Under the pieces are notes generated by a model, which saw only the letters and a list, made by a program, of their open reading frames with translations, did not search any database and had not been told where the DNA came from. This document shows, piece by piece, positions 1-64,000 of a DNA stretch of 64,000 bases (within the stretch, counting starts at the first letter, position 1; each line of letters starts with the position of its first letter). Origin of the DNA: Rhodocyclales bacterium (GTDB taxonomy: Bacteria; Pseudomonadota; Gammaproteobacteria; Burkholderiales; Rhodocyclaceae); contig JACOUN010000101.1 of the NCBI GenBank assembly GCA_016177805.1, positions 1 through 64,000 of the forward strand. Reading direction: 5' to 3'. Both the position numbers and the translations under genes were made by a program.

Positions 1-169
1 GGTGGAGCAGAACGCGCGCGCGGCGCTGCAGGTGGCCGATTACGCCTACGTGCTGGAGACCGGCGAGATCGCGATGGAAGGCCCGGCCCACGAGCTGGCC
101 GACGATCCGCGCGTGATCGAGACTTACCTCGGGCTGGGGGGCAAGCATCAGGACAGGCTGGCGGGGTGA
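1..169 (+). CDS. livF: LivF-like branched-chain amino acid ABC transporter ATPase (C-terminal end only)
   Basis: Only the last 55 codons are in the window, read in the frame starting at base 2 and ending with TGA at 167-169. The peptide contains the run VADYAYVLETGEIAMEGPA followed by ELADDPRVIETYLGL, which is the usual tail of LivF ATPases of the HAAT family (the D-loop/H-loop region is off the edge). LivF hydrolyses ATP at the inner membrane to drive branched-chain amino acid or related amide uptake. The other transporter genes should lie to the left of the window. The assignment rests on this conserved tail, so LivG or another HAAT-type ATPase cannot be fully excluded. Confidence 0.75.
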   Translation, partial: VEQNARAALQVADYAYVLETGEIAMEGPAHELADDPRVIETYLGLGGKHQDRLAG

Positions 170-194
170 GGCGTCCAAAACCCTCAGCAACAGT

Positions 195-217
195 GGGTGC
201 CGGCCATGTCGGCACCC
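195..217. terminator. Hairpin between convergent livF and porin genes
   Basis: An 8-bp perfect stem (GGGTGCCG at 195-202, CGGCACCC at 210-217) with a 7-nt loop lies between the stop codons of the two convergent genes. There is no strong adjacent T-run, only TTTT further along on the minus strand. It could be a bidirectional terminator or only an RNA stem. Confidence 0.4.
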
Positions 218-233
218 ATGAGTCCCAATCTGA

Positions 234-1607
234 TCAGAAGATATAGCGCAAGCCGAGCATGTATCCGCTCTGGCTCCCGCCAGCCTTCGGTGCCGTGCCG
301 CCTCCCGCGCCGGAAAGCGCGTAGGACGCGTTCGAGCTGTTGTGGATGCGCCCGATCTGCGCGTAGGCGTCCAGCCCCTTGTCCAGCTTGTAGAAGCCCC
401 GCACCACGGCCAGCGTTGCGTCGCGATCCTGGTCGTCGTTGCCGATCCTGTAGATCGCGCCATCGACGCTCAGCAGATCGTTGATCGGATAGCTCGCGCT
501 CAAGTAGTACGTATTCGACTCGACGTCGAGCGCATCCGTGCTGACCTCGCGCCGCAGCCAGCCCAGCCCCAGCTTTGCCGCGCCGAGCTTGACATAGCCG
601 CCCAGTGATACGCGACGGTCGGTGTCGCTGGAGTCGCTGAAGGCGAACGGCGCGGCGCCGTTGAAGAAGAACGCCGTCGCGCCCGTGCCGCCCTTGACCT
701 GGTCCACACCCAGAGCCGCGCCGAAGCTGGCGGCGTCGTAGCGCGCCATCATCGACCACGCCTTGCATTCCTGGGTGTCGGTGATGTTGGCCTGCTCGCC
801 CGCACAGGTTCCGGAGGCCGGCGCACCGCCGGAGGTGTCGCGCCCGAACGAGTACGCGACCCCAAGGCTCAGCTTGTCGAACTTGCCCTGCCACGCCACC
901 GAATTGTCATAGCGCGCGTTGGGTAGATAGGCGTCGAACGAACCCAGCGCATAGATGTTCGGCCCCATGAAATCGGAGGCCGCCATTGCCGGCAGCAGCA
1001 TCGAATACTGCCGGCCGAAGGTCAGCGCGCCGTAAGGCGTCTGCACGCCGACGAAGGCCTGACGGCCGAACACGCGATCCGCGGTGCTGCTGCTGCCGCT
1101 CTGGCCCTGCGTGCCATCGTCGAGATTGAAGCCGATTTCGAGCGTGCCGATACCCGAGTAACCGGGCTTGAACTCCTTGTTCACCCGAAACCCGAGCCGC
1201 GACGGAAGCGTGCCGGTAATGCCCGGAACACGGGTGAGACTCTTGCCCGAAGCGCCGATGTTGGTGATGTGCTCCACCCCACCGTCGAGGATGCCATAGA
1301 CGGTCAGCAACGGTTTGTCCGCGGCTGCGGCCGTGGCGGGCGGCTTGCCGGCCTCGGCCTGCGCCGCCGGCTGGCGCTCCAGGCGCTGCTCAAGTGCCTC
1401 GATGGTCTTCTGTTGTTGCGCAAGCATCTTGCGCTGCTGCGCCAGCTCCTCCCGCAGCAATTCGATGTCGGATGCCGCCTGCGCCGGCACCGCGAAAGCG
1501 ATCGCGATGGCGCCGGACAACACACTCACCATCAGCCTCCCACACCCGCCCGTGCGCCGGCCCCCGGCTCGCGACTGCGCTCTTGATTGGGCACTCATCA
1601 TTTTCAT
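234..1607 (-). CDS. Gram-negative porin (Burkholderia/Neisseria type)
   Basis: A 457-residue outer-membrane general porin, predicted to form a 16-stranded trimeric beta-barrel for small hydrophilic solutes. I take the start at 1607 because AGGAG lies just before it; an upstream in-frame start would add 29 residues ahead of the signal peptide. Residues 1-45 form a long signal peptide ending AVPAQA-AS. It is followed by a predicted coiled coil (SDIELLREELAQQRKMLAQQ onward), an N-terminal segment found in some beta-proteobacterial porins. The barrel contains typical porin phrases such as VYGILDGGVE, GFRVNKEFKPG and FGRQAFVGVQTPYG, and ends RYIF with the C-terminal aromatic residue needed for BAM-dependent assembly. 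It is convergent with livF. Confidence 0.9.
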   Translation of the reverse strand: MKMMSAQSRAQSRAGGRRTGGCGRLMVSVLSGAIAIAFAVPAQAASDIELLREELAQQRKMLAQQQKTIEALEQRLERQPAAQAEAGKPPATAAAADKPLLTVYGILDGGVEHITNIGASGKSLTRVPGITGTLPSRLGFRVNKEFKPGYSGIGTLEIGFNLDDGTQGQSGSSSTADRVFGRQAFVGVQTPYGALTFGRQYSMLLPAMAASDFMGPNIYALGSFDAYLPNARYDNSVAWQGKFDKLSLGVAYSFGRDTSGGAPASGTCAGEQANITDTQECKAWSMMARYDAASFGAALGVDQVKGGTGATAFFFNGAAPFAFSDSSDTDRRVSLGGYVKLGAAKLGLGWLRREVSTDALDVESNTYYLSASYPINDLLSVDGAIYRIGNDDQDRDATLAVVRGFYKLDKGLDAYAQIGRIHNSSNASYALSGAGGGTAPKAGGSQSGYMLGLRYIF

Positions 1608-2006
1608 GTCTCCTTCTCCTCTCTTGGTCAACGGGACGCAACGAACCCGATGGAAAGGCACACCCCCCTCCACGCAAACTAGCGTACCAAACATTCGTCC
1701 GGGTTAGTTAGTTTTTGTTGCGCAAAATGGAGGCAGCGCGATGAGGCACGGGCGCGCGATCACTTCGTGGCTTGGCAGTAAGGATGAGTTGAACCTAGAA
1801 ACCGCAGGTGACCGCTTGACTGAAGGGGTAACGGCATGATTACAAATGGTTTTATTGGCTGTTCGGCATTCACCCGCAAGGTAGGCAGCGCTACGGATTG
1901 GAGTGCGCGCCCGGCGAGGCGCGTGGCCACGAAGCTGTCGCGCTCCGCCTGGCTCCGCACTCACTCCGTGATTGCTTCGCGGCGCAATGACGGCGTTCGA
2001 GCCGCG
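1608..2006. other. Intergenic region upstream of the porin gene, no gene seen
   Basis: About 400 bp between the porin start and the stop of the metallo-hydrolase gene. Short open frames exist on both strands but none looks like a protein family or carries a convincing ribosome site. The part next to the porin (1690-1740) is relatively A+T-rich and probably holds the porin promoter, though I cannot pick -35/-10 boxes with confidence. Confidence 0.5.
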
Positions 2007-2930
2007 TTACCCGACCGCGACCAGCCGCGCTCCCTCGCGGCGCGCCACCCCGGCACGCTCCAGTTCGGCCACCAGCCAGTCCGCCAGCGCCTGCGGGGTG
2101 AGTCCGAGGAAGCGGGTGTTGGCTGCGTGGTAGAGCGGCACCTGGTCGAGTTGCTGCGGCAGGGTGGCGAGATCCATGCCGCGCAGGTCCAGCAGGGTGA
2201 AGGTGAAGCAGGCGCGGATGGCGTTGCGCGCCATGCGCGCGCCGTCCTGCTCGAAGGCGCGCAGGCGGCCGTAGGCGCGCTCCAGCGCGTCGTCGAATTC
2301 GACGAACGGGCTGCCGTGGCCGGGGATCACGATGTCGACCGGCAGGCGCGCGATGTCGTCCAGGGTGCGGCGGGTCGCGCCGATGCCGTCGCCGCTGCCC
2401 AGCACTTCGGCGAACAGGATGCCGAAACCATCACGCCACAGCGCGTCGCCCGAGATCAGGATGCGGCGGTCCGGGTTGTGGAACACCAGCGCGTCCATGT
2501 CGTGACCGGGCGCGGCGTAGGCCCGCCACTCCAGCCCGCCCATGCCCAGCGTGTCGCCCGGCACAATCAGGTGGTCGGCGCTGAAACGCTCGCCGGCCTG
2601 GTCGGCGGCAGTCAGCAGCAGCGCGTTCTCGTCCCAGTTCGCGATCGCGTCGGCCATGCCGGACGGCACGCTGATGGTGCAGCCGTAGGCGCGTTGCAGC
2701 GCGGCGTTGCCGCCGATGTGGTCGGAATGCGAGTGGGTGTTGATCAGGCGCGTCAGGCGCCGCCCGGCCAGCGCTTCGCCCACCAGCGCCACGGTCTGCG
2801 CGGCGCGGGTCTGGTAGCCGCTGTCGACCACCGCCGCCGCGTCGCCGTCGAACAGCACGATGTTGTTCGACGACAGCCAGCCGCGCTCCAGCACCCGGAC
2901 GCTGTCCGGGAGTTTCACCGCATCACTCAT
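2007..2930 (-). CDS. MBL-fold metallo-hydrolase
   Basis: A 307-residue zinc-dependent hydrolase of the metallo-beta-lactamase superfamily. The metal-binding motif HSHSDH is at residues 66-71 (INTHSHSDHIGGN), followed by later histidine/aspartate ligands in APGHDMDALVF, ISGDALW and IPGHGSPF. There is no signal peptide, so it is cytoplasmic. The start ATG overlaps the stop of the upstream DUF1289 gene as ATGA, so it is translationally coupled to the end of the liu operon. The substrate cannot be read from the sequence; a CoA-thioester or lactone hydrolase is plausible from context but is inference. Confidence 0.85.
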   Translation of the reverse strand: MSDAVKLPDSVRVLERGWLSSNNIVLFDGDAAAVVDSGYQTRAAQTVALVGEALAGRRLTRLINTHSHSDHIGGNAALQRAYGCTISVPSGMADAIANWDENALLLTAADQAGERFSADHLIVPGDTLGMGGLEWRAYAAPGHDMDALVFHNPDRRILISGDALWRDGFGILFAEVLGSGDGIGATRRTLDDIARLPVDIVIPGHGSPFVEFDDALERAYGRLRAFEQDGARMARNAIRACFTFTLLDLRGMDLATLPQQLDQVPLYHAANTRFLGLTPQALADWLVAELERAGVARREGARLVAVG

Positions 2931-3109
2931 TGCGTGCCTTCACCCACCTGCTGCCGGACGTTGTCCGGCAACTGCGCGGTGTCATCCGCCTCGGCATGCG
3001 GCGGCGCGGATGGCACCCCCGACATTTCCTCGGGGGCGCGGCCGCAGCCCAGGCACACTCCGGTATCAGGATCGATCATGCACATGCCGAGGCACTGTGG
3101 ATCACTCAC
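2927..3109 (-). CDS. DUF1289-family small Cys protein (second copy)
   Basis: A 60-residue protein with the DUF1289 cysteine pattern: C6, C10, C19 and C22 (CLGMC, then CLGCGR). The four cysteines probably bind one metal ion. The N-terminal half matches the family, but after residue 31 it diverges into an acidic, proline-rich tail without the usual ARW segment, unlike its upstream neighbour. It overlaps the stop of the first DUF1289 gene by 8 bp and the start of the metallo-hydrolase gene by 4 bp. No biochemical role is established for the family. Confidence 0.7.
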   Translation of the reverse strand: MSDPQCLGMCMIDPDTGVCLGCGRAPEEMSGVPSAPPHAEADDTAQLPDNVRQQVGEGTQ

Positions 3110-3314
3110 GCGCCATCTCCCTTCCCTCCCGCCGCGCCGCGACCGCCGCCAGCACCTGCAGGCGCCGAGCGTCGTCCATCGCGCTCCAGCCGGCGATCTC
3201 CCGGATGCTGCGCCAGCAACCCGCGCACAGGCCGCTGTCGTCGTCGATGCGGCACACGCTGGTGCAGGGTGATGCGACGCGCGCGGGTGGAGTCGGTGAA
3301 GTATTGAAGTTCAT
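3102..3314 (-). CDS. DUF1289-family small Cys protein (first copy)
   Basis: A 70-residue protein that fits the DUF1289 family over most of its length: SPCTSVCRID (C17, C21), GLCAGCWRSI (C30, C33), then EIAGWSAM and a basic helical tail. These small proteins occur widely in proteobacteria and are presumed metal-binding. The gene starts 25 bp after the liuE stop on the same strand and overlaps the second DUF1289 gene, so it is probably co-transcribed with liuBCDE. The functional link to leucine breakdown is unknown. Confidence 0.8.
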   Translation of the reverse strand: MNFNTSPTPPARVASPCTSVCRIDDDSGLCAGCWRSIREIAGWSAMDDARRLQVLAAVAARREGREMARE

Positions 3315-3339
3315 GCTGCTTGGTCCACTGCGATGCGCG

Positions 3340-4272
3340 TCAGTTCGCGCTGATGCTCATGCGCCGTCTGGCGAGCAATGCCCGCGCGACGCGTGACGCC
3401 GGTTCGCGTCCAAGTTGCTGGCTGATCCAGTCGGCGGTGTCGACCAGCCGCTCGATGTTCACGCCGGACTCGATCTCCAGCCCGTCGAGCAGCCACACCA
3501 CGTCCTCGGTCGCAACGTTGCCCGAGGCGCCGGCGGCGTAGGGGCAACCGCCCAGCCCGGCCACCGAGGCGTCGAACACCGCCACCCCCATCTGCAGCGA
3601 GGCGAAGATGTTGGCCGCCGCCATGCCGTAGGTATCGTGGTAATGCCCGGCGAGGCGTTCCACCGGCACACGCTTGATCACCGTCTCCAGCATGCTCTGG
3701 GTCGCCAGCGGAGTGCCCATGCCCACCGTGTCGCCCAGGCTGATCTCGTAGCAGCCCATGTCGAGCAGGGTGGCCGCGACATCGGCCACCGCGCGCGGCG
3801 CGACCTCGCCTTCGTAGGGGCAGCCGAGCACGCACGACACGTAGCCGCGCACCTTGACGCCCGCCCGCCGCGCGGCTTCGGTCACCGGCTCGAAGCGCTT
3901 GAGCGATTCGGCAATGCTGCAGTTGATGTTGCGCTTGCTGAACGATTCGGACGCCGCGCCGAACACTGCCACCTCCTCGGCCCCGGCCTCCAGCGCCGCC
4001 TCGAAGCCCTGCAGGTTGGGGGTCAGCACCGGATACGCGACCCCGGCCCGGCGGGCGCCCAGCACGCGGGTCAGCACCTCGGCGTTATCCGCCATCTGCG
4101 GCACCCACTTGGGCGACACGAACGCGGTGGCCTCGATCGCCGTCAGCCCGGCATCGGCCAGCCGCGCGATCAGCTCGACCTTGACATTGGCGCTCACCCG
4201 CTGCGATTCATTCTGCAGCCCGTCACGCGGGCCGACTTCGACGATGCGGACCTTTCCGGGAATGTTGCTCAT
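3340..4272 (-). CDS. liuE: Hydroxymethylglutaryl-CoA lyase
   Basis: Cleaves HMG-CoA to acetyl-CoA and acetoacetate, the last step of leucine degradation. The 310-residue protein starts at 4272 with AAGGAGG just upstream (an upstream in-frame extension to 4332 is not supported). Family features are EVGPRDGLQNE near the N-terminus, VSCVLGCPYEGEV in the middle, and the C-terminal signature GLGGCPYAAGASGNVATEDV containing the catalytic cysteine of HMG-CoA lyases. It is the fourth gene in the run liuB-liuC-liuD-liuE. A 166-bp gap with a REP-like hairpin separates it from liuD. Confidence 0.95.
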   Translation of the reverse strand: MSNIPGKVRIVEVGPRDGLQNESQRVSANVKVELIARLADAGLTAIEATAFVSPKWVPQMADNAEVLTRVLGARRAGVAYPVLTPNLQGFEAALEAGAEEVAVFGAASESFSKRNINCSIAESLKRFEPVTEAARRAGVKVRGYVSCVLGCPYEGEVAPRAVADVAATLLDMGCYEISLGDTVGMGTPLATQSMLETVIKRVPVERLAGHYHDTYGMAAANIFASLQMGVAVFDASVAGLGGCPYAAGASGNVATEDVVWLLDGLEIESGVNIERLVDTADWISQQLGREPASRVARALLARRRMSISAN

Positions 4273-4351
4273 CCCATCCTCCTTGCAATATCCATGGCCC
4301 GTACATTCAGGGCCGTCGCGCGAACCATGCAAGCGGCCGCTCCGCCGCTCG

Positions 4352-4409
4352 CGTAGGAGCGGCTTTAGCCGCGAACACGCCGTTGTTCGGGGCTGAAGCC
4401 CCTCCTACG
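4352..4409. repeat. REP-like hairpin, copy 1
   Basis: CGTAGGAGCGGCTTTAGCCG followed, after a short spacer, by GGGGCTGAAGCCCCTCCTACG. The two ends are inverted copies of a GTAGGAG...GGCTTTAGCC core, giving a cruciform about 58 bp long between liuD and liuE. Close relatives occur at 49240-49297 and 56255-56311. The core resembles REP elements common in gamma- and beta-proteobacteria. It may dampen or stabilise the intercistronic message. Confidence 0.8.
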
Positions 4410-4438
4410 AAGCGGTTGGTCCAGCCCGGCTCTCCCGC

Positions 4439-6442
4439 TCAGGCCTTGGTCACCTCGAACTCTACCAGCTCGGCCCCATCGCCCACCTGATCGCCCACCG
4501 CGTAGCGGAACGCCTTGACCGTGCCGGCGGCCGGCGCGGTGATGGTGTGTTCCATCTTCATCGCTTCCAGGATCAGCAGCGGCGCGCCTTTCTCGACTTT
4601 GGCGCCGGCTTGCGCGACCAGCGCGATGACCTTGCCCGGCATCGGCGCGAGCAGGCCGCCTTCGGCGCCGCCGCTTTCGCTGGAATGCGCGAGCGGATCG
4701 ACGTTGGACAACTGCCAGGTGCGGCCGTTGAGGAACACGTGGCGCTTCTCGCCGGCGGCGATCACGCTCGCGTCCATGCGGCGCCCGTCCAGTTCCACGC
4801 GCAACTGCCCGCGCGCATCGAGCTCGCCGCGCGCCTGCACACTGTGGCCGTCCACGCTCAGGGTGTAGTCGGTGCCGCGATACGCGACGCGCAGGGTTTT
4901 TTGCTGCTCACCGAGGCGGAACACCAGGTCGCGGTGCGCTGTGGCGTTCAGCCGCCAGCCATCGCGGGCGTGCCAGGGCGACAGCGGGTCGGTGTCGCGG
5001 CGGGCGGATTCGGCGGCGCGGCGGCGCTCGCGCAGCAGTTCGGCCAGCGCCGCGACCAGCCACATCTCGACCGGGGTGTCGACCTGCTCGGGGAACAGGT
5101 AGTCGCGCTCGCGCTCGATCAGGCCGGTGTCCAGGTCCGCGCCGGAGAACGCCGGGCAGGCGGTCAGGCGCGACAGGAACTCGATGTTGTTCGACACCCC
5201 AACCACGCGGTATTCGGCCAGCGCCTGCAGCATGCGCGCCAGCGCGCGCTCGCGGTTGATGTCCCAGACGATGAGCTTGGCGATCATCGGGTCGTAGTGC
5301 GGGCTGATCTCGTCGCCTTCCTCGACGCCGGTGTCGACGCGCACGTGCAGGCTCTCGGCCGGCGGCACCAGATGCACCAGCTTGCCGGTGGAAGGCAGAA
5401 AGCCCTTGTCCGGGTCTTCGGCGTAGATGCGCGCTTCGAGCGCGTGGCCGCGCAACTGCAGTTGCTCCTGGGTGAGCGGCAGCTTTTCGCCGGAGGCGAC
5501 GCGCAACTGCCATTCGACCAGATCGAGGCCGGTGATCATCTCGGTGACCGGGTGCTCGACCTGCAGGCGGGTGTTCATCTCCATGAAGTAGAAGCTGCCG
5601 TCCTGATTGGCGATGAACTCGACCGTGCCGGCACCGACGTAACCGACCGCCAGCGCCGCATCGACCGCCGCCTTGCCCATCGCGGCGCGCCGCTCGGCGG
5701 TCATGCCGGGCGCGGGGGCTTCTTCCAGCACTTTCTGGTGGCGGCGCTGCACCGAGCAGTCGCGCTCGAACAGATACACGCAGTTGCCGTGGCCGTCGCC
5801 GAACACCTGGATTTCGATGTGGCGCGGGCGGGTGATGTACTTCTCGATCAGCACGTGCTCGTCGCCGAAGCTGGACGCCGCCTCGCGCTTGCACGAGGCG
5901 AGCAGGTCGAGGAAGTCCGCTTCCTTTTCCACCAGCCGCATGCCCTTGCCACCACCCCCGGCGGCGGCCTTGATCAGCACCGGGTAGCCGATCGCGTCGG
6001 CCTCGCGCTTGAGCAGCGCCGGGTCCTGGTCGTCGCCGTGGTAACCGGGAGTCAGCGGCACACCGGCCGCGCCCATGATCTTCTTGGCTTCAGACTTGGA
6101 ACCCATCGCGCGGATCGCGCCCACCGGCGGGCCGATGAAGACGATGCCCTCGCGCTCGCAGGCATGGCAGAAGGCCTCGTTCTCGGACAAAAAGCCGTAG
6201 CCGGGGTGGATGGCCTGGGCGCCGGTGGCCTTGGCCGCCGCGATGATCTTGTCGATCACCAGATAGCTCTCGCGCACCGCCGCCGACCCGATCAGCACCG
6301 CCTCGTCGGCCAGGCGCACGTGACGCGCGTTGGCGTCGGCCTCGGAATACACCGCCACGGTACGCACGCCCATGCGGCGCGCGGTCTTGATGACGCGGCA
6401 GGCGATCTCGCCGCGGTTGGCGATCAGTATCTTTTCAAACAT
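4439..6442 (-). CDS. liuD: Methylcrotonyl-CoA carboxylase, biotin-containing alpha subunit
   Basis: A 667-residue subunit that carries biotin and carboxylates it with ATP and bicarbonate, for conversion of 3-methylcrotonyl-CoA to 3-methylglutaconyl-CoA. The N-terminal biotin carboxylase begins FEKILIANRGEIACRV and includes the ATP-grasp glycine loop KAAAGGGGKGMRLV and the MNTRLQVEHPVTE segment. The C-terminal biotinyl domain has EAMKMEH with the biotinylated lysine at K629. The length matches MccA. It begins 12 bp after liuC and partners with liuB; pairing with a methylcrotonyl-type carboxyltransferase and a HMG-CoA lyase argues against a propionyl-CoA enzyme. Confidence 0.95.
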   Translation of the reverse strand: MFEKILIANRGEIACRVIKTARRMGVRTVAVYSEADANARHVRLADEAVLIGSAAVRESYLVIDKIIAAAKATGAQAIHPGYGFLSENEAFCHACEREGIVFIGPPVGAIRAMGSKSEAKKIMGAAGVPLTPGYHGDDQDPALLKREADAIGYPVLIKAAAGGGGKGMRLVEKEADFLDLLASCKREAASSFGDEHVLIEKYITRPRHIEIQVFGDGHGNCVYLFERDCSVQRRHQKVLEEAPAPGMTAERRAAMGKAAVDAALAVGYVGAGTVEFIANQDGSFYFMEMNTRLQVEHPVTEMITGLDLVEWQLRVASGEKLPLTQEQLQLRGHALEARIYAEDPDKGFLPSTGKLVHLVPPAESLHVRVDTGVEEGDEISPHYDPMIAKLIVWDINRERALARMLQALAEYRVVGVSNNIEFLSRLTACPAFSGADLDTGLIERERDYLFPEQVDTPVEMWLVAALAELLRERRRAAESARRDTDPLSPWHARDGWRLNATAHRDLVFRLGEQQKTLRVAYRGTDYTLSVDGHSVQARGELDARGQLRVELDGRRMDASVIAAGEKRHVFLNGRTWQLSNVDPLAHSSESGGAEGGLLAPMPGKVIALVAQAGAKVEKGAPLLILEAMKMEHTITAPAAGTVKAFRYAVGDQVGDGAELVEFEVTKA

Positions 6443-6454
6443 TCTTGTACTCCC

Positions 6455-7243
6455 TCAATCCTTCGCAATCCAGGCCGCCGGGCGTTTGGACAGGAAGGCG
6501 TCCAGCCCTTCACGCGCTTCGGGGGTGACACGCAGGCGCGCAATGCGGCGTGCGGTGTCTTCGACCAGCGCGTCGTCGACCGGGCGATTGGCGACCGCGC
6601 GTATCAGCTCCTTGGCCGCGCCCTGTGACTTCGGTCCGCCTTCGAGCAGCGCCGCGACGATCTGGCCGACCTTGGCGTCCAGTTGCTCGCTGTCGACCAG
6701 CTCATGCACCAGCCCGAGTTCGGCCGCGCGCGCGGCGTTGATCCGTTCGGCGGTCTGGAAGTAGCGATAGGCCTGGCGCTCGCCGATGGCGCGCAGCACG
6801 TAGGGGCTGATGGCCGACGGGATGATGCCGAACTTGACCTCGGAGGTGGCGAACAGCCCGCGCTCGGTGGCCACGCAGATGTCGCACGCCGACGCCAGCC
6901 CCATGCCGCCACCCAGCGCCGCGCCGTGCACCCGCGCGATGGTCGGCTTGCTCATCTCCGACAAGGTGCGCAGCATGCCGGCCAGACGCATCGCGTCGGC
7001 AAAGTTCTCGGCCTCGCCCGCCTCGCCGGCCGCCTTCATCCAGTTCAGGTCGGCGCCGGCGGAAAAGCTCTTGCCGCGTCCGCCCAGCACCACCACGCGC
7101 ACGCTCTCGTCGGCGTCGAGCGCGCGGCAGGCCGCCGTGAGGTCGGCGATCAGTTGCGCGTTGAAGGCGTTGTGCACGTCGGGGCGGTTCATCCACACCG
7201 TCGCAACGCCGCCGTCGCGTTCTATCTCCAGGGTTTCGTACAT
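6455..7243 (-). CDS. liuC: Methylglutaconyl-CoA hydratase (enoyl-CoA hydratase family)
   Basis: Hydrates 3-methylglutaconyl-CoA to HMG-CoA. The 262-residue crotonase-fold protein begins MYETLEIERDGGVATVWMNR at 7243; the longer open frame upstream is only a shadow of liuB. Conserved parts are NRPDVHNAFNA, GRGKSFSAGADLNWM (first oxyanion-hole region) and HGAALGGGMGLASACDICVA (second), ending AAWIAKD. It lies 14 bp after liuB and 12 bp before liuD, so the genes are almost certainly one transcript. The specific substrate is assigned from operon context; the fold alone would give only enoyl-CoA hydratase/isomerase. Confidence 0.93.
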   Translation of the reverse strand: MYETLEIERDGGVATVWMNRPDVHNAFNAQLIADLTAACRALDADESVRVVVLGGRGKSFSAGADLNWMKAAGEAGEAENFADAMRLAGMLRTLSEMSKPTIARVHGAALGGGMGLASACDICVATERGLFATSEVKFGIIPSAISPYVLRAIGERQAYRYFQTAERINAARAAELGLVHELVDSEQLDAKVGQIVAALLEGGPKSQGAAKELIRAVANRPVDDALVEDTARRIARLRVTPEAREGLDAFLSKRPAAWIAKD

Positions 7244-7257
7244 GCCTTGATCTCCGG

Positions 7258-8865
7258 TTACATGCGGAACAAGCCGAACTTGGTCTGCGGTATCGGCGCG
7301 TTGAGGGTGGCCGACAGGCTCAGGCCGAGGGTGCGGCGCGTCTGCGCCGGGTCGATCACGCCGTCGTCCCACATGCGTGCGGTGGCGTAATAGGGGTGGC
7401 CCTGCACTTCGTATTGTTCGCGGATCGGGGCGCGGAAGGCTTCTTCGTCTTCCTTGCTCCAGGTGCCGCCCTTGGCCTCGATGCCGTCGCGCCGCACCGT
7501 CGCAAGCACGCTCGCGGCCTGCTCGCCGCCCATCACCGACACCCGCGCGTTGGGCCACATCCACAGGAAGCGCGGCGAATAGGCGCGCCCGCACATGCCG
7601 TAGTTGCCGGCGCCGAACGAGCCGCCGATGATCATGGTCAGCTTGGGCACCTGCGCGGTCGCCACCGCCGTGACCATCTTGGCGCCGTCCTTGGCGATGC
7701 CACCGTTCTCGTACTTGCGCCCGACCATGAAGCCGGTGATGTTCTGCACGAAGATCAGCGGAATGCCGCGCTGCGCGCACAGCTCGACGAAGTGCGCGCC
7801 CTTCTGCGCCGACTCGCCGAACAGAATGCCGTTGTTCGCGACGATGCCGACCGGGTAGCCGTAGAGTTGCGCGAAGCCGGTCACCAGCGTGGTGCCGTAG
7901 CGCGACTTGAACTCGTCGAAGCGCGAACCATCCACCACCCGCGCGATCACTTCGCGCACGTCGTAGGGCTTGCGCGAATCGTTGGGGATAATGCCGTAGA
8001 TTTCTTCCGGGTCGTACAGCGGCTCTTCACCACCGCCCAGCACCATGTTCACCGGCTTGACCCGGTTCAGGTTGCCGACGATGCGGCGCGCCAGATACAG
8101 CGCGTGGCTGTCGTTTTCGGCCAGATGATCGGCCACCCCGGAGACGCGCGTATGCACGTCGCCGCCGCCCAGATCCTCGGCCGTCACCACCTCGCCGGTC
8201 GCGGCCTTGACCAGCGGCGGCCCGCCGAGAAAGATGGTGCCCTGGTTCTTGACGATGATGGCCTCGTCGCTCATCGCCGGCACATACGCGCCACCGGCCG
8301 TGCACGAGCCCATCACCACCGCGATCTGCGGTATCCCCAGCGCCGACATGTTGGCCTGGTTGTAGAAGATGCGGCCGAAGTGGTCGCGGTCGGGAAACAC
8401 CTCGTCCTGCGTCGGCAGGTTGGCGCCGCCTGAATCGACCAGATAGATGCACGGCAGGTGGTTGGCCTGCGCGATCTCCTGCGCCCGCAAGTGCTTCTTG
8501 ACCGTCATCGGAAAATAGCTGCCGCCCTTCACCGTCGCGTCGTTGGCGACGATCATGCACTCCAGCCCCTTGACCCGCCCGATGCCTGTGATCACCCCGG
8601 CCGACGGCGCATCGCCGTCATACATCCCCATCGCCGCGAGCTGGCCGACTTCAAGGAAAGGCGTGCCCGGATCAAGCAGATGATTCACCCGGTCACGCGG
8701 CAGCAACTTGCCCCGCGCGGTGTGCTTGTCGCGCGCCGCAGCACCACCCCCCAGCGCCGCCTCGGCCGCCTTGTCGCGCAGATCCGCCACCAGCGCCCGC
8801 ATCGTGCCCGCGTTGGCCTGGAATTCCTCGCTGCGCGTGTTGATGTTCGACTTGATCGTGCTCAT
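7258..8865 (-). CDS. liuB: Methylcrotonyl-CoA carboxylase, carboxyltransferase beta subunit
   Basis: Transfers the carboxyl group from biotin on LiuD to 3-methylcrotonyl-CoA. The 535-residue start at 8865 follows GAGGTGAG closely; an upstream in-frame extension of 29 residues is arginine-rich and unlikely. The N-terminal half has [23 protein letters not shown] and the glycine-rich [17 protein letters not shown]. The C-terminal half has [27 protein letters not shown] and [20 protein letters not shown], typical of MccB. It is the first gene of the liuBCDE run. The usual partner liuA is not next to it but at 32226-33398, with a defence and toxin block in between. Confidence 0.95.
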
Positions 8866-9438
8866 CTCACCTCGTCCTCTCGTCTTGTCGTGCGACCCGG
8901 TCCGGCAGCCCCGCCGCCCGCATCGCACAGCCCGGCCGCGCCCCAGCGTCACCGCCGCAAAGAATCACCCCTGTGACGCCTTTGCGCAACACCCGCGTAG
9001 GCCACAACGCCATCAAAGCGGCCGCGCGGATTGGTCATCGCTGCAAGAGTATCCCTGGCCCACGCGCGATGAGTGCCAACGGGGTTGCAGTTCGTGCCAT
9101 GGGGTGGGGGTGGCGTGGTGGAGATTGCGTATCGGTTCGGGCGGGTATCGCCTGCATGGGTGGGGTGACGCTATCTTGGGACGCGGAGACGGGTGGGTTG
9201 CTGATTGGTCGCGATGGGCGGCCGGGGTGGCTGCAAATCGGTCGGAACGGCATTCCGAGTCGCGCCGAACGAGTGACCGCAGTGCTATTGACCGCTGCCG
9301 AATTGCGCTCGGCGTCGCGCAGGCGATAACTGTAAGTTCGGGTTCTGCTCAAAGAGCGAAGATCCACCGGGTAGCATGCTTATTGTCAGCTTTCGCGTGG
9401 GGAATCCTCTCTACAACCAAAGCTGGGCTTGCTTGTGG
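8866..9438. other. Junction between liuB and the defence block, no gene recognised
   Basis: About 570 bp. A plus-strand open frame (8973-9329) exists but its predicted protein resembles nothing and lacks a ribosome site. The liuB promoter should lie in the first part. This is the left boundary where core liu genes meet accessory defence genes. I saw no tRNA fragment, integrase or obvious attachment repeat. Confidence 0.5.
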
Positions 9439-10515
9439 TCAAGCATCCGGTTCCACTGAGTCAAAAACACCTTTGGCGAGGCACTCCTCAAGAAACGCGT
9501 TTTTGAGGAAGTTGCACTCCGCATAAGGAGAGTTCTGCGCCTGCCGACCCACTGTCTTCAGATGATCGATTGGATTCCTTCCGTCTTCTTTCCACTCGTC
9601 CAGAACCTGCTGTAGCCAGTACAGACCTCGATTTTTGCCGCAAAGCTCGGCCTTGTACCGCTCCTCGATTCCATACATGTCCGTCCAAGTGCCGATTTCT
9701 TCTTCGACGGCAGCTGGCCCGAAGTGCACGATGATGTCTTCCGGTGTCAGTTTGGCGATGTCTGCATCGCGCAGAGCCACTGTGACCTCGATAGCGATGC
9801 CGGAAGCCGTGTACGGATAGAAGGCCTTGCGCCGCCGCCCAGCAGCATCCAAAGGGTCTTTGCCCTGCTTGTAGCTGGTGTTGCACTCGTGGCAAGCCGG
9901 GACGAGATTGCGGAAATTCGCGGAGTTGAACGGGTAGAGCGACTTGGGCAGATAGTGGTCATAGGCCTCGCGCTTGGTGTGATGCGGCCCCTTAATGTGG
10001 CCGACGCCACAGAACGGGCATATGCCCGATTTGTTTTCGCTCCAGAAGGCATTGTTGTAGTGATCATTGATATCGCCGATCTTTGCCTTCAGCGCGGCCA
10101 GGTCGAGATGTGAGTAGAGGTCCTTGAAGAAGGACTTCAATTGATCCCGCACATCCTTGAACTCGACCGGAAAGTCTCCGTATCGGGCCATTGAGGCGGC
10201 CGAGTCATTTGCGCACACCTTTTCAATATCGTTGTTCGCGCAGTACCACAGGCGGAACTGGTCGATCTGGGCGGGGGTCAGCGCAGCAAAGAGGCTGTAG
10301 ATGCGCTCAACGTGACCAGAGAAGAACTCGGCACCCTTGCTGTCATCGTAGTGAAATGCCGTCATCACCTCGTGCAGATCGGGGTTCGCCTCGAACAATT
10401 CCAAGCCGTATTGGCCGCTCTCGGGTGCCTTGCACCACACCTCGAAAAAGATGAAGTCGATGAACGTCTGCATCTTTTCCATCTGGTGCGGCACATACAC
10501 ATAGGGAAACAGCAT
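9439..10515 (-). CDS. HNH endonuclease, PtuB-like partner of the upstream ATPase
   Basis: A 358-residue protein with a clear HNH nuclease core: CPFC at 166-169, YDHYLPKSLYP at 185-195 (H187 as catalytic base), RNLVPACHECN at 202-212 (N203 plus the second CxxC). The two CxxC pairs would hold a structural zinc. The N-terminal 160 residues are alpha-helical and unrecognised. Its ATG overlaps the ATPase stop by one base (TGATG), which implies coupled translation. An ATPase plus HNH pair is the layout of the Septu defence system (PtuA/PtuB). Here it trails a type I restriction operon, so it may be a restriction-associated relative rather than classic Septu. Last gene of the block. Confidence 0.8.
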   Translation of the reverse strand: MLFPYVYVPHQMEKMQTFIDFIFFEVWCKAPESGQYGLELFEANPDLHEVMTAFHYDDSKGAEFFSGHVERIYSLFAALTPAQIDQFRLWYCANNDIEKVCANDSAASMARYGDFPVEFKDVRDQLKSFFKDLYSHLDLAALKAKIGDINDHYNNAFWSENKSGICPFCGVGHIKGPHHTKREAYDHYLPKSLYPFNSANFRNLVPACHECNTSYKQGKDPLDAAGRRRKAFYPYTASGIAIEVTVALRDADIAKLTPEDIIVHFGPAAVEEEIGTWTDMYGIEERYKAELCGKNRGLYWLQQVLDEWKEDGRNPIDHLKTVGRQAQNSPYAECNFLKNAFLEECLAKGVFDSVEPDA

Positions 10516-12290
10516 CAGCCCTGTCCCTCTCCGTCGCGTTGGTCGAGGATCACCTTGACGAGCAGAATCTTCTCCACCGAATCGCCCAGTTCGCGGTGGA
10601 TGTCGTCGATCAATTCGTCCGAAACGTCACCCGCCTCAAAACGAGTCCGAAAACCTTCCAGCATCGCCTGCGCCCGCCCGCCGATGGTCTCGCGTTTACC
10701 AAAGGTGTTCATCGTGATCTTGTTGATCGAGGCACCCAGCGTGTTGTAGTCGGGATGGGTGATCTGCACCTTGCCGTTATCGGGGTCGCGGTCGAACAGC
10801 AGCACCTTGTTCGGCGTGCAATCTGAGATCAGGAAGGGCGAATGCGTAGTGATCAGCATTTCCTGGCTGACGCCTTCAGGGCCACCCAGGCACTCGCGCA
10901 GCCGGCTGATAAAGCTGGCGCGCCAGTCCGGGTTGAAATGGGTTTCCGGCTCGTCGAGCAGGAACAGACTGTTGGTACCCCGGAACAACAGGCACAGGCC
11001 GAGGCTGTGCAGCAACTGGTGCTCACCATCCGACAGTTCCTTCAGCATCATCGGCTGCGCCACGCCTTGCTTGCTGAAGCGCACAGACTTAAAGCGCATG
11101 ATGCGTTGATCGGATGCCAGCGTCGGCACGGTCTCGCTGACGTAGTGGCTCGTCGAGGTGTACAGGTCGGTCTTGAGCGCTTCGCTGACCGGGTACAAAT
11201 TCAAGGTCAGCAGCACCTGCAGCGCCTGAAACAGGGCCAAGGCTGAGTCGTCGAAATTGTCGCGAAACGCTCTCCTGGTGGCCTCATTGACCCAATAGTC
11301 CAGGATCAAGGTATCGGTGGCCTCATCGTCGAAATGGAGCGTGGCGCAACGTTTCAGCTTCTCGATGATCGAGGTCCGTTCGTCACCGTCCAATCCCCTC
11401 AGCACCTTGAGCCGGTAGTCGCCCGTTTCCGGATCGAGATAAATCGCTTCGTTATCAGCGAAGCGACCGTCCCGAGTCTCGGTTGGCAAGACATACTCGC
11501 CCGAAGTGAACACTTCGACCTGCTGGCGTGTTAATGGAATACTGCGCCGCAAGATGATGCGGAACTCCTTCAACGCCTTGATGCCGACGTCCTCGCGGAA
11601 TGCCCGGAGCGCGACCGCATCCGCATCCTGAAAAAGCAAATTGCATATCAGCATGGCCTGGCTGAAGCCGTTGTCGAGGAAAGCCAGCCGCGTGTCCGGG
11701 CGGCCCGGGTATTGCGATTGGGTGCGCAGACTGTTCCAGTATTCATCCAACTGCACGAAGCGCGTCTTAAAGAACGGCAGGCTGAGAATTTCATTCTCGC
11801 CCGACGAATAGCCCAACACATACTGCGGCAGCAGTATGTCGGCATGGCCGCCCTTGAAGAGTTCATTCGCGTCCGTATCGAAGTCGCCCTGGTTCTCCCA
11901 CTGGAAGCGCACCGACTCGCCGGGGTGCTTCCAAACGCGAACGTTCGCCCATTCCGGGCCACCGGAATGACAGTACTCCACAGGCACGCGAATCAGGTAT
12001 TCCAGCTCGAAGGCGGCGGGTGAAGAATCAAGCGTTTCGTCTTGCAGCGCCTCCGGCAGAAAGTTGCGGCGCACACGCTGAATCTCCAATTGGAAGAAGA
12101 TCGCGGCCAAGACCTCCAGCAGGTTGGATTTTCCGCTACCGTTGCGCCCGGCGCAGACGAACGGGGCGAGGTCATCGTCCCTAGCCAATTCGTCCTGCAA
12201 GCTCCACTCGGTGCGGAAGTAGTGCTCGAAATCGCGGGGCAGGCTGCGAAAGCCATCGGGATCAGTGATTTTGAGGCGAAGCAGCTTCAT
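10515..12290 (-). CDS. AAA/ABC-type ATPase associated with restriction system (PtuA-like)
   Basis: A 591-residue SMC/RecF-like ATPase without an obvious nuclease domain of its own. Walker A is GRNGSGKSN at 48-56, the ABC-type signature LSDGEHQ is at 419-425, Walker B LFLLDEPETH is at 442-451 and the H-loop TTHSPF is at 481-486. The 350-residue insert between Walker A and the signature would form the helical lid. Such ATPases act as sensors or motors for an effector nuclease; the effector is most likely the HNH protein encoded immediately downstream with a one-base overlap. It starts only 3 bp after the hsdS stop. The alternative is an OLD-family ATPase, but no TOPRIM domain is visible. Confidence 0.82.
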   Translation of the reverse strand: MKLLRLKITDPDGFRSLPRDFEHYFRTEWSLQDELARDDDLAPFVCAGRNGSGKSNLLEVLAAIFFQLEIQRVRRNFLPEALQDETLDSSPAAFELEYLIRVPVEYCHSGGPEWANVRVWKHPGESVRFQWENQGDFDTDANELFKGGHADILLPQYVLGYSSGENEILSLPFFKTRFVQLDEYWNSLRTQSQYPGRPDTRLAFLDNGFSQAMLICNLLFQDADAVALRAFREDVGIKALKEFRIILRRSIPLTRQQVEVFTSGEYVLPTETRDGRFADNEAIYLDPETGDYRLKVLRGLDGDERTSIIEKLKRCATLHFDDEATDTLILDYWVNEATRRAFRDNFDDSALALFQALQVLLTLNLYPVSEALKTDLYTSTSHYVSETVPTLASDQRIMRFKSVRFSKQGVAQPMMLKELSDGEHQLLHSLGLCLLFRGTNSLFLLDEPETHFNPDWRASFISRLRECLGGPEGVSQEMLITTHSPFLISDCTPNKVLLFDRDPDNGKVQITHPDYNTLGASINKITMNTFGKRETIGGRAQAMLEGFRTRFEAGDVSDELIDDIHRELGDSVEKILLVKVILDQRDGEGQG

Positions 12291-12293
12291 CTG

Positions 12294-13883
12294 CTAGAAC
12301 GCGCCCCAATCGGAAGGGCGCCTTTGCAGTGACACTCGGTTGCTCGCGTCATCAAATGTCTGCATCAAGACGCCATCCTCCAGGGCAGAAAAAACCAGAT
12401 TCTTCAGTTCATCGTAGTCAGTCAGCTCCAATGCCGACGTTTCGCCTTCGGTTTCCAGCCGTGTTTCCTGCAGTGTCTGCCAAGCTGATTCAAGGAATTC
12501 ACGAGAACCCAAGGCGATATCGGGCGACGAATTTGTCAGATAGCGATTGAACCAGTTGGCGAGCAGCTCACTACGGCTCTCTGGCGGAGCGCTTTGCATG
12601 AGATGGTTGACCACTTCCGTCGGCGTCACCATGCCCTCGCGCAGCGCCAATGGTTCGGTGGCAGGTACTTGATCGACCGGTCGCGGTACCCGAGATAAAT
12701 CCAGTTCGCCCTTGAAGGCTTTTTGGCTGAGGGCACCGTAGAGGTTTTCGAGATCCTTGAGACTTTGCTGGTATCGAGATTTCAGCTGATCGACACATGT
12801 GTGTATGTCGGCGAAACGGCTTTGCAGGCCAATGGGCGGGCGCTTGATCTTGGTTCCCTTGATGATTCCCAAGTTAAGGCCGCTCATGATCGCGCCCCGA
12901 TTCTTGCTGGCGAACTGCTTGAGGACAAACGGGCTGGAGTGGATCGAGTAAGACAAGAACAACGGGTTCGCGACTTCTCGATCCAACGTAATGGCAGCAA
13001 GGTGCTTGGTATTGATGGCCAGGGGAATGTCGTCCGGGATGACCGTCGAGCGCCCGATAGTGCCCATAATCGTGACGATCACGTCACCCGGAAAGATTCG
13101 ATAGCTTTGTAGCTCTTGGTACTTGGCGTTGGAGATGAAACGGCGTTCGCCCCAGGCGAATCGATTCTGTACGGCGTTGTCGATGCCGAGCACCGCAACA
13201 TCGCCTTCCGCAGTGAACTCGCTGTGCAGCAAATTCGAGCCAAACGGCCCCGTTCGCATCGCACCTTTGTGCTTGGCTGCCAGCTCACGAATCTCGACAA
13301 GCGGCCACACCCCATAGTCAGGGTTCGTCGGCCCAAACATCTCCAGAAACACGCTCGTGAGCAGGTCGTCGAGCTCCTGGAGTTGCTGCTTGCGCTGGGC
13401 GATCAGCCCTTCCACCTTGCCGAGCAGATGAGCAATGCGGATTTGATCGTCAAGTTCCGGAAAGGGGATTTCAATTTCAGCCACTTGTGCTGGGCTGGCC
13501 CGAAGAAGTGATCCTCCCACGCCCTTCACAGTCTTCATGAATTGGCGATGAAAACCGTTTGAAATCAAGAAAAGCCGTAGGTACTCGGGGCAGAAATCGT
13601 CGCCCCGGAATTGGATCCATTCGCCAGATGCAACCTGTCGCTTGTCGCTGCGCTCCGGGACGATCCAGCAACGCCGGATATGAGGAACTATTTTTGACAG
13701 CAAGACATCCCGCGGCTCGACGATCTTCTTGGACGAACCAATTCTTTCTCCCTCGACAACCTCTGGACTACCTTGGTCGAATGCGGGAATGCTTAAAAGC
13801 TCAAATACCTCATTTTTGAACTTGGAGGGATCGACTGAGCCGCCCCGTTTCACCATGAATTCATTGAGTTTGCGGAACCTCAT
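12294..13883 (-). CDS. hsdS: Type I restriction-modification specificity subunit HsdS
   Basis: Determines the DNA site recognised by the type I enzyme. The 529-residue protein has two target recognition domains: residues about 1-150, ending in the conserved helix LDDQIRIAHLLGKVEGLIAQ, and about 190-380, ending in the second spacer helix around LKSRYQQSLKDLENLYGALSQKAFKGELDLS. After that comes an extra segment of about 130 residues (from VPATEPLALREG to the end) beyond the normal HsdS length; it is acidic and helical and unrecognised. The start overlaps the hsdM stop as ATGA. The first TRD starts abruptly without the usual leader, so the N-terminus may be short. Confidence 0.93.
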   Translation of the reverse strand: MRFRKLNEFMVKRGGSVDPSKFKNEVFELLSIPAFDQGSPEVVEGERIGSSKKIVEPRDVLLSKIVPHIRRCWIVPERSDKRQVASGEWIQFRGDDFCPEYLRLFLISNGFHRQFMKTVKGVGGSLLRASPAQVAEIEIPFPELDDQIRIAHLLGKVEGLIAQRKQQLQELDDLLTSVFLEMFGPTNPDYGVWPLVEIRELAAKHKGAMRTGPFGSNLLHSEFTAEGDVAVLGIDNAVQNRFAWGERRFISNAKYQELQSYRIFPGDVIVTIMGTIGRSTVIPDDIPLAINTKHLAAITLDREVANPLFLSYSIHSSPFVLKQFASKNRGAIMSGLNLGIIKGTKIKRPPIGLQSRFADIHTCVDQLKSRYQQSLKDLENLYGALSQKAFKGELDLSRVPRPVDQVPATEPLALREGMVTPTEVVNHLMQSAPPESRSELLANWFNRYLTNSSPDIALGSREFLESAWQTLQETRLETEGETSALELTDYDELKNLVFSALEDGVLMQTFDDASNRVSLQRRPSDWGAF

Positions 13884-15550
13884 TCCACCATCCCCTTCAA
13901 CTCAAGCAACTCCCGCACGATACCCCCCTGAAACTTGGCCAGATCGGCCTTGCTCACATCACCCACCTCAGACTGAATCAGTCGATCCAGTATCACGCCC
14001 GGCGGGTCGTACTTCATTTCTTCGAACACGTCTTCACGGTAGCGCGAAAGCGAGAGGTCGTAGTTGTGCTTCTCATCGGCGATCTCGGTGCGCGGCACCA
14101 TGAAGCACTGAGCGGTGCGGTCGGTGTCGGTCTCGATTTTGCGGGCGTGGTAGCGGTCAACGATGTCCTGCAGGTCTCCGCAGCCTTCCTGCTTGCTACG
14201 CTTATCGTCGAGGCTGTAACCGTCGGCGCGCATATCGTAGAACCACACATGCTCGGTGGCGGGTTTGGTCACCTTGTCCTGGGGCCCCCAGACCTTGGTG
14301 AACAACAGGATGGCGGTGGCGACGCCGGCATAGGGCTTGAAGACGCCGCTGGGCAGGGCGATGACGGCCTTTAGGTCGCAGCACTCGACGAGCTGCTTGC
14401 GCAGCGCCTTGAAAGCGCCGGCGGAACCGAACAGCACGCCTTGCGGCACGATGACACCTGCGGTGCCACCCTTCTTGAGCAGGCGGTAGATGTTCTCGAC
14501 GAAAAGCAGCTCGGTCTTGGTGGTGCCGAGGCTGAGCTTGTCGTTGATGTCGCTCTTGTCGATGCTGCCGGTGAAGGGCGGGTTGGCCATCACGATGTCG
14601 TATTCGGCTTCCTGGTTGTAGCTCTTTGACAGGGTGTCCTTGTAGTCGATGTGCGGTTCGTCGATACCGTGCATCATCAGGTTCATGAGCCCGAGGCGCA
14701 CCATGGTGGCGTCGATGTCGTAGCCGTAAAGGGATTCCTGCAGAACAGTCTGGGCCTTGGCGGTGAGGCCGGCGGCCACCGAAGTGCGCACGAAGCCGTC
14801 TTCGTCGGGCGTGAGGTCTTTGGCGCCGGCCTTCTTCGCCAGCCCGGTAACGATGTACTGATAGGCGCCGAGCAGGAAGCCGCCGGAGCCGCAGGCCGGG
14901 TCGGCAATCCTGTGGCCCAGTTGGGGCTGAACCAACTCGGCGATGAGTTTGATGATGTGGCGCGGCGTACGGAACTGACCGTTCTTGCCGGCGGTGGCGA
15001 TCTCGGACAGCAGCATTTCATAGACATCGCCCTGGATGTCCTGGAAGGCCTGGCCTTTTTCCTGCGAGTCCTTCTCCATCACGTCGAAGATCTCGTCGAT
15101 GATCTTCACTGCCTCCACCAGCAGCGCTGGCTTGGAAATGATGAACACGGCGTTCTTCATGTGGTGGGTGAAGTTGGATTCGCTGCCGTTCAAGTCCTTG
15201 AGGAAAGGAAAGACCTTGGCCTGTACATGGAGCAGCATCTCTTCGGCCGGCATGCGTTTGAACGCGCTCCAGCGCAGGCTGGGCTTTGGAATCTCGAATT
15301 GCTTCTGCGCCTTCTTGGTTTTGTCGCGGTGCTCGGGCGGCACCCATTTGCCAACGAACTTGGAGGTGTATTTTTCTCCGGTCCATTCGGCATCGGCCTG
15401 GCGCTTGAGGTCCAGTTCGTCGAGACGCTTCATGAACAGCAGGTAGGTGATCTGCTCGATGGCGGTGAGCGGGTTGCTGATGCCGCCGGACCAGAATTTG
15501 TTCCAAAGCTGGTCGATCTTGCCTTTGAGTTCGGGATTGTTCTGCAGCAT
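13880..15550 (-). CDS. hsdM: Type I restriction-modification DNA methyltransferase HsdM
   Basis: A 556-residue N6-adenine methyltransferase that protects host sites together with HsdS. It has the helical N-terminal HsdM domain (IDQLWNKFWSGGI, ITYLLFMKRLDELD). The GQFRTPRHII lead-in precedes the SAM-binding motif DPACGSGGFL at 217-226, and the catalytic motif IV is NPPF at 323-326 (DIVMANPPFTGSIDKSD). It overlaps hsdS by 4 bp and follows dinD by 66 bp on the same strand. Nothing appears broken. Confidence 0.96.
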   Translation of the reverse strand: MLQNNPELKGKIDQLWNKFWSGGISNPLTAIEQITYLLFMKRLDELDLKRQADAEWTGEKYTSKFVGKWVPPEHRDKTKKAQKQFEIPKPSLRWSAFKRMPAEEMLLHVQAKVFPFLKDLNGSESNFTHHMKNAVFIISKPALLVEAVKIIDEIFDVMEKDSQEKGQAFQDIQGDVYEMLLSEIATAGKNGQFRTPRHIIKLIAELVQPQLGHRIADPACGSGGFLLGAYQYIVTGLAKKAGAKDLTPDEDGFVRTSVAAGLTAKAQTVLQESLYGYDIDATMVRLGLMNLMMHGIDEPHIDYKDTLSKSYNQEAEYDIVMANPPFTGSIDKSDINDKLSLGTTKTELLFVENIYRLLKKGGTAGVIVPQGVLFGSAGAFKALRKQLVECCDLKAVIALPSGVFKPYAGVATAILLFTKVWGPQDKVTKPATEHVWFYDMRADGYSLDDKRSKQEGCGDLQDIVDRYHARKIETDTDRTAQCFMVPRTEIADEKHNYDLSLSRYREDVFEEMKYDPPGVILDRLIQSEVGDVSKADLAKFQGGIVRELLELKGMVE

Positions 15551-15616
15551 GGTGGGGCGATCCTTGGTCGGCAGCGTGACCCGCCGGCGGATTGGGGTTG
15601 TGGCGCGCTTGGCGGC

Positions 15617-16474
15617 CTATTTCTTTGGCGAAGGGAGGATGCCGGATTGTCGGACGAGCTTCTTTTCGTCGGCCTTGACGCGTCGCTCCAGCTTCTTGAT
15701 GTCTTCTTCCGGCGGCAGTTGTTCTGGCTTGATGCCGCGCTGGCCCAGCATGTCGCGCACGCTCTCGTTGTTCTGCACATGCTCGCGGGTGATGGCATGC
15801 TCGCCTTGCAGGTTATCCTGGCTGACGTTGTGGTTGGTGATTTCGGTGGCCAGGTTTTTGGCGGCGATGGTCAGCGTGGGCAGGAAGTCGGCCAGCGGGC
15901 GGGTCTTGGTGATGCCGAAGCGGTCCTTCATGGCCTGGGTGGTGTGACCGCCGAACAGTGCCGCGTCGCCCCTGGAACGGATGCGGGCGAAGCCACTATC
16001 GTCGACCCCGCGCTCGTAGATGTTCTGGGATAACGTCTTTTCGGACTCACGCAGGCGCTCGCGGGCATCCAGCCGAGCCTGCAGGCGCATGCGATCTTCG
16101 ATCAGCTCCTGCTTGCGCGTCTGGATGGCGAAGTAGCTCTGAGCGAAAGCGATGGGTTCCTTGCGTGGGTCGCCGTTCTGCGCAACGAGGTAGCAGGCGT
16201 AACGGGTGAGCATGAAGTCGTCGACAGGCCGCTGGCCGCCCTTGCCGATCTCGATCATTTTCGTGACGCCACGAAAATGATCGTCAACCGGATAACCCGT
16301 TGTTTCGCAAGACTCGATGGCGCGCTGAATCGCCGTCTGAAAGTTCTCCCATCGAGCGTATCCGAGCGGCTCCATGAGATCGCGGGCGAACCAGAACTCG
16401 ATGTTCTCGTCAGGTGTGCGCTGACTGAGGGCGTCAAATCGTTCTTTCATCAGTTGGATGGCACTGGTTTGCAT
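15617..16474 (-). CDS. dinD: DNA damage-inducible protein D homologue
   Basis: A 285-residue relative of E. coli DinD. Recognisable stretches are ENIEFWFARDLMEPLGYARW, QNGDPRKEPIAFAQSYFAIQTRKQELI, GDAALFGGHTTQAMKDRFGI and EQLPPEEDIKKLERR near the C-terminus, all in the DinD order. E. coli DinD is an SOS-induced protein reported to inhibit RecA filament activities. It sits between hsdR and hsdM on the same strand, with gaps of 29 and 66 bp, so it is part of the restriction operon. I saw no clear LexA box (CTG-N10-CAG) directly upstream, so independent SOS control is not supported here. Confidence 0.9.
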   Translation of the reverse strand: MQTSAIQLMKERFDALSQRTPDENIEFWFARDLMEPLGYARWENFQTAIQRAIESCETTGYPVDDHFRGVTKMIEIGKGGQRPVDDFMLTRYACYLVAQNGDPRKEPIAFAQSYFAIQTRKQELIEDRMRLQARLDARERLRESEKTLSQNIYERGVDDSGFARIRSRGDAALFGGHTTQAMKDRFGITKTRPLADFLPTLTIAAKNLATEITNHNVSQDNLQGEHAITREHVQNNESVRDMLGQRGIKPEQLPPEEDIKKLERRVKADEKKLVRQSGILPSPKK

Positions 16475-16503
16475 TCTGTCTCCATGTCGTCTTCCAACCG
16501 CGA

Positions 16504-19302
16504 TTACGCGGCCAGGCGCTCGGTGAGTTGAAGGACCTCGTTGATTTCCGCCGGACTGAATACGCCGCGAATGCCTTGCGGATGGATAACGGTGAACGGC
16601 GCGTTGATGAGATCTTTCTTCTCGACCTTTTCGCGCTCGATGATGAAGTCCCGCAGCAGATTGAGGAATTCAAGCTGGCGGCTGGTAAGCGTGGTGTGGG
16701 CGCGGATGAATTGCTCGAAGGCGGCACCGACTTCGTCGGGGAAACTCTGCAGCGTCTCGATACCAAGGATGTGACGGATGAACTGGATGAAGTGCGCCTT
16801 GCGGTTCTTGTAGACCTGGCGCAGCAGCGCTTCGGTGATGTGGGGATGCTCGTCGTGCAGGTGCTCGGCAAGAGCATTGGCCTCTTCGGCGCTGATCGCC
16901 TCGCCGGCCTTGATCCTCTGCAGCACCGGGTTGTGTTCGGTCAGTTCGGCGATCAGGGCCTCGACCATCTCGCGGTAGCGAGTGATGCTCACCGCTTCGT
17001 GCTGCGGCCCGAACTCGACCATCTCCTTACGGTGCAGTTCGTCGGCGAGGTCGAGATGGACCGGGCCGGTGCCGCCCGTGGCTTCGCGAAACTTCATCAA
17101 CGGGCCGAGCCGGGCTACCAAGTCGTCGAATTGGTCTTCACCTGCCGCGGCCCAGTAGTGGTTGGTCTGTGCGGCGCGGATCAGCACCTCCTCCTGCTTG
17201 ACGAAGGGCACCGCCAGCGGCAACTCGCTAATCCGCTCAATGATGCCGTCCTTGAGCGTTTCGGCCCGTTCTTTCTCGTGGCTCAGCACCGCCAGCGAAT
17301 AGTCGAGCAGGTCACGCTCGAAGCGCATGGATTTGAAGTCGACCTCGGAGACGGTGCGGAACAGTGGCTTGATTTCGGTACGCAGGAAATCCAGCTTCTG
17401 CGGGGTGAGGCTGATCCAGTAGTTCTCGTCCTCCAAGCGAACCAGCACGGGAGCGGCTTCCTTGATGACAACGGATGCGCCGGGCAGCGCGGCGATCTGC
17501 TGGCGCAGCTTGCCAATTTCGCGTTCGGCGGTGTCGGTATGGCCGCCGGCGATGGCTTTGTCGATCTTGTCGAGGCGCAGGCCCACGAGCCTGACCGGGA
17601 GCGGTAGCTGGGCCTTGAGCTCCTTGCCCTTGGGCTGCAGCTTGAAGTATTCGAAGTTGTCCCAGCAATCGAGGATGAGAAACACGTTCTTTTCGGTGCA
17701 CCAGGGCTTGGGCTTACTGATTTCGAGCAGGCGCGTGCCGCGCCCGATCATCTGCCAAAACTTGGTGTAGGAATACACCGGCTTGGCGAAGACCAGGTTG
17801 ACGATCTCGCGCACGTCGATGCCGGTGTCGAGCATGTCCACGCTGATGGCGATGCGCGGCATGTCGTTGTTTGTGAATTGGTCGAGCAGGCCGCCCTTGC
17901 CATACACACGCGGGTCGTCCGACACCAGCACCTTGGCTAGCTCCCCGTAGTACTGCGGGAAGAGCTTGTCGAAAATCTCTTCGATGCGGCGGGCGTGGGC
18001 CTTGGTGGAACAGAAGAAAATGGTCTTGCCAGGCAGCACGCCGCTGCCGTCCTTGATGCACTCCTCCATGAACTCCCGGACGATCAGGGTGTTGGTACCG
18101 GCGTTGATGACCTGCTTTTCGAGCTGAGTGCCTTCGAAATTGATCTCTTCGACGTCCTTGCCTTGCAAGATGAGCTTCTTCTGATCTTCCAGCGAGATGG
18201 TGCGCTTGCTGATGCCCTCCATCTGGAACCGGGTCTGGATCTTCATGACCTGGAAGTTGCACAGGTAGGGCGGCTCCCGGTTGACCGCTTCTTCGAATGT
18301 GTAGGCGAAGGTGGGGAGACCGTCTTCGCAGTGAAAGAGCTGGAAGGTGTTGTGGTCGATGACGTCTGTGGGGGTCGCGGTCAGCCCGAGGGTGATGGTC
18401 TTGAAATAATCAAGGACTTCGCCATAGGTGTTGTAGATGGAGCGGTGGCTTTCATCGACGACGATGAAATCAAAAAAGTGTGGTGAGAGGTGCTGCACAT
18501 CGTCGCGAACGACGTTGAGCATCGTTGGATAGGTGGCGACGTAAATTCGGCGGTCCTTGGCGACGAGCTTTTCGCCCGCATTCGGCCAGCGTGGCTCGTT
18601 CGGCAGGTGTTCCTTAAACGCGGCCAAGGCCTGCTCGCGCAACGCAATGCGATCCACCAGGAACAGCACTTTTTCGGCGTGGCCAGCGCGCATCAGCGCA
18701 TCGACCATGGCTATACAGGTGCGCGTCTTGCCAGTGCCCGTTGCCATGACCAGCAGGAAGTTGCGCTTCTTCCGTTCAATGCCTTCGAGCACGGCGCGTA
18801 TGGCGCGGATCTGGTAGTCGCGCCCGGCAATCGATGTGTTGATGAATTCCTGTGTCAGTGGTTTGCGATTGCGGCGAATGTAGGCAAGACGCTCCAGGTC
18901 GTCGCGCGTGGGGAAGCCGACGACTTTACGAGGCGGCGCGTTGTCTAGGTCCCAGAAATACGTCTCGAGACCGTTGGTGTAGAAACAAAACGGCAGTTCG
19001 CCACCGAGTTGCTTCTGGATGTTGTGGCAGTACTGTTTAGCTTGTTCGCGGCCGATAGCCGCGTCGCGGCTAGTCTTCTTTGCCTCGATCACCGCCAGTG
19101 GCTTGCCATCCTTTCCGAGTAGGACATAGTCGCTGAACTGGTGGCCGTCGTAAGGCGTGCGCGGCTCAGCCACGCCTTGGGGCAAGCCGACGAGAATGTC
19201 GAACTCTTCGACCACCTGCGTGGGGTCTTTGACGTTCCATCCGGACAGAGCAAGTTGCTGATCAATCAGCTCCAACCGCGTTTGTGCTTCGGTTTTCGTC
19301 AT
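16504..19302 (-). CDS. hsdR: Type I restriction endonuclease/helicase subunit HsdR
   Basis: The motor and nuclease of the type I enzyme, 932 residues. I place the start at 19302 (MTKTEAQTRLELIDQQ). The frame stays open upstream to 20154, but that stretch is non-homologous and partly overlaps a decayed Fic gene. The N-terminal PD-(D/E)XK nuclease has D58 (FSDYVLL) and E73-A-K75 (VIEAKK). The SF2 helicase follows with Walker A MATGTGKT (186-193), DESH at 283-286, LGLTATP, and motif VI in QMIGRGTRL. The C-terminal part resembles EcoEI-type HsdR. It is the first gene of the block; the order is hsdR, dinD, hsdM, hsdS, ATPase, HNH. Confidence 0.95.
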   Translation of the reverse strand: MTKTEAQTRLELIDQQLALSGWNVKDPTQVVEEFDILVGLPQGVAEPRTPYDGHQFSDYVLLGKDGKPLAVIEAKKTSRDAAIGREQAKQYCHNIQKQLGGELPFCFYTNGLETYFWDLDNAPPRKVVGFPTRDDLERLAYIRRNRKPLTQEFINTSIAGRDYQIRAIRAVLEGIERKKRNFLLVMATGTGKTRTCIAMVDALMRAGHAEKVLFLVDRIALREQALAAFKEHLPNEPRWPNAGEKLVAKDRRIYVATYPTMLNVVRDDVQHLSPHFFDFIVVDESHRSIYNTYGEVLDYFKTITLGLTATPTDVIDHNTFQLFHCEDGLPTFAYTFEEAVNREPPYLCNFQVMKIQTRFQMEGISKRTISLEDQKKLILQGKDVEEINFEGTQLEKQVINAGTNTLIVREFMEECIKDGSGVLPGKTIFFCSTKAHARRIEEIFDKLFPQYYGELAKVLVSDDPRVYGKGGLLDQFTNNDMPRIAISVDMLDTGIDVREIVNLVFAKPVYSYTKFWQMIGRGTRLLEISKPKPWCTEKNVFLILDCWDNFEYFKLQPKGKELKAQLPLPVRLVGLRLDKIDKAIAGGHTDTAEREIGKLRQQIAALPGASVVIKEAAPVLVRLEDENYWISLTPQKLDFLRTEIKPLFRTVSEVDFKSMRFERDLLDYSLAVLSHEKERAETLKDGIIERISELPLAVPFVKQEEVLIRAAQTNHYWAAAGEDQFDDLVARLGPLMKFREATGGTGPVHLDLADELHRKEMVEFGPQHEAVSITRYREMVEALIAELTEHNPVLQRIKAGEAISAEEANALAEHLHDEHPHITEALLRQVYKNRKAHFIQFIRHILGIETLQSFPDEVGAAFEQFIRAHTTLTSRQLEFLNLLRDFIIEREKVEKKDLINAPFTVIHPQGIRGVFSPAEINEVLQLTERLAA

Positions 19303-19316
19303 AGACTGCGATCTAT
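19301..19316. promoter_or_regulatory. Small inverted repeat at the hsdR start
   Basis: ATAGA-CTGCGA-TCTAT, 5-bp arms with a 6-nt spacer, begins within the hsdR start codon and extends upstream. It could be an operator or may be chance; no regulator is encoded beside it. Confidence 0.2.
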
Positions 19317-19319
19317 TTG

Positions 19320-19633
19320 AAACGCTGCAAGGTGCTAGTTCTTGGAATTGGCGGCGAGACCGACGAAACGGAATGGTAATCGAACACCCCCGGATTCCGA
19401 AGGCATCGCAAGGGTGTTTTTCGGTTGAATTCGCACTGGAGACCAGCCGTCCGACGACGTTGAGCGCTTTGCGGCGGCTGTCCACTGCACTGCCGCCGCT
19501 CGATTGGCGTGAGTTGGGCGGCCGATTTGACCGACATGCGGCCGTTTCTTTACACCTCTTTCCATATGACCAGCGCGCACCCTCTCCGTTACGACTCTTC
19601 ACCGACCACCCCGTCCCTTGCCGTTGCAGCGCC
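19320..19633. other. Region upstream of hsdR, no gene recognised
   Basis: About 300 bp between the hsdR start and the remnant of the Fic gene. Frames are open on the minus strand but their translations match nothing I recognise. It presumably contains the promoter of the restriction operon and relics of earlier insertions. Confidence 0.4.
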
Positions 19634-20078
19634 TGCCACGCCTGATACTCGGCGAACCGCAACCGGTAGCGGGTGACGTTGCCCTCGTGTAAGTGGTGCA
19701 GGTCTTCCTGGGCCAGTTCGACGACGCGAACCCGGTCTTCCGCCGGGACCAGCGGCTGCGCCAGTTTCCTCACGGCGGCTTCGAGCGGCGCCAGCCGACC
19801 GCGCACGACCTCTCCCACGATCGCAATGAGCGCCTCGCGATAGCGCTGGCGCACGGGGTCGAGGTCGGCGGTGGTTGGATGGCCATGTAGCGCTGACAGG
19901 AGCGCTCGTAGGCCCAGACAAACACGTCGCGCAGCAATTCCACCGCTTTCAGCTCGTACACGCCCAGGGTGCCTTCCAAGTAGGCGGACTCGGGCACATC
20001 GATGAAAGAGGGGAGGCAGAGGTTCTGGCAGATGAGCGGGATGTTGTCGCGCATTGTCAGTTTGCATGCCATATACAC
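19634..20078 (-). pseudogene. Fic/DOC-family protein, truncated and frameshifted remnant
   Basis: The C-terminal part of a Fic-family AMP-transferase-type protein in two frames. The first frame reads CKLTMRDNIPLICQNLCLPS, then FIDVPESAYLEGTLGVYELK and VELLRDVFVWAYERSCQRYM (about 20066 down to 19890). The second frame continues DPVRQRYREALIAIVGEVVR, then LVPAEDRVRVVELAQEDLHH and RLRFAEYQAWQAL (down to about 19640). The shift lies near 19870-19890. The catalytic HPFxxGNGR motif and everything before it are absent. Identification is from memory of Fic-protein C-termini. The gene is clearly non-functional. Confidence 0.75.
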
Positions 20079-20204
20079 GCCAATCTTTTGGCGCGATTGG
20101 CACGATTCGCGCCAAACCCCAATCGCGGCCTACCGAAGCCCTCGATGATGCCAATACCGAAGCAGGTAGTCAGCGCATTGCCGTCGATGAAGAACACGGG
20201 CTTT

Positions 20205-20407
20205 TCAAACATCCCAGATCCGCGCTTCGCGGGCAATGCCGGCGGCGCGTGCTGCAGTGCAGAAGTTGCGGTCGAAGGTGTGCATGACGGCAGTGCCGCA
20301 GGCGGCAAGGTGCAGCGCGTCGGCGATCAGTTGGCGCAGACGGCCACTTGCTCGGGGTGATCGGCGACCAGGGCGTGCACCAGCACGTTGGCGTCCAGCG
20401 CGATCAT
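20205..20407 (-). pseudogene. VapC-type PIN toxin with internal deletion
   Basis: The frame opens with a perfect PIN start, MIALDANVLVHALVADHPEQ, then stops after 28 codons. Immediately downstream, in another frame, the C-terminal end of a PIN domain continues: IADALHLAACGTAVMHTFDR and AARAAGIAREARIWDV. The middle of the domain, including further acidic residues, is missing, so the gene has lost roughly half its length and its frame. Its start overlaps the stop of the intact AbrB-type antitoxin gene as ATGA, the normal vapBC layout. The toxin is dead while the antitoxin gene looks intact. Confidence 0.8.
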
Positions 20408-20667
20408 CGCTCCTGGCCGCCTTCTTTGCTGTAATCCACCGGCTTGCACAGTTCTTCGATGGGCAGGGGCGACCCGTCGTGTTTGAACAGTCCGATCAGG
20501 TCGGCCAGCTTGCGCCCGGTTTTCTTCGGCACGGCCCGCAGCGTGACGCCGGAAGCGCTGGAAACCAGTGAGAGTTGCGTTCCGGCATCCCAGTGCAGTT
20601 CGTCCCGGATTTCCTTCGGGATCACGATCTGGCCCTTGCTGGATAGCGTGATGGTCGCGGTAGCCAT
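20404..20667 (-). CDS. AbrB/SpoVT-type antitoxin (VapB-like)
   Basis: An 87-residue DNA-binding antitoxin. The swapped-hairpin AbrB domain is at residues 1-48: TITLSSKGQIVIPKEIRDEL followed by AGTQLSLVSSASGVTLRAV. The C-terminal tail (KLADLIGLFKHDGSPLPIEELCK) is the usual toxin-neutralising arm. It is coupled by a 4-bp overlap to a broken VapC gene. It may persist as an orphan regulator or as an antidote to a related toxin elsewhere. Confidence 0.88.
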   Translation of the reverse strand: MATATITLSSKGQIVIPKEIRDELHWDAGTQLSLVSSASGVTLRAVPKKTGRKLADLIGLFKHDGSPLPIEELCKPVDYSKEGGQER

Positions 20668-20816
20668 GTTGGTCTCGGCAAGTAAGGCTATAAGTAAGAC
20701 CGACTATGGGTGGGCGATTACCCGATGGCAAGCCGGGCTCGCTGCTTGACCGGCCCGATTCCCGCGACCACTACCCTATTGATCGCGCGGCCATGTGGGC
20801 CGACATTGCGGCAAAC

Positions 20817-22448
20817 TCAGACAGGCTTGTTGCAGCGTGCCGACCAGACGCTGTCGGCGGGGCCGTTCAACACCCGTTGCCTTGTTGCCCGCGCCATCCA
20901 GGCAAAGGCAAGCCCTCCTGCCAGGGCCGTTGCATCCACCCCCAGAGCTGCGGCGCTGCCATGGGCCCACATGCCCAGGGACGGCAGTAACCAAGCCAAC
21001 AGGCTGGTGGCGGGGATGGCGATCGTGAAGGCTGCGGCCAACCTGAGGAGGTGTACCGCGGCCCGCGCCGCACCGACGCGGAAGGCCCAGGCCAGAGCGC
21101 CGAAGAACACGGCGTAATAGACGATCCAGTGCCAGGCGTCGACATCCTCTACGCAGCCGTGCAACCACTTGGCGGCGACGATGGTGAGCGAGATGCCGCA
21201 GACGGCGCCGAGACAGACGCCGACGGTGCCAGCGGCCATCCAGCGCACATCGCGACGTTGCTCGGGCGGCGCACCGCTGGCATCGCAATTGCGGGCCGCT
21301 TTCTTCCGGCGGGTTTCCACCCACAGCAGGTTGCCACCGTAGAACAGCCAGGCGCCAGCCAAACCAAGCAGGAAGTAGATCCACTGCACCAGGGCGCCTC
21401 CGTAGGTTCCGAAGTGCAGGGCGAAGAAGCTGCCGAGGGTGGCGTTCGGCAGGTTTTGTCGGCCCGGCAGGAAGTCGGCGTTCATGACCCTGCCGCCATA
21501 GGGATCGACGGCGACGAAACCGCCCATGAATCGCGGTGAATGCGCCGAGGGATCGTGACCCCAGACGCGCACCGCGGCGCGCGGCCCCGTGACGTTCAGG
21601 TATTGCAGGGCCGTCGGTTCGAAGCTCGGCGAGAGTGCCCGCACGCCGGCCAGCAGTTCGGCCGGCGGGCGCATCGACGCCGGATCGCGCGGTGGTTCGG
21701 CGCCCGGCGGTCCGCCACGGGCGAAGGCGGTGGCCCACTTGCCGTCATGGATGAGCTTGTCCTGGATGTAATAGAAGCCGTCGTGATAGGCAAAGACCAC
21801 GGCCGTCAGTGCCATGACGACATGGAAGGGCAGGCTGACGATGCCGACCACGTTGTGGGCATCCAGCCACATGCGCTTGAGGTTGCGGCCCACGCGCAGG
21901 GCGAAGAAATCCTTGACCAGCGAGGGCAGCAGCACGATCACGCCGGAAACCAGCGCCACGGCGTAGAGGGCGGCAACGATGCCCATGATCCAGCGATTGA
22001 GGTCGCTATCGACGGGCAGGCCGACGACGCGATGCAGCACGTCGATGAACCCGGCGAGTGATGACGGGTGGGTTTCCGCGATCTTCGCCGCGCCATCCTC
22101 CAGGGTGGCGACATAGTGGCGAGCGGAGGCATGGTCGTGGTCGTCGGCGCCCTCCCCATGCAATTCCCAGGCGAGTCCGGCCGGCAGGTGCTCGGCGGGT
22201 TTCAGGTGGAGCCGGAAATCCTTGGCTGTCGCCGGATGGTCTTGCAGGGTGCGTGCGATCAGAGCCGGCGCCTCGTTCAGGGGCAGGGCCGTGCCATGGA
22301 TGGCGCTGGGCGGGGCCGCCCAGCGCGCCAGCGGTTCCTTGAAGAGGGTGATGGCGCCGGCGTAGAAGGCGATGAACAGTGCCATGCCGGCGACGATGCC
22401 GGTCCAGGTGTGGACGGCCTTGTAGATGCGGATGAATTCGGAACGCAT
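20817..22448 (-). CDS. PepSY-associated TM protein (iron-regulated membrane protein, PiuB-like)
   Basis: A 543-residue inner-membrane protein of the PepSY_TM family. The first helix is VHTWTGIVAGMALFIAFYAG. Periplasmic PepSY-like segments follow, then helices around IMGIVAALYAVALVSGVIVL, VVGIVSLPFHVVMALTAVVF, QWIYFLLGLAGAWLFYGG and a C-terminal set (WIVYYAVFFGALAWAF and IPATSLLAWLLPSLG). Such proteins sit in siderophore operons and are thought to reduce or release ferric-siderophore iron at the inner membrane. The gene follows the DUF3649-like gene by 4 bp in an operon that starts with a TonB-dependent receptor. Confidence 0.88.
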   Translation of the reverse strand: MRSEFIRIYKAVHTWTGIVAGMALFIAFYAGAITLFKEPLARWAAPPSAIHGTALPLNEAPALIARTLQDHPATAKDFRLHLKPAEHLPAGLAWELHGEGADDHDHASARHYVATLEDGAAKIAETHPSSLAGFIDVLHRVVGLPVDSDLNRWIMGIVAALYAVALVSGVIVLLPSLVKDFFALRVGRNLKRMWLDAHNVVGIVSLPFHVVMALTAVVFAYHDGFYYIQDKLIHDGKWATAFARGGPPGAEPPRDPASMRPPAELLAGVRALSPSFEPTALQYLNVTGPRAAVRVWGHDPSAHSPRFMGGFVAVDPYGGRVMNADFLPGRQNLPNATLGSFFALHFGTYGGALVQWIYFLLGLAGAWLFYGGNLLWVETRRKKAARNCDASGAPPEQRRDVRWMAAGTVGVCLGAVCGISLTIVAAKWLHGCVEDVDAWHWIVYYAVFFGALAWAFRVGAARAAVHLLRLAAAFTIAIPATSLLAWLLPSLGMWAHGSAAALGVDATALAGGLAFAWMARATRQRVLNGPADSVWSARCNKPV

Positions 22449-22452
22449 GGCT

Positions 22453-22743
22453 TCAGCCCGAGCGGGTGGCCAGCAAGGCCCCGAACACGAGCAGGTTGGC
22501 GCCGCCCAGCCAGGCCCAGGCGCGCCTGCCGCTGCGGAAGAAATAGACGCCCGACAGCACCCCCATCCAGACCGGCGCCGTCAGCCACATGGCAAGCTGG
22601 CCGCGAACGGCGATGGGCATGCTGCCCGCCAGCCAGTTGAACAGGCCGGCGCAGCCGATGGCCAGGGTCAAGCCGAGCAGCGCGCCGGCCAGGGTCTTGG
22701 AAAACCAGTCGGGCGACATGGTGTTGGGTTTTGCGGCACTCAT
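22453..22743 (-). CDS. Small membrane protein of siderophore operon (DUF3649-like)
   Basis: A 96-residue protein with three predicted membrane helices (TLAGALLGLTLAIGCAGLFN; LAMWLTAPVWMGVLSGVYFF; WAWLGGANLLVFGALLA). The start at 22743 has GGAGG 6 bp upstream and overlaps the preceding gene as ATGA. Position and size match the DUF3649 proteins found between a TonB receptor and a PepSY_TM protein in iron operons. The family name is from context and general resemblance, with no diagnostic motif. Confidence 0.7.
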   Translation of the reverse strand: MSAAKPNTMSPDWFSKTLAGALLGLTLAIGCAGLFNWLAGSMPIAVRGQLAMWLTAPVWMGVLSGVYFFRSGRRAWAWLGGANLLVFGALLATRSG

Positions 22744-23018
22744 GGGTTTCCTCCACGGCGTGCCGCCCGCAGAGCCCCCAGATAGGGGAAGAGCACGAAG
22801 AGCAGCATCAGCCAATGCACGAACACGAAGCTTCCCGCTACTGGCCGCAAGACTTGCAACAACACGATCAAGCCGGCGGCAAGCAGCAACGCACCCGCCG
22901 CGCGGGCGGGCCGTGCCGGCCATGGCGCGGCACGCCAACGCTGGTTCGGCGAGGCCAGGTAGATACCGGCACAGCCGGCGGCGGCCAGCAGCAGGCCGAG
23001 TGCGACGATCCCGTCCAA
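22740..23018 (-). CDS. Small membrane protein of siderophore operon (DUF3325-like)
   Basis: A 92-residue protein with three hydrophobic helices (IVALGLLLAAAGCAGIYLA; AAGALLLAAGLIVLLQVL; FVHWLMLLFVLFPYLGAL). The start is a TTG at 23018 preceded by GGAGG at a 9-nt spacing; no ATG is available in frame. It lies 15 bp after the receptor stop and overlaps the next gene by 4 bp. Size, topology and position fit DUF3325, a family found in iron-uptake operons. Function is unknown, possibly assisting the PepSY protein. Confidence 0.68.
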   Translation of the reverse strand: MDGIVALGLLLAAAGCAGIYLASPNQRWRAAPWPARPARAAGALLLAAGLIVLLQVLRPVAGSFVFVHWLMLLFVLFPYLGALRAARRGGNP

Positions 23019-23033
23019 CCTGGAAGCCCTCCG

Positions 23034-25130
23034 TCAGAACCGGTAGTCCAACTGCACGCCCACGGTGCGCGGGGCAAGCACGTCCTGGGTGGTGGTGCCC
23101 TGGAAGTAGGCGTTGACCGCGTACTCGTCGAACACGTTGTTCACGTAGGCCCGCACCGAGGTCTGCTTGTCGATGGCGTAGCTGGCGCTCACGTCCGCCA
23201 GGGTGTAGCCACCCGCACGGGCTTTCTGCCCGGCAATCCCGCCAGCGGCGTTCGAGATATCCACGTAGTAGGCCGCCACGTACTTGACGTTGGCGCCGAG
23301 CGTGAGAGCCGGCGTCAGCTTGTGCGACACCCCGGCACCGAAGGTGCGCGGCGCCGCATACGGCAGCTTGTTGCCCTCGTAGGCCGTATTGGCCGCGAAG
23401 GCTTCGATCTTGCTGGTCTGCAGGCTGGCATTGGCATAGACGTGGGTGGCGCTGCCCAGATCGGTGCCCACCTCGAACTCGATGCCACGGATATTGGCCT
23501 CGTCGATGTTGGAAATCATCGTGCCGTTCTTGGCCTGGTAGTCCCTGAAGGCGTTGTTGAACAGGTACACCGACCAGCTACCCTTGCCGTCGTTGAAGCT
23601 TTGCTTCACGCTGGCCTCGAAGGCCGTGACGTACTCGGCCTCGTAGCTGGAGATTTTGCCGTTGTTCGTGTCCATGCTGATGCCCGCCGGGTTGTAACCC
23701 TTGCGCACATCCAGGCCGAACACCGTCCGCGCGTCGAGCTTGTAGCGGACCGCGAGGCGGGGCAGCACATAGGTCTTGCTGGCGTCCCGCGTCTGGGTCA
23801 CGATGCCGTTGGTGATGGAGCGGTCCTGCGACTCGCGCTCGATGCGGCCGCCGGCGATCAGCGCCCAGCGGTCGCTCAGCGAATAGTCCACTTCACCGAA
23901 GAGCGAGGTGGCCGCCGTGTGCGTGTCGCCCGAGTAGCGGATCGCCCCGGCATAGGTCCGGGCGAGCACCGTCAGGTCATCCTTGAAGTGGGAAACCCCC
24001 ACCATGGACTTGACGCCCGAGGCCGGGGAGGCCAGGTTCAAGCGCGCTTCCACGCCCAGACCGTCCTGTTTCGAGTTCGAGTCGAAATAGTTCGCCATGT
24101 TGGTCGCGGCAGGCGCCGTCTGATTGTGCGTAAAACCCGCATCCAGTCGAGAGGCCGACAGCAGCACGTCCACCGACCGGTTGGCATCGAGCTGGTAGCT
24201 GGTATTCGAGATGATGGCGTTCATGCGGGTGTCGCCGATGCGGTGGTTCACCTCGTCCGTGGACGCGATGTAGTCGCCGTCATCGCCCACGTTCACCTGA
24301 TTCAGGTACGGCCCCTTTTGCGACTGGTACTGCAAGTCCAGCCGGCTGACCAGGTCCGGGTTGCTGGTGGGCGCCCACAGCAGCTTGGCCTTGATGTCGT
24401 TGCGCGCCACCCTGTCCGGATCCGACGAATAGTCCACTCCGGGGTTGGCGTTGTTATCCACGTAGTCGATGAAGTGATCGCCGCGCGTCACGTCGGCGCT
24501 CAGCCGGAAGGCCAGACTCTCGGACAGCGGGCCCGAGGCCACCACGGCGGCCTGGTTGAGCAACTTGCCATTGGCCTGCTGTAGCCCCAGACGGACAGCA
24601 CCCTCCCGCTTGAAGCTGGGGTCCCTGGTCTTGAGCACGATGGCCCCACCCACGGCCGAGCGACCCTGCATGGTCGATTGCGGGCCGCGCAACACCTCCA
24701 CCTGCTCCACGTCCCACAAGCCGTTGCTCAGCAGGTTGCCGCCGGTCCACACCTGGCTGACGCCGTCGATGATGGTAGCCGTGCGGGCGCGCGTGGCGCC
24801 CTTCCAGGCCAGCGAAGAAAAACCCGGCCCCGCCCCGTTGCTGCCGCGAATGTTGGCCACGCCGCCGAACTCGCCAATGGTCACATTGGGCACTTCGGCG
24901 ACCAGGTCCAGCGCCGTCTTTTTGTCTCTGGCGGCGACCTCTTCGGCCGTGAATACCGTGACGGCGGTCACCGAATCCTGCTCGCTGCGCCCCATCTTTT
25001 CACCGATGACCTGCACGATGGGCAGCGACGTGGGCGCCTCCTGCGCCTGCACGGGCGCGGCGACAGCCGTCAGCGCGGCGAGGACGATGACCGGCGGCTT
25101 GCGCCGACGGCGGGCAACGGGGTGTTTCAT
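23034..25130 (-). CDS. TonB-dependent siderophore receptor
   Basis: A 698-residue outer-membrane receptor. The start at 25130 gives a signal peptide ending AAPVQAQ. The plug domain covers about residues 40-170 (VTVFTAEEVAARDKKTALDL, VEVLRGPQSTMQGRSAVGGA). The remainder is a 22-strand barrel with regular aromatic girdles, ending GVQLDYRF with a terminal phenylalanine. It lacks an N-terminal STN signalling domain, so it should not signal to a sigma regulator. The divergent AraC gene is the likely activator, as with PchR and FptA. The substrate is probably a ferric siderophore, which cannot be named from sequence. Confidence 0.93.
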   Translation of the reverse strand: MKHPVARRRRKPPVIVLAALTAVAAPVQAQEAPTSLPIVQVIGEKMGRSEQDSVTAVTVFTAEEVAARDKKTALDLVAEVPNVTIGEFGGVANIRGSNGAGPGFSSLAWKGATRARTATIIDGVSQVWTGGNLLSNGLWDVEQVEVLRGPQSTMQGRSAVGGAIVLKTRDPSFKREGAVRLGLQQANGKLLNQAAVVASGPLSESLAFRLSADVTRGDHFIDYVDNNANPGVDYSSDPDRVARNDIKAKLLWAPTSNPDLVSRLDLQYQSQKGPYLNQVNVGDDGDYIASTDEVNHRIGDTRMNAIISNTSYQLDANRSVDVLLSASRLDAGFTHNQTAPAATNMANYFDSNSKQDGLGVEARLNLASPASGVKSMVGVSHFKDDLTVLARTYAGAIRYSGDTHTAATSLFGEVDYSLSDRWALIAGGRIERESQDRSITNGIVTQTRDASKTYVLPRLAVRYKLDARTVFGLDVRKGYNPAGISMDTNNGKISSYEAEYVTAFEASVKQSFNDGKGSWSVYLFNNAFRDYQAKNGTMISNIDEANIRGIEFEVGTDLGSATHVYANASLQTSKIEAFAANTAYEGNKLPYAAPRTFGAGVSHKLTPALTLGANVKYVAAYYVDISNAAGGIAGQKARAGGYTLADVSASYAIDKQTSVRAYVNNVFDEYAVNAYFQGTTTQDVLAPRTVGVQLDYRF

Positions 25131-25141
25131 GATCTCTCCAG

Positions 25142-25170
25142 TTGTAAATAGGAATAGTTTGCGTTTACAA
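25142..25170. promoter_or_regulatory. Candidate operator between TonB receptor and AraC genes
   Basis: A perfect 7-bp inverted repeat, TTGTAAA (25142-25148) and TTTACAA (25164-25170), with a 15-nt A+T-rich spacer. It occupies almost the whole of the short gap between the two divergent genes, so it could serve both promoters. It does not match a canonical Fur box well. Confidence 0.5.
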
Positions 25171-25172
25171 AA

Positions 25173-26249
25173 ATGCTGCGTAGTATTCCACGAAAGGTTC
25201 GCGCCGATCTTTGCGCGATGAAGAAACTTGTTTGCATGCCGCGCGGCATCCGTCGCTGGCTGGAAGGAGGGCTGGTGCCGGAACATGAGGATTGTGTGCA
25301 GCAGATCGTCCGATGCGGCGAGCTGTATCCCCCGGCAGCCGCCGGCGAGAGTGCCGTCCGCATCAGTCCGGGGCTGGCGCCGGAAACACCCACCCTGCTC
25401 GGCCTGTGCCGCGGCGAGCAGTTGCGGCCGGGCCTCGCGGTGCATTGCGCCGACGTCCGCGATCTGCACGATCTGACCATTCAATGCGTGGAGCGGGGCG
25501 AAAGCCTGCATCTCGCGCTGGTGCTCGACGGCGAGGTGGACGTCTCCTTCGGCCCGCGCCGGCTCGGCCTCGGCGCCGGGCGCCAGCCCCAGGCCGCCTG
25601 TGTCGCGCTCACCGAACCGGAGCTTTTCGTGCGGCGCGCCTGGCGCGGCAAGCGCGAACGCAAGGTGAGCATCACCTTCAGCCGCGAATGGCTGGCCGCA
25701 GCCGATCCGGAAGGCGATGCCGGCTGCGCGGCCCTTTTCAACCGCCACCTCGCCGTCGAACAGTGGAAGCCAACGCCGCGCGCCGTGGCGCTGGCCGAAC
25801 AGTTGATCCAGCCGACGAACGATCCGCCCCTGCTGCGCAAGCTCCATCAGGAAAGCCGGGCGGTCGAGCTGGCGGCGGAGGCGCTGCGCCAGTTGCTCGG
25901 CGCCACGCCACCGCCCAGCCTGCGCCCGCGCGAGAGACGGCGCGTCGCCGACGTGCGCGACCTGCTCGACAGCGGCGCGGCGGACGGCATGTCCCTGGAG
26001 GAAATCGCGCGACATGCGGGCACCAACGCCAGCACGCTGCAAAGCCAGTTCCGCGTGGCCTTCGGCACGACGGTCTTCGACTACCTGCGGCGCGGCCGTC
26101 TACTGCGCGCCCGCCAGGCACTGGAGCACGAGGGACGTTCCATTGTCGAAGCCGCCTGCATCGCCGGCTACACAAACCCGGCAAACTTCGCCACCGCATA
26201 CCGGCGCCAATTCGGCATTACTCCACGCCAGTCACGGATTGCTTTCTGA
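25173..26249 (+). CDS. AraC-family regulator of siderophore uptake (PchR-like)
   Basis: A transcription factor of up to 358 residues, divergent from the TonB receptor gene. The C-terminal HTH pair is MSLEEIARHAGTNASTLQSQ, then VFDYLRRGRLLRARQALEHE and AACIAGYTNPANFATAYRRQ, ending FGITPRQSR. The N-terminal half looks like the ligand-binding part of PchR-type regulators, which sense a ferric siderophore. Either ATG 25173 or ATG 25218 could be the start; neither has a strong ribosome site. Expected role: activation of the receptor operon when its siderophore is present. Confidence 0.88.
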   Translation: MLRSIPRKVRADLCAMKKLVCMPRGIRRWLEGGLVPEHEDCVQQIVRCGELYPPAAAGESAVRISPGLAPETPTLLGLCRGEQLRPGLAVHCADVRDLHDLTIQCVERGESLHLALVLDGEVDVSFGPRRLGLGAGRQPQAACVALTEPELFVRRAWRGKRERKVSITFSREWLAAADPEGDAGCAALFNRHLAVEQWKPTPRAVALAEQLIQPTNDPPLLRKLHQESRAVELAAEALRQLLGATPPPSLRPRERRRVADVRDLLDSGAADGMSLEEIARHAGTNASTLQSQFRVAFGTTVFDYLRRGRLLRARQALEHEGRSIVEAACIAGYTNPANFATAYRRQFGITPRQSRIAF

Positions 26250-26262
26250 GTATCGCCACAAT

Positions 26263-26360
26263 CAATAGGATCAACACGGGCGACCCGCCAGGCCGCCCCT
26301 GCCGGGGATCAACGACACCGACCCCATCTATCGCTGACCCTGTTGATCGTGAACCTATTG
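26263..26360. repeat. Imperfect inverted repeat downstream of the AraC gene
   Basis: CAATAGGATCAACACGGG at 26263-26280 is mirrored by CCCTGTTGATC (26338-26348) and CCTATTG (26354-26360), with a few extra bases in one arm. The element could be a long hairpin terminator between convergent genes or a small mobile relic. A related sequence (ATAGGATCAAGAACGGCG) occurs at 27089-27106 on the other side of the toxin-antitoxin pair. Confidence 0.4.
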
Positions 26361-26377
26361 CGCGTATTGATCGCGGA

Positions 26378-26803
26378 TCAGTCAGCGACGAACGGTTGCA
26401 CCCCTGCGGCCTGCGCCGCCTTCTTGAGATCCGCATCCAGCGTCGCGAGCGGCAAGCCGGTTCGCAGAGCCAACTCCAGGTACGCCGCGTCGTAGGCCGA
26501 CAGCTTGTAGCGGCGCGCCAGGTGCAGGGTGTCGCTCAACGCGTGCGCCGCCGTGGCCGTGTCCGTCGCGATATTCAAGCGCTCCAGGAGAAAGACGAAC
26601 GCCTGTGACCGGGCCTCGGTAAGCAGCCCTTTGGCCTCACCTCTGGCGATGACATTGCTAGCCTCCAGCGCCCAGAGAGAAGGGACCAGCGCCGACCGAT
26701 CACGCAATGCACCCAGCACGGCCTCGGCGTAAGCCACATCGGCAGGCTTTCCATCGACCAGCAGCCAGCACATCGCGACCGAGTTGTCGAGCACGAAACT
26801 CAC
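26378..26803 (-). CDS. VapC-like PIN-domain toxin
   Basis: A 141-residue PIN ribonuclease. The acidic residues of the fold are visible: D6 in FVLDNSVAM, E47 in WALEASNVI, the D in LSAYDAAYLELA and the D in LATLDADLKKAA. The length is normal for VapC. The start is a GTG at 26803 overlapping the antitoxin stop (GTGA), the normal toxin-after-antitoxin order. PIN toxins of this type cut tRNA or rRNA; the target cannot be told. Confidence 0.9.
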   Translation of the reverse strand: MSFVLDNSVAMCWLLVDGKPADVAYAEAVLGALRDRSALVPSLWALEASNVIARGEAKGLLTEARSQAFVFLLERLNIATDTATAAHALSDTLHLARRYKLSAYDAAYLELALRTGLPLATLDADLKKAAQAAGVQPFVAD

Positions 26804-27045
26804 GCCCGCCCCTCGTTGATCAACGCCTTGAGATCGAACCCCTTGACAGGCGGCGCAGCGTGCATGAACTGACGCATCGCCTCGACGGCCGCAGCCGCAT
26901 CCGCTTGCTTGGCGCCTTCAGCCGGCACCAGATCAGCAACCGGCTCGCCACGCAGGGTAATCGTGTAGCGCTTTCCCGCCTGCACGCCCCGGAGCAACTC
27001 CGGGAGTTTCGTTTTGGCCTCATACGAGCCGATTTCAAGGTTCAT
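26800..27045 (-). CDS. Phd/YefM-type antitoxin
   Basis: An 81-residue antitoxin. The N-terminal Phd fold reads MNLEIGSYEAKTKLPELLRG then VQAGKRYTITLRGEPVADLV, a close match to the type II Phd/YefM pattern. The C-terminal tail (FMHAAPPVKGFDLKALINEG) is the toxin-binding part. I use the ATG at 27045; the open frame continues upstream without support. It is coupled to the PIN toxin by a 4-bp overlap. Autoregulation is likely through the 12-bp-spaced direct repeats just upstream. Confidence 0.9.
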   Translation of the reverse strand: MNLEIGSYEAKTKLPELLRGVQAGKRYTITLRGEPVADLVPAEGAKQADAAAAVEAMRQFMHAAPPVKGFDLKALINEGRA

Positions 27046-27061
27046 GATGTTCTCCGATCGA

Positions 27062-27084
27062 TATAGACCAGTGTATAGACCAGT
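27062..27084. promoter_or_regulatory. Tandem 11-bp repeats upstream of the antitoxin gene
   Basis: TATAGACCAGT occurs twice, at 27062-27072 and 27074-27084, with a 12-bp period close to one helical turn, 17 bp before the antitoxin ATG. Position and spacing suit an operator for the Phd-type antitoxin. Confidence 0.5.
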
Positions 27085-27480
27085 CTCGATAGGATCAAGA
27101 ACGGCGCCCCACCAGCAAGGCGGGGGCGTCCAGGCATTCGCCAACGGCGCTCGATCGGTGCAAGGACCAGGGCAACACGACAGACGATCTGCCCGCAGAA
27201 GGAAGGAATCCGGTCACCGACCCGTGCTCGGCCGGAGGAGCTGTTCAGGCTACGCAAAGTGAGCACCGGAAATGCGGAGCAGAGCTGCTTCATGGAGCCT
27301 TGCGGAATCGCGAAAAATCGTGGTTCGTCCCTATTTTGGTCGCTCATCCGATAACGCAAACATCATCGTCACCTGATCGATAACGGCACGCCCGCACAAA
27401 ATTCCGCTCCAATCGTATTGCATTTTCTTCCCGGCTGTGCCACCCTCCCGCGCTATCATATTGTCATAGCCAGACTTGGC
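27085..27480. other. Intergenic stretch before the toxin gene
   Basis: About 400 bp without a recognisable gene. It contains a REP-like motif at 27313-27338 that is an inverted relative of one at 30314-30338. The last 100 bp before the toxin gene are more A+T-rich than the surroundings and probably carry its promoter. Confidence 0.5.
27313..27338 (-). repeat. REP-like motif, left of toxin-immunity cassette
   Basis: The minus strand reads AAAATAGGGACGAACCACG followed by ATTTTT. It matches, in opposite orientation, AAAATCGGGGACGGACCACG at 30314-30333 with only a few differences. The two copies bracket the toxin, immunity and lipoprotein genes. Confidence 0.5.
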
Positions 27481-27492
27481 ATGGAGGACGCC

Positions 27493-28863
27493 GTGAAGGT
27501 AGTACACATCAGGGACATACGATGGGAAGACCTGCCCGGAGTCGAGGATCCGATCATTGCCCGCGGCAGGGTGGAGAGTGGTTTCTACAATAAATACGGC
27601 TACCACTCCGTCCACAACATCGACGAAGTGCTGCGCCACCTGGATCCAGGCGGTTACACGCAACCGCGCAACCACCACACACTCGAACAACTGCTCGACA
27701 GCGTCGCGAAAGGCGACGTCGTGCTGGTGCACCGCTCCCGCCATCCCTTCCGCCCGGTGCTGCGCTGGCAGAAGACGCCGCACATGCCCGCCCCGCCCGG
27801 CGCCGCCACCGACGATGCGCGCCACCCGGACCCCTCACGGCACGCCGCCACCGCCAGGGGCATCGAGCCGGGCCGCTGGATCGTCGACCCTTCGACACCG
27901 TCGCCCCTGCGCCGGCGCATCGCAAATCTGCTCGAACGCGGCCGCTGCGACCCGCACCTGAACTGCGGCAAACCGGAAGTCTCCTGGTGGGACTGGATCG
28001 TGGGCGGCGCCAAGGGGGTCGTCAACCACTTCCTCGCCGACCAGGCGGCGGCCCAGGCCGAATGGATGGCCGACAAGGGCATCGTCCAGTACAAGGACCG
28101 TGCAACCGGCGAGGTACTCACCCCGGAGGCGGTGTACAACCGCCACCGGACCGAGGGCGGGAAGCTGCTACCGCCCGTCAACGCGGTCGAAGCCCGTGGC
28201 GCCAAGGCGGTCGGTGACCACGCGGCGACCGCAGCGGCTGTCTCGGCCGTCACTGCACTGGCGACGCACGGGCGCTCAGCCCTGCGCCACCCGACCCAAC
28301 TGATCGACGACGTCAAGAAGGCCGTCAAGAACAGCCGCTCCGAATCCGAAGCCCTGGGCAAGGCCGGCATGGAGCAAGCCAAGGAACGCCTCGGCCACAC
28401 CACCGACCCCCGCTACAAGGACCGCTACCACGGCCCCGACGACATGACCCGCGACAAGGATGGCAAGCTGTGCGAGTGGGAGTGCAAGGGCAACAACGAT
28501 GACAGCACGGCGGTAGCGGTGGATTCGGCGAAGGACAAGCAGGGTTCCAGCGCAAAGAACGCACGCCGCGCCACGACCATGACGGAACAGAAATCCAGGA
28601 AAGTCGGCGTTCCGTCCAACCGGCAGGGTGGTCCCTACACGCAGGATGAGATCGACCTCTGGCAGGACGTGAACGACATCGGCGGCAACAAGGCGCATAT
28701 GTCCAGTCACACGAACACGGAGACGGGTCAGGTACGGGTCTACGAGCGCGACCACGACGGCAACATCACCCGGAAAGTGGACGACTTCAAGCTGGACGAC
28801 TACGACGCGTTGAAACAGGGCGTCAAGGACGAAATGAGCAAGACGAACGGAGTGAGCAAATGA
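27493..28863 (+). CDS. Polymorphic toxin with C-terminal PD-(D/E)XK-like nuclease domain
   Basis: A 456-residue protein, reading from GTG 27493, which has GGAGG 5 nt upstream; ATG 27481 in the same frame is an alternative without a ribosome site. No signal peptide is seen. The N-terminal third (VHIRDIRWEDLPGVEDPIIA onward) is an unrecognised delivery-type domain. Next comes a linker rich in Ala/Thr. The C-terminal 150 residues contain YHGPDDMTRDKDGKLCEWEC then KGNNDD. Residues D316/D317, E330 and K332 (E-C-K) look like the D...ExK core of restriction-endonuclease-fold toxins. The stop overlaps the next gene as ATGA, and that gene encodes an immunity-type protein. I infer a DNase effector for contact-dependent or type VI delivery. 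Confidence 0.7.
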   Translation: MKVVHIRDIRWEDLPGVEDPIIARGRVESGFYNKYGYHSVHNIDEVLRHLDPGGYTQPRNHHTLEQLLDSVAKGDVVLVHRSRHPFRPVLRWQKTPHMPAPPGAATDDARHPDPSRHAATARGIEPGRWIVDPSTPSPLRRRIANLLERGRCDPHLNCGKPEVSWWDWIVGGAKGVVNHFLADQAAAQAEWMADKGIVQYKDRATGEVLTPEAVYNRHRTEGGKLLPPVNAVEARGAKAVGDHAATAAAVSAVTALATHGRSALRHPTQLIDDVKKAVKNSRSESEALGKAGMEQAKERLGHTTDPRYKDRYHGPDDMTRDKDGKLCEWECKGNNDDSTAVAVDSAKDKQGSSAKNARRATTMTEQKSRKVGVPSNRQGGPYTQDEIDLWQDVNDIGGNKAHMSSHTNTETGQVRVYERDHDGNITRKVDDFKLDDYDALKQGVKDEMSKTNGVSK

Positions 28864-29681
28864 AGAACGTACCAGAGCAGGAGCAGATCGACCATTGGCT
28901 CAACAACGCGCGCTACCAGATCGACCGTGCCTGGCGCCTGAACAGGGAAGGCTTTCATGAAAAGCACGGAGTTTCTTTCCAGGCAGTCTTGTCGGGAATC
29001 GCTCGAAACCAAGCAACACTGGGCCGGGCCCGATTCCTTAACGGCGAACCCCTGGAGGATGCCCGCGAGGAATTCGCCGAGGCCACGCGCCATCAACTCA
29101 AGGTCTTCGCCATGGCTTACGACGAGACCGACCCGGACTACCAGGGCAGCAAGGCCGACCTGAGTCGCGTAAGCGAAACCCTGGCCATCGACGCGATGAA
29201 CTACGCGCTGATGGCGGCCGACTTCGCGCTTGCCGCCGAGTTCGCCGGCTGGTACCGGACCCGGCCGGACGGCTACATGCTGGACCTCGACGTCAACCGC
29301 TACACCCACGCCCTGGCCTTCACGATCCGCGACCGCAGCGCCGACGCCCGCGCGCTGCTCCAGGCGCAGTTCCAGGACTACGCGAAGAAGCCGCCCAAGA
29401 GTGCCGGGGACAAGAACTACCACACGCTGATCACCACGCTCTCGGGCATCGTCGACCGCGACGAGGCGGGGTTCAACGACGGGCTGCTGGCGCAACTCAA
29501 GTTCTACGACCATCAAGCGCGCGGCGAGTACAAGGACACTTCGTGCGAGTTCGTCTGCGACCACGCCGTCGCCCTCGCCAACCTCGCCCTGCATCGCGGC
29601 CTGCGCGTCATGGTCGAGTACGACACGCTTCCCCAGGGGCTGCTGATCCAGCCTTCGTCCGCCGATTCGTTCATCGACTGA
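28860..29681 (+). CDS. Immunity protein, Imm49-like
   Basis: A 273-residue all-helical cytoplasmic protein coupled to the toxin gene by a 4-bp overlap. Its C-terminal segment, CEFVCDHAVALANLALHRGL then RVMVEYDTLPQGLLI, reads like the Imm49 family of immunity proteins as I remember it. There is no signal peptide, which fits neutralising a toxin that acts in the cytoplasm, such as a nuclease. Position directly after a polymorphic toxin is the stronger evidence; the family name is less certain. Confidence 0.7.
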   Translation: MKNVPEQEQIDHWLNNARYQIDRAWRLNREGFHEKHGVSFQAVLSGIARNQATLGRARFLNGEPLEDAREEFAEATRHQLKVFAMAYDETDPDYQGSKADLSRVSETLAIDAMNYALMAADFALAAEFAGWYRTRPDGYMLDLDVNRYTHALAFTIRDRSADARALLQAQFQDYAKKPPKSAGDKNYHTLITTLSGIVDRDEAGFNDGLLAQLKFYDHQARGEYKDTSCEFVCDHAVALANLALHRGLRVMVEYDTLPQGLLIQPSSADSFID

Positions 29682-29734
29682 TCGATGCGGCACCGGAAAT
29701 GCAACCAGTCAAAGCCGATTGCCGTGAGACCGGC

Positions 29735-30289
29735 ATGACAAGACGGCTCCCAAGAAATAGCTCGCGTGGGAGACTTGCAACGCTTGTGTTGGCAGGCACT
29801 CTGGCCAGTTGCCTTCCAGTTGAACAAATCGATCTCAAGGATAGTGAAATGGCGGAAGGACAGATGACATTGTGGAGAGCCATTGCAACACTGGCGCAGC
29901 AGATACCGTTCTCCAAGACCAGGGTTGAAAGCGTGCTTTCGGTACGCCTCAAGGAACAATCAAGCACGACGCATACGGTGTTTCTTGAAGGTGGCCCCGT
30001 GAGTCTGGAGGGTAACGTGACCATATCCAGGACTGATTTGAGGCTCGCGCTCAGGCCCGATGACCCAGGGTTGCTCCTCTTGGAGATCGCCGGAGACTGC
30101 ATCACCCTCGACCAACTCCATCCTCACTACCCCGATCTCAAGGTGTCCGGCAACCCGCGCGGCAAGTCGCTGGACGAACATACGATCTATTCGGTCGATC
30201 AGGCGTGGGGAAAGCTGTCCTTCGGCTTCAAGGTGCGCAATCCGGATTGCCTGGATATGATCGGATTCGACCCCCGTATGCCCGGCTGA
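29735..30289 (+). CDS. Predicted lipoprotein of unknown function
   Basis: A 184-residue protein starting at ATG 29735 (ATG 29699 is also in frame). It has a basic N-terminus, then LATLVLAGTLASC, a lipobox with the cysteine at residue 26. The mature part (SEMAEGQMTLWRAIATLAQQ, then IPFSKTRVESVLSVRLKEQS) is mixed alpha/beta and unrecognised. It starts 53 bp after the immunity gene on the same strand and is bracketed with it by REP-like motifs, so it belongs to the same cassette. It might be a second immunity factor or unrelated cargo. Confidence 0.65.
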   Translation: MTRRLPRNSSRGRLATLVLAGTLASCLPVEQIDLKDSEMAEGQMTLWRAIATLAQQIPFSKTRVESVLSVRLKEQSSTTHTVFLEGGPVSLEGNVTISRTDLRLALRPDDPGLLLLEIAGDCITLDQLHPHYPDLKVSGNPRGKSLDEHTIYSVDQAWGKLSFGFKVRNPDCLDMIGFDPRMPG

Positions 30290-30680
30290 CCAGTCTGCAC
30301 ACGGAAAATCGGGAAAATCGGGGACGGACCACGTTATTGCACGATTCCGCATGCCGCCGTGAGACAGTTGTGCTCCACAATGCGCCGCTCACTTTACGCA
30401 GGCTGAACGGGGATCAAAAGGGTCAGAGCCATTGAACTGATTCAACGACACTGCCCACTATTGGCCCTCAGTTCGAATGAACATGAATGTCAATGGGCTG
30501 TTCGATTTTAATCCTTGTTCACGTTACGTGAACGATCGACACTATTGAACAAAACGCCATTATTGACATGGCAGCGCAGCTTGAGGAAACAGAACAGCGG
30601 GTGGACGGAACTCGCCGCCACCTTCATCCAGCAGCCCACAGGTTGTGGCCCCATGGCAAGCGTGCCCGCCCCGTCTCCCC
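30290..30680. other. Intergenic region with REP-like motifs, no gene
   Basis: About 390 bp between the lipoprotein and the MoaD-like gene. It holds AAAATCGGGGACGGACCACG (30314-30333) and GGGGATCAAAAGGGTCAGAG then CCATTGAA (30410-30437). Both look like motifs that accompany REP-associated tyrosine transposase elements. No transposase is present. The section 30440-30600 is relatively A+T-rich. Confidence 0.5.
30314..30338 (+). repeat. REP-like motif, right of toxin-immunity cassette
   Basis: AAAATCGGGGACGGACCACG followed by TTATT; an inverted relative of the motif at 27313-27338. Confidence 0.5.
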
Positions 30681-30938
30681 TCACCCCCCGCTCAACGCCT
30701 GCACGATCGCAAGCTCGTCCGTTTCGGTGAGCGTGTGGGTGAGTTCGTGCACCGCCCGGCCGTTGACGAAGAAGCGCACGTGCGGGCGCATGCGGTTTTG
30801 TTCGTCGATGATGCGGAAGCGGATGCCGGGGTAGCGCGCGTCGAGGTCGGCGAGGACTTCGGCCAGCGTGGCGCCGTGGGCGGCGACCGGGGACTGGCGC
30901 GTGTAGTCGAGCAGCGGGGTGGGGATCAGCACGTTCAT
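30681..30938 (-). CDS. MoaD/ThiS-family sulfur-carrier-like protein
   Basis: An 85-residue beta-grasp protein: MNVLIPTPLLDYTRQSPVAA, then LAEVLADLDARYPGIRFRII, VRFFVNGRAVHELTHTLTET, and it ends ALSGG. The C-terminal Gly-Gly is the tail that MoaD/ThiS proteins use for adenylation and thiocarboxylate formation. The ATG overlaps the stop of the BNR-repeat gene as ATGA, so the pair is co-translated. This pairing recurs in proteobacteria, but I know of no established pathway for it. Confidence 0.85.
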   Translation of the reverse strand: MNVLIPTPLLDYTRQSPVAAHGATLAEVLADLDARYPGIRFRIIDEQNRMRPHVRFFVNGRAVHELTHTLTETDELAIVQALSGG

Positions 30939-32122
30939 CGGTTGCCTGCTTCCGGGGCCGGGTGGGCGGGTTCGACTGCGTAGATTTCCGGCAGGTGGCG
31001 GGCGATGCAGGTCCAGTTGGCGCCTTCGTCGGTGCTCGCCCACAGCTCGCCGCTGGTGGTGCCGAAGTAGAGGCCGACTGGGTCGAGGGCGTCGGCGTTC
31101 ATGGCCTGGCGCTTGACGGTCCACCACGCCTGTTCGCGCGGCAGGCCGGCGTCGAGCCGCTGCCAGCTTTCGCCGCCGTCGCGGGTGGTGTAGACGGCGG
31201 GCTTGCCGTCCGGGCTGGTGCGCGGCCAGACGGTCTGGCCGTCCATCGGGAAGACCCAGGCGCGGTCGGGGTCGCGCGGGTGCGCCACCATGGGAAAGCC
31301 GATGTCGCCGACTTCGGCCGGCATCGCGCGGCCGATGCGCACCCAGGTGTCGCCGGGGCGGTCGAGCCGGTAGATGCCGCAATGGTTCTGCTGGTACAGA
31401 CGGTCCGGATTGGCGGGCGAAATCCGTACGCAGTGCGGGTCGTGGAAGGTGGGGTCTGCGACATCGAAGCCTTCGACCACTTCCAGGCCTTTCAGCAGCG
31501 GAGCGAAGCTCTTGCCGCCGTCGCACGATTCATGCACGCCGCCGCCGGACATGGCGAAGTACAGATGCGCCGGGTCGCGCGGGTCGATCTGGATGGAATG
31601 CAGCTTGGGGCCGTCGGGCGTGCCGTCCTGCACCGTGCCCATCCAGCGCAGGTAGTGGGGGTCGTCGTGAATGGGCGAGAACGGGGTCCAGGTGTCGCCG
31701 CCGTCCTCGGAGCGGAACAGCCCCTGCGGCGAGGTGCCGGCGTACCAGCAGCCGGGCTCGGACGGGTGGCCGGGAGTGAGCCAGAAGGTGTGGTCGACCG
31801 CGCGCCCGTTGCCGTCGGCGGCCTTCGCGAAGGCCGGTGGGCGCGCGGCTTCGCGCCAGGTCGCGCCGAGGTCGGTGGAGCGGAACACGGTCGGCCCGAG
31901 ATGGCCGGTTTTGGCGGCGGCGAGCAGGGTGCGGCCATCGCGCGGGTCGAGCATCAGGTGATTGATGATGTGGCCGAGAAAGTGCGGCCCGTCCAGGCGC
32001 CAGCGGCGGCGCTCGGCATCGCCATGGACCAGCCAGGCACCCTTGCGCGTGGCGACGAGGATCACCGGGGGCGAGGGGGTGGAGGGGTTGAACGGGGCGG
32101 ATGTTGCGGACGGGTCTTGCAT
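30935..32122 (-). CDS. BNR/Asp-box repeat beta-propeller protein
   Basis: A 395-residue cytoplasmic protein of the sialidase-like beta-propeller group. Asp-box motifs recur: STDLGATWR, SEDGGDTWTPF, SCDGGKSFAP, TRDGGESWQRL and STDEGANWT, about 50-70 residues apart, each marking one propeller blade. There is no signal peptide and no catalytic set that would make it a true sialidase. The start at 32122 is used; an upstream arginine-rich extension is unlikely. It is coupled to the MoaD-like gene and follows liuA by 103 bp on the same strand. Confidence 0.85.
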   Translation of the reverse strand: MQDPSATSAPFNPSTPSPPVILVATRKGAWLVHGDAERRRWRLDGPHFLGHIINHLMLDPRDGRTLLAAAKTGHLGPTVFRSTDLGATWREAARPPAFAKAADGNGRAVDHTFWLTPGHPSEPGCWYAGTSPQGLFRSEDGGDTWTPFSPIHDDPHYLRWMGTVQDGTPDGPKLHSIQIDPRDPAHLYFAMSGGGVHESCDGGKSFAPLLKGLEVVEGFDVADPTFHDPHCVRISPANPDRLYQQNHCGIYRLDRPGDTWVRIGRAMPAEVGDIGFPMVAHPRDPDRAWVFPMDGQTVWPRTSPDGKPAVYTTRDGGESWQRLDAGLPREQAWWTVKRQAMNADALDPVGLYFGTTSGELWASTDEGANWTCIARHLPEIYAVEPAHPAPEAGNR

Positions 32123-32225
32123 GGCACGCCTCCTCGACGGGCGCCCCGGTGTAGTCACGCGGGGCGCGAGCGGTTCGTGATCCTTTTCAGGATAGACGAA
32201 CCTGCAGGGGGCGCGAGGGGCGAAC

Positions 32226-33398
32226 TCAGGCCGTCTCGGCGAACAGTTCGCGGCCGATCAGCATGCGGCGGATCTCGCTGGTGCCGGCGCCGATTTCGTA
32301 CAGCTTGGCGTCGCGCCACAGGCGGCCGACCGGGTACTCGTTGGTATAGCCCACCCCGCCCAGGGTCTGGATTGCCTCGCCGGCCATCCAGGTAGCCTTT
32401 TCGGCCGAGTACAGGATCGCGCCGGCGGCGTCCTTGCGCAGCGTGCGCGCGTGGTCGAGGCGGTCGCAGGCCTGGCCGACCGCATACACGTAGGCGCGGG
32501 TGGCCATCCAGGTCGAATACATGTCGGCGATCTTGCCCTGCATGAGCTGGAACTCGCCGATCGGGCTGTTGAACTGCTTGCGTTCGTGCAGATAGGGCAC
32601 GACCGCGTCCATGCACGCCGCCATGATGCCCAGCGGTCCGCCGGAGAGCACCGCACGCTCGTAGTCCAGCCCGCTCATCAGCACCTTGACCCCGCCGCCG
32701 ACCTGACCGAGCACGTTTTCTTCCGGCACTTCCACGTCGTCGAAGAACAGCGGGTAGGTGTTGGAGCCGCGCATGCCCAGCTTGTCGAGGTGGGTGCCGT
32801 GGGTGTAGCCCTTCATGCCCTTCTCGACGATGAAGGCGGTGATGCCGCGCGGGCCGGCGTCGATGTCGGTCTTGGCATAGACCACCAGCGTGTCGGCGTC
32901 GCCGCCGTTGGTGATCCACATCTTGGAGCCGTTGAGCACATAGCGGTCACCCTTCTTGTCGGCGCGCAGCTTCATGCTGACCACGTCGGAGCCGGCGTTG
33001 GGCTCGCTCATCGCCAGCGCCCCGACGTGGTCACCCGACACCAGCTTGGGCAGGTATTTGGCCTTCTGCGCGGCGTTGCCATTACGGTGGATCTGGTTCA
33101 CGCACAGGTTGGAATGCGCGCCATACGACAGGCCGACCGAGGCCGACGCACGCGAGACCTCTTCCATCGCGACGATGTGCGCGAGGTAACCCATTTCGGT
33201 ACCGCCGTATTCCTCGGCGACCGTCATGCCGTGCACGCCCAGATCGCCGAGCTTCTTCCACAGGTCGGCGGGGAATTCATTAACGCGGTCGATCTCGGCC
33301 GCGCGCGGCGCGATCTCCGCCGCGCAGAACGACTGCAGCGTGTCGCGCAGCGCGTCTATGGTTTCACCGTGATTGAAGTCGAGGCTGGGCACGTTCAT
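32226..33398 (-). CDS. liuA: Isovaleryl-CoA dehydrogenase
   Basis: A 390-residue flavoprotein oxidising isovaleryl-CoA to 3-methylcrotonyl-CoA, the substrate of LiuB/LiuD. Family marks are [36 protein letters not shown] and [20 protein letters not shown]. In that last segment E247 is placed as the isovaleryl-type catalytic base, on the helix rather than near the C-terminus. The end [20 protein letters not shown] is also typical. Electrons go to ETF. Its gene would normally precede liuB; here liuB starts 23 kb away, with defence, iron and toxin genes between. A divergent AraC gene follows upstream. Confidence 0.95.
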
Positions 33399-33539
33399 GG
33401 GTGGGTCTCCTGGTGCGGATGGTAGTCACGTGGGAGGCAGCGCACGGCGGACGATTATCCACGGTTGGCGCAGCGCCCCGATCATGGGCTTAGCGTAGAC
33501 CATACGCGCGCTCAGCGACTGCCACAGGGGTTGCAAATC

Positions 33540-34628
33540 ATGCCAACACCGCTAGCATCCCTGTCCATGGACAACCTTGCACCGCCCCCCGCCGGATTGA
33601 CTCTGGGCCGCGCCGCCACGCCGATGGCCTTCATCCGCGCGATCGTACTCGGCTATCGCCGCCGGGGAATGGATCCGGCCAGCGCCCTGCACCACGCGCA
33701 GATCCCCGCGAGCGCCCTCGACCACCCCGCCGCGCGCGTCACCGCCGCGCAGATGGAAGCCATGTCCGGCTATGCCATGCAGGAACTTGACGACGAGGCG
33801 CTGGGCTGGTTCTCGCGCCGCCTGCCGTGGGGCAGCTACGGCATGCTGTGCCGCGCCTCGCTCGGCGCGCCGACCCTCGAAGTCGCGCTCAAGCGCTGGT
33901 GCCGCCACCACCGCCTGATCGTCGACGACCTGACGCTCGCCTTCAGCCAGCAACGCGCCAGCGCCTCCATCCGCATCACCGAACATCGTGATCTGGGCGA
34001 CATGCGCGAGTTCTGCCTAGTCAGCACCCTGCGCTACCTGCTCGGCTACGCCTGCTGGCTGATCGACTCGCGCATCGCGCTCGGCGAAACCACCCTGCCC
34101 TTCCCCGCCCCGCCGCATCTGGACGCCTACCCGCACCTCTTCCCCGGCCCGCTGCGCTTCGACGCCGACGCCGCCGGCTTCAGCTTCGACGCCCGCTACC
34201 TGTCGCTGCCCCCGCGCCGCGACGAACGCGCGCTGCAAGCCATGCTGCAACGCGCCCTGCCGCTCACCGTGCGTCAGTACCGCCGCGACCGGCTGCTGGT
34301 GCACAGCGTCAGCCAGCTCCTCACCACCCGCCCCGGCACCGCCCACACCGCCGAAGACATCGCCGCCCAACTCAACCTGTCGGTGCGCACCCTGCACCGC
34401 CAGCTCAAGGAAGAAGGCGTCACGCTGCAACACCTCAAGAACGACGCCCGCCGCGAACACGCGATCAAGCTCCTGCTGCAGACGCACAAGCCGGTCAAAC
34501 AGATCGCCGCTGCGGTCGGCTTCGACAACGAGAAGAGCTTTTCGCGCGCGTTTCGCGAATGGACCGGAAGCGCGCCAGGGCGGTTTCGCGAAGGGGCGGA
34601 TGTTCACGAGGCGCCACCGTCCTCTTGA
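33540..34628 (+). CDS. AraC-family transcriptional regulator (Arabinose_bd type)
   Basis: A regulator of about 362 residues from ATG 33540, or 353 from ATG 33567 (both in frame, neither with a strong ribosome site). The N-terminal ligand domain of the OruR/ArgR-like AraC group has the typical ALDHPAARVTAAQMEAMSGY and LPWGSYGMLCRASLGAPTLE. The C-terminal HTH is TAEDIAAQLNLSVRTLHRQL, then HLKNDARREHAIKLLLQTHK and IAAAVGFDNEKSFSRAFREW. It is divergent from liuA with about 140 bp between the starts, so control of liuA is the simplest guess. Confidence 0.9.
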   Translation: MPTPLASLSMDNLAPPPAGLTLGRAATPMAFIRAIVLGYRRRGMDPASALHHAQIPASALDHPAARVTAAQMEAMSGYAMQELDDEALGWFSRRLPWGSYGMLCRASLGAPTLEVALKRWCRHHRLIVDDLTLAFSQQRASASIRITEHRDLGDMREFCLVSTLRYLLGYACWLIDSRIALGETTLPFPAPPHLDAYPHLFPGPLRFDADAAGFSFDARYLSLPPRRDERALQAMLQRALPLTVRQYRRDRLLVHSVSQLLTTRPGTAHTAEDIAAQLNLSVRTLHRQLKEEGVTLQHLKNDARREHAIKLLLQTHKPVKQIAAAVGFDNEKSFSRAFREWTGSAPGRFREGADVHEAPPSS

Positions 34629-34680
34629 ACATACGGCACCAGCGCAAATGGCGGTGGCATGTAGCCCTGGCAGCTCGCGT

Positions 34681-35208
34681 TCAACCGCTCCCCAGTTCCG
34701 GAAACAACACCTCGGTAAACCCGAAGCGACTCAGGTCGTGCATGCGCATCGGGTACAGGATGCCGCTGAGGTGGTCGCATTCGTGTTGCACGACGCGGGC
34801 GTGGAAGCCCTCTGCGGTGCGGTCGATGGGGTCGCCTCCGGGGGTGAAGCCGCGGTAGTGGATGCGGGTGTAGCGGGGGACGACGCCGCGCAGGCCGGGG
34901 ACGGAGAGACAGCCCTCCCAGCCGTCTTCGGTTGCTTCGGTAAGCGGGGTGAGGACCGGGTTGACGAGCACGGTGCGGGGCACCGGGGGTGCGTCCGGAT
35001 AGCGTTCGCTGCGCTCGAAGCCGAACAGGACGACCTGCAGGCCGACGCCGATCTGCGGGGCGGCGATGCCGACGCCGCCGTGGGCGGTCATGGTGTCGTG
35101 GAGATCGGCGATGAGCCCGGCCAGTTCGGGCGTGCCGAAGGCTGGCACCGGGGCGGCGGGTTGCAGCAGGCGCGGGTCGCCCATGCGCAGGATGGAGCGG
35201 ACGGTCAT
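34681..35208 (-). CDS. def: Peptide deformylase
   Basis: A 175-residue metalloenzyme that removes the formyl group from nascent proteins. All three motifs are intact: [11 protein letters not shown] (44-54), EGCLS (98-102, metal ligand C100) and QHECDH (141-146, metal ligands H142 and H146, catalytic E143). It is the last gene of the minus-strand selenium run, starting 96 bp after the second permease. The position next to an importer is unusual for def, so this may be a second deformylase copy in the genome. Confidence 0.95.
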
Positions 35209-35304
35209 GGCAGGCTCATGTCGGCAAGGTGTCGGAGTCGTGGAGTTTCGGGGAATTGGAGGGACGCCCGAGGCGGCGTGGCGCTGTACGCTGCGGCATG
35301 GCCT

Positions 35305-36111
35305 TCACCGTTCCATCCAGGCGCGCAGGCGGTCGCTCAGGGCGTCGACCACCAGCACCAGCACGAACATCGCGATCAGCACCGTGGCGGCCTGTGCCTG
35401 CTGGAAGATCGACAGGTGGTAGTAGAGCATCTGGCCCAGCCCGCCGGCGCCGACGAAGCCCAGCACCGCCGCCATGCGGATGTTCATTTCCAGCCGGTAC
35501 AGGCCGTAGGCCACCGACTGCGGCCAGACGCTGGGCAGCGTGCCGTAGACGAAGGCCACCACCGCGCCGCAGCCAGCATCGACCAGGCTTTGTTCGGGCT
35601 GCGGCGGGGCGTTCTCGATGGCTTCGGCGAACAGCCGGCCGAGCACTCCGGTAGTGTGCAACGCCAGTGCCAGCACCCCGGCAAACGGGCCGAGGCCGGC
35701 AGCCAGCACCATCAGCGTGGCCCACACCAGTTCGGGCACGCTGCGCAGCAGGTTGAGCACGAAGCGCGCCAGGCGGGCGGCGCCGGCGCCATGCCGCCCG
35801 GACGCCGGCAGCGCGCACAGCAGGCCGGCAACCCCGGCGAGCAGCGTGCCGACCACCGCCACCGCGAAGGTCTGCAGGGCGCCCCAGGCGGTCTTGCGCA
35901 AGAAGCCGGGGGCGAGATCGGGCGGGAAGAACGAGGCCGCGAAGCGCCCGATGCTGGTGGCGGCCTCATGCGAGAACAGGGCCGGAAAGTCGATGTCGAG
36001 GTAGGCGAAGCTCGCCACCACCGCCGCAACCAGCAACGCGCTGGTGAGCACGCAGCTCAGGCAGAAATCGATCGCGCCGCGCGGCTCGCAGGGTTCGCGC
36101 GTGCCGCTCAT
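35305..36111 (-). CDS. PhnE-type ABC permease 2 (putative selenium oxyanion importer)
   Basis: A 268-residue inner-membrane permease with about six helices (SALLVAAVVASFAYLDIDF, VAVVGTLLAGVAGLLCALPA, LVWATLMVLAAGLGPFAGVL, TVLIAMFVLVLVVDAL). The cytoplasmic coupling loop VLGFVGAGGLGQMLYYHL is the EAA-type motif of PhnE proteins. It overlaps permease 1 as ATGA. Two PhnE-like genes plus one ATPase gene imply a heterodimeric channel. The substrate is assigned from the adjacent binding protein and the selD/sen genes. Confidence 0.87.
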   Translation of the reverse strand: MSGTREPCEPRGAIDFCLSCVLTSALLVAAVVASFAYLDIDFPALFSHEAATSIGRFAASFFPPDLAPGFLRKTAWGALQTFAVAVVGTLLAGVAGLLCALPASGRHGAGAARLARFVLNLLRSVPELVWATLMVLAAGLGPFAGVLALALHTTGVLGRLFAEAIENAPPQPEQSLVDAGCGAVVAFVYGTLPSVWPQSVAYGLYRLEMNIRMAAVLGFVGAGGLGQMLYYHLSIFQQAQAATVLIAMFVLVLVVDALSDRLRAWMER

Positions 36112-36923
36112 GCGAGCGCCCTGCGCAGGGTGGCGCTCAGAGCGTCGGCGAACAGCACCAGCGCGAGGAAGACCAGCAGGATGGTCGACGCCTCGCCGCC
36201 GTTGAGCATGCGCATCGATTGGTCCATCAGTTGCCCGAGCCCGCCCGCGCCGACAAAGCCCATGATCACCGAGGCGCGCACCGCGCATTCCCAGCGATAG
36301 ACGGTGTACGAGGTCAGCTCCTGCGCGGCGTTGGGCAGCAGGCCGTAGGCGAGCGCGGCGAAACGTCCGCCGCCGGCTTCGAGGATCGCGCGGGCCGGGC
36401 GGGTGTCGGTTGATTCGAGTATTTCGGTATAGACCTTGCCCAGCATCCCGCCGTAGGTGATGGCCAGTGCCAGCACCCCGGCGGCCGGCCCCAGGCCCAG
36501 CACGCGCACGAACATCAGCGCCCAGACGATTTCGGGTATCGCCCGCAGGAACGCGAGCACCGCCCGCCCGCCGGCGCGCACCACCTCGCCGCCCAGGCGC
36601 CCCGGCCCAGGACCGATCCGCGACACCGCCAGCGCGCGGGCGCACAGGATCGCGAGCGGCGCCGCCAGCCACAGCGCAAGCGCGATGCCGGCAGTGGCGA
36701 TCGCGATGGTTTCGAGCGTGGCCCTGAGCAGCAGGCCCAGAAATTCTGGCGAGCTGGCTGGGGGCAGGAAGCCGGCGAGAAAACCGCCCATGACCCGCAG
36801 GTTGGCGGGCTCGAACAACGCCCACGGGCGGAACTCGGCCAGCACCAGAAGCGGCCACAGCAGCGCCAGTGCGACCAGGGTCCAGCCCAGCCGTGCCCGC
36901 GCGGCGGGGTCGCGATTACTCAA
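36108..36923 (-). CDS. PhnE-type ABC permease 1 (putative selenium oxyanion importer)
   Basis: A 271-residue permease related to its neighbour. It has helices around LGWTLVALALLWPLLVLAEF, TIAIATAGIALALWLAAPLA and VWALMFVRVLGLGPAAGVLA, and the coupling loop VIMGFVGAGGLGQLMDQSM. A 116-bp gap separates it from the ATPase gene upstream. It overlaps permease 2 by 4 bp. Both permeases have the conserved GxxGxGGLGQ coupling loop, so neither looks degenerate. Confidence 0.87.
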   Translation of the reverse strand: MSNRDPAARARLGWTLVALALLWPLLVLAEFRPWALFEPANLRVMGGFLAGFLPPASSPEFLGLLLRATLETIAIATAGIALALWLAAPLAILCARALAVSRIGPGPGRLGGEVVRAGGRAVLAFLRAIPEIVWALMFVRVLGLGPAAGVLALAITYGGMLGKVYTEILESTDTRPARAILEAGGGRFAALAYGLLPNAAQELTSYTVYRWECAVRASVIMGFVGAGGLGQLMDQSMRMLNGGEASTILLVFLALVLFADALSATLRRALA

Positions 36924-37039
36924 CCTGGATTCCTCGGCTGGACGCGCTCACCCGGTCGGTGAGCCAAAAAATAGCCCGCAATGTCAGTACTCATGCGCCA
37001 TCCAAACAAGCAACAAGCGGTCAACCGAGGAATTCAGGT

Positions 37040-37849
37040 TCAATTGCAGCTACTCCTGGCGCGCGCGGCGCAGGTCGCCGCGTCGCGGGCCTGCACTGGC
37101 AACGTGTCGCCCTCGGCGGCATAGAGTTCGTGCAGCATGGCTTCGGTGACGCGGTCGGCCGGCAGGTCGAACGCCACCTCGCCGTCGCGCAGGCCGACGA
37201 TGCGCGGAAACCACTTGAGCGCGAGGTCGACCGCGTGCAGCGACGCGAACAGGCTGGCGCCGCGACGCACCGATTCTTCCACCAGCTCGCCCAGCGCCGC
37301 GTCGGCGAGCGCTGGATCGAGCGCGGACACCGGCTCGTCGGCAAGAATCAGGTCGGGCTGCTGATAGAGCACGCGGGCGATGCCGACACGCTGCAACTGC
37401 CCGCCCGAGAGGCGGTCGCATCGCTCGAACAGGCGGTCGGCCAGATCGAAGCGCGCCAGCGTCGCCTGGGCACCGGCGATATCGACCGGATAGAGCAGCG
37501 ACAGCAGCCCCTTCCAGGCCGGCCAGCGACCGAGCCGCCCGGCGTGGATCGCCGTGACCACGCGCTGGCGCGGCGGAATCGGCGGGCTCTGGTGGATCGT
37601 GCCGACGCGGGTGCGCAAACGCCGCAGCGCCCCGGCCGACAAGCGCCAGGGATTCGCATCGAGGATTTCGAGCCGCCCCTCGCTCGGGCGCAGCGCGGTG
37701 CCGAGCAGGCGGATCAGACTGGTCTTGCCGGCGCCCGACGGCCCGATCACCGCCACCCGCTCACCGCGGTCGGCGCGCAACGAAATCCGCCCCAGGGCGC
37801 GAAAGCCGTTGTCGTGGATCAGCCCCACGCCTTCAAGTTCGAATCCCAT
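37040..37849 (-). CDS. PhnC-type ABC ATPase (putative selenium oxyanion importer)
   Basis: A 269-residue ATPase that energises the two PhnE-like permeases. Walker A is GPSGAGKT at 36-43, the Q-loop is in VGTIHQSPP, the signature LSGGQ is at 147-151 and Walker B LILADEP is at 167-173 with SALDPA following. All catalytic elements are intact. It begins 30 bp after the binding-protein gene. Related ATPases serve phosphonate and phosphite importers; here the neighbours argue for selenium. Confidence 0.9.
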
Positions 37850-37879
37850 ACGCTCGCTCCGATGATCGGGGGATCATGC

Positions 37880-38743
37880 CTACTTGATCAGCCCGGCGGC
37901 ACGCGCGGCGCGCTCGATGCCGTCGTAGTTGCCAGGGTGGGTGGTGACGAATTTCGAGGCGCGCTGCAGCGCCATCAGCTCGCGCTGCGCCGGATCGGCC
38001 GGATCGAGCTTGAGGAAGGCGTCGCGGATCTTGTCGCGCAGCGCCGGATCGAGGCCGGGCCGCACGGTCCAGTTGTAGTCGAAATACGGCGGCGTGGTGG
38101 CGATGACCCTGACCCGCCCGGCGTTGGCATCGCCCTTTTCGAGCAGCTTGTCCATCACCGAGGCATTGAGCACGCCGGCCCCGGCGCGTCCGGAGGCAAC
38201 GAACGCAACAGTCGCATCGTGTGCGCCGGAGAACGCGATCCGGGCAAAGTCACGCTCCGGATCGATGCCTTGCCGCAGCAGGAAGTCGCGCGGCATCAGA
38301 TGCCCCGAGGTCGAGGACGGCGAGCCGAAGGCGAAGGTGCTGCCCTTGAGTTCGGCAAGCGATTTGACCGGGCTGTCGGCCGGCACGATGAACTTGCTGG
38401 TGAACGCCGTGTCTTCGACGCGCTGCACGATGGGCAGCGCCTCGCCGTTGGTGCGCAGCCGGGCCTGGACGAAGGTGAATCCGCCCAGCCAGGCCAGATC
38501 GATCTTCTTCGCCGCCAGCCCTTCGACCACGGCGGCGTAGTCGCTGACCGGGGTGAACACCACCTTGAGGCCGGTCTCCCTTTCGAGATAATCACCGAGC
38601 GGCTTGAACTTGCGCTGCAACTCGGTCGGCGCCTCGTCCGGAATCGCCGATACGCGCAGGACCTGGGCGTGGACCGCGAAGCTGGCGAGTAACGGCGCGA
38701 GCACTAGCGCGCAGCGGGCAATCAGGCGGGGCAAGGGATACAT
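37880..38743 (-). CDS. PhnD-like periplasmic binding protein, putative selenate importer
   Basis: A 287-residue periplasmic protein. The start at 38743 gives a signal peptide MYPLPRLIARCALVLAPLLA then SFAVHAQ. The mature part follows the PhnD/PtxB pattern: SAIPDEAPTELQRKFKPLGD, KKIDLAWLGGFTFVQARLRT, STFAFGSPSSTSGHLMPRDF and FVASGRAGAGVLNASVMDKL. A PhnD subfamily found beside selD in selenium-using bacteria has been annotated as a putative selenate-binding protein. Its location 50 bp after the selD fusion gene is the reason I prefer selenium over phosphonate. Ligand specificity remains inference. Confidence 0.85.
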   Translation of the reverse strand: MYPLPRLIARCALVLAPLLASFAVHAQVLRVSAIPDEAPTELQRKFKPLGDYLERETGLKVVFTPVSDYAAVVEGLAAKKIDLAWLGGFTFVQARLRTNGEALPIVQRVEDTAFTSKFIVPADSPVKSLAELKGSTFAFGSPSSTSGHLMPRDFLLRQGIDPERDFARIAFSGAHDATVAFVASGRAGAGVLNASVMDKLLEKGDANAGRVRVIATTPPYFDYNWTVRPGLDPALRDKIRDAFLKLDPADPAQRELMALQRASKFVTTHPGNYDGIERAARAAGLIK

Positions 38744-38793
38744 GGCGTTCTGCTCGGGTGGTCGGGTGGGCTGGCATGGGACGGCGGCCTGGG

Positions 38794-41073
38794 TCACGAC
38801 AGCACCCGGATCGGCTCGATCGCGTCGCCCTGGGCAAGCACGCGGCCGATCCGCGCGGTTCGCGCATAGCCCAGCGCGCGCAGCGCGGCAACGCAGGCGT
38901 CGGCCCGGTCGGCAGGCACGCTGGCGAGCAGGCCGCCAGCGGTCTGCGGGTCGAACAATAGCGCATAGGCGGGGTGACGCGAAGCCTCGGGCTGGTTGCG
39001 CAACGCCCGGCGCAGCCGCACGTTGGCCGGCTGTAGCGAACTGAGCAAGCCGGCGGCCGCCATTTCGGCGGCGCCGTCGAGCAGCGGCAAGGCGTTCAGG
39101 TCGATCTCGGCGTCGACGCCCGAGGGTCGCGTCATCTCGACCAGATGCCCGAGCAGGCCGAAGCCGGTCAGGTCGGTGCAGGCCGTCACGCCGTGCGCGA
39201 CCAGGCAGGGCACGGCCGCCTGGTTGGAAACCTGCATCGACGCGAGCGCCGCGTCGATCCAGCGCCCGCGCGCCGCCAGCCGCGCGTGTGCCGCGAACAG
39301 CGTGCCGGTGCCGATCGGCTTGGTCAGGATCAGCACGTCACCGGCGCGCATGCCGCCCTTGCGCAGCACCCCGCCCAGGCGCTCGTCGATCAGCCCGTTG
39401 ATCGCGAAGCCCAGCGCCAGCTCTTGCCCCTCGCCGGTGTGGCCGCCGACCAGCGCGCAGCCGGCCGCGTTCAGCACTTCAACCGCGCCGGCCATCATCT
39501 GGAACACCGTATCCTCGACCTTGCTTTCCAGCCCCGGCGGCACCGTGGCGATCGCGGTCGCCGACTGCGCCTCGCCACCCATCGCGAAGATGTCGCCGAG
39601 CGCGTGATTGGCGGCGATGCGGCCAAACACCCACGGGTCGTCGATGAAGGCGCGGAAGAAATCGACGCTATGCACCAGCGCCTGACCCGGCGGCACGCGC
39701 AGCACCGCCGCGTCGTCGGGCGCGTGCAGGCCGATCAGCACGTCGTCGCGCTCGACCGGATGGATTCCGGCCAGTGCCCGCGACAGCACCGTCGCGCCAA
39801 CCTTGGCGCCGCACCCGCCGCAGCGCATCGCGATCGCCGAAATCGCCTGCGCCTGCTCGGCCGCTTCGAGCGGCACCGGGGTCGCGGACGATGTCGCGGC
39901 GCTCGCCTGCATCGGCGGAAAATCGCTGAAACGCCGCATGAAACGCCGATCGATCCAGTCCTTCCAGCGCCACACCCAGTCACCGCGCGCAAAAAACCAG
40001 CCGCGCGAAGCAACCGCGTGGCGCTCGCCCGTGCTGATCAGCGCAAGCCAGCGGCGCTGCGGCCGGTAGGGGCGCAAGGGTTGGCGCAGCACCGAGCGGC
40101 GCAGGTTGTCAGCCAGCGGCGGGCCCATGCGCACCGCGAACACCCCGGCCTTTTCGAGCGGCTGGCCGTTCATGGCCGCGCAGTCACCGGCGGCGAAGAT
40201 CTGCGCATCGGTTTCGCTTTGCAGCGTGTCGCGCACGCGGATGAAGCCGTCGGCGTCGAGCGCCAGCCCGGTGTCGCGCAGCCATGGCGCGCCGCCCGCC
40301 TGGGTCACCCAGACGATCTCGTCGGCATCGAGCCACTGACCATCGCGCATCTGCAGCCGCCCGGCCGCGACCTGGGTCACTTCGGCGTTGCAGTGCAGCT
40401 CGACCCCGCGCTCGACCAGCACCCGCGTAAAGGTGCGCCGCACTGCGGCGTTGTGGGTCGGCAGAATGACGGGGCCGGCCGAGAACAGGTGAAAACGCAA
40501 CTCGTCCGGGTCGCGCCCGAGCGCCACCCGCTCGCCACGCAGGCGATGGCGCATCGCCAGGGTCAGTTCCACCCCGCCGGCACCGGCGCCGACCACCGCG
40601 ATGGTGGTCGGCCCGGCGTGGCAACGCACGCGTTCGAGCAGCGCCAGCCAGCGCTCGTTGAAGCGGCGGATCGGCTTGACCGGCAGCGCGTGCTCGGCCG
40701 CCCCGGCCACCGACGCGAGCCGTGGCGTGGAGCCGATGTTGATCGACAGTACGTCGTAGGGCACCGGCGGACGGGTGCGGCACAGCACCTTGCGCGCGGC
40801 CCGGTCGATGCCGGTGACCTCGTCGCGGTAATAGCGCGCGCCCGCGTATCCGGCCAGGCGCCGCAGGTCGATATGCACGTCGTCGTATCCGTAGTGCCCC
40901 GCGATGTAGCCCGGCAGCATGCCCGAGTAGGGCGTGTCGGTGTCGGTGCAGATCACCGTCAGGCGCACGCCCGGCACGGGGTCCATCGCGAACATGCGCA
41001 GCACCCCCACATGGCTGTGACCGCCGCCGACCAGAACAATGTCGCGCACGATCGCGGTCGCCGCTACCTGCAT
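38794..41073 (-). CDS. selD: NADH-dehydrogenase-like flavoprotein fused to selenide, water dikinase (SenC/SelD)
   Basis: A 759-residue two-domain protein. Residues 1-385 are a pyridine-nucleotide/FAD oxidoreductase: FAD loop LVGGGHSH (14-21), NAD loop VGAGAGGVE (161-169), and AAGDCAAMNG (294-303). Residues about 410-759 are SelD, which makes selenophosphate from selenide and ATP. The active-site loop RCGGCGAKVG holds C421 and K424, spaced as C17 and K20 of E. coli SelD, and VHSVDFFRAF, ALGDIFAMGG, VGGHTGEG follow. The flavoprotein part may reduce a selenium species to feed SelD. It lies between senB (51 bp) and the importer (50 bp), the position of senC. Confidence 0.93.
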   Translation of the reverse strand: MQVAATAIVRDIVLVGGGHSHVGVLRMFAMDPVPGVRLTVICTDTDTPYSGMLPGYIAGHYGYDDVHIDLRRLAGYAGARYYRDEVTGIDRAARKVLCRTRPPVPYDVLSINIGSTPRLASVAGAAEHALPVKPIRRFNERWLALLERVRCHAGPTTIAVVGAGAGGVELTLAMRHRLRGERVALGRDPDELRFHLFSAGPVILPTHNAAVRRTFTRVLVERGVELHCNAEVTQVAAGRLQMRDGQWLDADEIVWVTQAGGAPWLRDTGLALDADGFIRVRDTLQSETDAQIFAAGDCAAMNGQPLEKAGVFAVRMGPPLADNLRRSVLRQPLRPYRPQRRWLALISTGERHAVASRGWFFARGDWVWRWKDWIDRRFMRRFSDFPPMQASAATSSATPVPLEAAEQAQAISAIAMRCGGCGAKVGATVLSRALAGIHPVERDDVLIGLHAPDDAAVLRVPPGQALVHSVDFFRAFIDDPWVFGRIAANHALGDIFAMGGEAQSATAIATVPPGLESKVEDTVFQMMAGAVEVLNAAGCALVGGHTGEGQELALGFAINGLIDERLGGVLRKGGMRAGDVLILTKPIGTGTLFAAHARLAARGRWIDAALASMQVSNQAAVPCLVAHGVTACTDLTGFGLLGHLVEMTRPSGVDAEIDLNALPLLDGAAEMAAAGLLSSLQPANVRLRRALRNQPEASRHPAYALLFDPQTAGGLLASVPADRADACVAALRALGYARTARIGRVLAQGDAIEPIRVLS

Positions 41074-41100
41074 TCAGACTCCTCCGTCGCGTTGCTTCAG

Positions 41101-41140
41101 GTTCAACCCGGTTTCAACCGGGTTTCAACCGGGTTTCAAC
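41101..41140. repeat. Short tandem 11-bp repeat at the senB 3' end
   Basis: GTTTCAACCGG occurs in tandem at 41111-41121 and 41122-41132, with a partial third copy at 41133-41140 and a degenerate one at 41101-41110. The third partial copy encodes the last residues of SenB, and the SenB stop (41125-41127) falls within the array. Because 11 is not a multiple of 3, a gain or loss of one unit would change the C-terminus of SenB. Confidence 0.85.
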
Positions 41141-42105
41141 ATCTCGCCGACCAGCCCATGCAGTGCCGCGCGCTCGCGTTGCGGCGCGAACAGCGGTGCC
41201 CGCGCACAACACTGCGCGACCAGCCGCCGCATGAAATCGTCGCCCGGCACGCGCTGCGACTGGCGACAGCGCCGCAGCAGCGCTGCCAGCGCCTCGGCAT
41301 CGTCCCACGAAAAATAGCCGGAGTAGTCGCCACCGAGCATGCCGACGTTGCCTTCGATGCGGGACGCCAGCACCGGCGTGCCGCTCGTCACCGCCTCCAT
41401 CACCACATGCGCGCCGCCTTCCATGCGGCTGGCGTGAACCAGCAGGTGCGCGCGCTGGATGCGGCGGCGCACCTGCTCGTGCGCAAGCCCGCCCAGCCAG
41501 CGGTAGTTCGGCACCGCCGCCATGGTCGCGCGCGCGGCCTCGCCCAGCACCGGATCGAGCGGCTCACCGATGTGGTCGATGCGGATGTCGTCGCAACCGG
41601 AGAGCAGACGCGCCGCCGCAAACAGCGTTTGCGGCGACTTCTCGTCGCGCAGGTGGCCGACCATCACCGCGCGCAGGTGATGGGTCGATTTGTCCAGCGT
41701 CTGGCGGGGCGGGGTGGACTGGAAGATCACCCGCGCCTTGTGGCGCAGTTCCGCCGGCAGCGAGCGCGGCGCGCACTCCTGCAACACCACCAGCGCCTGC
41801 GCCAGCTCCAGCGACCGGCGCGCCGAGGCGTCGGTGTCGATGTCGCGATACAGGTCGGTGCCGGTCAGCACCACCGCCAGGCCCGCGCCCGGATGCGCCC
41901 CGGCCCAGGCCGCGATCGCATCGGCCGAGCGGCGCGCGTGCAGCGCGATCATCGCGACGTCGCCGCCCGCCAGTGCATCGGGCCAGGCCTTGACGATGCG
42001 CGCGCGCGCCACCCCCGCGAGGTGGTGCCGCCAGCGCCGCGCCGTCTGCCAGTTGCCGTTGTTGGCATCGCGCAGCGCGGGGCTGACGATCACCACTTGC
42101 GGCAT
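41125..42105 (-). CDS. senB: Selenosugar synthase (glycosyltransferase), selenoneine biosynthesis
   Basis: A 326-residue GT-B glycosyltransferase that joins selenophosphate to a nucleotide sugar to give a selenosugar in the selenoneine pathway (reaction from the published SenB family). N-terminal VIVSPALRDANNGNWQTARR and LAVVLTGTDLYRDI, then the C-terminal GT4-type donor site HASRMEGGAHVVMEAVTSGT and SRIEGNVGMLGGDYSGYF, match that family. The ATG at 42105 is used; ATG 42123 is also in frame. The gene lies head to head with senA and directly upstream of the selD fusion; that pairing is what separates it from an ordinary glycosyltransferase. Confidence 0.88.
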   Translation of the reverse strand: MPQVVIVSPALRDANNGNWQTARRWRHHLAGVARARIVKAWPDALAGGDVAMIALHARRSADAIAAWAGAHPGAGLAVVLTGTDLYRDIDTDASARRSLELAQALVVLQECAPRSLPAELRHKARVIFQSTPPRQTLDKSTHHLRAVMVGHLRDEKSPQTLFAAARLLSGCDDIRIDHIGEPLDPVLGEAARATMAAVPNYRWLGGLAHEQVRRRIQRAHLLVHASRMEGGAHVVMEAVTSGTPVLASRIEGNVGMLGGDYSGYFSWDDAEALAALLRRCRQSQRVPGDDFMRRLVAQCCARAPLFAPQRERAALHGLVGEMLKPG

Positions 42106-42140
42106 ACTCGGAATATCGCCCATTGCCTGCCATCCCGCCC

Positions 42141-43298
42141 ATGACTACCGACCATGCCGCCGCCGAAACCGCACGCCGGGGCGACCGCCTCGCGCTTGCC
42201 ACCGCCCTTGCCGACAGCCGGGCGCGCACGCTCGCGCTGCTCGAAGCGTACACCACCGCGCTCGGCCCCGCGCTCGTGGTGCCCTGCACGCCGCAGTTCA
42301 ATCCGCCACTGTGGGAGGCCGGGCACATCGGATGGTTCCAGGATTACTGGATCGCGCGCAACCAGCAGCGCGCGCTCGGCACGGCCTGCGACCCCGACCA
42401 CGCGCGGCCCGCCGGACGCATGCCGGGAGCCGACGCGCGGTACAACTCGAGCCGGGTCGCGCACGACACCCGCTGGCAACTCGACCTGCCCGAGCTGACC
42501 GCCACGCGCGCCTACCTGGCCGACGCGCTGGCGGATACGCTGGCGCTGCTCGCGGACACGGCGGAAACCGACGCCGACCTGTATTTCTTCCGCCTCGCGC
42601 TGTTCCACGAGGACATGCATGGCGAGGCCGGCATCTACATGGCGCAAGCGCTCGACATCGCGCTGCCCGACACCTTGCTCGCGCCGGAGCAGACCGTCAC
42701 GCAACAGCAGGCGTTGCGCGTCCCGGCGCGAACCTGGACCCTCGGCCGGGACGGCGACGGGTTCGCCTTCGACAACGAGCTGGCGCCGCACCCAGTGACG
42801 GTGCCGGCCTTCGAGATCGACGCCGAGGTACTCAGTTGGGGCCGCTATCTGCCGTTCGTCGAACAGACCGGCAACGCACCCCCACGCTACCTGCGCCATG
42901 AGGATGGACGCTGGCGGCAATGCCGCTTCGGCCAGTGGCACGACCTGTCGCTCGACGCTCCGGCGGTGCATCTGCGCCTGGATGAAGCCGAAGCCTGGTG
43001 CCGCTGGGCCGGCCGCCGCCTGCCCGGCGAAGCCGAATGGGAAATCGCCGCACTGACGCAGCCGCGATTTCGCTGGGGCCAGGTGTGGGAATGGACCGCC
43101 AGCCGCTTCCAGCCCTACCCCGGCTTCATCGCCCACCCCTACCGCGACTACTCCGCCCCGTGGTTCGGCGACCGCTACGTGCTGCGCGGCGCGAGCCGCG
43201 CGACCAGTCCGCGCATGGCGCATCCACGCTACCGCAACTTCTTCACCCCCGAACGCAACGACCTGCACTGCGGCTTTCGCAGTTGCGCACGCGACTAG
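42141..43298 (+). CDS. senA: Selenoneine synthase (EgtB-like)
   Basis: A 385-residue non-haem iron enzyme related to ergothioneine EgtB. It couples the selenosugar to hercynine to make selenoneine (published SenA family). The N-terminal DinB-like domain carries the three iron-ligand histidines expected for this fold: H62 (WEAGHIGWFQDYW), and H156 and H160 (FHEDMH). The C-terminal formylglycine-generating-enzyme-like domain runs LDEAEAWCRWAGRRLPGEAE, then GQVWEWTASRFQPYPGF and RNFFTPERNDLHCGFRSC. The TAG stop lies inside the terminal repeat of a MITE. Assignment as SenA rather than EgtB rests on the adjacent senB and selD. No egtD is visible nearby. Confidence 0.9.
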   Translation: MTTDHAAAETARRGDRLALATALADSRARTLALLEAYTTALGPALVVPCTPQFNPPLWEAGHIGWFQDYWIARNQQRALGTACDPDHARPAGRMPGADARYNSSRVAHDTRWQLDLPELTATRAYLADALADTLALLADTAETDADLYFFRLALFHEDMHGEAGIYMAQALDIALPDTLLAPEQTVTQQQALRVPARTWTLGRDGDGFAFDNELAPHPVTVPAFEIDAEVLSWGRYLPFVEQTGNAPPRYLRHEDGRWRQCRFGQWHDLSLDAPAVHLRLDEAEAWCRWAGRRLPGEAEWEIAALTQPRFRWGQVWEWTASRFQPYPGFIAHPYRDYSAPWFGDRYVLRGASRATSPRMAHPRYRNFFTPERNDLHCGFRSCARD

Positions 43299-43503
43299 TG
43301 GTCTGCTTCGCAAATCAAGGAACATGACGAAAACGATGGCTTGAGGTGCAGGGCAAGGCGCGAACCGCAGCAATAGTCGTCACTATTGCGAGGATGAGCA
43401 ACGCCGCCATGCGCCACAAGACGCGTTTTCGTGTTTGAGCAACGCCGCCATGCGCCACAAGACGCGTTTTCGTGTTTCGGTATTTGCGAAGCAGACCACT
43501 AGT
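43294..43503. mobile_element. MITE-like element with perfect 22-bp terminal inverted repeats
   Basis: A 210-bp non-coding element. Its ends (43294-43315 and 43482-43503) are perfect 22-bp inverted copies beginning ACTAGTGGTCTGC and ending GCAAAT. Inside, a 41-bp sequence (43396-43436, starting GAGCAACGCCGCC) is repeated exactly at 43437-43477. No coding capacity. The terminal CTAG could be a target-site duplication of the kind made by IS5-type elements. The left end overlaps the senA stop codon, and the right end stops immediately before the LysE-gene stop codon. Confidence 0.9.
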
Positions 43504-44127
43504 TCAACGCGCCCAGGCGATGCCGAACGCGAGGCCGACCAGAACCACGCCGGTCACGCGCTCGACCTTGCCCACATGCGCCATGAAGCGCCGTACCACC
43601 GGCGGATGCCCGGCCGCCCGTGCGATGCACAGATCCCACAGCAGCACGGCGCAGAACATCCACGCGCCATAGGCCAGTTGCGCGGCCATGGGGGTGTCGC
43701 GCTCGAACCCCAGCGAAAACAGGCTGGCGTAGAAAAGCGAGTTCTTCGGGTTGAGTATCCCCGAAAGGAACCCGGTGTGGCATTCCCGCCACCAACCACC
43801 CGGCGTTTGCTCCTTGGCAACGACATCCAGCGCCGGGGTGTCGCCCCGCACGTTGAGGAAACGCCAGCCCAGCCACGCAAGGTAGGCGCACCCAGCCCAT
43901 TTGAGCAACGCGAACAGGCCCGCGACTTCCTGCACCACCGCGACACCGCTGATCGCCAGCGTGATGTACACCCCGTTGGCGAGCGCGATGCCCACGCACA
44001 CGCCGCTGGCGACGCGGACGCCGTTGACCACGGCGCTGCGTACGATCAGAAAGAAATCCGGACCGGGACTGAGCAGCGCCAGAAAATGCGCACCCGCGAT
44101 CACCAGGAATTGCTGCCACACCGCCAT
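43504..44127 (-). CDS. LysE/RhtB-family exporter
   Basis: A 207-residue inner-membrane exporter of amino acids or related small molecules. The start at 44127 (MAVWQQFLVIAGAHFLALLS) follows GGAG with good spacing. Family marks are ALLSPGPDFFLIVRSAV and HTGFLSGILNPKNSLFYASL, with six predicted helices. It is encoded next to the AraC-type regulator (45 bp downstream of it), which probably controls it. Its 3' end is separated from senA by a MITE. A role in exporting a selenium metabolite is possible but there is no evidence for it. Confidence 0.9.
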   Translation of the reverse strand: MAVWQQFLVIAGAHFLALLSPGPDFFLIVRSAVVNGVRVASGVCVGIALANGVYITLAISGVAVVQEVAGLFALLKWAGCAYLAWLGWRFLNVRGDTPALDVVAKEQTPGGWWRECHTGFLSGILNPKNSLFYASLFSLGFERDTPMAAQLAYGAWMFCAVLLWDLCIARAAGHPPVVRRFMAHVGKVERVTGVVLVGLAFGIAWAR

Positions 44128-44172
44128 GCCGTTACTCCACTCTTGTTGCAATGAGCGGAGCTTCGCAGGGTG

Positions 44173-45030
44173 TCAGGATTTGGTATTGAACGAAATTGCG
44201 CCGCCGACACGGCGGTATTGACCGGGCGTGACCGCCACGCGCTGCTTGAACGCGCGCTGGAAGTGGCTCTGATCGGAAAAACCGAGTTGCAGCGCGGCCT
44301 CGGCCAGCGGCACACCCTGATCGAGCAGATGGCGCGCGCGACGGATACGCAGATCGATCTGCCAGGCATGCGGCGTCATGCCGACGGCGCGGCTGAACGC
44401 CCGCACGAAGTGGTAGCGGCTCATGCCGGCGGCCGCCGCAAGCTCATGCAGGGGCAACGCTTCGGCGCAGCGCGCCGCAATCATCGCCTGCGCGTCTTGC
44501 AGTCGATCGCGCAACCCGGCGAGTTCCGCACAGGGCGCACGATGGAGCGCACGCGACCACGCCCGCCCGAAGATCTCGCCGACAAACAGCAGAACCGTCG
44601 CCTCCTTGTCCTCGATCGAATGCTCGCCGAACAGGCAGGCGTTGAGGCGGGTAAGCCGCTCATGTATCCGGCGCGGCGCCACCCCGGACGGCAACCGGTT
44701 GAGCACCACCGCATCGAACGGCCCCATTTCGCCGACCACGCCACGCACCCAGTCCTCGTCGAGGTAGAGCATCTGGTAGCTCCAGCGTCCGTCCTTCTCG
44801 GGATTGCACGCGTGCACTTCGCCAGCCGGAATCAACACCACATCGCCGCGCGTCAGGCGCTGCCGCCGGGCACCCCGGCTGAACACGCTTTGCCCGTCGT
44901 CGACGGCCCCGAGCGACAACGTGGCATGCGCGTGCGGCGCATAACACGCCGCGCTGTCATTGGCGCGGCGGCTCTCGACGAACGGCAGGGCGGGTGAGCG
45001 CCAGAAGTGGTGAACGGGTTTTCGCGACAT
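44173..45030 (-). CDS. AraC-family regulator with cupin sensor domain
   Basis: A 285-residue regulator. The N-terminal AraC_binding cupin has CYAPHAHATLSLGAVDDGQS and LTRGDVVLIPAGEVHACNPE. The C-terminal HTH pair is LPLHELAAAAGMSRYHFVRA, TPHAWQIDLRIRRARHLLDQ and AALQLGFSDQSHFQRAFKQR. The start at 45030 is chosen by domain fit; it lacks a clear ribosome site. This AraC type is often found upstream of LysE exporters and activates them in response to the exported amino acid. Confidence 0.9.
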   Translation of the reverse strand: MSRKPVHHFWRSPALPFVESRRANDSAACYAPHAHATLSLGAVDDGQSVFSRGARRQRLTRGDVVLIPAGEVHACNPEKDGRWSYQMLYLDEDWVRGVVGEMGPFDAVVLNRLPSGVAPRRIHERLTRLNACLFGEHSIEDKEATVLLFVGEIFGRAWSRALHRAPCAELAGLRDRLQDAQAMIAARCAEALPLHELAAAAGMSRYHFVRAFSRAVGMTPHAWQIDLRIRRARHLLDQGVPLAEAALQLGFSDQSHFQRAFKQRVAVTPGQYRRVGGAISFNTKS

Positions 45031-45325
45031 GCAAGGAGTATAGCCGCGCAACGCGCTTGTCCGCGCGACCGGTGTACCGGACTGCGCTTGCGCGTCGTCC
45101 GGCGTCACAGTGAATGGCTCTGCCGTTGTTGCCGGCACATCCTCATGGTGCAGGGTCGTCTCACTGACCACTTATTGCCTTATAGCTGACCGATTGTTCC
45201 TCTTCGTCATTTCTGCATACCTCCCAATTTCTGCCTCCAGCACCCGGCTCGTTCTCGTTTTCCCTAATTCCTTCGTCATTATCAGGGCACTAGTATCCGG
45301 TCACGAACCATCACAGGGGGATCAG

Positions 45326-46453
45326 ATGCTCGGGATACGTTCGCTGGCGCTGCTCGCCGGCATAACTCTGGCACCACCACTCCTGGCCGAGAATATCGTG
45401 ATCGTGCAAGTAGCGGACCTGTCCGCGTCACGCGCCGTGCTCGGCAAGGCCATGCATCACGGCGCCCAGGCCTGGTTCGAGCATGTCAATGCTCAGGGCG
45501 GCATCAACGGCAGCAGGATCAAGTTCATCGCTTACGATGACCAGTACAAGGTCGAGGAAACCCTCAGGCTGGTACGCGAGTCGCTGCAAAAGGACCGCCC
45601 GGTGGCCTTTCTGGGCATACTGGGCACCGCCAACACCGGCGAACTGCTCAAGCATGCCGTGCTGACCAATGCCGCAGTGCCCCTGGTAGCGCCTTATACC
45701 GGCGCCGACCATCTGCGTACCCCGTTCAATGCTTATGTATTCCACATTCGAGCGAGCTACGGCGACGAAATCGAAATGATGGTCGATCAGTTCGCCCGCA
45801 CAGGATTCAAGCGCTTGGCGGTGTTTTATGAGAATGACGCCTTCGGTCAGGCCGGGCTCACCGCTTTCGAAGCCGCCACCAGCAAGCGCAATCTCAAGGC
45901 CGACGCGCGCGCCGTGGTCGAACGTGGCGCCAAGGATCTCAGTGCCGCCATCAAGGTGCTCCAAGACAAACAGCCCGAAGGCATCGTCATGGCCACTGCC
46001 GGCAGCGTGAGCGCCAACTTCTTGCGCGATTTGCGCGCTGCGGGGATTCACGTGCCGGTGATGGGTTACTCGGTGAACGACTACGCCAACATCGTCAAAG
46101 TAGCCGGAGTCAACAACGCCCGCGGAACCGGCTTCACCCAGGTCATGCCCGATCCGGCCCATTGTTATCGCCCGGTTTGCCGCGACTTCAAGCGCATCTA
46201 TGCTCAGTACGGCCCCAAGGACGAATCCGCCAATCCCAATACCGTCGAAGGCTACATCGCGGCGCGCGTGCTCACCGAGGGGCTGCGCCGCGCTGGCGCC
46301 AATCCCAGCGGCCAGAGCGTGATGAAAGCGCTTGAAGGCCTGCGCGACTACGATTTGGGTGACTTCACCATCAGCTATTCCACAAACAACCGCGCCGGAT
46401 CGAAGTACATCGATATCGGCGTGCTCTCCAGGGACGGGACACTGCGCTACTAG
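45326..46453 (+). CDS. LivK-like ABC transporter substrate-binding protein
   Basis: A 375-residue periplasmic binding protein of the Leu/Ile/Val family. The start at 45326 has AGGGGGA upstream and gives a signal peptide MLGIRSLALLAGITLAPPLL-A. The mature protein has VQVADLSASRAVLGKAMHHG, AYDDQYKVEETLRLVRESLQ, AVFYENDAFGQAGLTAFEAA and GTGFTQVMPDPAHCYRPVCR, a normal type I periplasmic fold. No permease or ATPase gene is adjacent, so it is an orphan here. It may serve a remote HAAT transporter or act as a sensor domain. The 295 bp upstream are A+T-rich and probably hold the promoter. Confidence 0.9.
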   Translation: MLGIRSLALLAGITLAPPLLAENIVIVQVADLSASRAVLGKAMHHGAQAWFEHVNAQGGINGSRIKFIAYDDQYKVEETLRLVRESLQKDRPVAFLGILGTANTGELLKHAVLTNAAVPLVAPYTGADHLRTPFNAYVFHIRASYGDEIEMMVDQFARTGFKRLAVFYENDAFGQAGLTAFEAATSKRNLKADARAVVERGAKDLSAAIKVLQDKQPEGIVMATAGSVSANFLRDLRAAGIHVPVMGYSVNDYANIVKVAGVNNARGTGFTQVMPDPAHCYRPVCRDFKRIYAQYGPKDESANPNTVEGYIAARVLTEGLRRAGANPSGQSVMKALEGLRDYDLGDFTISYSTNNRAGSKYIDIGVLSRDGTLRY

Positions 46454-46589
46454 AAAACGGGAACACAAAACCCAACCTCATTGTCGAGCTGTTCGGTAGT
46501 GAGGATTTCAAGGAGGTCACCCGATCACGCCCGTTTTGATTGACGCGGCATCGCCCTCGGAATCTCGTCGGCGCCGTCATGCTCAAAGC

Positions 46590-46649
46590 GAGGAATCCAG
46601 ACCACGACCATCCATCGCGCGAGATCAATACAGCATCAACGGTCGCACG
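46590..46649 (+). repeat. Direct repeat, left copy flanking the AbiEi/AbiEii-like pair
   Basis: About 60 bp beginning GAGGAATCC and containing CCATCCATCGCGCGAGATC (46608-46626), then a partly matching stretch ending CGCACG. The same arrangement is at 48548-48606, with one length difference and several substitutions. Confidence 0.8.
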
Positions 46650-46685
46650 CCCGCCGCCATCGCGGGTTCGTTCAGTCCGCTTTGC

Positions 46686-47471
46686 TCATGCCTTTACCTG
46701 CCCCGGCACATCAAGCTCATACGCCTGGGCAATGCGGGCCACCAACTCGGCGACAGTGACATTGCCGAGCTGCAGCGCTTTCGGTTCAATCGTGGTGTCA
46801 GATGCCACAGCGGTGAGGAACTGCGTCATGTCAGCGCCGATTTTCGTGGCTAGCGGAATGCGCGTCGCGGGCGCCAGCAGTTGCGACAGGCGCAGCACGT
46901 CGTTGAGATGCTTGCGCACGTCCTTGGCGTCCACCTTGGCGCCCTGCTCTTTCCGCCTGTTCAGATCTAGCCACGCGATCGCTTTCAACGGAATCAAGCG
47001 GTCTTCGCATACCCACGGCAGACCACCGACTTCACGGCGCTCAGCCATGATGAATGCGTAGTAAGACTCGTCCAACAGAATGGCGGACAGACTGGAGACG
47101 GCTTCGTCCAGCGGTATCGGCGTGAGCCGACTGCCTACGGCGGGCTGCAGTCCGTCGGGGGCTCGCGCGAACAGTTCGACCATCGCCGGGTAGCGGTCAT
47201 CAGCGGGTTTCTGGAATCGGTAGAAGATCGGTTTGCCCGTATCGCTGGCTTGGCGAATCTCGTATCCGCCGGCGTCGACAAACTTCCAGAAGGCCTGACC
47301 GAAGGCTGCTGTCAGCGCCTCGACGTGCAGGACGATATCGAGGTCTTTGGTGGCGCGGAACGCCAGCCCGGCCTCTTCCATGGTCAAGCTGGCGGCCGTG
47401 CCACCGATCAGAACGTACTGGTCGGCGTAATCCGCGAACCAGCCCTGGAAAACATCCAACCCGCTCACCAT
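46686..47471 (-). CDS. AbiEii-like nucleotidyltransferase toxin
   Basis: A 261-residue protein of the AbiEii/MenT-like nucleotidyltransferase group. The catalytic start is VLIGGTAASLTMEEAGLAFR then ATKDLDIVLHVEAL: the GG(T/S) motif and the D-x-D of the polymerase-beta fold (KDLDIVL). The remainder is helical. Its start overlaps the stop of the upstream winged-helix gene by 7 bp, the normal order antitoxin then toxin. Proteins of this group nucleotidylate tRNA or other targets and act in phage abortive infection. Confidence 0.83.
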   Translation of the reverse strand: MVSGLDVFQGWFADYADQYVLIGGTAASLTMEEAGLAFRATKDLDIVLHVEALTAAFGQAFWKFVDAGGYEIRQASDTGKPIFYRFQKPADDRYPAMVELFARAPDGLQPAVGSRLTPIPLDEAVSSLSAILLDESYYAFIMAERREVGGLPWVCEDRLIPLKAIAWLDLNRRKEQGAKVDAKDVRKHLNDVLRLSQLLAPATRIPLATKIGADMTQFLTAVASDTTIEPKALQLGNVTVAELVARIAQAYELDVPGQVKA

Positions 47472-48568
47472 GGCAGATGCCCTTGCAGTTCGTCCAGCGC
47501 AAGCTGGATGCGGTCATCCGCGTTGTCCTGCAAGCTGAGTATCAGTGACAGCGGGTCAACCGTGGCGGCGCCAGGCAACAAAGACGGGCTGTAACTCCAC
47601 ACCTGCCATTCGCGTGCACCGGCAACGGGTTCGGGCAACACCTGCAGGCCTGCGTCTGTCGCCGCCTTCCATTCCGTGGCGCTCAGGGCGTAGACCGGCC
47701 ACCTGGGCTCGGTCAGCATCGAATGGTGCGCCAGCGCGCTCAGGCCGGCCAATTTGCCCAACCGCCCGCCGATGGGGTCTTCACCAGGCACCCAGACGGT
47801 CCGCTTGACCGGGGTACGCAAAACAGGCTTTACCCGCTCCCATGTCTGCCGTGGAGGCTGCTCCATGCGCAGCCAGCGCGACCTGCCGACGGTGTACGCG
47901 GCGGCAAGTCCGGCCGCAGTCAGTTCCCGGACCACGCGCGACACGGTCATCGGCGTGTAGCCCAAGGCGACCGCAAACCTCGAAGGTTGCCATTCGGCCT
48001 GCCAAGGTTGGTGCAGCAGGGCCGTGATCAGCATGGCCTGCGCGGAAGGACTCAGTACCGATTCCGCCGTTGGCGAGCGCTGCCGGAAGTATTCACGAAG
48101 GTCGAGGCCCAAGTCCGGCAAATAGAGTTGGTTGCCGGGAACGATGAACGGGATTTTCTGCTCGATCAGCCGTCGACGTTCGTAGGAGGCCAAGGCATCG
48201 GTGACGTAAACCGCTGGCTGACCGGCCAACGCCGTTACCTTGTCCACCCGCGTTCGGACTTCGCCGAGAGACTGTTTTTGTCCGGCACGCGCCATCGCCA
48301 GCACAATTGAGTGTCCCAGCAGTTCAATCTCCCCGAACTGAAAGGTGTCCCGCAGGAAGTACGGCAACTCGTTTTCTCGCCGCCACGGCTTCACGCTGGG
48401 CGTGGGAATACCCAATACCTCCTGGAGATAGTGTCGAACGGCGGTAGCGAGGGCCAACACGAATAGATCACCAAACCAACCTTGTTTTCGCACGATAACA
48501 TGCGCGATGTTATCGTGCGAAAATAAGTTATCAACTTGGCGAAATGTGAGGAATCCGCAACAAGCCAT
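47465..48568 (-). CDS. AbiEi-like winged-helix antitoxin/regulator
   Basis: A protein of up to 367 residues encoded directly upstream of the nucleotidyltransferase. Residues about 180-230 hold a winged-helix: SPSAQAMLITALLHQPWQAE then RFAVALGYTPMTVSRVVREL and GLAAAYTVGRSRW. I read it as the DNA-binding antitoxin of the pair. The start is unclear: ATG 48568 lies inside the right-hand direct repeat, while GTG 48493 lies inside a large palindrome and gives MRKQGWFGDLFVLALATA. The GTG start would leave the palindrome as promoter/operator, so I favour it slightly, but the longer frame is recorded. Confidence 0.72.
   Translation of the reverse strand: MACCGFLTFRQVDNLFSHDNIAHVIVRKQGWFGDLFVLALATAVRHYLQEVLGIPTPSVKPWRRENELPYFLRDTFQFGEIELLGHSIVLAMARAGQKQSLGEVRTRVDKVTALAGQPAVYVTDALASYERRRLIEQKIPFIVPGNQLYLPDLGLDLREYFRQRSPTAESVLSPSAQAMLITALLHQPWQAEWQPSRFAVALGYTPMTVSRVVRELTAAGLAAAYTVGRSRWLRMEQPPRQTWERVKPVLRTPVKRTVWVPGEDPIGGRLGKLAGLSALAHHSMLTEPRWPVYALSATEWKAATDAGLQVLPEPVAGAREWQVWSYSPSLLPGAATVDPLSLILSLQDNADDRIQLALDELQGHLPW
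48485..48523. promoter_or_regulatory. 39-bp palindrome at the start of the AbiEi-like gene
   Basis: Two perfect 17-bp arms, TTTTCGCACGATAACAT at 48485-48501 and ATGTTATCGTGCGAAAA at 48507-48523, around GCGCG. A further half-site GTTATC follows at 48528-48533. This is much too long for chance and suits a repressor operator, probably for the AbiEi-like protein itself. Confidence 0.8.
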
Positions 48569-48606
48569 CCATCGCGCGAGATCGACTCAGCAACAACGGT
48601 TGCACG
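48548..48606 (+). repeat. Direct repeat, right copy flanking the AbiEi/AbiEii-like pair
   Basis: Begins GAGGAATCC, then CCATCCATCGCGCGAGATC at 48565-48583, ending CAACGGTTGCACG. It pairs with 46590-46649. The repeat ends 9 bp before the stop of the isomerase gene. Confidence 0.8.
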
Positions 48607-48614
48607 GGAAGTCC

Positions 48615-49192
48615 TCAGAACCCGCCCGTCTCCAGCCAGCGTTCGATCTGCGGCAGGCGGTCGGCGCCCCAGAAGGGTTCGCCGTCGATGATGACGTAGG
48701 GGGAGCCGAACACGCCGCGTTCGATGGCGGCTTCGCACTCGCCGCGCAGGCGGGCCTTGAGTTCGTCGCTGCCGAGCGCGGCGGCGAGGGCGTTGCGCTC
48801 GGTGCCGCGTCGAGCTGCGAGATGTCGCGGCCGTCGCCGAAGTAGGCGCGCAGGGTTGCCAGCGCGAAGCGGCGGGCCAAGGCCGGGTCGTGCTCTTCCA
48901 GCCAGTAGCAGGCGCGCGCGGCGTGCTGGGTGGCGACCGGGAAGGCTGCCGGGATGCGGCATTGCAACCCGTAGTAGCGCGCCGAGCGTTCGAAGTCGCG
49001 TATCGAATACGGCCCTTTCATCGGCATGCCGGGCAGCGGTTGGGTGCCGAGTTTCTTGTACACGGCACCCAGCAGATAGGGGCGCCAGCGCACTTCGCGG
49101 CCATGCCGGGCGGCGACGGCGTCGATGTGCTCGGCCATGAAGTAGCCGTAGGGGGAGGAGAAGTCGAAGTAGAAGTCGATGGGTTCTGCCAT
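48615..49192 (-). pseudogene. 2-hydroxychromene-2-carboxylate isomerase-like protein, frameshifted
   Basis: A DsbA-fold/kappa-GST isomerase gene in two frames. It starts at 49192 after GGAGGCGAC with MAEPIDFYFDFSSPYGYFMA and reads through RRFALATLRAYFGDGRDISQ LD to about 48815. Then the matching sequence continues one frame over as TERNALAAALGSDELKARLR, then VFGSPYVIIDGEPFWGADRL and ends RWLETGGF. One missing base near 48805-48815 explains both. Without repair the first frame runs on into an unrelated tail. It closes the MerR-controlled operon. It could be a real mutation or an assembly error. Confidence 0.85.
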
Positions 49193-49239
49193 GTCGCCTC
49201 CGTGGGTGATGGGCGCGGCTCGCGCCGCGTCCGACATAT

Positions 49240-49297
49240 CGTAGGAGGGGCTTCAGCCCCGAACAAGGCTGCTGTCGCGGCTAAAGCCGCTCCTACG
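49240..49297. repeat. REP-like hairpin, copy 2
   Basis: CGTAGGAGGGGCTTCAGCCC, spacer, GCGGCTAAAGCCGCTCCTACG. Related to copies at 4352-4409 and 56255-56311. It lies between the isomerase and thioesterase genes. Confidence 0.8.
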
Positions 49298-49323
49298 GAA
49301 ACTCGCACCGGTTGCGGCCTTTT

Positions 49324-49761
49324 TCAGCCGCCCTTGGGCCACAGGATCATCTGGGTGCAGCGGAACAGCGCCAGGGTACGGCCGGTGTCGCCAATGACTT
49401 CGACATCCCACACCTGGGTGGTGCGGCCGGTGTGCGCGGCGCGCGCGACGCAGCTCAGCACGCCTTCGGTCTGGGTGCCGAGGAAGTTGCTCTTCAGCTC
49501 TATGGTGGTGAAGCTCTCGGCGCCGACCGGCAGGTGCGCGACAGTGGCGTAGCCGGCGGCGGTGTCGGCGAGCGCGATCACCGAGGCGGCGTGCAGGAAG
49601 CCGTTGGGCGCGAGCATTTCGGGGCGGATGACGAACTGCGCGCTGAGCTGGCCGGCGTCCAGCCCGGTCAGGGTGAAGCCGAACCAGCCCGGCAGGGTGC
49701 CGGGAGAGCGCGCGGCGAGGCGCTCCATGGTGATGTCGGGATGCAGTCTGTGGCTGCTCAT
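49324..49761 (-). CDS. PaaI-family hotdog thioesterase
   Basis: A 145-residue acyl-CoA thioesterase. The hotdog core has MLAPNGFLHAASVIALADTA (family HGG position replaced by the LHA variant), then LKSNFLGTQTEGVLSCVARA and RTTQVWDVEVIGDTGRTLAL. PaaI-type proteins clear aromatic or short acyl-CoA thioesters. It lies on the same strand as the acyl-CoA dehydrogenase gene (39 bp after it), within the MerR-controlled run. A second PaaI-like protein is encoded at the head of the same run. Confidence 0.85.
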   Translation of the reverse strand: MSSHRLHPDITMERLAARSPGTLPGWFGFTLTGLDAGQLSAQFVIRPEMLAPNGFLHAASVIALADTAAGYATVAHLPVGAESFTTIELKSNFLGTQTEGVLSCVARAAHTGRTTQVWDVEVIGDTGRTLALFRCTQMILWPKGG

Positions 49762-49800
49762 GGTGGGATCTCGGTTGGGGTCGGGGGTGGTGAACGGGCG

Positions 49801-50934
49801 CTACTCGCCCAGCGCGCGGCCTATGACCAGGCGCTGGATGTCGCTGGCGCCTTCGTAGATCTGGCATACGCGCACGTCGCGGTAGATGCGTTCGACCGGA
49901 AAGTCGGTGACGTAGCCATAGCCGCCGTGGATCTGGATGGCGTCGGAACAGACTTTTTCCGCCATCTCGGAGGCGAACAGCTTGGCCATCGAGGCTTCCT
50001 TGAGGCAGGGGCGGCCGGCGTCCTTGAGGCTGGCGGCGTGCCACACCAGTTGGCGCGCGGCTTCGAGCTGGGTGGCCATGTCGGCGAGGCGGAAGTTGAC
50101 CGCCTGATGCTCAAAGATCGGTTTGCCGAAGGTTTCGCGCTCGTGCGCGTACTTGATCGCGGCTTCGAGCGCGGCGCGCGCCATGCCCAGGCATTGCGAG
50201 GCGATGCCGATGCGGCCGGCTTCGAGGTTGGACAGCGCGATCTTGTAGCCCTGCCCTTCTTCGCCCAGCAGCGCTTCGGGTCCGACGCGGCAGTTGTCGA
50301 ACAGCAGTTGCGCGGTGTCGGAGGCCTTTTGCCCCATCTTCTCTTCGATGCGCGCGACGATGTAGCCCGGCGTGTCGGCGGGCACCAGGAAGCACGAGAT
50401 GCCCTTCTTGCCCGCGTTCTTGTCGGTCACCGCGAACACGATCGCGACGTCGGCGTGCTTGCCGGTGGTGATGAACTGCTTGACGCCGTTGATGATCCAG
50501 CCGTCGCCATCCCTGACGGCGGTGGTCTTGAGCGCCGAGGCATCGGAGCCGACGTGCGGCTCGGTCAGGCAGAAGCAGCCGAGCTTTTCGCCGCTCGCAA
50601 GCGGCTTGAGCCATTTTTCCTTCTGCGCGTCATTGCCGTAGCGGTTGGGGATACCGCAGGAGAGCGAGTTCTGCACGCTGACGATGGTCGAGGTGGCGCC
50701 GTCGCCGGCGGCGATCTCTTCCAGCGCCAGCACCAGGCTCATGTAGTCCATGCCCGCGCCGCCCCACTCTTCCGGCACCACCATGCCCATCGCGCCGAGT
50801 TCGCCCAGCTCCTTCAGCGCTGCGCGCGGAAAGGTGTGTTCGCGGTCCCATTCGGCGGCGAACGGGGCGAGGCGCTCCTGAGCAAAGCTGCGCAGCGAGT
50901 CGCGGATCATTTCCTGTTCTTCGTTGAGAATCAT
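49801..50934 (-). CDS. Short-chain acyl-CoA dehydrogenase
   Basis: A 377-residue FAD enzyme: [60 protein letters not shown] and [20 protein letters not shown], whose E in YEG is the catalytic base of the butyryl-CoA type. It starts at 50934 with a one-base TGATG overlap with the thiolase stop. The substrate is probably a straight or branched short-chain acyl-CoA; the base position excludes an isovaleryl-type enzyme. Confidence 0.92.
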
Positions 50935-52118
50935 CAGAGCAGCTCCACCGCCATCGCGGTGGCTTCGCCGCCACCGATGCACAGACTGGCGACGCCACGC
51001 GACAGACCGCGCTTGCGCAGCGCCCCGAGCAGCGTCACCAGCAGGCGCGCACCGGAGGCGCCGATCGGGTGGCCCAGCGCGCAAGCGCCGCCATTCACGT
51101 TGACCTTGTCGTGCGGCAGCTTCAGATCGTGCATCGCCGCCATGGTGACCACCGCGAAGGCTTCGTTGATTTCCCACAGGTCGACCTGTTCGGTGTTCCA
51201 GCCGACCTTGGCGAGCAGTTTCTGCATCGCGCCGACCGGCGCGGTGGTGAACAGATTGGGTTCCTGCGCATGCGTGGCATGGCCGAGGACGCGCGCGAGC
51301 GGGGTCAGGCCGAGCTTGTTGGCGACCGAGGCGCGCGTCAGCACCAGCGCCGCCGCGCCGTCCGAAATCGAGCTGGAGTTGGCGGCGGTGACGGTGCCGT
51401 CCTTGCGGAAGGCGGGCTTGAGGCCGGCGATCTTGTTCAGTTGCGCCTTGAGCGGCTGTTCGTCGCGGTCGACCACCACGTCGCCGCCGCGCCCCGCCAC
51501 CGTGACCGGCGCCACTTCCCAGGCGAACGAACCGTCCTCGATCGCGCGCTGGGCGCGCTGGGTCGAGGCGATCGCGAATTCGTCCTGCGCGGCGCGGGTG
51601 AAGCTGTAGCTGTCGGCGCACTCTTCGGCGAAGGTGCCCATCAGGCGGCCCTTCTGGTACGCGTCCTCAAGGCCGTCGAAGAACATGTGATCGAGCAACT
51701 GGCCGTGGCCGAGGCGGTAGCCGCCGCGCGCCTTGGGCAGCAGATAGGGGGCGTTGGACATCGATTCCATGCCACCCGCCACCATCACCTCGTTGGAGCC
51801 GGCCAGCAGCAGGTCGTGCGCGAGCATCGCGGCCTTCATGCCCGAACCGCACACCTTGTGGACGGTGGTGCACCCGGCCGACAGCGGCAGCCCGGCGCCA
51901 AGCGCCGCCTGCCGCGCCGGCGCCTGGCCGACACCGGCCTGCAGCACGTTGCCCATGATCACTTCCTCGATCTGGCCAGGTTGCAGACCAGCGCGCTCGA
52001 CGGCGGCCTTGATCGCGACGGCGCCAAGCTGGGGCGCGGTCAGGCTGGCGAAATCACCCTGGAAGCCCCCCATCGGGGTGCGGGCGGCGGATACGATGAC
52101 GATAGGGTCGTTGCTCAT
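50934..52118 (-). CDS. Acetyl-CoA C-acyltransferase (thiolase)
   Basis: A 394-residue thiolase. The nucleophilic cysteine is in [16 protein letters not shown], and the C-terminal active-site loops are [20 protein letters not shown] and [17 protein letters not shown]. It condenses or cleaves acetoacetyl-CoA or 3-ketoacyl-CoA. Its stop overlaps the acyl-CoA dehydrogenase start. As the pathway end product of LiuE is acetoacetate and the neighbourhood also has phaC, it could link CoA-ester breakdown to PHA synthesis. Confidence 0.94.
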
Positions 52119-52185
52119 GATGTGCTCCGTTTCAGTGTTGCGGTGTTGTCTGGATATTCTGTTCCGGTCCGCCGGGGCGCGCGGC

Positions 52186-52653
52186 TCACAGCGCCCGCTC
52201 CTTCTTGCCGTGCATGGCCATGATGGTCTGCTGCATCACCGCGCACAGCGTCCATTGCCCGCTCTTGATAGCGAACACTTCGGCGCGCGTCACCAACAGC
52301 GTGCGCCCCGGCCGCACGACTTCGCCGCGCGCCACCAGCCGCTCGCCATCGGCGGGCGCGACCAGGTTGAGTTTGTATTCCACCGTCAGCACGCTGGCGT
52401 CGGCCGGGGTCAGCGTATTGGCGGCAAAGCCGGCGGCGTTGTCGGCGATCATGCCGACGATGCCGCCATGCACGTAGCCGTGCTGCTGGGTGATCTCGTG
52501 CCGGTGCGCGAGGTGGATCTCGGTGTAGCCGGGCTCCACCACCACCAGCTCGGCGCCAATCAGCGTCATTGCCGGCTGCAGCGCGAAGCTGGTCCGCACG
52601 CGCTCGGCATAGCCCGCGTCGCGGGGCTGGAACTGCGGCATTTCGGGGCGCAT
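52186..52653 (-). CDS. PaaI-family hotdog thioesterase
   Basis: A 155-residue hotdog protein with the canonical HEITQQHGYVHGGIVGMIAD (the HGG motif and general base region), then AAGFAANTLTPADASVLTVE and YKLNLVAPADGERLVARGEV. It is the first gene of the thiolase/acyl-CoA dehydrogenase run. Its upstream region contains the candidate MerR site at 52683-52700. Confidence 0.88.
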   Translation of the reverse strand: MRPEMPQFQPRDAGYAERVRTSFALQPAMTLIGAELVVVEPGYTEIHLAHRHEITQQHGYVHGGIVGMIADNAAGFAANTLTPADASVLTVEYKLNLVAPADGERLVARGEVVRPGRTLLVTRAEVFAIKSGQWTLCAVMQQTIMAMHGKKERAL

Positions 52654-52682
52654 TTTCGCTCCTTACGGCTAACTCTATTTCC

Positions 52683-52700
52683 GTTGACGTTAACGTAAAC
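52683..52700. promoter_or_regulatory. Candidate MerR (LiuR-like) binding site
   Basis: GTTGACGTTAACGTAAAC, centred on the palindrome ACGTTAACGT, lies 30 bp upstream of the thioesterase start and just after the stop of the MerR gene. It resembles the MerR-type boxes described for LiuR regulons (from memory). I did not see a copy upstream of liuA or liuB. Confidence 0.55.
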
Positions 52701-52715
52701 TAATCGAAGAAAAAA

Positions 52716-53153
52716 TCAAGCCGCGCTGTGGATCCGCCTGGCCAGCTCGGCCTTGGCCTCGGCCGCTCCGGCGGCATTGTCGCCGAGCAGCGAGAGGCAC
52801 TGCTTCTCCAGCATCCCGATCTCGGCCAGCACCGCCTCGATGTCTTCGCGCTGCTGTTCCAGCGTCGCCCGGCGCGCCGCCAGCACCTTCAGGAAGCTCT
52901 GCAACTGCGGCGCGTAGTTGCGCACCCCGCCGTACATGTCGATCAGCTCGCGGATCTCGGCCAGCGACAGCCCGAGGCGCTTCCCGCGCAAGGTCAGCTT
53001 GAGGCGGGTGCGGTCGGCCTTGGAATAGACGCGGGCACGACCGGCGCGGGCCGGGGTGAGCAGGCCCTGGTCCTCGTAGAAGCGGATCGCGCGCGGGGTG
53101 ATGTCGAATTCCCGCGCAAGCTCCGTAATGGTGTAGGTTTGTTCTTTGCCCAT
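52716..53153 (-). CDS. MerR-family regulator, LiuR-like
   Basis: A 145-residue MerR protein: YTITELAREFDITPRAIRFY then EDQGLLTPARAGRARVYSKA (winged HTH), LTLRGKRLGLSLAEIRELID, and a C-terminal coiled coil ending with IGMLEKQCLSLL. The N-terminal sequence is very close to LiuR regulators of branched-chain amino acid and acyl-CoA catabolism. It is upstream of and co-oriented with the thioesterase-thiolase-dehydrogenase operon and probably controls it through the site at 52683-52700. The inducer is likely an acyl-CoA intermediate (inference). Confidence 0.88.
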   Translation of the reverse strand: MGKEQTYTITELAREFDITPRAIRFYEDQGLLTPARAGRARVYSKADRTRLKLTLRGKRLGLSLAEIRELIDMYGGVRNYAPQLQSFLKVLAARRATLEQQREDIEAVLAEIGMLEKQCLSLLGDNAAGAAEAKAELARRIHSAA

Positions 53154-53262
53154 GGCCTGTTATCGATATCCCGGTAAGCCCGATAGTATGCTTCAGTTGA
53201 ACACAATTGCCACCGCCGGGTGTGACGACGCTCGGCCTGGCTAACCGATCTGGAGCTTGCCC

Positions 53263-54291
53263 GTGACTCACCCCGCCACCCTGCAGTATCCGTTCGACAC
53301 CATTCCCGCCGGAGGACAGACCCTGGAGGTTGCCCCCGGCGTACGCTGGATACGCATGCCGCTGCCGTTCGCGCTGAACCACGTCAATCTGTGGTTGCTC
53401 GATGATGGCGACGCCGCAGTGGTGGTGGACACCGGCTTCGGCCTGGACGAAGTGCGCGCGCACTGGAGCGACATCCTGAGCCGCGATGGGCGGCCCCTGT
53501 CCGGCATCATCGCCACCCACTGCCACCCCGACCACCTCGGGCTGGCGGCGTGGCTGGCCGAACGTGACCAGGCCCCCATCCACATGACGCAGGGCGAATT
53601 CCTCGTCGCGCATGCGATGTGGCACCAGCAGCCGGGTTACTCGATACCGGACATGCTCAAGCTGTTCACGACTCACGGTCTGGACACGCACCGGCTCACG
53701 GCGCTGGAGCAGCGCGGTAACGGCTACAAGCGCGGCGTACCGGCCTTGCCCGACAGCTATCACCGCATGTTCGACGGTGACGTGCTGCGCATCGGCGGCC
53801 GCGAATGGCGGGTCATCGTCGGCTACGGACATGCCCCGGAGCACGCCAGCCTGTATTGCGAAGCGCTCGGCATCCTCATTTCGGGGGACATGCTGCTGCC
53901 GCGCATCTCGACCAACGTCAGCGTTTTTGCTGCAACGCCGCATGATGATCCATTGGGTTTGTTTCTCGCTTCGCTGCAGCGCATCAAACATTTGCCAGAC
54001 AGCACGCTCGTGCTACCATCGCATGGTAATCCGTTCCGCGGCCTCGGTTTGCGCATTGCACAATTGGAAGCGCATCATGCGGAACGTTGCGAGTTGCTGC
54101 TGTCCACGCTCGACGTACCGCGCAATGCCGGTGAGATGCTGGCCACGCTGTTCACGCGTGAGCTGGACACCCATCAGGTCTTGTTCGCCATGGGTGAAAC
54201 CGTGGCCCACCTGAACTACCTCGCGAACCGGGGCCAGGTGGCAAGACAGGTGGCGGACGACGGCACGGTCAAATTTGAACGCACCGCCTGA
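53263..54291 (+). CDS. MBL-fold metallo-hydrolase
   Basis: A 342-residue protein of the glyoxalase II-like metallo-beta-lactamase group. The start is a GTG at 53263 with GGAG 7 bp upstream. Metal-binding motif HCHPDH is at 86-91 (GIIATHCHPDHLGLA), and GHAPEHASLY, LISGDMLLPRISTNV and LVLPSHGNPFRGL supply the later ligands. It lies 20 bp before phaC and probably shares its transcript. It is distinct from the metallo-hydrolase at 2007-2930. The substrate is unknown; a hydroxyacyl-CoA or -glutathione thioester is plausible. Confidence 0.88.
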   Translation: MTHPATLQYPFDTIPAGGQTLEVAPGVRWIRMPLPFALNHVNLWLLDDGDAAVVVDTGFGLDEVRAHWSDILSRDGRPLSGIIATHCHPDHLGLAAWLAERDQAPIHMTQGEFLVAHAMWHQQPGYSIPDMLKLFTTHGLDTHRLTALEQRGNGYKRGVPALPDSYHRMFDGDVLRIGGREWRVIVGYGHAPEHASLYCEALGILISGDMLLPRISTNVSVFAATPHDDPLGLFLASLQRIKHLPDSTLVLPSHGNPFRGLGLRIAQLEAHHAERCELLLSTLDVPRNAGEMLATLFTRELDTHQVLFAMGETVAHLNYLANRGQVARQVADDGTVKFERTA

Positions 54292-54311
54292 ACACAAGGA
54301 ACATCGATCCC

Positions 54312-56138
54312 ATGGCTGCCGTACCCAGTACCGACACTCTCCACCCCGAACTCCCGGACCCCAAGGAAATCGCCAAGACCTATGCCGAAGTGGCGCAGCG
54401 CGCCTCGTCGCTGATCAGCGAGCACGTGCAGCGCCAGATGAAGAAGGGCATCGGCACGCCCAGCGACGAACTGGGCATCGCGCAGGCCTTCATGGACATG
54501 ATGGCCAAGCTGCTGGCCAACCCATACAAGCTCGCCCAGGGGCAGATGAACCTGGTGTGGGACTACTTCTCACTGTGGCAACACTCGATGCTGCGCTTCA
54601 TGGGCATGCCGGGCACGCCGGTGGCGTCACCGGAGCGCAGCGACAAGCGCTTCAAGGACGAGCAATGGGAAGAGCATTTCCTGTTCGATTTCGTCAAGCA
54701 GTCGTACCTGATCGCGGCCCGCCACGTGCATGACACGGTGTGCTGCGTCGAAGGCCTGGACGAACAGACGCAGAAGAAGGTCAACTTCTTCACCCGCCAG
54801 TACATCGACGCGCTGTCGCCGTCGAACTTCGCGATGACCAACCCGGAAGTGTTCCGCGAGACGGTCAAGAGCCACGGCCAGAACCTGCTCAACGGGCTGA
54901 ACAACCTGCTGCGCGACATGGAAGACGGCGACGGCCAGTTGCGCGTCAAGATGACCGACACCAGCGCCTTCGAACTGGGCAAGAACGTCGCCACCACGCC
55001 GGGCAAGGTGGTGTTCCAGACCGACATGATGCAGCTCATCCAGTACGCGCCCAGCACCGACAAGGTGTTGAAGCGCCCGCTGCTGATCGTGCCGCCGTGG
55101 ATCAACAAGTTCTACATCCTCGACCTGCGCGAAAAGAACTCCTACATCAAGTGGTGCGTGGACCAGGGCCACACCGTGTTCGTGATTTCGTGGGTCAACC
55201 CGGACGCCAGCCTGGCCGAGAAGAGCTTCGACGCCTATGTGCAGGAAGGCGTGATCGCGGCACTCGACGCGATCGAGGCGCAAACCGGCGAGAAGGAAGT
55301 CAACGCCGCCGGCTACTGCCTGGGCGGCACGCTGCTGGCCACCACGCTGGCCTACCTGACCGCCAAGCGGCAGAAGCGCATCGCGTCGGCGACCTTCTTC
55401 ACCACCATGACGGACTTCTCAGATCCGGGCGAGCTGGGCGTGTTCATCGACGAGCAACAGGTCAGCAGCCTCGAAAAGAAGATGTTCGAGCGCGGTTACC
55501 TCGAAGGCTCGGAGATGGCCGGCACCTTCAACATGATGCGTGCCAACGACCTGATCTGGTCCTTCGTGGTGAACAACTACCTGATGGGCAAGGACCCGTT
55601 CCCGTTCGACCTGCTGTACTGGAACTCCGACTCCACCCGCATGCCCGCCACGATGCACAGCTTCTACCTGCGCAACATGTACATGCACAACCGTCTGGTG
55701 CAGCCGGGTGGCATCGAGATCGACGGCACGCCCATCGATCTGTCCAAGATCAAGGTGCCGTGCTACTTCATCTCCACCATCGAAGACCACATTGCGCCGT
55801 GGAAGAGCACCTACTCTGGCGCCCGCCACTTCGGCGGCCCGGTGCGCTTCGTGCTGGGTGGCTCGGGCCACATCGCCGGCATCGTCAACCCGCCGGCCGC
55901 CGGCAAGTACGGCTACTGGGTGAGCCCGGCGGTCAAGCTGGCTGAAACCGCCGACGGCTGGTTCGAAGGCGCGGCGCAGCAGAACGGCTCGTGGTGGACC
56001 GACTGGCAGGACTGGGTCCTCGCCCATGACGACAGCGACGCCGCCGCGCGCGACCCGGCCAAGGGCAAGCTCAAGGTGCTGGAAGACGCACCGGGCTCGT
56101 TCGCCAAACTGCGCCTGGATCTGCAGAAGGTCGACTGA
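54312..56138 (+). CDS. phaC: Class I poly(3-hydroxyalkanoate) synthase
   Basis: A 608-residue PHA polymerase acting on short-chain 3-hydroxyacyl-CoA at granule surfaces. The lipase-like box is AAGYCLGGT with nucleophile C336. The catalytic aspartate is in FISTIEDHIAPWKSTY and the histidine in GGSGHIAGIVNPP. The N-terminal domain and RPLLIVPPWINKFYILDLRE then NSYIKWCVDQGHTVFVISWV are typical of class I enzymes, as is the length near 600. No phaA/phaB genes are adjacent, though a thiolase gene lies 2 kb away on the other strand. Confidence 0.96.
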   Translation: MAAVPSTDTLHPELPDPKEIAKTYAEVAQRASSLISEHVQRQMKKGIGTPSDELGIAQAFMDMMAKLLANPYKLAQGQMNLVWDYFSLWQHSMLRFMGMPGTPVASPERSDKRFKDEQWEEHFLFDFVKQSYLIAARHVHDTVCCVEGLDEQTQKKVNFFTRQYIDALSPSNFAMTNPEVFRETVKSHGQNLLNGLNNLLRDMEDGDGQLRVKMTDTSAFELGKNVATTPGKVVFQTDMMQLIQYAPSTDKVLKRPLLIVPPWINKFYILDLREKNSYIKWCVDQGHTVFVISWVNPDASLAEKSFDAYVQEGVIAALDAIEAQTGEKEVNAAGYCLGGTLLATTLAYLTAKRQKRIASATFFTTMTDFSDPGELGVFIDEQQVSSLEKKMFERGYLEGSEMAGTFNMMRANDLIWSFVVNNYLMGKDPFPFDLLYWNSDSTRMPATMHSFYLRNMYMHNRLVQPGGIEIDGTPIDLSKIKVPCYFISTIEDHIAPWKSTYSGARHFGGPVRFVLGGSGHIAGIVNPPAAGKYGYWVSPAVKLAETADGWFEGAAQQNGSWWTDWQDWVLAHDDSDAAARDPAKGKLKVLEDAPGSFAKLRLDLQKVD

Positions 56139-56254
56139 ACACGGTTGTCACGGTTGTGACGCGACGAGCAAAGACCATAGCACCGGCGAAAGCCGGTGCC
56201 CAATTGCACCGCAGGGCAACCGCGCGAATCATCAAACCGAACGGTCAGCCCCCT

Positions 56255-56311
56255 CGTAGGAGTGGCTTTAGCCGCGAAAATGGTTTGTTCGCGGCTAAAG
56301 CCACTCCTACG
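56255..56311. repeat. REP-like hairpin, copy 3
   Basis: CGTAGGAGTGGCTTTAGCCG, spacer, GCGGCTAAAGCCACTCCTACG; an almost perfect inverted pair downstream of phaC that could also end its transcript. Related to copies at 4352-4409 and 49240-49297. Confidence 0.85.
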
Positions 56312-56436
56312 ACGCGTACAACGCGCCCTGTGAGTGTGCTCGGAATGACGGGTCGCCTGTTTGGTTGCCAGCTTAACCGCATCGAGGAGGTTACGGCCCC
56401 CTCGATTGCGTTGACCACCCTTGCCCCGCGTATCCC

Positions 56437-56901
56437 ATGCCCCCTCAGACCCTGGTGCTCGACACCAACACCGTAATGGCGCTGTGGGTGTTTGAAGACC
56501 CCGCCCTGCACGCATTGCGCCAGAGCGTCGAGGCCGGCTCGGTAACGCTCGCCACCCGCGCCGACGCGCTTGAAGAGCTGCGGCACGTGCTCGCCTACCG
56601 CCAGTTCGGCCTCGATCCGGCGCGGCAGGCCGCGCTGCACGCCGAGTACGTCGCACTATGCTCGATCATCGTCGCCGACACCGCCACACCCGCCGCGCTA
56701 CCGGCATGCCGCGACCGCGACGACCAGAAATTCCTCGAAATCGCGCGCGACGCGCGCGCGACGCACCTGGTCAGCCGCGACAAGGCGCTGCTGCGTCTGA
56801 ACCGCCATCGCCTGGTGCGCGCGCTCTTTGCGATCGTCAAGCCCGAGGCATTTCCTGCCGCAGACGCGGATGACGATACACGTGCCATGGCGAACCCCTG
56901 A
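56437..56901 (+). CDS. PIN-domain protein (putative toxin)
   Basis: A 154-residue PIN-fold ribonuclease of the COG1569 type. The first acidic site is TLVLDTNTVMALWV (D9), the second is in ADALEELRHVLAY and the later ones are ACRDRDDQKFLEIARD and HLVSRDKALLRL. No antitoxin gene is evident next to it; the 298 bp upstream hold a REP hairpin. The 3' end overlaps the convergent acetyltransferase gene by 65 bp. It could be a solitary PIN protein rather than half of a toxin-antitoxin pair. Confidence 0.82.
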   Translation: MPPQTLVLDTNTVMALWVFEDPALHALRQSVEAGSVTLATRADALEELRHVLAYRQFGLDPARQAALHAEYVALCSIIVADTATPAALPACRDRDDQKFLEIARDARATHLVSRDKALLRLNRHRLVRALFAIVKPEAFPAADADDDTRAMANP

Positions 56902-57370
56902 ACTCCGTCTCGCGCTCCAGCGTCGCGCCGACCGCCAACGCCAATGCGATCGACGGCGCGTTGGCGCTGTTGATGAAGCTGATCAGGGGTTTATCAAAGT
57001 GCTCGCGCGTCATCGCCTGCACCGCACGCACCGCTTCGCTCGCGTAGCCCTGGCCCCAGTGGCGACGCAGCAGCGCCCACTTGATCTCGGGTTCTGGCCA
57101 GTCCACCGGGTACCACAACCCCACCGTACCCAGCACCGCGCCGCTGGCCTTGTCTTCCAGCGCGTACGGGCCGTAACCGCGCAACTGCCAGTGCCCGACC
57201 ATGCTCGCCACCGCGCGCCAGCTCCCCCCTTCGTTCTGCGCGCGGCCGAAGGTGAAACGCACACACTCTTCATCCGAGTAGTGTTCGTGCATGGCCTGCC
57301 AGTCGTCGTTGCGGAATCCGCGCAACAGCAGGCGCGGGGTTTTGAGTTGCAGCGGCACGGTCGGTGACAC
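56837..57370 (-). CDS. GNAT-family N-acetyltransferase (RimJ/RimL-like)
   Basis: A 177-residue acetyltransferase starting with GTG at 57370: LKTPRLLLRGFRNDDWQAMH at the N-terminus, VGHWQLRGYGPYALEDKASG, and the acetyl-CoA loop ALLRRHWGQGYASEAVRAVQ. Similar proteins acetylate N-termini of ribosomal proteins or small molecules. It converges with the PIN gene and their coding ends overlap by 65 bp. The gene upstream (58228-57398) is on the same strand. Confidence 0.88.
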   Translation of the reverse strand: MSPTVPLQLKTPRLLLRGFRNDDWQAMHEHYSDEECVRFTFGRAQNEGGSWRAVASMVGHWQLRGYGPYALEDKASGAVLGTVGLWYPVDWPEPEIKWALLRRHWGQGYASEAVRAVQAMTREHFDKPLISFINSANAPSIALALAVGATLERETEFRGSPWHVYRHPRLRQEMPRA

Positions 57371-57397
57371 GGTTCATTTACTCCTACGAGTGAATGA

Positions 57398-58228
57398 TCA
57401 GTTCGTCGCGGCATGCAGCGCGCGCCGCAATTCAACTAGATAACGCAAGCCGGCGATCGCGCGGCTGCCGTACCACGACACCATTTCGCCGTCGATCAAC
57501 GACACGGGTCGCCCGCTCAGGGCAACGATCTCGGCGATATGGCGGTCGCGAAACCGATAGGGTTCGGTGGCGGCCAGCACCCGGTCCACCTGCGCCAGCC
57601 ACGCCGCATCCCAGCCAAACTGCGGGTAGCGCTCGGCGGCATCGGCCGGCTGCGACGCCCAGCCGACCCGCGCCAGCATCGCGGCGAGATAGGTGGCGCG
57701 CGATATCGTCATCCACGGCGCGCGCCAGATCAGGTACAGCACCCGCTCGGGCGGCAGGGTCAGCGCGGCGGCGCGGGCCTCGGCCAGCGCCTGGTCGAGT
57801 TCGGTTTCAAGACACTGCGCCCGCGAAGCGCAGCCGAACACATGTCCGAACAGGCGGTACAGATCGCGGTTGTCCTCGGGCGCGCAGGGGTGGGTGACGA
57901 TCACGTGCGGGATGAAGGTCGCGAGTTCATCGACCACCTCGCGCCGGTTCTCGTCGATGTTGACCAGCAGATGGGTCGGTTCCAGCGCGCGCACCGCCTC
58001 CACCCTGACGTCCTTGGTGCCGCCGACCTTGGCCACCTGTTTGAGAAAAGCGCGCGGATGCACGCAAAAACCGGTGCGACCGACCAGCTTGTCGCCCAGC
58101 CCCAGCTCGCACACCAGTTCGGTCAGCGACGGCACCAGCGACACGATGCGCACCTCGCCCACGGCGCGTTGATGTCCAGTGCCGATGGCATCCGTCATCA
58201 ACGCGGCAGCGGCGGGGTTGGCGTTCAT
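57398..58228 (-). CDS. BtuF-like helical backbone metal-receptor protein
   Basis: A 276-residue protein of the cobalamin/iron-siderophore periplasmic binding family: RIVSLVPSLTELVCELGLGD, RTGFCVHPRAFLKQVAKVGG, VRALEPTHLLVNIDENRREV and LIWRAPWMTISRATYLAAML. The two-domain helical-backbone layout is clear. An oddity is that no signal peptide is visible: the N-terminus is MNANPAAAALMTDAIGTGHQ with no hydrophobic core. It may act in the cytoplasm, or the true start lies elsewhere. There is no adjacent permease. Related cytoplasmic cobalamin-binding proteins are known by annotation only. Confidence 0.8.
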   Translation of the reverse strand: MNANPAAAALMTDAIGTGHQRAVGEVRIVSLVPSLTELVCELGLGDKLVGRTGFCVHPRAFLKQVAKVGGTKDVRVEAVRALEPTHLLVNIDENRREVVDELATFIPHVIVTHPCAPEDNRDLYRLFGHVFGCASRAQCLETELDQALAEARAAALTLPPERVLYLIWRAPWMTISRATYLAAMLARVGWASQPADAAERYPQFGWDAAWLAQVDRVLAATEPYRFRDRHIAEIVALSGRPVSLIDGEMVSWYGSRAIAGLRYLVELRRALHAATN

Positions 58229-58281
58229 CGCGGATCGGTCCAGTATGAAGACAGGGCTCGATTCTACGCAGGGAGAACAGC

Positions 58282-59478
58282 ATGCGCATAGGCGTACCGA
58301 AAGAGATCAAGGTGCACGAATACCGGGTCGGACTGACGCCGGCCAGCGTGCGTGAACTGGTGGCGCGCGGGCACGAGGTCATTGTCGAGTCGTCGGCGGG
58401 CGTCGGCATCGGCGCTTCCGACGACCACTACCGCCGCGCCGGCGCGCGCATCGCGGAGGACGCGGCGGCGGTGTTCGCCCAGGCCGACATGATCGTCAAG
58501 GTCAAGGAGCCGCAGCCGGTCGAGCGGGCGCGTCTGCGCGCGGACCAGGTGCTGTTCACCTATCTGCACCTCGCCCCCGACCCCGATCAGGCACACGACC
58601 TGCTCGCCAGCGGCGCGGTCGCGATCGCCTACGAAACCGTGACCGCCGCCGAAGGCGGCCTGCCGTTGCTCGCGCCGATGTCGGAAGTCGCGGGACGCAT
58701 GAGCGTGCAGGCCGGCGCCCACTGCCTGGAAAAGGCCGCCGGCGGGCGCGGGGTGCTACTGGGCGGGGTGCCGGGCGTGGAGCCGGCGCGGGTGGTGATC
58801 CTCGGCGGCGGCGTGGTGGGCAGCAACGCGGCCCTGATCGCGCTCGGCATGGGCGCCAGCGTGACGGTCATCGACCGCTCGCTGCCCGTGCTGCGGCGGC
58901 TGACCGAGCGCTTCGGCACCCGCCTGGTGACGCTGCACGCCAGTGACGAGGCGATAGAAACCGAAGTCGGCGGCGCCGACCTGGTGATCGGTGGAGTGCT
59001 GATCCCCGGCGCGGCGGCACCCAAACTGGTGAGCCGCGCGCTGGTGGGCGGCATGCGCGGCGGCGCGGTGATCGTCGATGTCGCGATCGATCAGGGCGGC
59101 TGTGTCGAGACCTCGCGCCCGACCACCCATGCCGATCCGACCTATGTCGTCGATGAGGTGGTGCACTACTGCGTGGCCAACATGCCCGGCGCGGTGGCAC
59201 GCACCTCCACCTACGCACTCAACGCCGCCACCCTGCCGCACGTGCTGGCGATCGCCGAGCGGGGCTGGCAGCACGCCTTGCGCGAAGACGTGCATCTGCG
59301 TAACGGACTCAACGTGTGCGCGGGCAAGGTCACCCACGCCGGGGTCGCACAGGCGCTCGGCATGGCGGCACACGACCCGGCCGGCGGCACACGACCCGGC
59401 CGCGCTGCTCGGCCCCTGACCCGGCTACTTCGCCCCCGGCGCGATGCGGCCTTGCAACCGCGTTTCAAGCAGCCGTAG
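58282..59478 (+). CDS. ald: Alanine dehydrogenase with shifted C-terminus
   Basis: Interconverts L-alanine and pyruvate with NAD. Residues 1-365 are a normal Ald: [74 protein letters not shown] (NAD fold) and [20 protein letters not shown]. Near the end a 19-bp tandem duplication (59364-59382 and 59383-59401) shifts the frame. The family ending HDPAALLGP with its stop at 59417-59419 lies in another frame, and the protein now has an arginine-rich extra tail. Removing one copy gives 372 residues, the family's length. The tail region overlaps the LysR gene at the 3' end. Activity is probably retained. Confidence 0.9.
59364..59401 (+). repeat. 19-bp tandem duplication in ald
   Basis: GGCGGCACACGACCCGGCC occurs twice without a gap, at 59364-59382 and 59383-59401. 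The sequence that follows, GCGCTGCTCGGCCCCTGA, is the natural end of ald in the unshifted frame. Confidence 0.95.
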
Positions 59479-60369
59479 TTGCGCGGCGGCGGCCTGCTTG
59501 ATGCACTCGTGCAGGCGAGCGTGCAGCACCGACGTCGCGGCGCTGGCGTGGCGCAGACCGCACAGGCGGAAGCTCACTTGCGGCACCAGGCGCAACGGCA
59601 GCACGCGCGCCGGATCGAGCGTGGCGGCGGTATACGCGTCGACATAGGCATAGCCCAACCCCTGTTCGACCAGCGTGCCGGCCAGCGCGTAGGTTTGCAC
59701 GCTGAGCACGCGCCGCGCGCTGGCCGCGCCCGCCTCATGCATGGCTGACAAGCGCAACCCCAGCGGCGTCGCCTCGGCCAGCGCGATGTACGGACGCCCG
59801 GCCAGCCAGCCCGCGTCATCGAGGCGCAGCACCCCGTTCGACCACTCGCGCGGCGCGCATAGCACCATTTCACCTTCGGCCACCGTCGTGCACGTCAGCG
59901 CCGGGTGCTGCGGCGGCTCTATGGCCAGCCCGGCGTCGACTTCGAAGGCCAGCAGATGGCTTTCGATCTCGCGCGTATGGCTGGCCCACAGATCGCACTC
60001 GACCCCCGGACTGGAGGCGCGCAACGCCGCCAGCGCGCCGGGCAGCACGCTGGTTGCCAGCGACGGGGTGGCGGCGATGCGCAGCAGGCCGGTCGCACCC
60101 CGGCGCAGGTTGCCGGACAACGCCTCGATCCGTTCGATCTCCTGCCATGCGCGCTGCACCTGGGCAAACAGGGCATGCGCCTCGGGGGTGGGGACGAGGC
60201 GCCCGCGCGTGCGCTCGAACAGCGGGTAGCCAAGGCTGGTCTCGGTATGCCGCATCACCCGCGACACCACCGGTTGCGACACGTGCAGCACGCGGGCCGC
60301 CTCGCTCACCGAGCCGGCCATCATCACCGCGCGAAAGACTTCGATCTGGCGCAAGCGCATCGCATCCAT
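59425..60369 (-). CDS. LysR-family regulator, probably of alanine catabolism
   Basis: A 314-residue LysR protein (ATG 60369; ATG 60360 is equally placed). The HTH is RLRQIEVFRAVMMAGSVSEA then ARVLHVSQPVVSRVMRHTET. The ligand-binding part has LLRIAATPSLATSVLPGALA and SVQTYALAGTLVEQGLGYAY. It is divergent from the dadA gene (113 bp between starts) and convergent with ald, whose shifted tail overlaps its last 54 bp. Position suggests control of dadA and perhaps ald. Confidence 0.92.
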   Translation of the reverse strand: MDAMRLRQIEVFRAVMMAGSVSEAARVLHVSQPVVSRVMRHTETSLGYPLFERTRGRLVPTPEAHALFAQVQRAWQEIERIEALSGNLRRGATGLLRIAATPSLATSVLPGALAALRASSPGVECDLWASHTREIESHLLAFEVDAGLAIEPPQHPALTCTTVAEGEMVLCAPREWSNGVLRLDDAGWLAGRPYIALAEATPLGLRLSAMHEAGAASARRVLSVQTYALAGTLVEQGLGYAYVDAYTAATLDPARVLPLRLVPQVSFRLCGLRHASAATSVLHARLHECIKQAAAAQLRLLETRLQGRIAPGAK

Positions 60370-60482
60370 GTCCTGATGACATACCAGACACCATGATCGG
60401 CATGTCCGGCCATTGGCGCAACCGCTATATTCAACAAGGACTTCCAACCAGCAACCCACTCAGACGAAACATCAGGAGAGCT

Positions 60483-61739
60483 ATGAAGATCGTGGTCATC
60501 GGCGCAGGCGTGGTGGGTCTTGCCAGCGCCTGGTATCTGCAACGCGACGGACATGAAGTGACCGTGGTCGATCGCGCCGCCAGCGTCGGCATGGGCACCA
60601 GCCACGCCAACGGCGGGCAGCTCAGCTACCGCTACATCGCGCCGCTCGCCGACCCCGACATCCTGGGCAAGATCCCCGGCTGGCTGCTGCAAAGCGGCGG
60701 GCCGATACGCTTTCGCCCACGCTTCGACCCCGACCAGTGGCGCTGGCTGGCGGCCTTCATGCAGGCGTGCACCAGCAACGCCAAGTTGCGCTCGGTCGCA
60801 AGCCTGTTGCCGCTGTCGCTTTACAGCCGCAGCCTGGTGCACGAGTTGATCGCCGAGCACGGGTTGGAATTCGACTTCGTGCGCAATGGCAAGCTGGTGC
60901 TGTACCGTGACCCCGCCAGTTACGCTTCGGCCCGCCGCCTGCTCGACAGCACTCCCGAGCTGGCAAGCGAGCAGAGCGCCCTCGACCCCGACGCATGCCT
61001 GGCGCTGGAGCCTTCGCTGGAGCGGCTGCGCGGCAAGATTCACGGCGGCATCCATACACGCAGCGAGGATGCGGGCGATTGCCACAAGCTGTGCCTGGCG
61101 CTGGCGGCGAAGATGGCGTCAGGACCGAATCCGGTACGGTTGGAACTCGGGCAGGCAATCACGCAACTCGAACGCCACAACGGACGCATCACGGCGGTGC
61201 ACACGGTTGTGCAACGCCTCGATACCGATGCCTGCGTGGTGGCCGCAGGCTCTGCATCGACGCGTCTGCTGGGCGATATCGGGGTGCGGGTGCCGGTCTA
61301 TCCGCTCAAGGGTTACAGCATCAGCATGCCGCTCACCCCGGAGGCCAACGCGCCCACACTGAACGTGACCGATTACGAACGCAAGATCGTGTACGCGCGC
61401 CTGGGGACGCGGTTGCGGGTGGCGGGCATGGCGGACATCGTCGGCAACGACGAACGCATCGTGGCGCGACGCATCAAGGTGCTGATCGATGAAGCGCGCG
61501 CCACCTTCGGCGCGTGGCTGGATCATGCCGACATCACGCCGTGGACCGGCCTGCGCCCGGCCACCCCGTCGGGACGCCCGATCGTGGACAACGTCGGCGC
61601 CGACAACCTGTGGCTCAACATCGGCCACGGGGCGCTGGGCTTCACGCTGGCGACCGGCTGCGCGCGCGTGCTGGCAGACCGGCTGGCGGGGCGGCAGCCG
61701 GCGATACCGCATGCCGATTTTCTCCTGTCAGCCGCCTGA
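60483..61739 (+). CDS. dadA: D-amino acid dehydrogenase small subunit
   Basis: A 418-residue FAD enzyme that oxidises D-amino acids, mainly D-alanine, at the inner membrane. The start at 60483 follows CAGGAG; the longer frame to the left is a shadow of the LysR gene. FAD loop MKIVVIGAGVVGLASAWYLQ, then MGTSHANGGQLSYRYIAPLA, HTRSEDAGDCHKLCLALAAK, and the C-terminal WTGLRPATPSGRPIVDNVGA then LWLNIGHGALGFTLATGCAR are all typical of DadA. Together with ald it would feed D- and L-alanine into pyruvate. Confidence 0.93.
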   Translation: MKIVVIGAGVVGLASAWYLQRDGHEVTVVDRAASVGMGTSHANGGQLSYRYIAPLADPDILGKIPGWLLQSGGPIRFRPRFDPDQWRWLAAFMQACTSNAKLRSVASLLPLSLYSRSLVHELIAEHGLEFDFVRNGKLVLYRDPASYASARRLLDSTPELASEQSALDPDACLALEPSLERLRGKIHGGIHTRSEDAGDCHKLCLALAAKMASGPNPVRLELGQAITQLERHNGRITAVHTVVQRLDTDACVVAAGSASTRLLGDIGVRVPVYPLKGYSISMPLTPEANAPTLNVTDYERKIVYARLGTRLRVAGMADIVGNDERIVARRIKVLIDEARATFGAWLDHADITPWTGLRPATPSGRPIVDNVGADNLWLNIGHGALGFTLATGCARVLADRLAGRQPAIPHADFLLSAA

Positions 61740-61814
61740 CAGCCGTGCACAACCGTTGTTAAACAAAGAATTGTGGGAACCATTACGCCGCGCAAATGGC
61801 ACTACATTCATCCT

Positions 61815-61840
61815 GGGGTATACCCGTATATGGGTATCCC
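61815..61840. promoter_or_regulatory. Inverted repeat upstream of the TAXI gene
   Basis: GGGGTATACCC, then GTATAT, then GGGTATCCC; ATACCC and GGGTAT pair perfectly and the outer G/C runs pair with one mismatch. It lies about 140 bp before the TAXI start in the region where a promoter is expected. It could be an operator or a leader hairpin. Confidence 0.4.
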
Positions 61841-61975
61841 TAGGTGGAAATGTGCGGTGATGGCGTTTAGTGTGAATTGATACCGACCCCCCCTAGTCGC
61901 ACCTGCGCAGCCCCCGGCCACCCTGGTCGTCCTGCCCGATGCGCACCGTAGTCCATCAATATGGAGGAGTGCAAG

Positions 61976-62944
61976 ATGAAGAAAATCACCGCGATTGCAG
62001 CAGCCCTGGCCTTGGTCGGCTCACTCGGAACGACGGCCGTGCACGCCGAGCAGAAGTTCGTGACCATCGGCACCGGCGGAGTCACCGGCGTGTATTACGC
62101 CGCGGGCGGCGCGATCTGCCGGCTCATCAACATCAACCGCGCCCAGCACGGCATCCGCTGCTCGGTCGAGAGTACCGGTGGCTCGGTGTTCAACCTGAAC
62201 ACCATCCGCGCCGGCGAACTCGATTTCGGCGTGGCCCAGTCCGACTGGCAGTATCACGCCTACCACGGTTCGAGCACGTTCAAGGATGCCGGCGCGAACA
62301 AGGATCTGCGCGCGGTGTTCTCGCTGCACCCGGAACCGTTCACGGTCGCGGTGCGCAAGGAAGCCGGCGTCACCAAGTTCGAGGACCTGAAGGGCAAGCG
62401 CTTCAACGTGGGCAACCCCGGTTCGGGCACGCGTGCATCGATGGAAGAGCTGCTGAACGCGATGGGCTGGAGCATGGCCAGCTTCGCGCTCGCTTCCGAG
62501 CTGAAGGCTGACGAGCACGGCGCGGCGCTGTGCGACAACAAGATCGACGGCTTCTTCTACGGCGTGGGCCATCCGTCGGCCAACATCCAGGACCCGACCA
62601 CCACCTGCGGCGCCAAACTGGTGCCGCTGACCGGTGCGGCGATCGACAAGCTGGTGGCCGAGCGACCGTTCTACGCCAAGGTCGCGATTCCGGGCGGGCT
62701 GTATGCCAACAACCCGGACTCAACGCCGACCTATGGCGTGCTGGCAACCTTCGTGACCTCGACCAAGACGCCAAATGACGTGGTGTACACCATGGTCAAG
62801 GCGGTGTTCGAGAACTTCGACGACTTCAAGAAGCTGCACCCGGCCTTCGGCCACCTCGATCCCAAGGACATGATCAAGAACGGCAACTCCGCGCCGCTGC
62901 ATGATGGCGCGGTCAAGTACTACAAGGAAAAGGGCTGGATGTAA
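61976..62944 (+). CDS. TAXI-family TRAP transporter solute-binding protein
   Basis: A 322-residue periplasmic receptor. The start at 61976 has GGAGG upstream and gives a signal peptide [24 protein letters not shown]. The mature protein opens with [20 protein letters not shown] then [10 protein letters not shown], the TAXI signature, followed by [20 protein letters not shown] and [20 protein letters not shown]. It delivers an organic acid-type substrate (glutamate or related in some members) to the fused permease encoded 168 bp downstream. Confidence 0.95.
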
Positions 62945-62994
62945 GACCCGCCCCGGCACGCCCCCACACCGGGGGTGCCGCACCGTAAGACAGA

Positions 62995-63021
62995 CGGCGG
63001 CGGGTCAGCGATCCGCCGCCG
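62995..63021. terminator. G/C-rich hairpin between TAXI receptor and permease genes
   Basis: A perfect 9-bp stem (CGGCGGCGG at 62995-63003, CCGCCGCCG at 63013-63021) with a 9-nt loop, then GCTTTGCTTG rather than a true T-run. A second stem (GGCACGCCCCC/GGGGGTGCC, one bulge) precedes it. In this position it may be an attenuator that makes less permease than binding protein. Confidence 0.5.
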
Positions 63022-63111
63022 CTTTGCTTGCAGCATGCCCTTCGGGCGACGCCTGTCCCGGCGATGCCCCCCGGATCGTTGCACGCCCCAAATTCAAGCG
63101 GATGACCAGCC

Positions 63112-64000
63112 ATGGCAGAGAACGCGGCCACCACCAAGCCCCACCACCATGAACTGACCGACGACGAACTCAAGGCCATCGTCGCCGAAGCCGATACCGG
63201 AGGACGCAAGCCGGTCGGCGCGGCGGCCCGGCTGCTGATCGCGGTCGCCCTGTGCTGGTCGCTGTTCCAGTTGTGGATCGCGTCGCCACTGCCGTTCAGT
63301 TTCGGCATCTTCGTCCTCAACGACACCGAATCGCGTTCCATCCACCTCGCGTTCGGGGTATTCCTCGCGTTTGCGGCCTACCCCGCGTTGAAGAAATCAC
63401 CACGCGACTACATTCCACTTTTCGACTGGATGCTGGCGCTCGGTGGGGCATTCTGCGCCGGCTACATCTATCTGTTCTACGCCGAACTGTCGACCCGGCC
63501 CGGCCTGCCCACAACCATGGACCTGATACTGGGGGTGGCCGGGCTGGTGCTGCTGTTTGAAGCGGCGCGGCGCGCGCTGGGCCTGCCGATGGTGGTCCTG
63601 TCAGTGGTGTTCCTGATCTACATCTTCTTCGGCAACTACATGCCGGAGATGATCGCGCACCGTGGCGCCTCGCTGGCCAAGGGCATGAGCCACCTGTGGC
63701 TGACCACCGAGGGCGTGTTCGGCGTGGCGCTGGGGGTGTCTTCGGGTTTCATCTTCCTGTTCGTGCTGTTCGGCGCGCTGCTCGAAACCGCCGGCGCGGG
63801 CAACTACTTCATCAAGTCGGCGGTAGCATTGCTGGGTCACCTCAAGGGCGGGCCAGCCAAGGCCGCGGTGGTTGCCTCCGCCGCGACCGGGCTGATATCC
63901 GGCTCGTCGATCGCCAACGTGGTGACCACCGGCACCTTCACCATTCCGCTGATCAAGAAGGTCGGCTACCGCGCCGACAAGGCCGCGGCGGTCGAGGTCG
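63112..64000 (+). CDS. TRAP transporter fused permease (DctQM), 5' part
   Basis: The first 296 codons; the gene runs off the right edge. An acidic N-terminal cytoplasmic stretch precedes helices around LLIAVALCWSLFQLWIAS, IHLAFGVFLAFAAYPAL, DWMLALGGAFCAGYIYLFYA, ILGVAGLVLLFEAARRALGL and VVLSVVFLIYIFFGNYMPEM. Then comes the DctM-type FGVALGVSSGFIFLFVLFGA and AAVVASAATGLISGSSIANV. The fused small and large membrane subunits are normal for TAXI systems. It pairs with the upstream receptor. Confidence 0.93.
   Translation, partial: MAENAATTKPHHHELTDDELKAIVAEADTGGRKPVGAAARLLIAVALCWSLFQLWIASPLPFSFGIFVLNDTESRSIHLAFGVFLAFAAYPALKKSPRDYIPLFDWMLALGGAFCAGYIYLFYAELSTRPGLPTTMDLILGVAGLVLLFEAARRALGLPMVVLSVVFLIYIFFGNYMPEMIAHRGASLAKGMSHLWLTTEGVFGVALGVSSGFIFLFVLFGALLETAGAGNYFIKSAVALLGHLKGGPAKAAVVASAATGLISGSSIANVVTTGTFTIPLIKKVGYRADKAAAVEV

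Follow-up and report, generated by a model that had tools for sequence, protein, structure and literature searches.

The closest described counterpart of the locus analysed here is the sen cluster of Variovorax paradoxus, which comprises senA, senB and senC (Kayrouz et al., 2022, as recounted in PMC9814287, PMC10891094 and PMC10903977). As to how selenium enters the cell, a passage of a 2026 review holds that a specific, high-affinity uptake system for selenium has yet to be identified in any prokaryote (PMC13188914), and our own literature search, whose partial coverage did not extend to the 2022 sen paper, found no description of an importer of the TIGR04553 family beside sen genes. In a 64,000-nt stretch of DNA from a Rhodocyclales bacterium (the window), the known selenoneine genes stand in one block with what is probably a selenium importer, and the same combination is found again in related bacteria.

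Gene content and arrangement of the sen locus

The locus comprises the following genes, all with intact reading frames:

42141..43298, plus strand: senA, selenoneine synthase (C–Se bond formation on hercynine), NF041186
41125..42123, minus strand: senB, selenosugar synthase, TIGR04348
38794..41073, minus strand: senC-type Ndh-like/SelD fusion, TIGR03169 and TIGR00476
37880..38743, minus strand: TIGR04553-family periplasmic binding protein with a phosphite-type oxyanion pocket
37040..37849, minus strand: ABC importer ATPase, PhnC-like, PF00005
36108..36923, minus strand: ABC importer permease 1, PhnE-like, TTG start, PF00528
35305..36111, minus strand: ABC importer permease 2, PhnE-like, PF00528 and TIGR01097 (both scored on 35305–36072)

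The start codons of the divergent senA and senB lie 17 nt apart. From permease 2 up to senB, the minus-strand genes are separated by −4, 116, 30, 50 and 51 nt, the first value reflecting a 4-nt overlap of the permease 2 start with the permease 1 end and the last the distance from the fusion to senB, so that its SelD (SenC) part adjoins senB. The preliminary description had placed senA and senB head to head, with the importer and the selD fusion behind senB on the minus strand, and this layout is borne out; its single operon is not, because senA is encoded on the plus strand and points away from the other genes. Its locus also began too early, at 34681, and so took in a peptide deformylase gene (34681–35208) that seems not to belong to the locus and has no match in the other loci compared. 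A LysE-type exporter was likewise discarded as a locus component; the best match to either gene outside the window was a single LysE at 50 bits. The binding protein has an ATG start followed by a signal-like N-terminus, with an alternative GTG start at 38797 also open. Of the seven genes, five scored above curated NCBIfam cut-offs, whereas the ATPase and one of the permeases fell below them.

SenA scored 481 bits against NF041186 (NCBIfam cut-off 420), strongly matched the solved SenA structure and retains H62, H156 and H160, which are invariant in 14 SenA proteins and are likely the metal-ligand histidines. SenA and EgtB are homologous, as reflected in its 199 bits against the EgtB model TIGR03440, and one could suppose that the protein is an EgtB and that ergothioneine or some other sulfur compound is the product of the locus. 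This we regard as barely credible, given that the score against TIGR03440 is well below the cut-off of 360 while that of the SenA equivalog is exceeded, that SenB is over cut-off in 40 of 42 SenA genomes, and that in an 85-row tree the window protein fell among SenA proteins, apart from 40 EgtB-type proteins (SH-aLRT 97). The 45 SenA rows of that tree were the window protein, 43 other places over cut-off and G194 (379 bits, below cut-off), and the 40 EgtB-type rows were a subset of the below-cut-off matches. The earlier assignment as a true SenA stands, as do those of SenB and SelD. SenB gave 443 bits against TIGR04348 (NCBIfam cut-off 300) and matched the solved SenB-type structure 8k5u (phmmer, 8e-127); it carries EGGAHV at residue 235 and the KSPQ lysine at 162, both described as SenB motifs in PMC10891094. 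Elsewhere senB also occurs without senA, where the neighbours scanned, including a SpoU methylase, a PEP synthase-type enzyme, a MotB-type and an HDOD protein, offered nothing firm; it lies beside selD in L254, L261 and L265, the last with a senB below cut-off.

The fusion combines an N-terminal Ndh-like flavoprotein domain (TIGR03169, 513 bits; cut-off 310) with a C-terminal selenophosphate synthetase domain (TIGR00476, 288 bits; cut-off 125) that bears a CxxC (C418/C421) and K424. Together with C42 and C98, these residues are invariant in all 23 full-length fusions. As for hercynine, the preliminary description expected it to come from elsewhere or be imported. The former holds, with egtD on another contig (G000:C73:9067–10008; 378 bits; cut-off 290.9); since egtD is present in the genome, hercynine need not be imported, and import as its sole source was discarded. 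More generally, egtD was over cut-off in 41 of 42 SenA genomes. No EgtB was found in this genome, which is 91% complete, so that the assembly may lack an EgtB, an MnmH or a further SelD that the organism has. Among the 42 SenA genomes, 29 had no visible EgtB-type match, which suggests that selenoneine is often made alone rather than as a by-product of ergothioneine synthesis.

Distribution of the importer family and of selenium genes

Among 200 genomes, the importer family was over cut-off in 38, and every one of these had senA, senB, selA or mnmH over cut-off, compared to none with the importer among the 34 genomes lacking all four (Fisher 0.0005). It was enriched more with senA (18/38 vs. 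24/162, p 4e-5) than with selA (17/38 vs. 41/162, p 0.03), all Fisher values being uncorrected for descent although the genomes are related, and some genomes counted as lacking traits being incomplete. Of the 80 named loci, 42 have importer genes close to senA, among them those of the isolates Hydrogenophaga pseudoflava (L172) and Aromatoleum buckelii (L155), and two arrangements occur: behind senB, as in the window, the Aromatoleum locus and L056, or beyond senA/egtD, as in 40 of the 80. The binding proteins of the two arrangements fall in separate parts of their tree (four changes). The importer is not essential, since 24 of 42 SenA genomes have none over cut-off and 38 of the 80 named loci have no importer gene nearby (12 of these 38 with <5 kb on the senA side). 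Conversely, SenA was not over cut-off in 20 of the 38 genomes with the importer, which indicates that this family also serves selenium pathways other than selenoneine synthesis.

A sen, selD, selA or mnmH gene lies within ~6 kb of the binding protein gene in nine of 38 importer loci (G000, G048, G123, G194, G019, G177, G008, G094 and G037), as counted by eye and with larger windows taken for some loci where selA or mnmH was known to be nearby. By comparison, a selenium gene occurred in none of 20 control loci, namely those of the next-best PhnD-type binding-protein matches (L239 and L241 being short) except G015, a truncated match (164 bits over 116 columns) that adjoins senA at the end of its contig. 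This match was omitted for its resemblance to a shortened member of the family, and would make the control 1/21 if kept. That the importer is tied to selenium, as proposed earlier, is thus upheld by a family that follows selenium genes and repeatedly adjoins sen genes.

Probable importer substrate and destination of the selenium

The binding protein scored 350 bits (cut-off 250) against TIGR04553, the NCBIfam family of ‘putative selenate’ ABC transporter binding proteins. Its structure model (pLDDT 86.4) has PhnD and PtxB as closest folds, and the pocket residues Y87, F132, S162-T163-S164, H193 and Y241 match those of phosphite binders. They are kept in 77–79 of 79 rows and the capping tyrosine in 77, counts that include two L044 rows (~90 bits) that are not family members and that the binding-protein tree leaves out. 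In PtxB and PhnD1, both with a capping tyrosine, phosphite is preferred over phosphate and phosphonates by two to four orders of magnitude, which the authors ascribe in part to the tyrosine cap (PMC5700983).

This fold and pocket, with PhnD/PtxB the closest solved structures and permease 2 over the PhnE cut-off (TIGR01097, 227 bits; cut-off 216.7; permease 1 is under it at 202 bits), could mean that the importer carries phosphite, a phosphonate or some other phosphorus compound and that its proximity to sen genes is coincidental or has an unrelated cause. Against this, the binding protein fails the cut-off of PhnD (183 vs. 261.1) and the ATPase that of PhnC (TIGR02315, 195 vs. 266.1). Moreover, the C–P lyase PhnJ gave no match in the 91% complete genome, with an E. 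coli control positive. The failed PhnD and PhnC cut-offs and the missing PhnJ weaken a phosphonate role; no second PhnD-family match was found in the genome. Given also the restriction of the family to genomes with selenium genes and its proximity to such genes in several loci but in none of the controls, a phosphorus substrate appears quite improbable, and sequence comparisons make it highly likely that the importer carries selenium. As to the form, the phosphite-like pocket would favour selenite over the annotated selenate, and selenite is the reading to which we moderately incline. Import of selenate, a tetrahedral anion that would then be reduced inside the cell, accords with the family name and with the closest solved relative, 7s6g, having been crystallised with phosphate, also tetrahedral, which keeps four-oxygen anions plausible. 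A further point against selenite is that the selenium lone pair facing the capping tyrosine would differ from the P–H contact of phosphite. Yet ‘selenate’ is a hypothetical-equivalog label, the pocket is at least as suggestive of selenite, and the conserved cap is the feature with which PtxB and PhnD1 prefer the three-oxygen phosphite (PMC5700983); selenate thus seems the less probable substrate, though a serious contender. The selenium importer first proposed is retained as an importer that follows selenium genes, whereas selenate itself is the family's putative name and fits the pocket less well than selenite, a preference that the phosphate in 7s6g weakens.

The importer and the fusion had also been taken as dedicated to selenoneine, which is not supported. 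The same genome contains a selenocysteine locus with SelA (553 bits; cut-off 268), SelB (453; cut-off 242), FdhE and FDH-beta, as well as tRNA-Sec and a formate dehydrogenase with an in-frame TGA, and no SelD other than the fusion exceeds the cut-off there. Because of this, the importer probably feeds two selenium products and not selenoneine alone. It could even be that importer and fusion chiefly serve selenocysteine synthesis, their place beside senAB being incidental: the selenocysteine locus and the shared SelD are compatible with this, as is the fusion–importer series of G019, which stands apart from senAB. However, the importer is enriched more with senA than with selA and lies near senA in over half of the named loci, in two arrangements, and so we consider an incidental placement unlikely.

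Proposed pathway and comparison with known systems

Our preferred reading is that the locus likely combines selenium acquisition with selenoneine synthesis, the importer serving both selenoneine and selenocysteine. The binding protein and ABC importer would bring selenium into the cell as an oxidised anion, most probably selenite, which would be reduced to selenide; that the flavoprotein domain of the fusion helps in this step is a tentative suggestion. By family, the SelD domain would form selenophosphate, SenB would put selenium on a UDP-sugar and SenA would join the selenosugar to hercynine, presumably supplied by the egtD product, to yield selenoneine; this SenA/SenB/SelD chemistry is, on sequence grounds, very probable. 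With no other SelD found, selenophosphate from the fusion should also reach SelA for the selenocysteine formate dehydrogenase.

The locus provides a concrete candidate for a bacterial selenium transporter and, if selenite is the ligand, the current ‘selenate’ annotation is wrong. A broader proposal, which we put forward as conceivable though short of even odds, is that bacteria have in the TIGR04553 cassette the specific, high-affinity selenium importer long sought in them, that it takes up selenite via a phosphite-type pocket put to new use, that its coupling to selenoneine synthesis arose more than once, and that in many hosts with egtD and SenA but without EgtB, this one included, selenoneine would be the only hercynine-derived antioxidant.

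Compared with known systems, the binding protein shares with PtxB and Prochlorococcus PhnD1, as portrayed in PMC5700983, the fold, the S-T-S/His oxyanion site, aromatic residues and the capping tyrosine, but has Y-N-W at the cap in place of Y-H-W or Y-P-W, in a host genome without C–P lyase. It belongs by score to TIGR04553 and is part of a four-gene importer, and differs from the family's label in a pocket that points at least equally to selenite. The fusion has the domain order of the Ndh–SelD fusions covered in PMC2398784 (2008), and the CxxC reported there for all such fusions, but is tied here to selenoneine genes, that paper being older than selenoneine biosynthesis. Finally, like the V. 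paradoxus sen cluster in the accounts cited above, the locus encodes SenA, SenB and a SelD and would use hercynine as the acceptor, and differs from it in that SelD is fused to a flavoprotein, egtD lies elsewhere and a TIGR04553 importer is encoded in the same minus-strand series.

The locus and its enzymes

The selenoneine locus in the window is real and of a type already known, with a four-gene PhnD/C/E-type ABC importer and a fusion of an N-terminal Ndh-like flavoprotein domain with a C-terminal SelD attached to it:

42141-43298, plus strand: senA; reading frame intact, over the NCBIfam cut-off
41125-42123, minus strand: senB; reading frame intact, over the NCBIfam cut-off
38794-41073, minus strand: flavoprotein-SelD fusion; intact, both halves over NCBIfam cut-offs
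37880-38743, minus strand: binding protein; intact, over the NCBIfam cut-off
37040-37849, minus strand: PhnC-like ATPase; intact, under the curated NCBIfam cut-off
36108-36923 and 35305-36111, minus strand: two PhnE-like permeases; intact, one over the NCBIfam cut-off, the other under

The seven genes do not form the single operon of the preliminary description, since senA is on the plus strand, back to back with senB with 17 nt separating the start codons; moreover, a peptide deformylase that it had included within its span does not look like part of the locus. Gaps between the minus-strand genes, from the permeases to senB, are −4, 116, 30, 50 and 51 nt. Past the senA 3′ end, a LysE-type exporter and an AraC-type regulator, both on the minus strand, occupy 43504-45171; in the other loci compared, no LysE match exceeded 50 bits.

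SenA matched the solved selenoneine synthase 8ryz (1.6e-118) and SenB the solved Se glycosyltransferase 8k5u (8e-127). A tree was built from 45 SenA-type proteins, among them that of the window and one 379-bit protein under the cut-off, together with 40 EgtB-type proteins; SenA and EgtB types separated with SH-aLRT 97, in line with the earlier assignment of SenA as distinct from EgtB. H62, H156 and H160, which we take to be the iron ligands as in EgtB, are invariant in 14/14 SenA. SenB retains both the EGGAHV motif and its lysine described in PMC10891094. The sen pathway itself was published in 2022 (as described in PMC9814287, PMC10891094 and PMC10903977). In the fusion, the SelD active site (CxxC and lysine) and, in the flavoprotein half, C42 and C98 are invariant in 23/23 full-length fusions; such fusions were described in 2008, reportedly always with CxxC (PMC2398784).

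Hercynine supply and selenium use

The genome assembly, 91% complete with 3.48 Mb in 133 contigs, carries egtD on another contig, C73 (9067-10008; 378 bits versus a cut-off of 290.9), with no adjoining EgtB, and the SenA locus itself was the sole match in an EgtB model search of this 91% complete assembly. Of the two hercynine sources proposed earlier for want of egtD in the window, elsewhere in the genome or import, the former is thus borne out. Among the 42 SenA genomes surveyed, egtD was over the cut-off in 41, the remaining one (G149) having a 257-bit egtD piece at a contig start, and 29 had no EgtB-type match of about 190 to 420 bits among those listed; weaker, longer matches of about 120 to 172 bits, OvoA-like in look, were not taken as EgtB. 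These 29 may make selenoneine without ergothioneine, with genome incompleteness or other ergothioneine routes as possible alternatives.

The whole-genome search also revealed a selenocysteine locus on contig C101, whereas nothing was over the cut-off for MnmH:

C101, 700-9707: formate dehydrogenase, beta subunit, FdhE, SelA, SelB and tRNA-Sec

The formate dehydrogenase has an in-frame TGA (context RIUHAPTV), and SelA and SelB scored 553 and 453 bits (cut-offs 268 and 242). No SelD apart from the fusion passes the cut-off (the other match having 68 bits versus 125), so selenophosphate made by the fusion should supply at least two uses, and the view that selenium uptake is directed at selenoneine proves too narrow. 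Elsewhere in the set, SelD with one in-frame TGA in at least six genomes (G125, G165, G174, G113, G066 and G132) is probably selenocysteine SelD.

SenA was not over the cut-off in 11 of the 51 senB genomes, possibly with the selenosugar going toward another product. In two fetched stretches without a senA or egtD match, L254 (G162, senB 6068-7018) and L261 (G187, senB 7770-8906), senB over the cut-off adjoins selD.

Association of the importer with selenium genes

Of 200 genomes surveyed, this one and 199 relatives, 38 had the TIGR04553 binding protein over the cut-off, and all 38 also had senA, senB, selA or mnmH over it; in the 34 genomes with none of the four over the cut-off, some of them incomplete assemblies, the importer was never found (Fisher 0.0005, kinship ignored). 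The importer goes with senA (18/38 versus 24/162, p 4e-5) more than with selA (17/38 versus 41/162, p 0.03), and importer and senA lie within 10 kb, by eye, in 4 of the 18 genomes with both over the cut-off (expected 0.1). It adjoins sen genes in the window and in G048, G123, G168 and G194, as well as in a below-cut-off contig-end fragment of G015. In G019 its neighbour is the SelD fusion; G177 and G008 have it near selD and mnmH, and G094, G037 and G183 near selA. At the thresholds used, no sen genes, selD, selA or mnmH accompanied the next-best PhnD-type binding proteins (0/20 loci, G015 left out). The only other genus member in the set, G001, has MnmH and SelD, no match to SenA, EgtD or SelA, and no importer over the cut-off, making the trait patchy within the genus.

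Among the best 80 of 587 confirmed SenA loci, picked by likeness to the query and by title mostly from Betaproteobacteria, 42 had one or more importer genes, and 39 the binding protein gene, no further than about 10 kb from senA; 12 of the 38 loci without an importer gene span less than 5 kb on the senA side. senB was present in 71, selD in 60 (the whole fusion accounting for 17) and egtD in 48. In 40 of these 80 the importer is found beyond senA, frequently after egtD, and in the window, Aromatoleum buckelii and G048 it is found behind senB; only in the window, among the genome-set and named loci compared, is the fusion between senB and importer. On a 340-kb Hydrogenophaga sp. BPS33 plasmid (pBPS33-1), senA and senB occur amid genes related to chromate, mercury and arsenic; neither an importer nor selD is annotated within 9 kb. 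In L044 (G122, 7962-15979), SenA is followed by another PhnC/D/E-like cassette in the same orientation, not TIGR04553, whose two binding proteins (about 90 bits) have altered pocket residues.

The binding proteins of the window, G048, Aromatoleum and G019 group together, apart from most sen-linked ones. On the binding-protein tree, 4 changes of the sen-linked label are required; on the SenA tree, importer presence takes 17, with strong branches forcing at least 11 and contig ends possibly accounting for part. The pairing therefore seems to have arisen, or been lost and regained, more than once.

The predicted anion and published background

Aligned to PtxB and PhnD1, the binding protein has Y87, F132, S162-T163-S164, H193, D240 and a capping Y241. 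Apart from D240, each of these pocket residues is conserved in at least 77 of the 79 sequences compared (77 to 79); residue 240 (D in 53/79, N in 24/79) covaries with 54, giving D54/D240 and E54/N240 states close to the capping tyrosine that may point to a difference in ligand. Selenite, like phosphite, is a three-oxygen pyramid, which together with the phosphite-type cap favours it over selenate. The corresponding PhnD1 residues hold phosphite, and proteins with the capping tyrosine prefer phosphite over phosphate (PMC5700983). Against selenite, the AlphaFold model (pLDDT 86.4) is closest in fold to 7s6g, a PhnD from Synechococcus that was crystallised with phosphate, and changing the PtxB cap to alanine hardly altered phosphate binding (PMC5700983). 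On balance, we lean towards selenite as the importer's anion.

The literature searched, with partial coverage, yielded no description of this importer beside sen genes, and PMC2432076 concerns a different selenium trait with little bearing here. According to a 2026 review (PMC13188914), prokaryotes have no identified transport system that is specific for selenium and of high affinity; the locus offers a defined candidate for selenium uptake in bacteria that can be put to the test.
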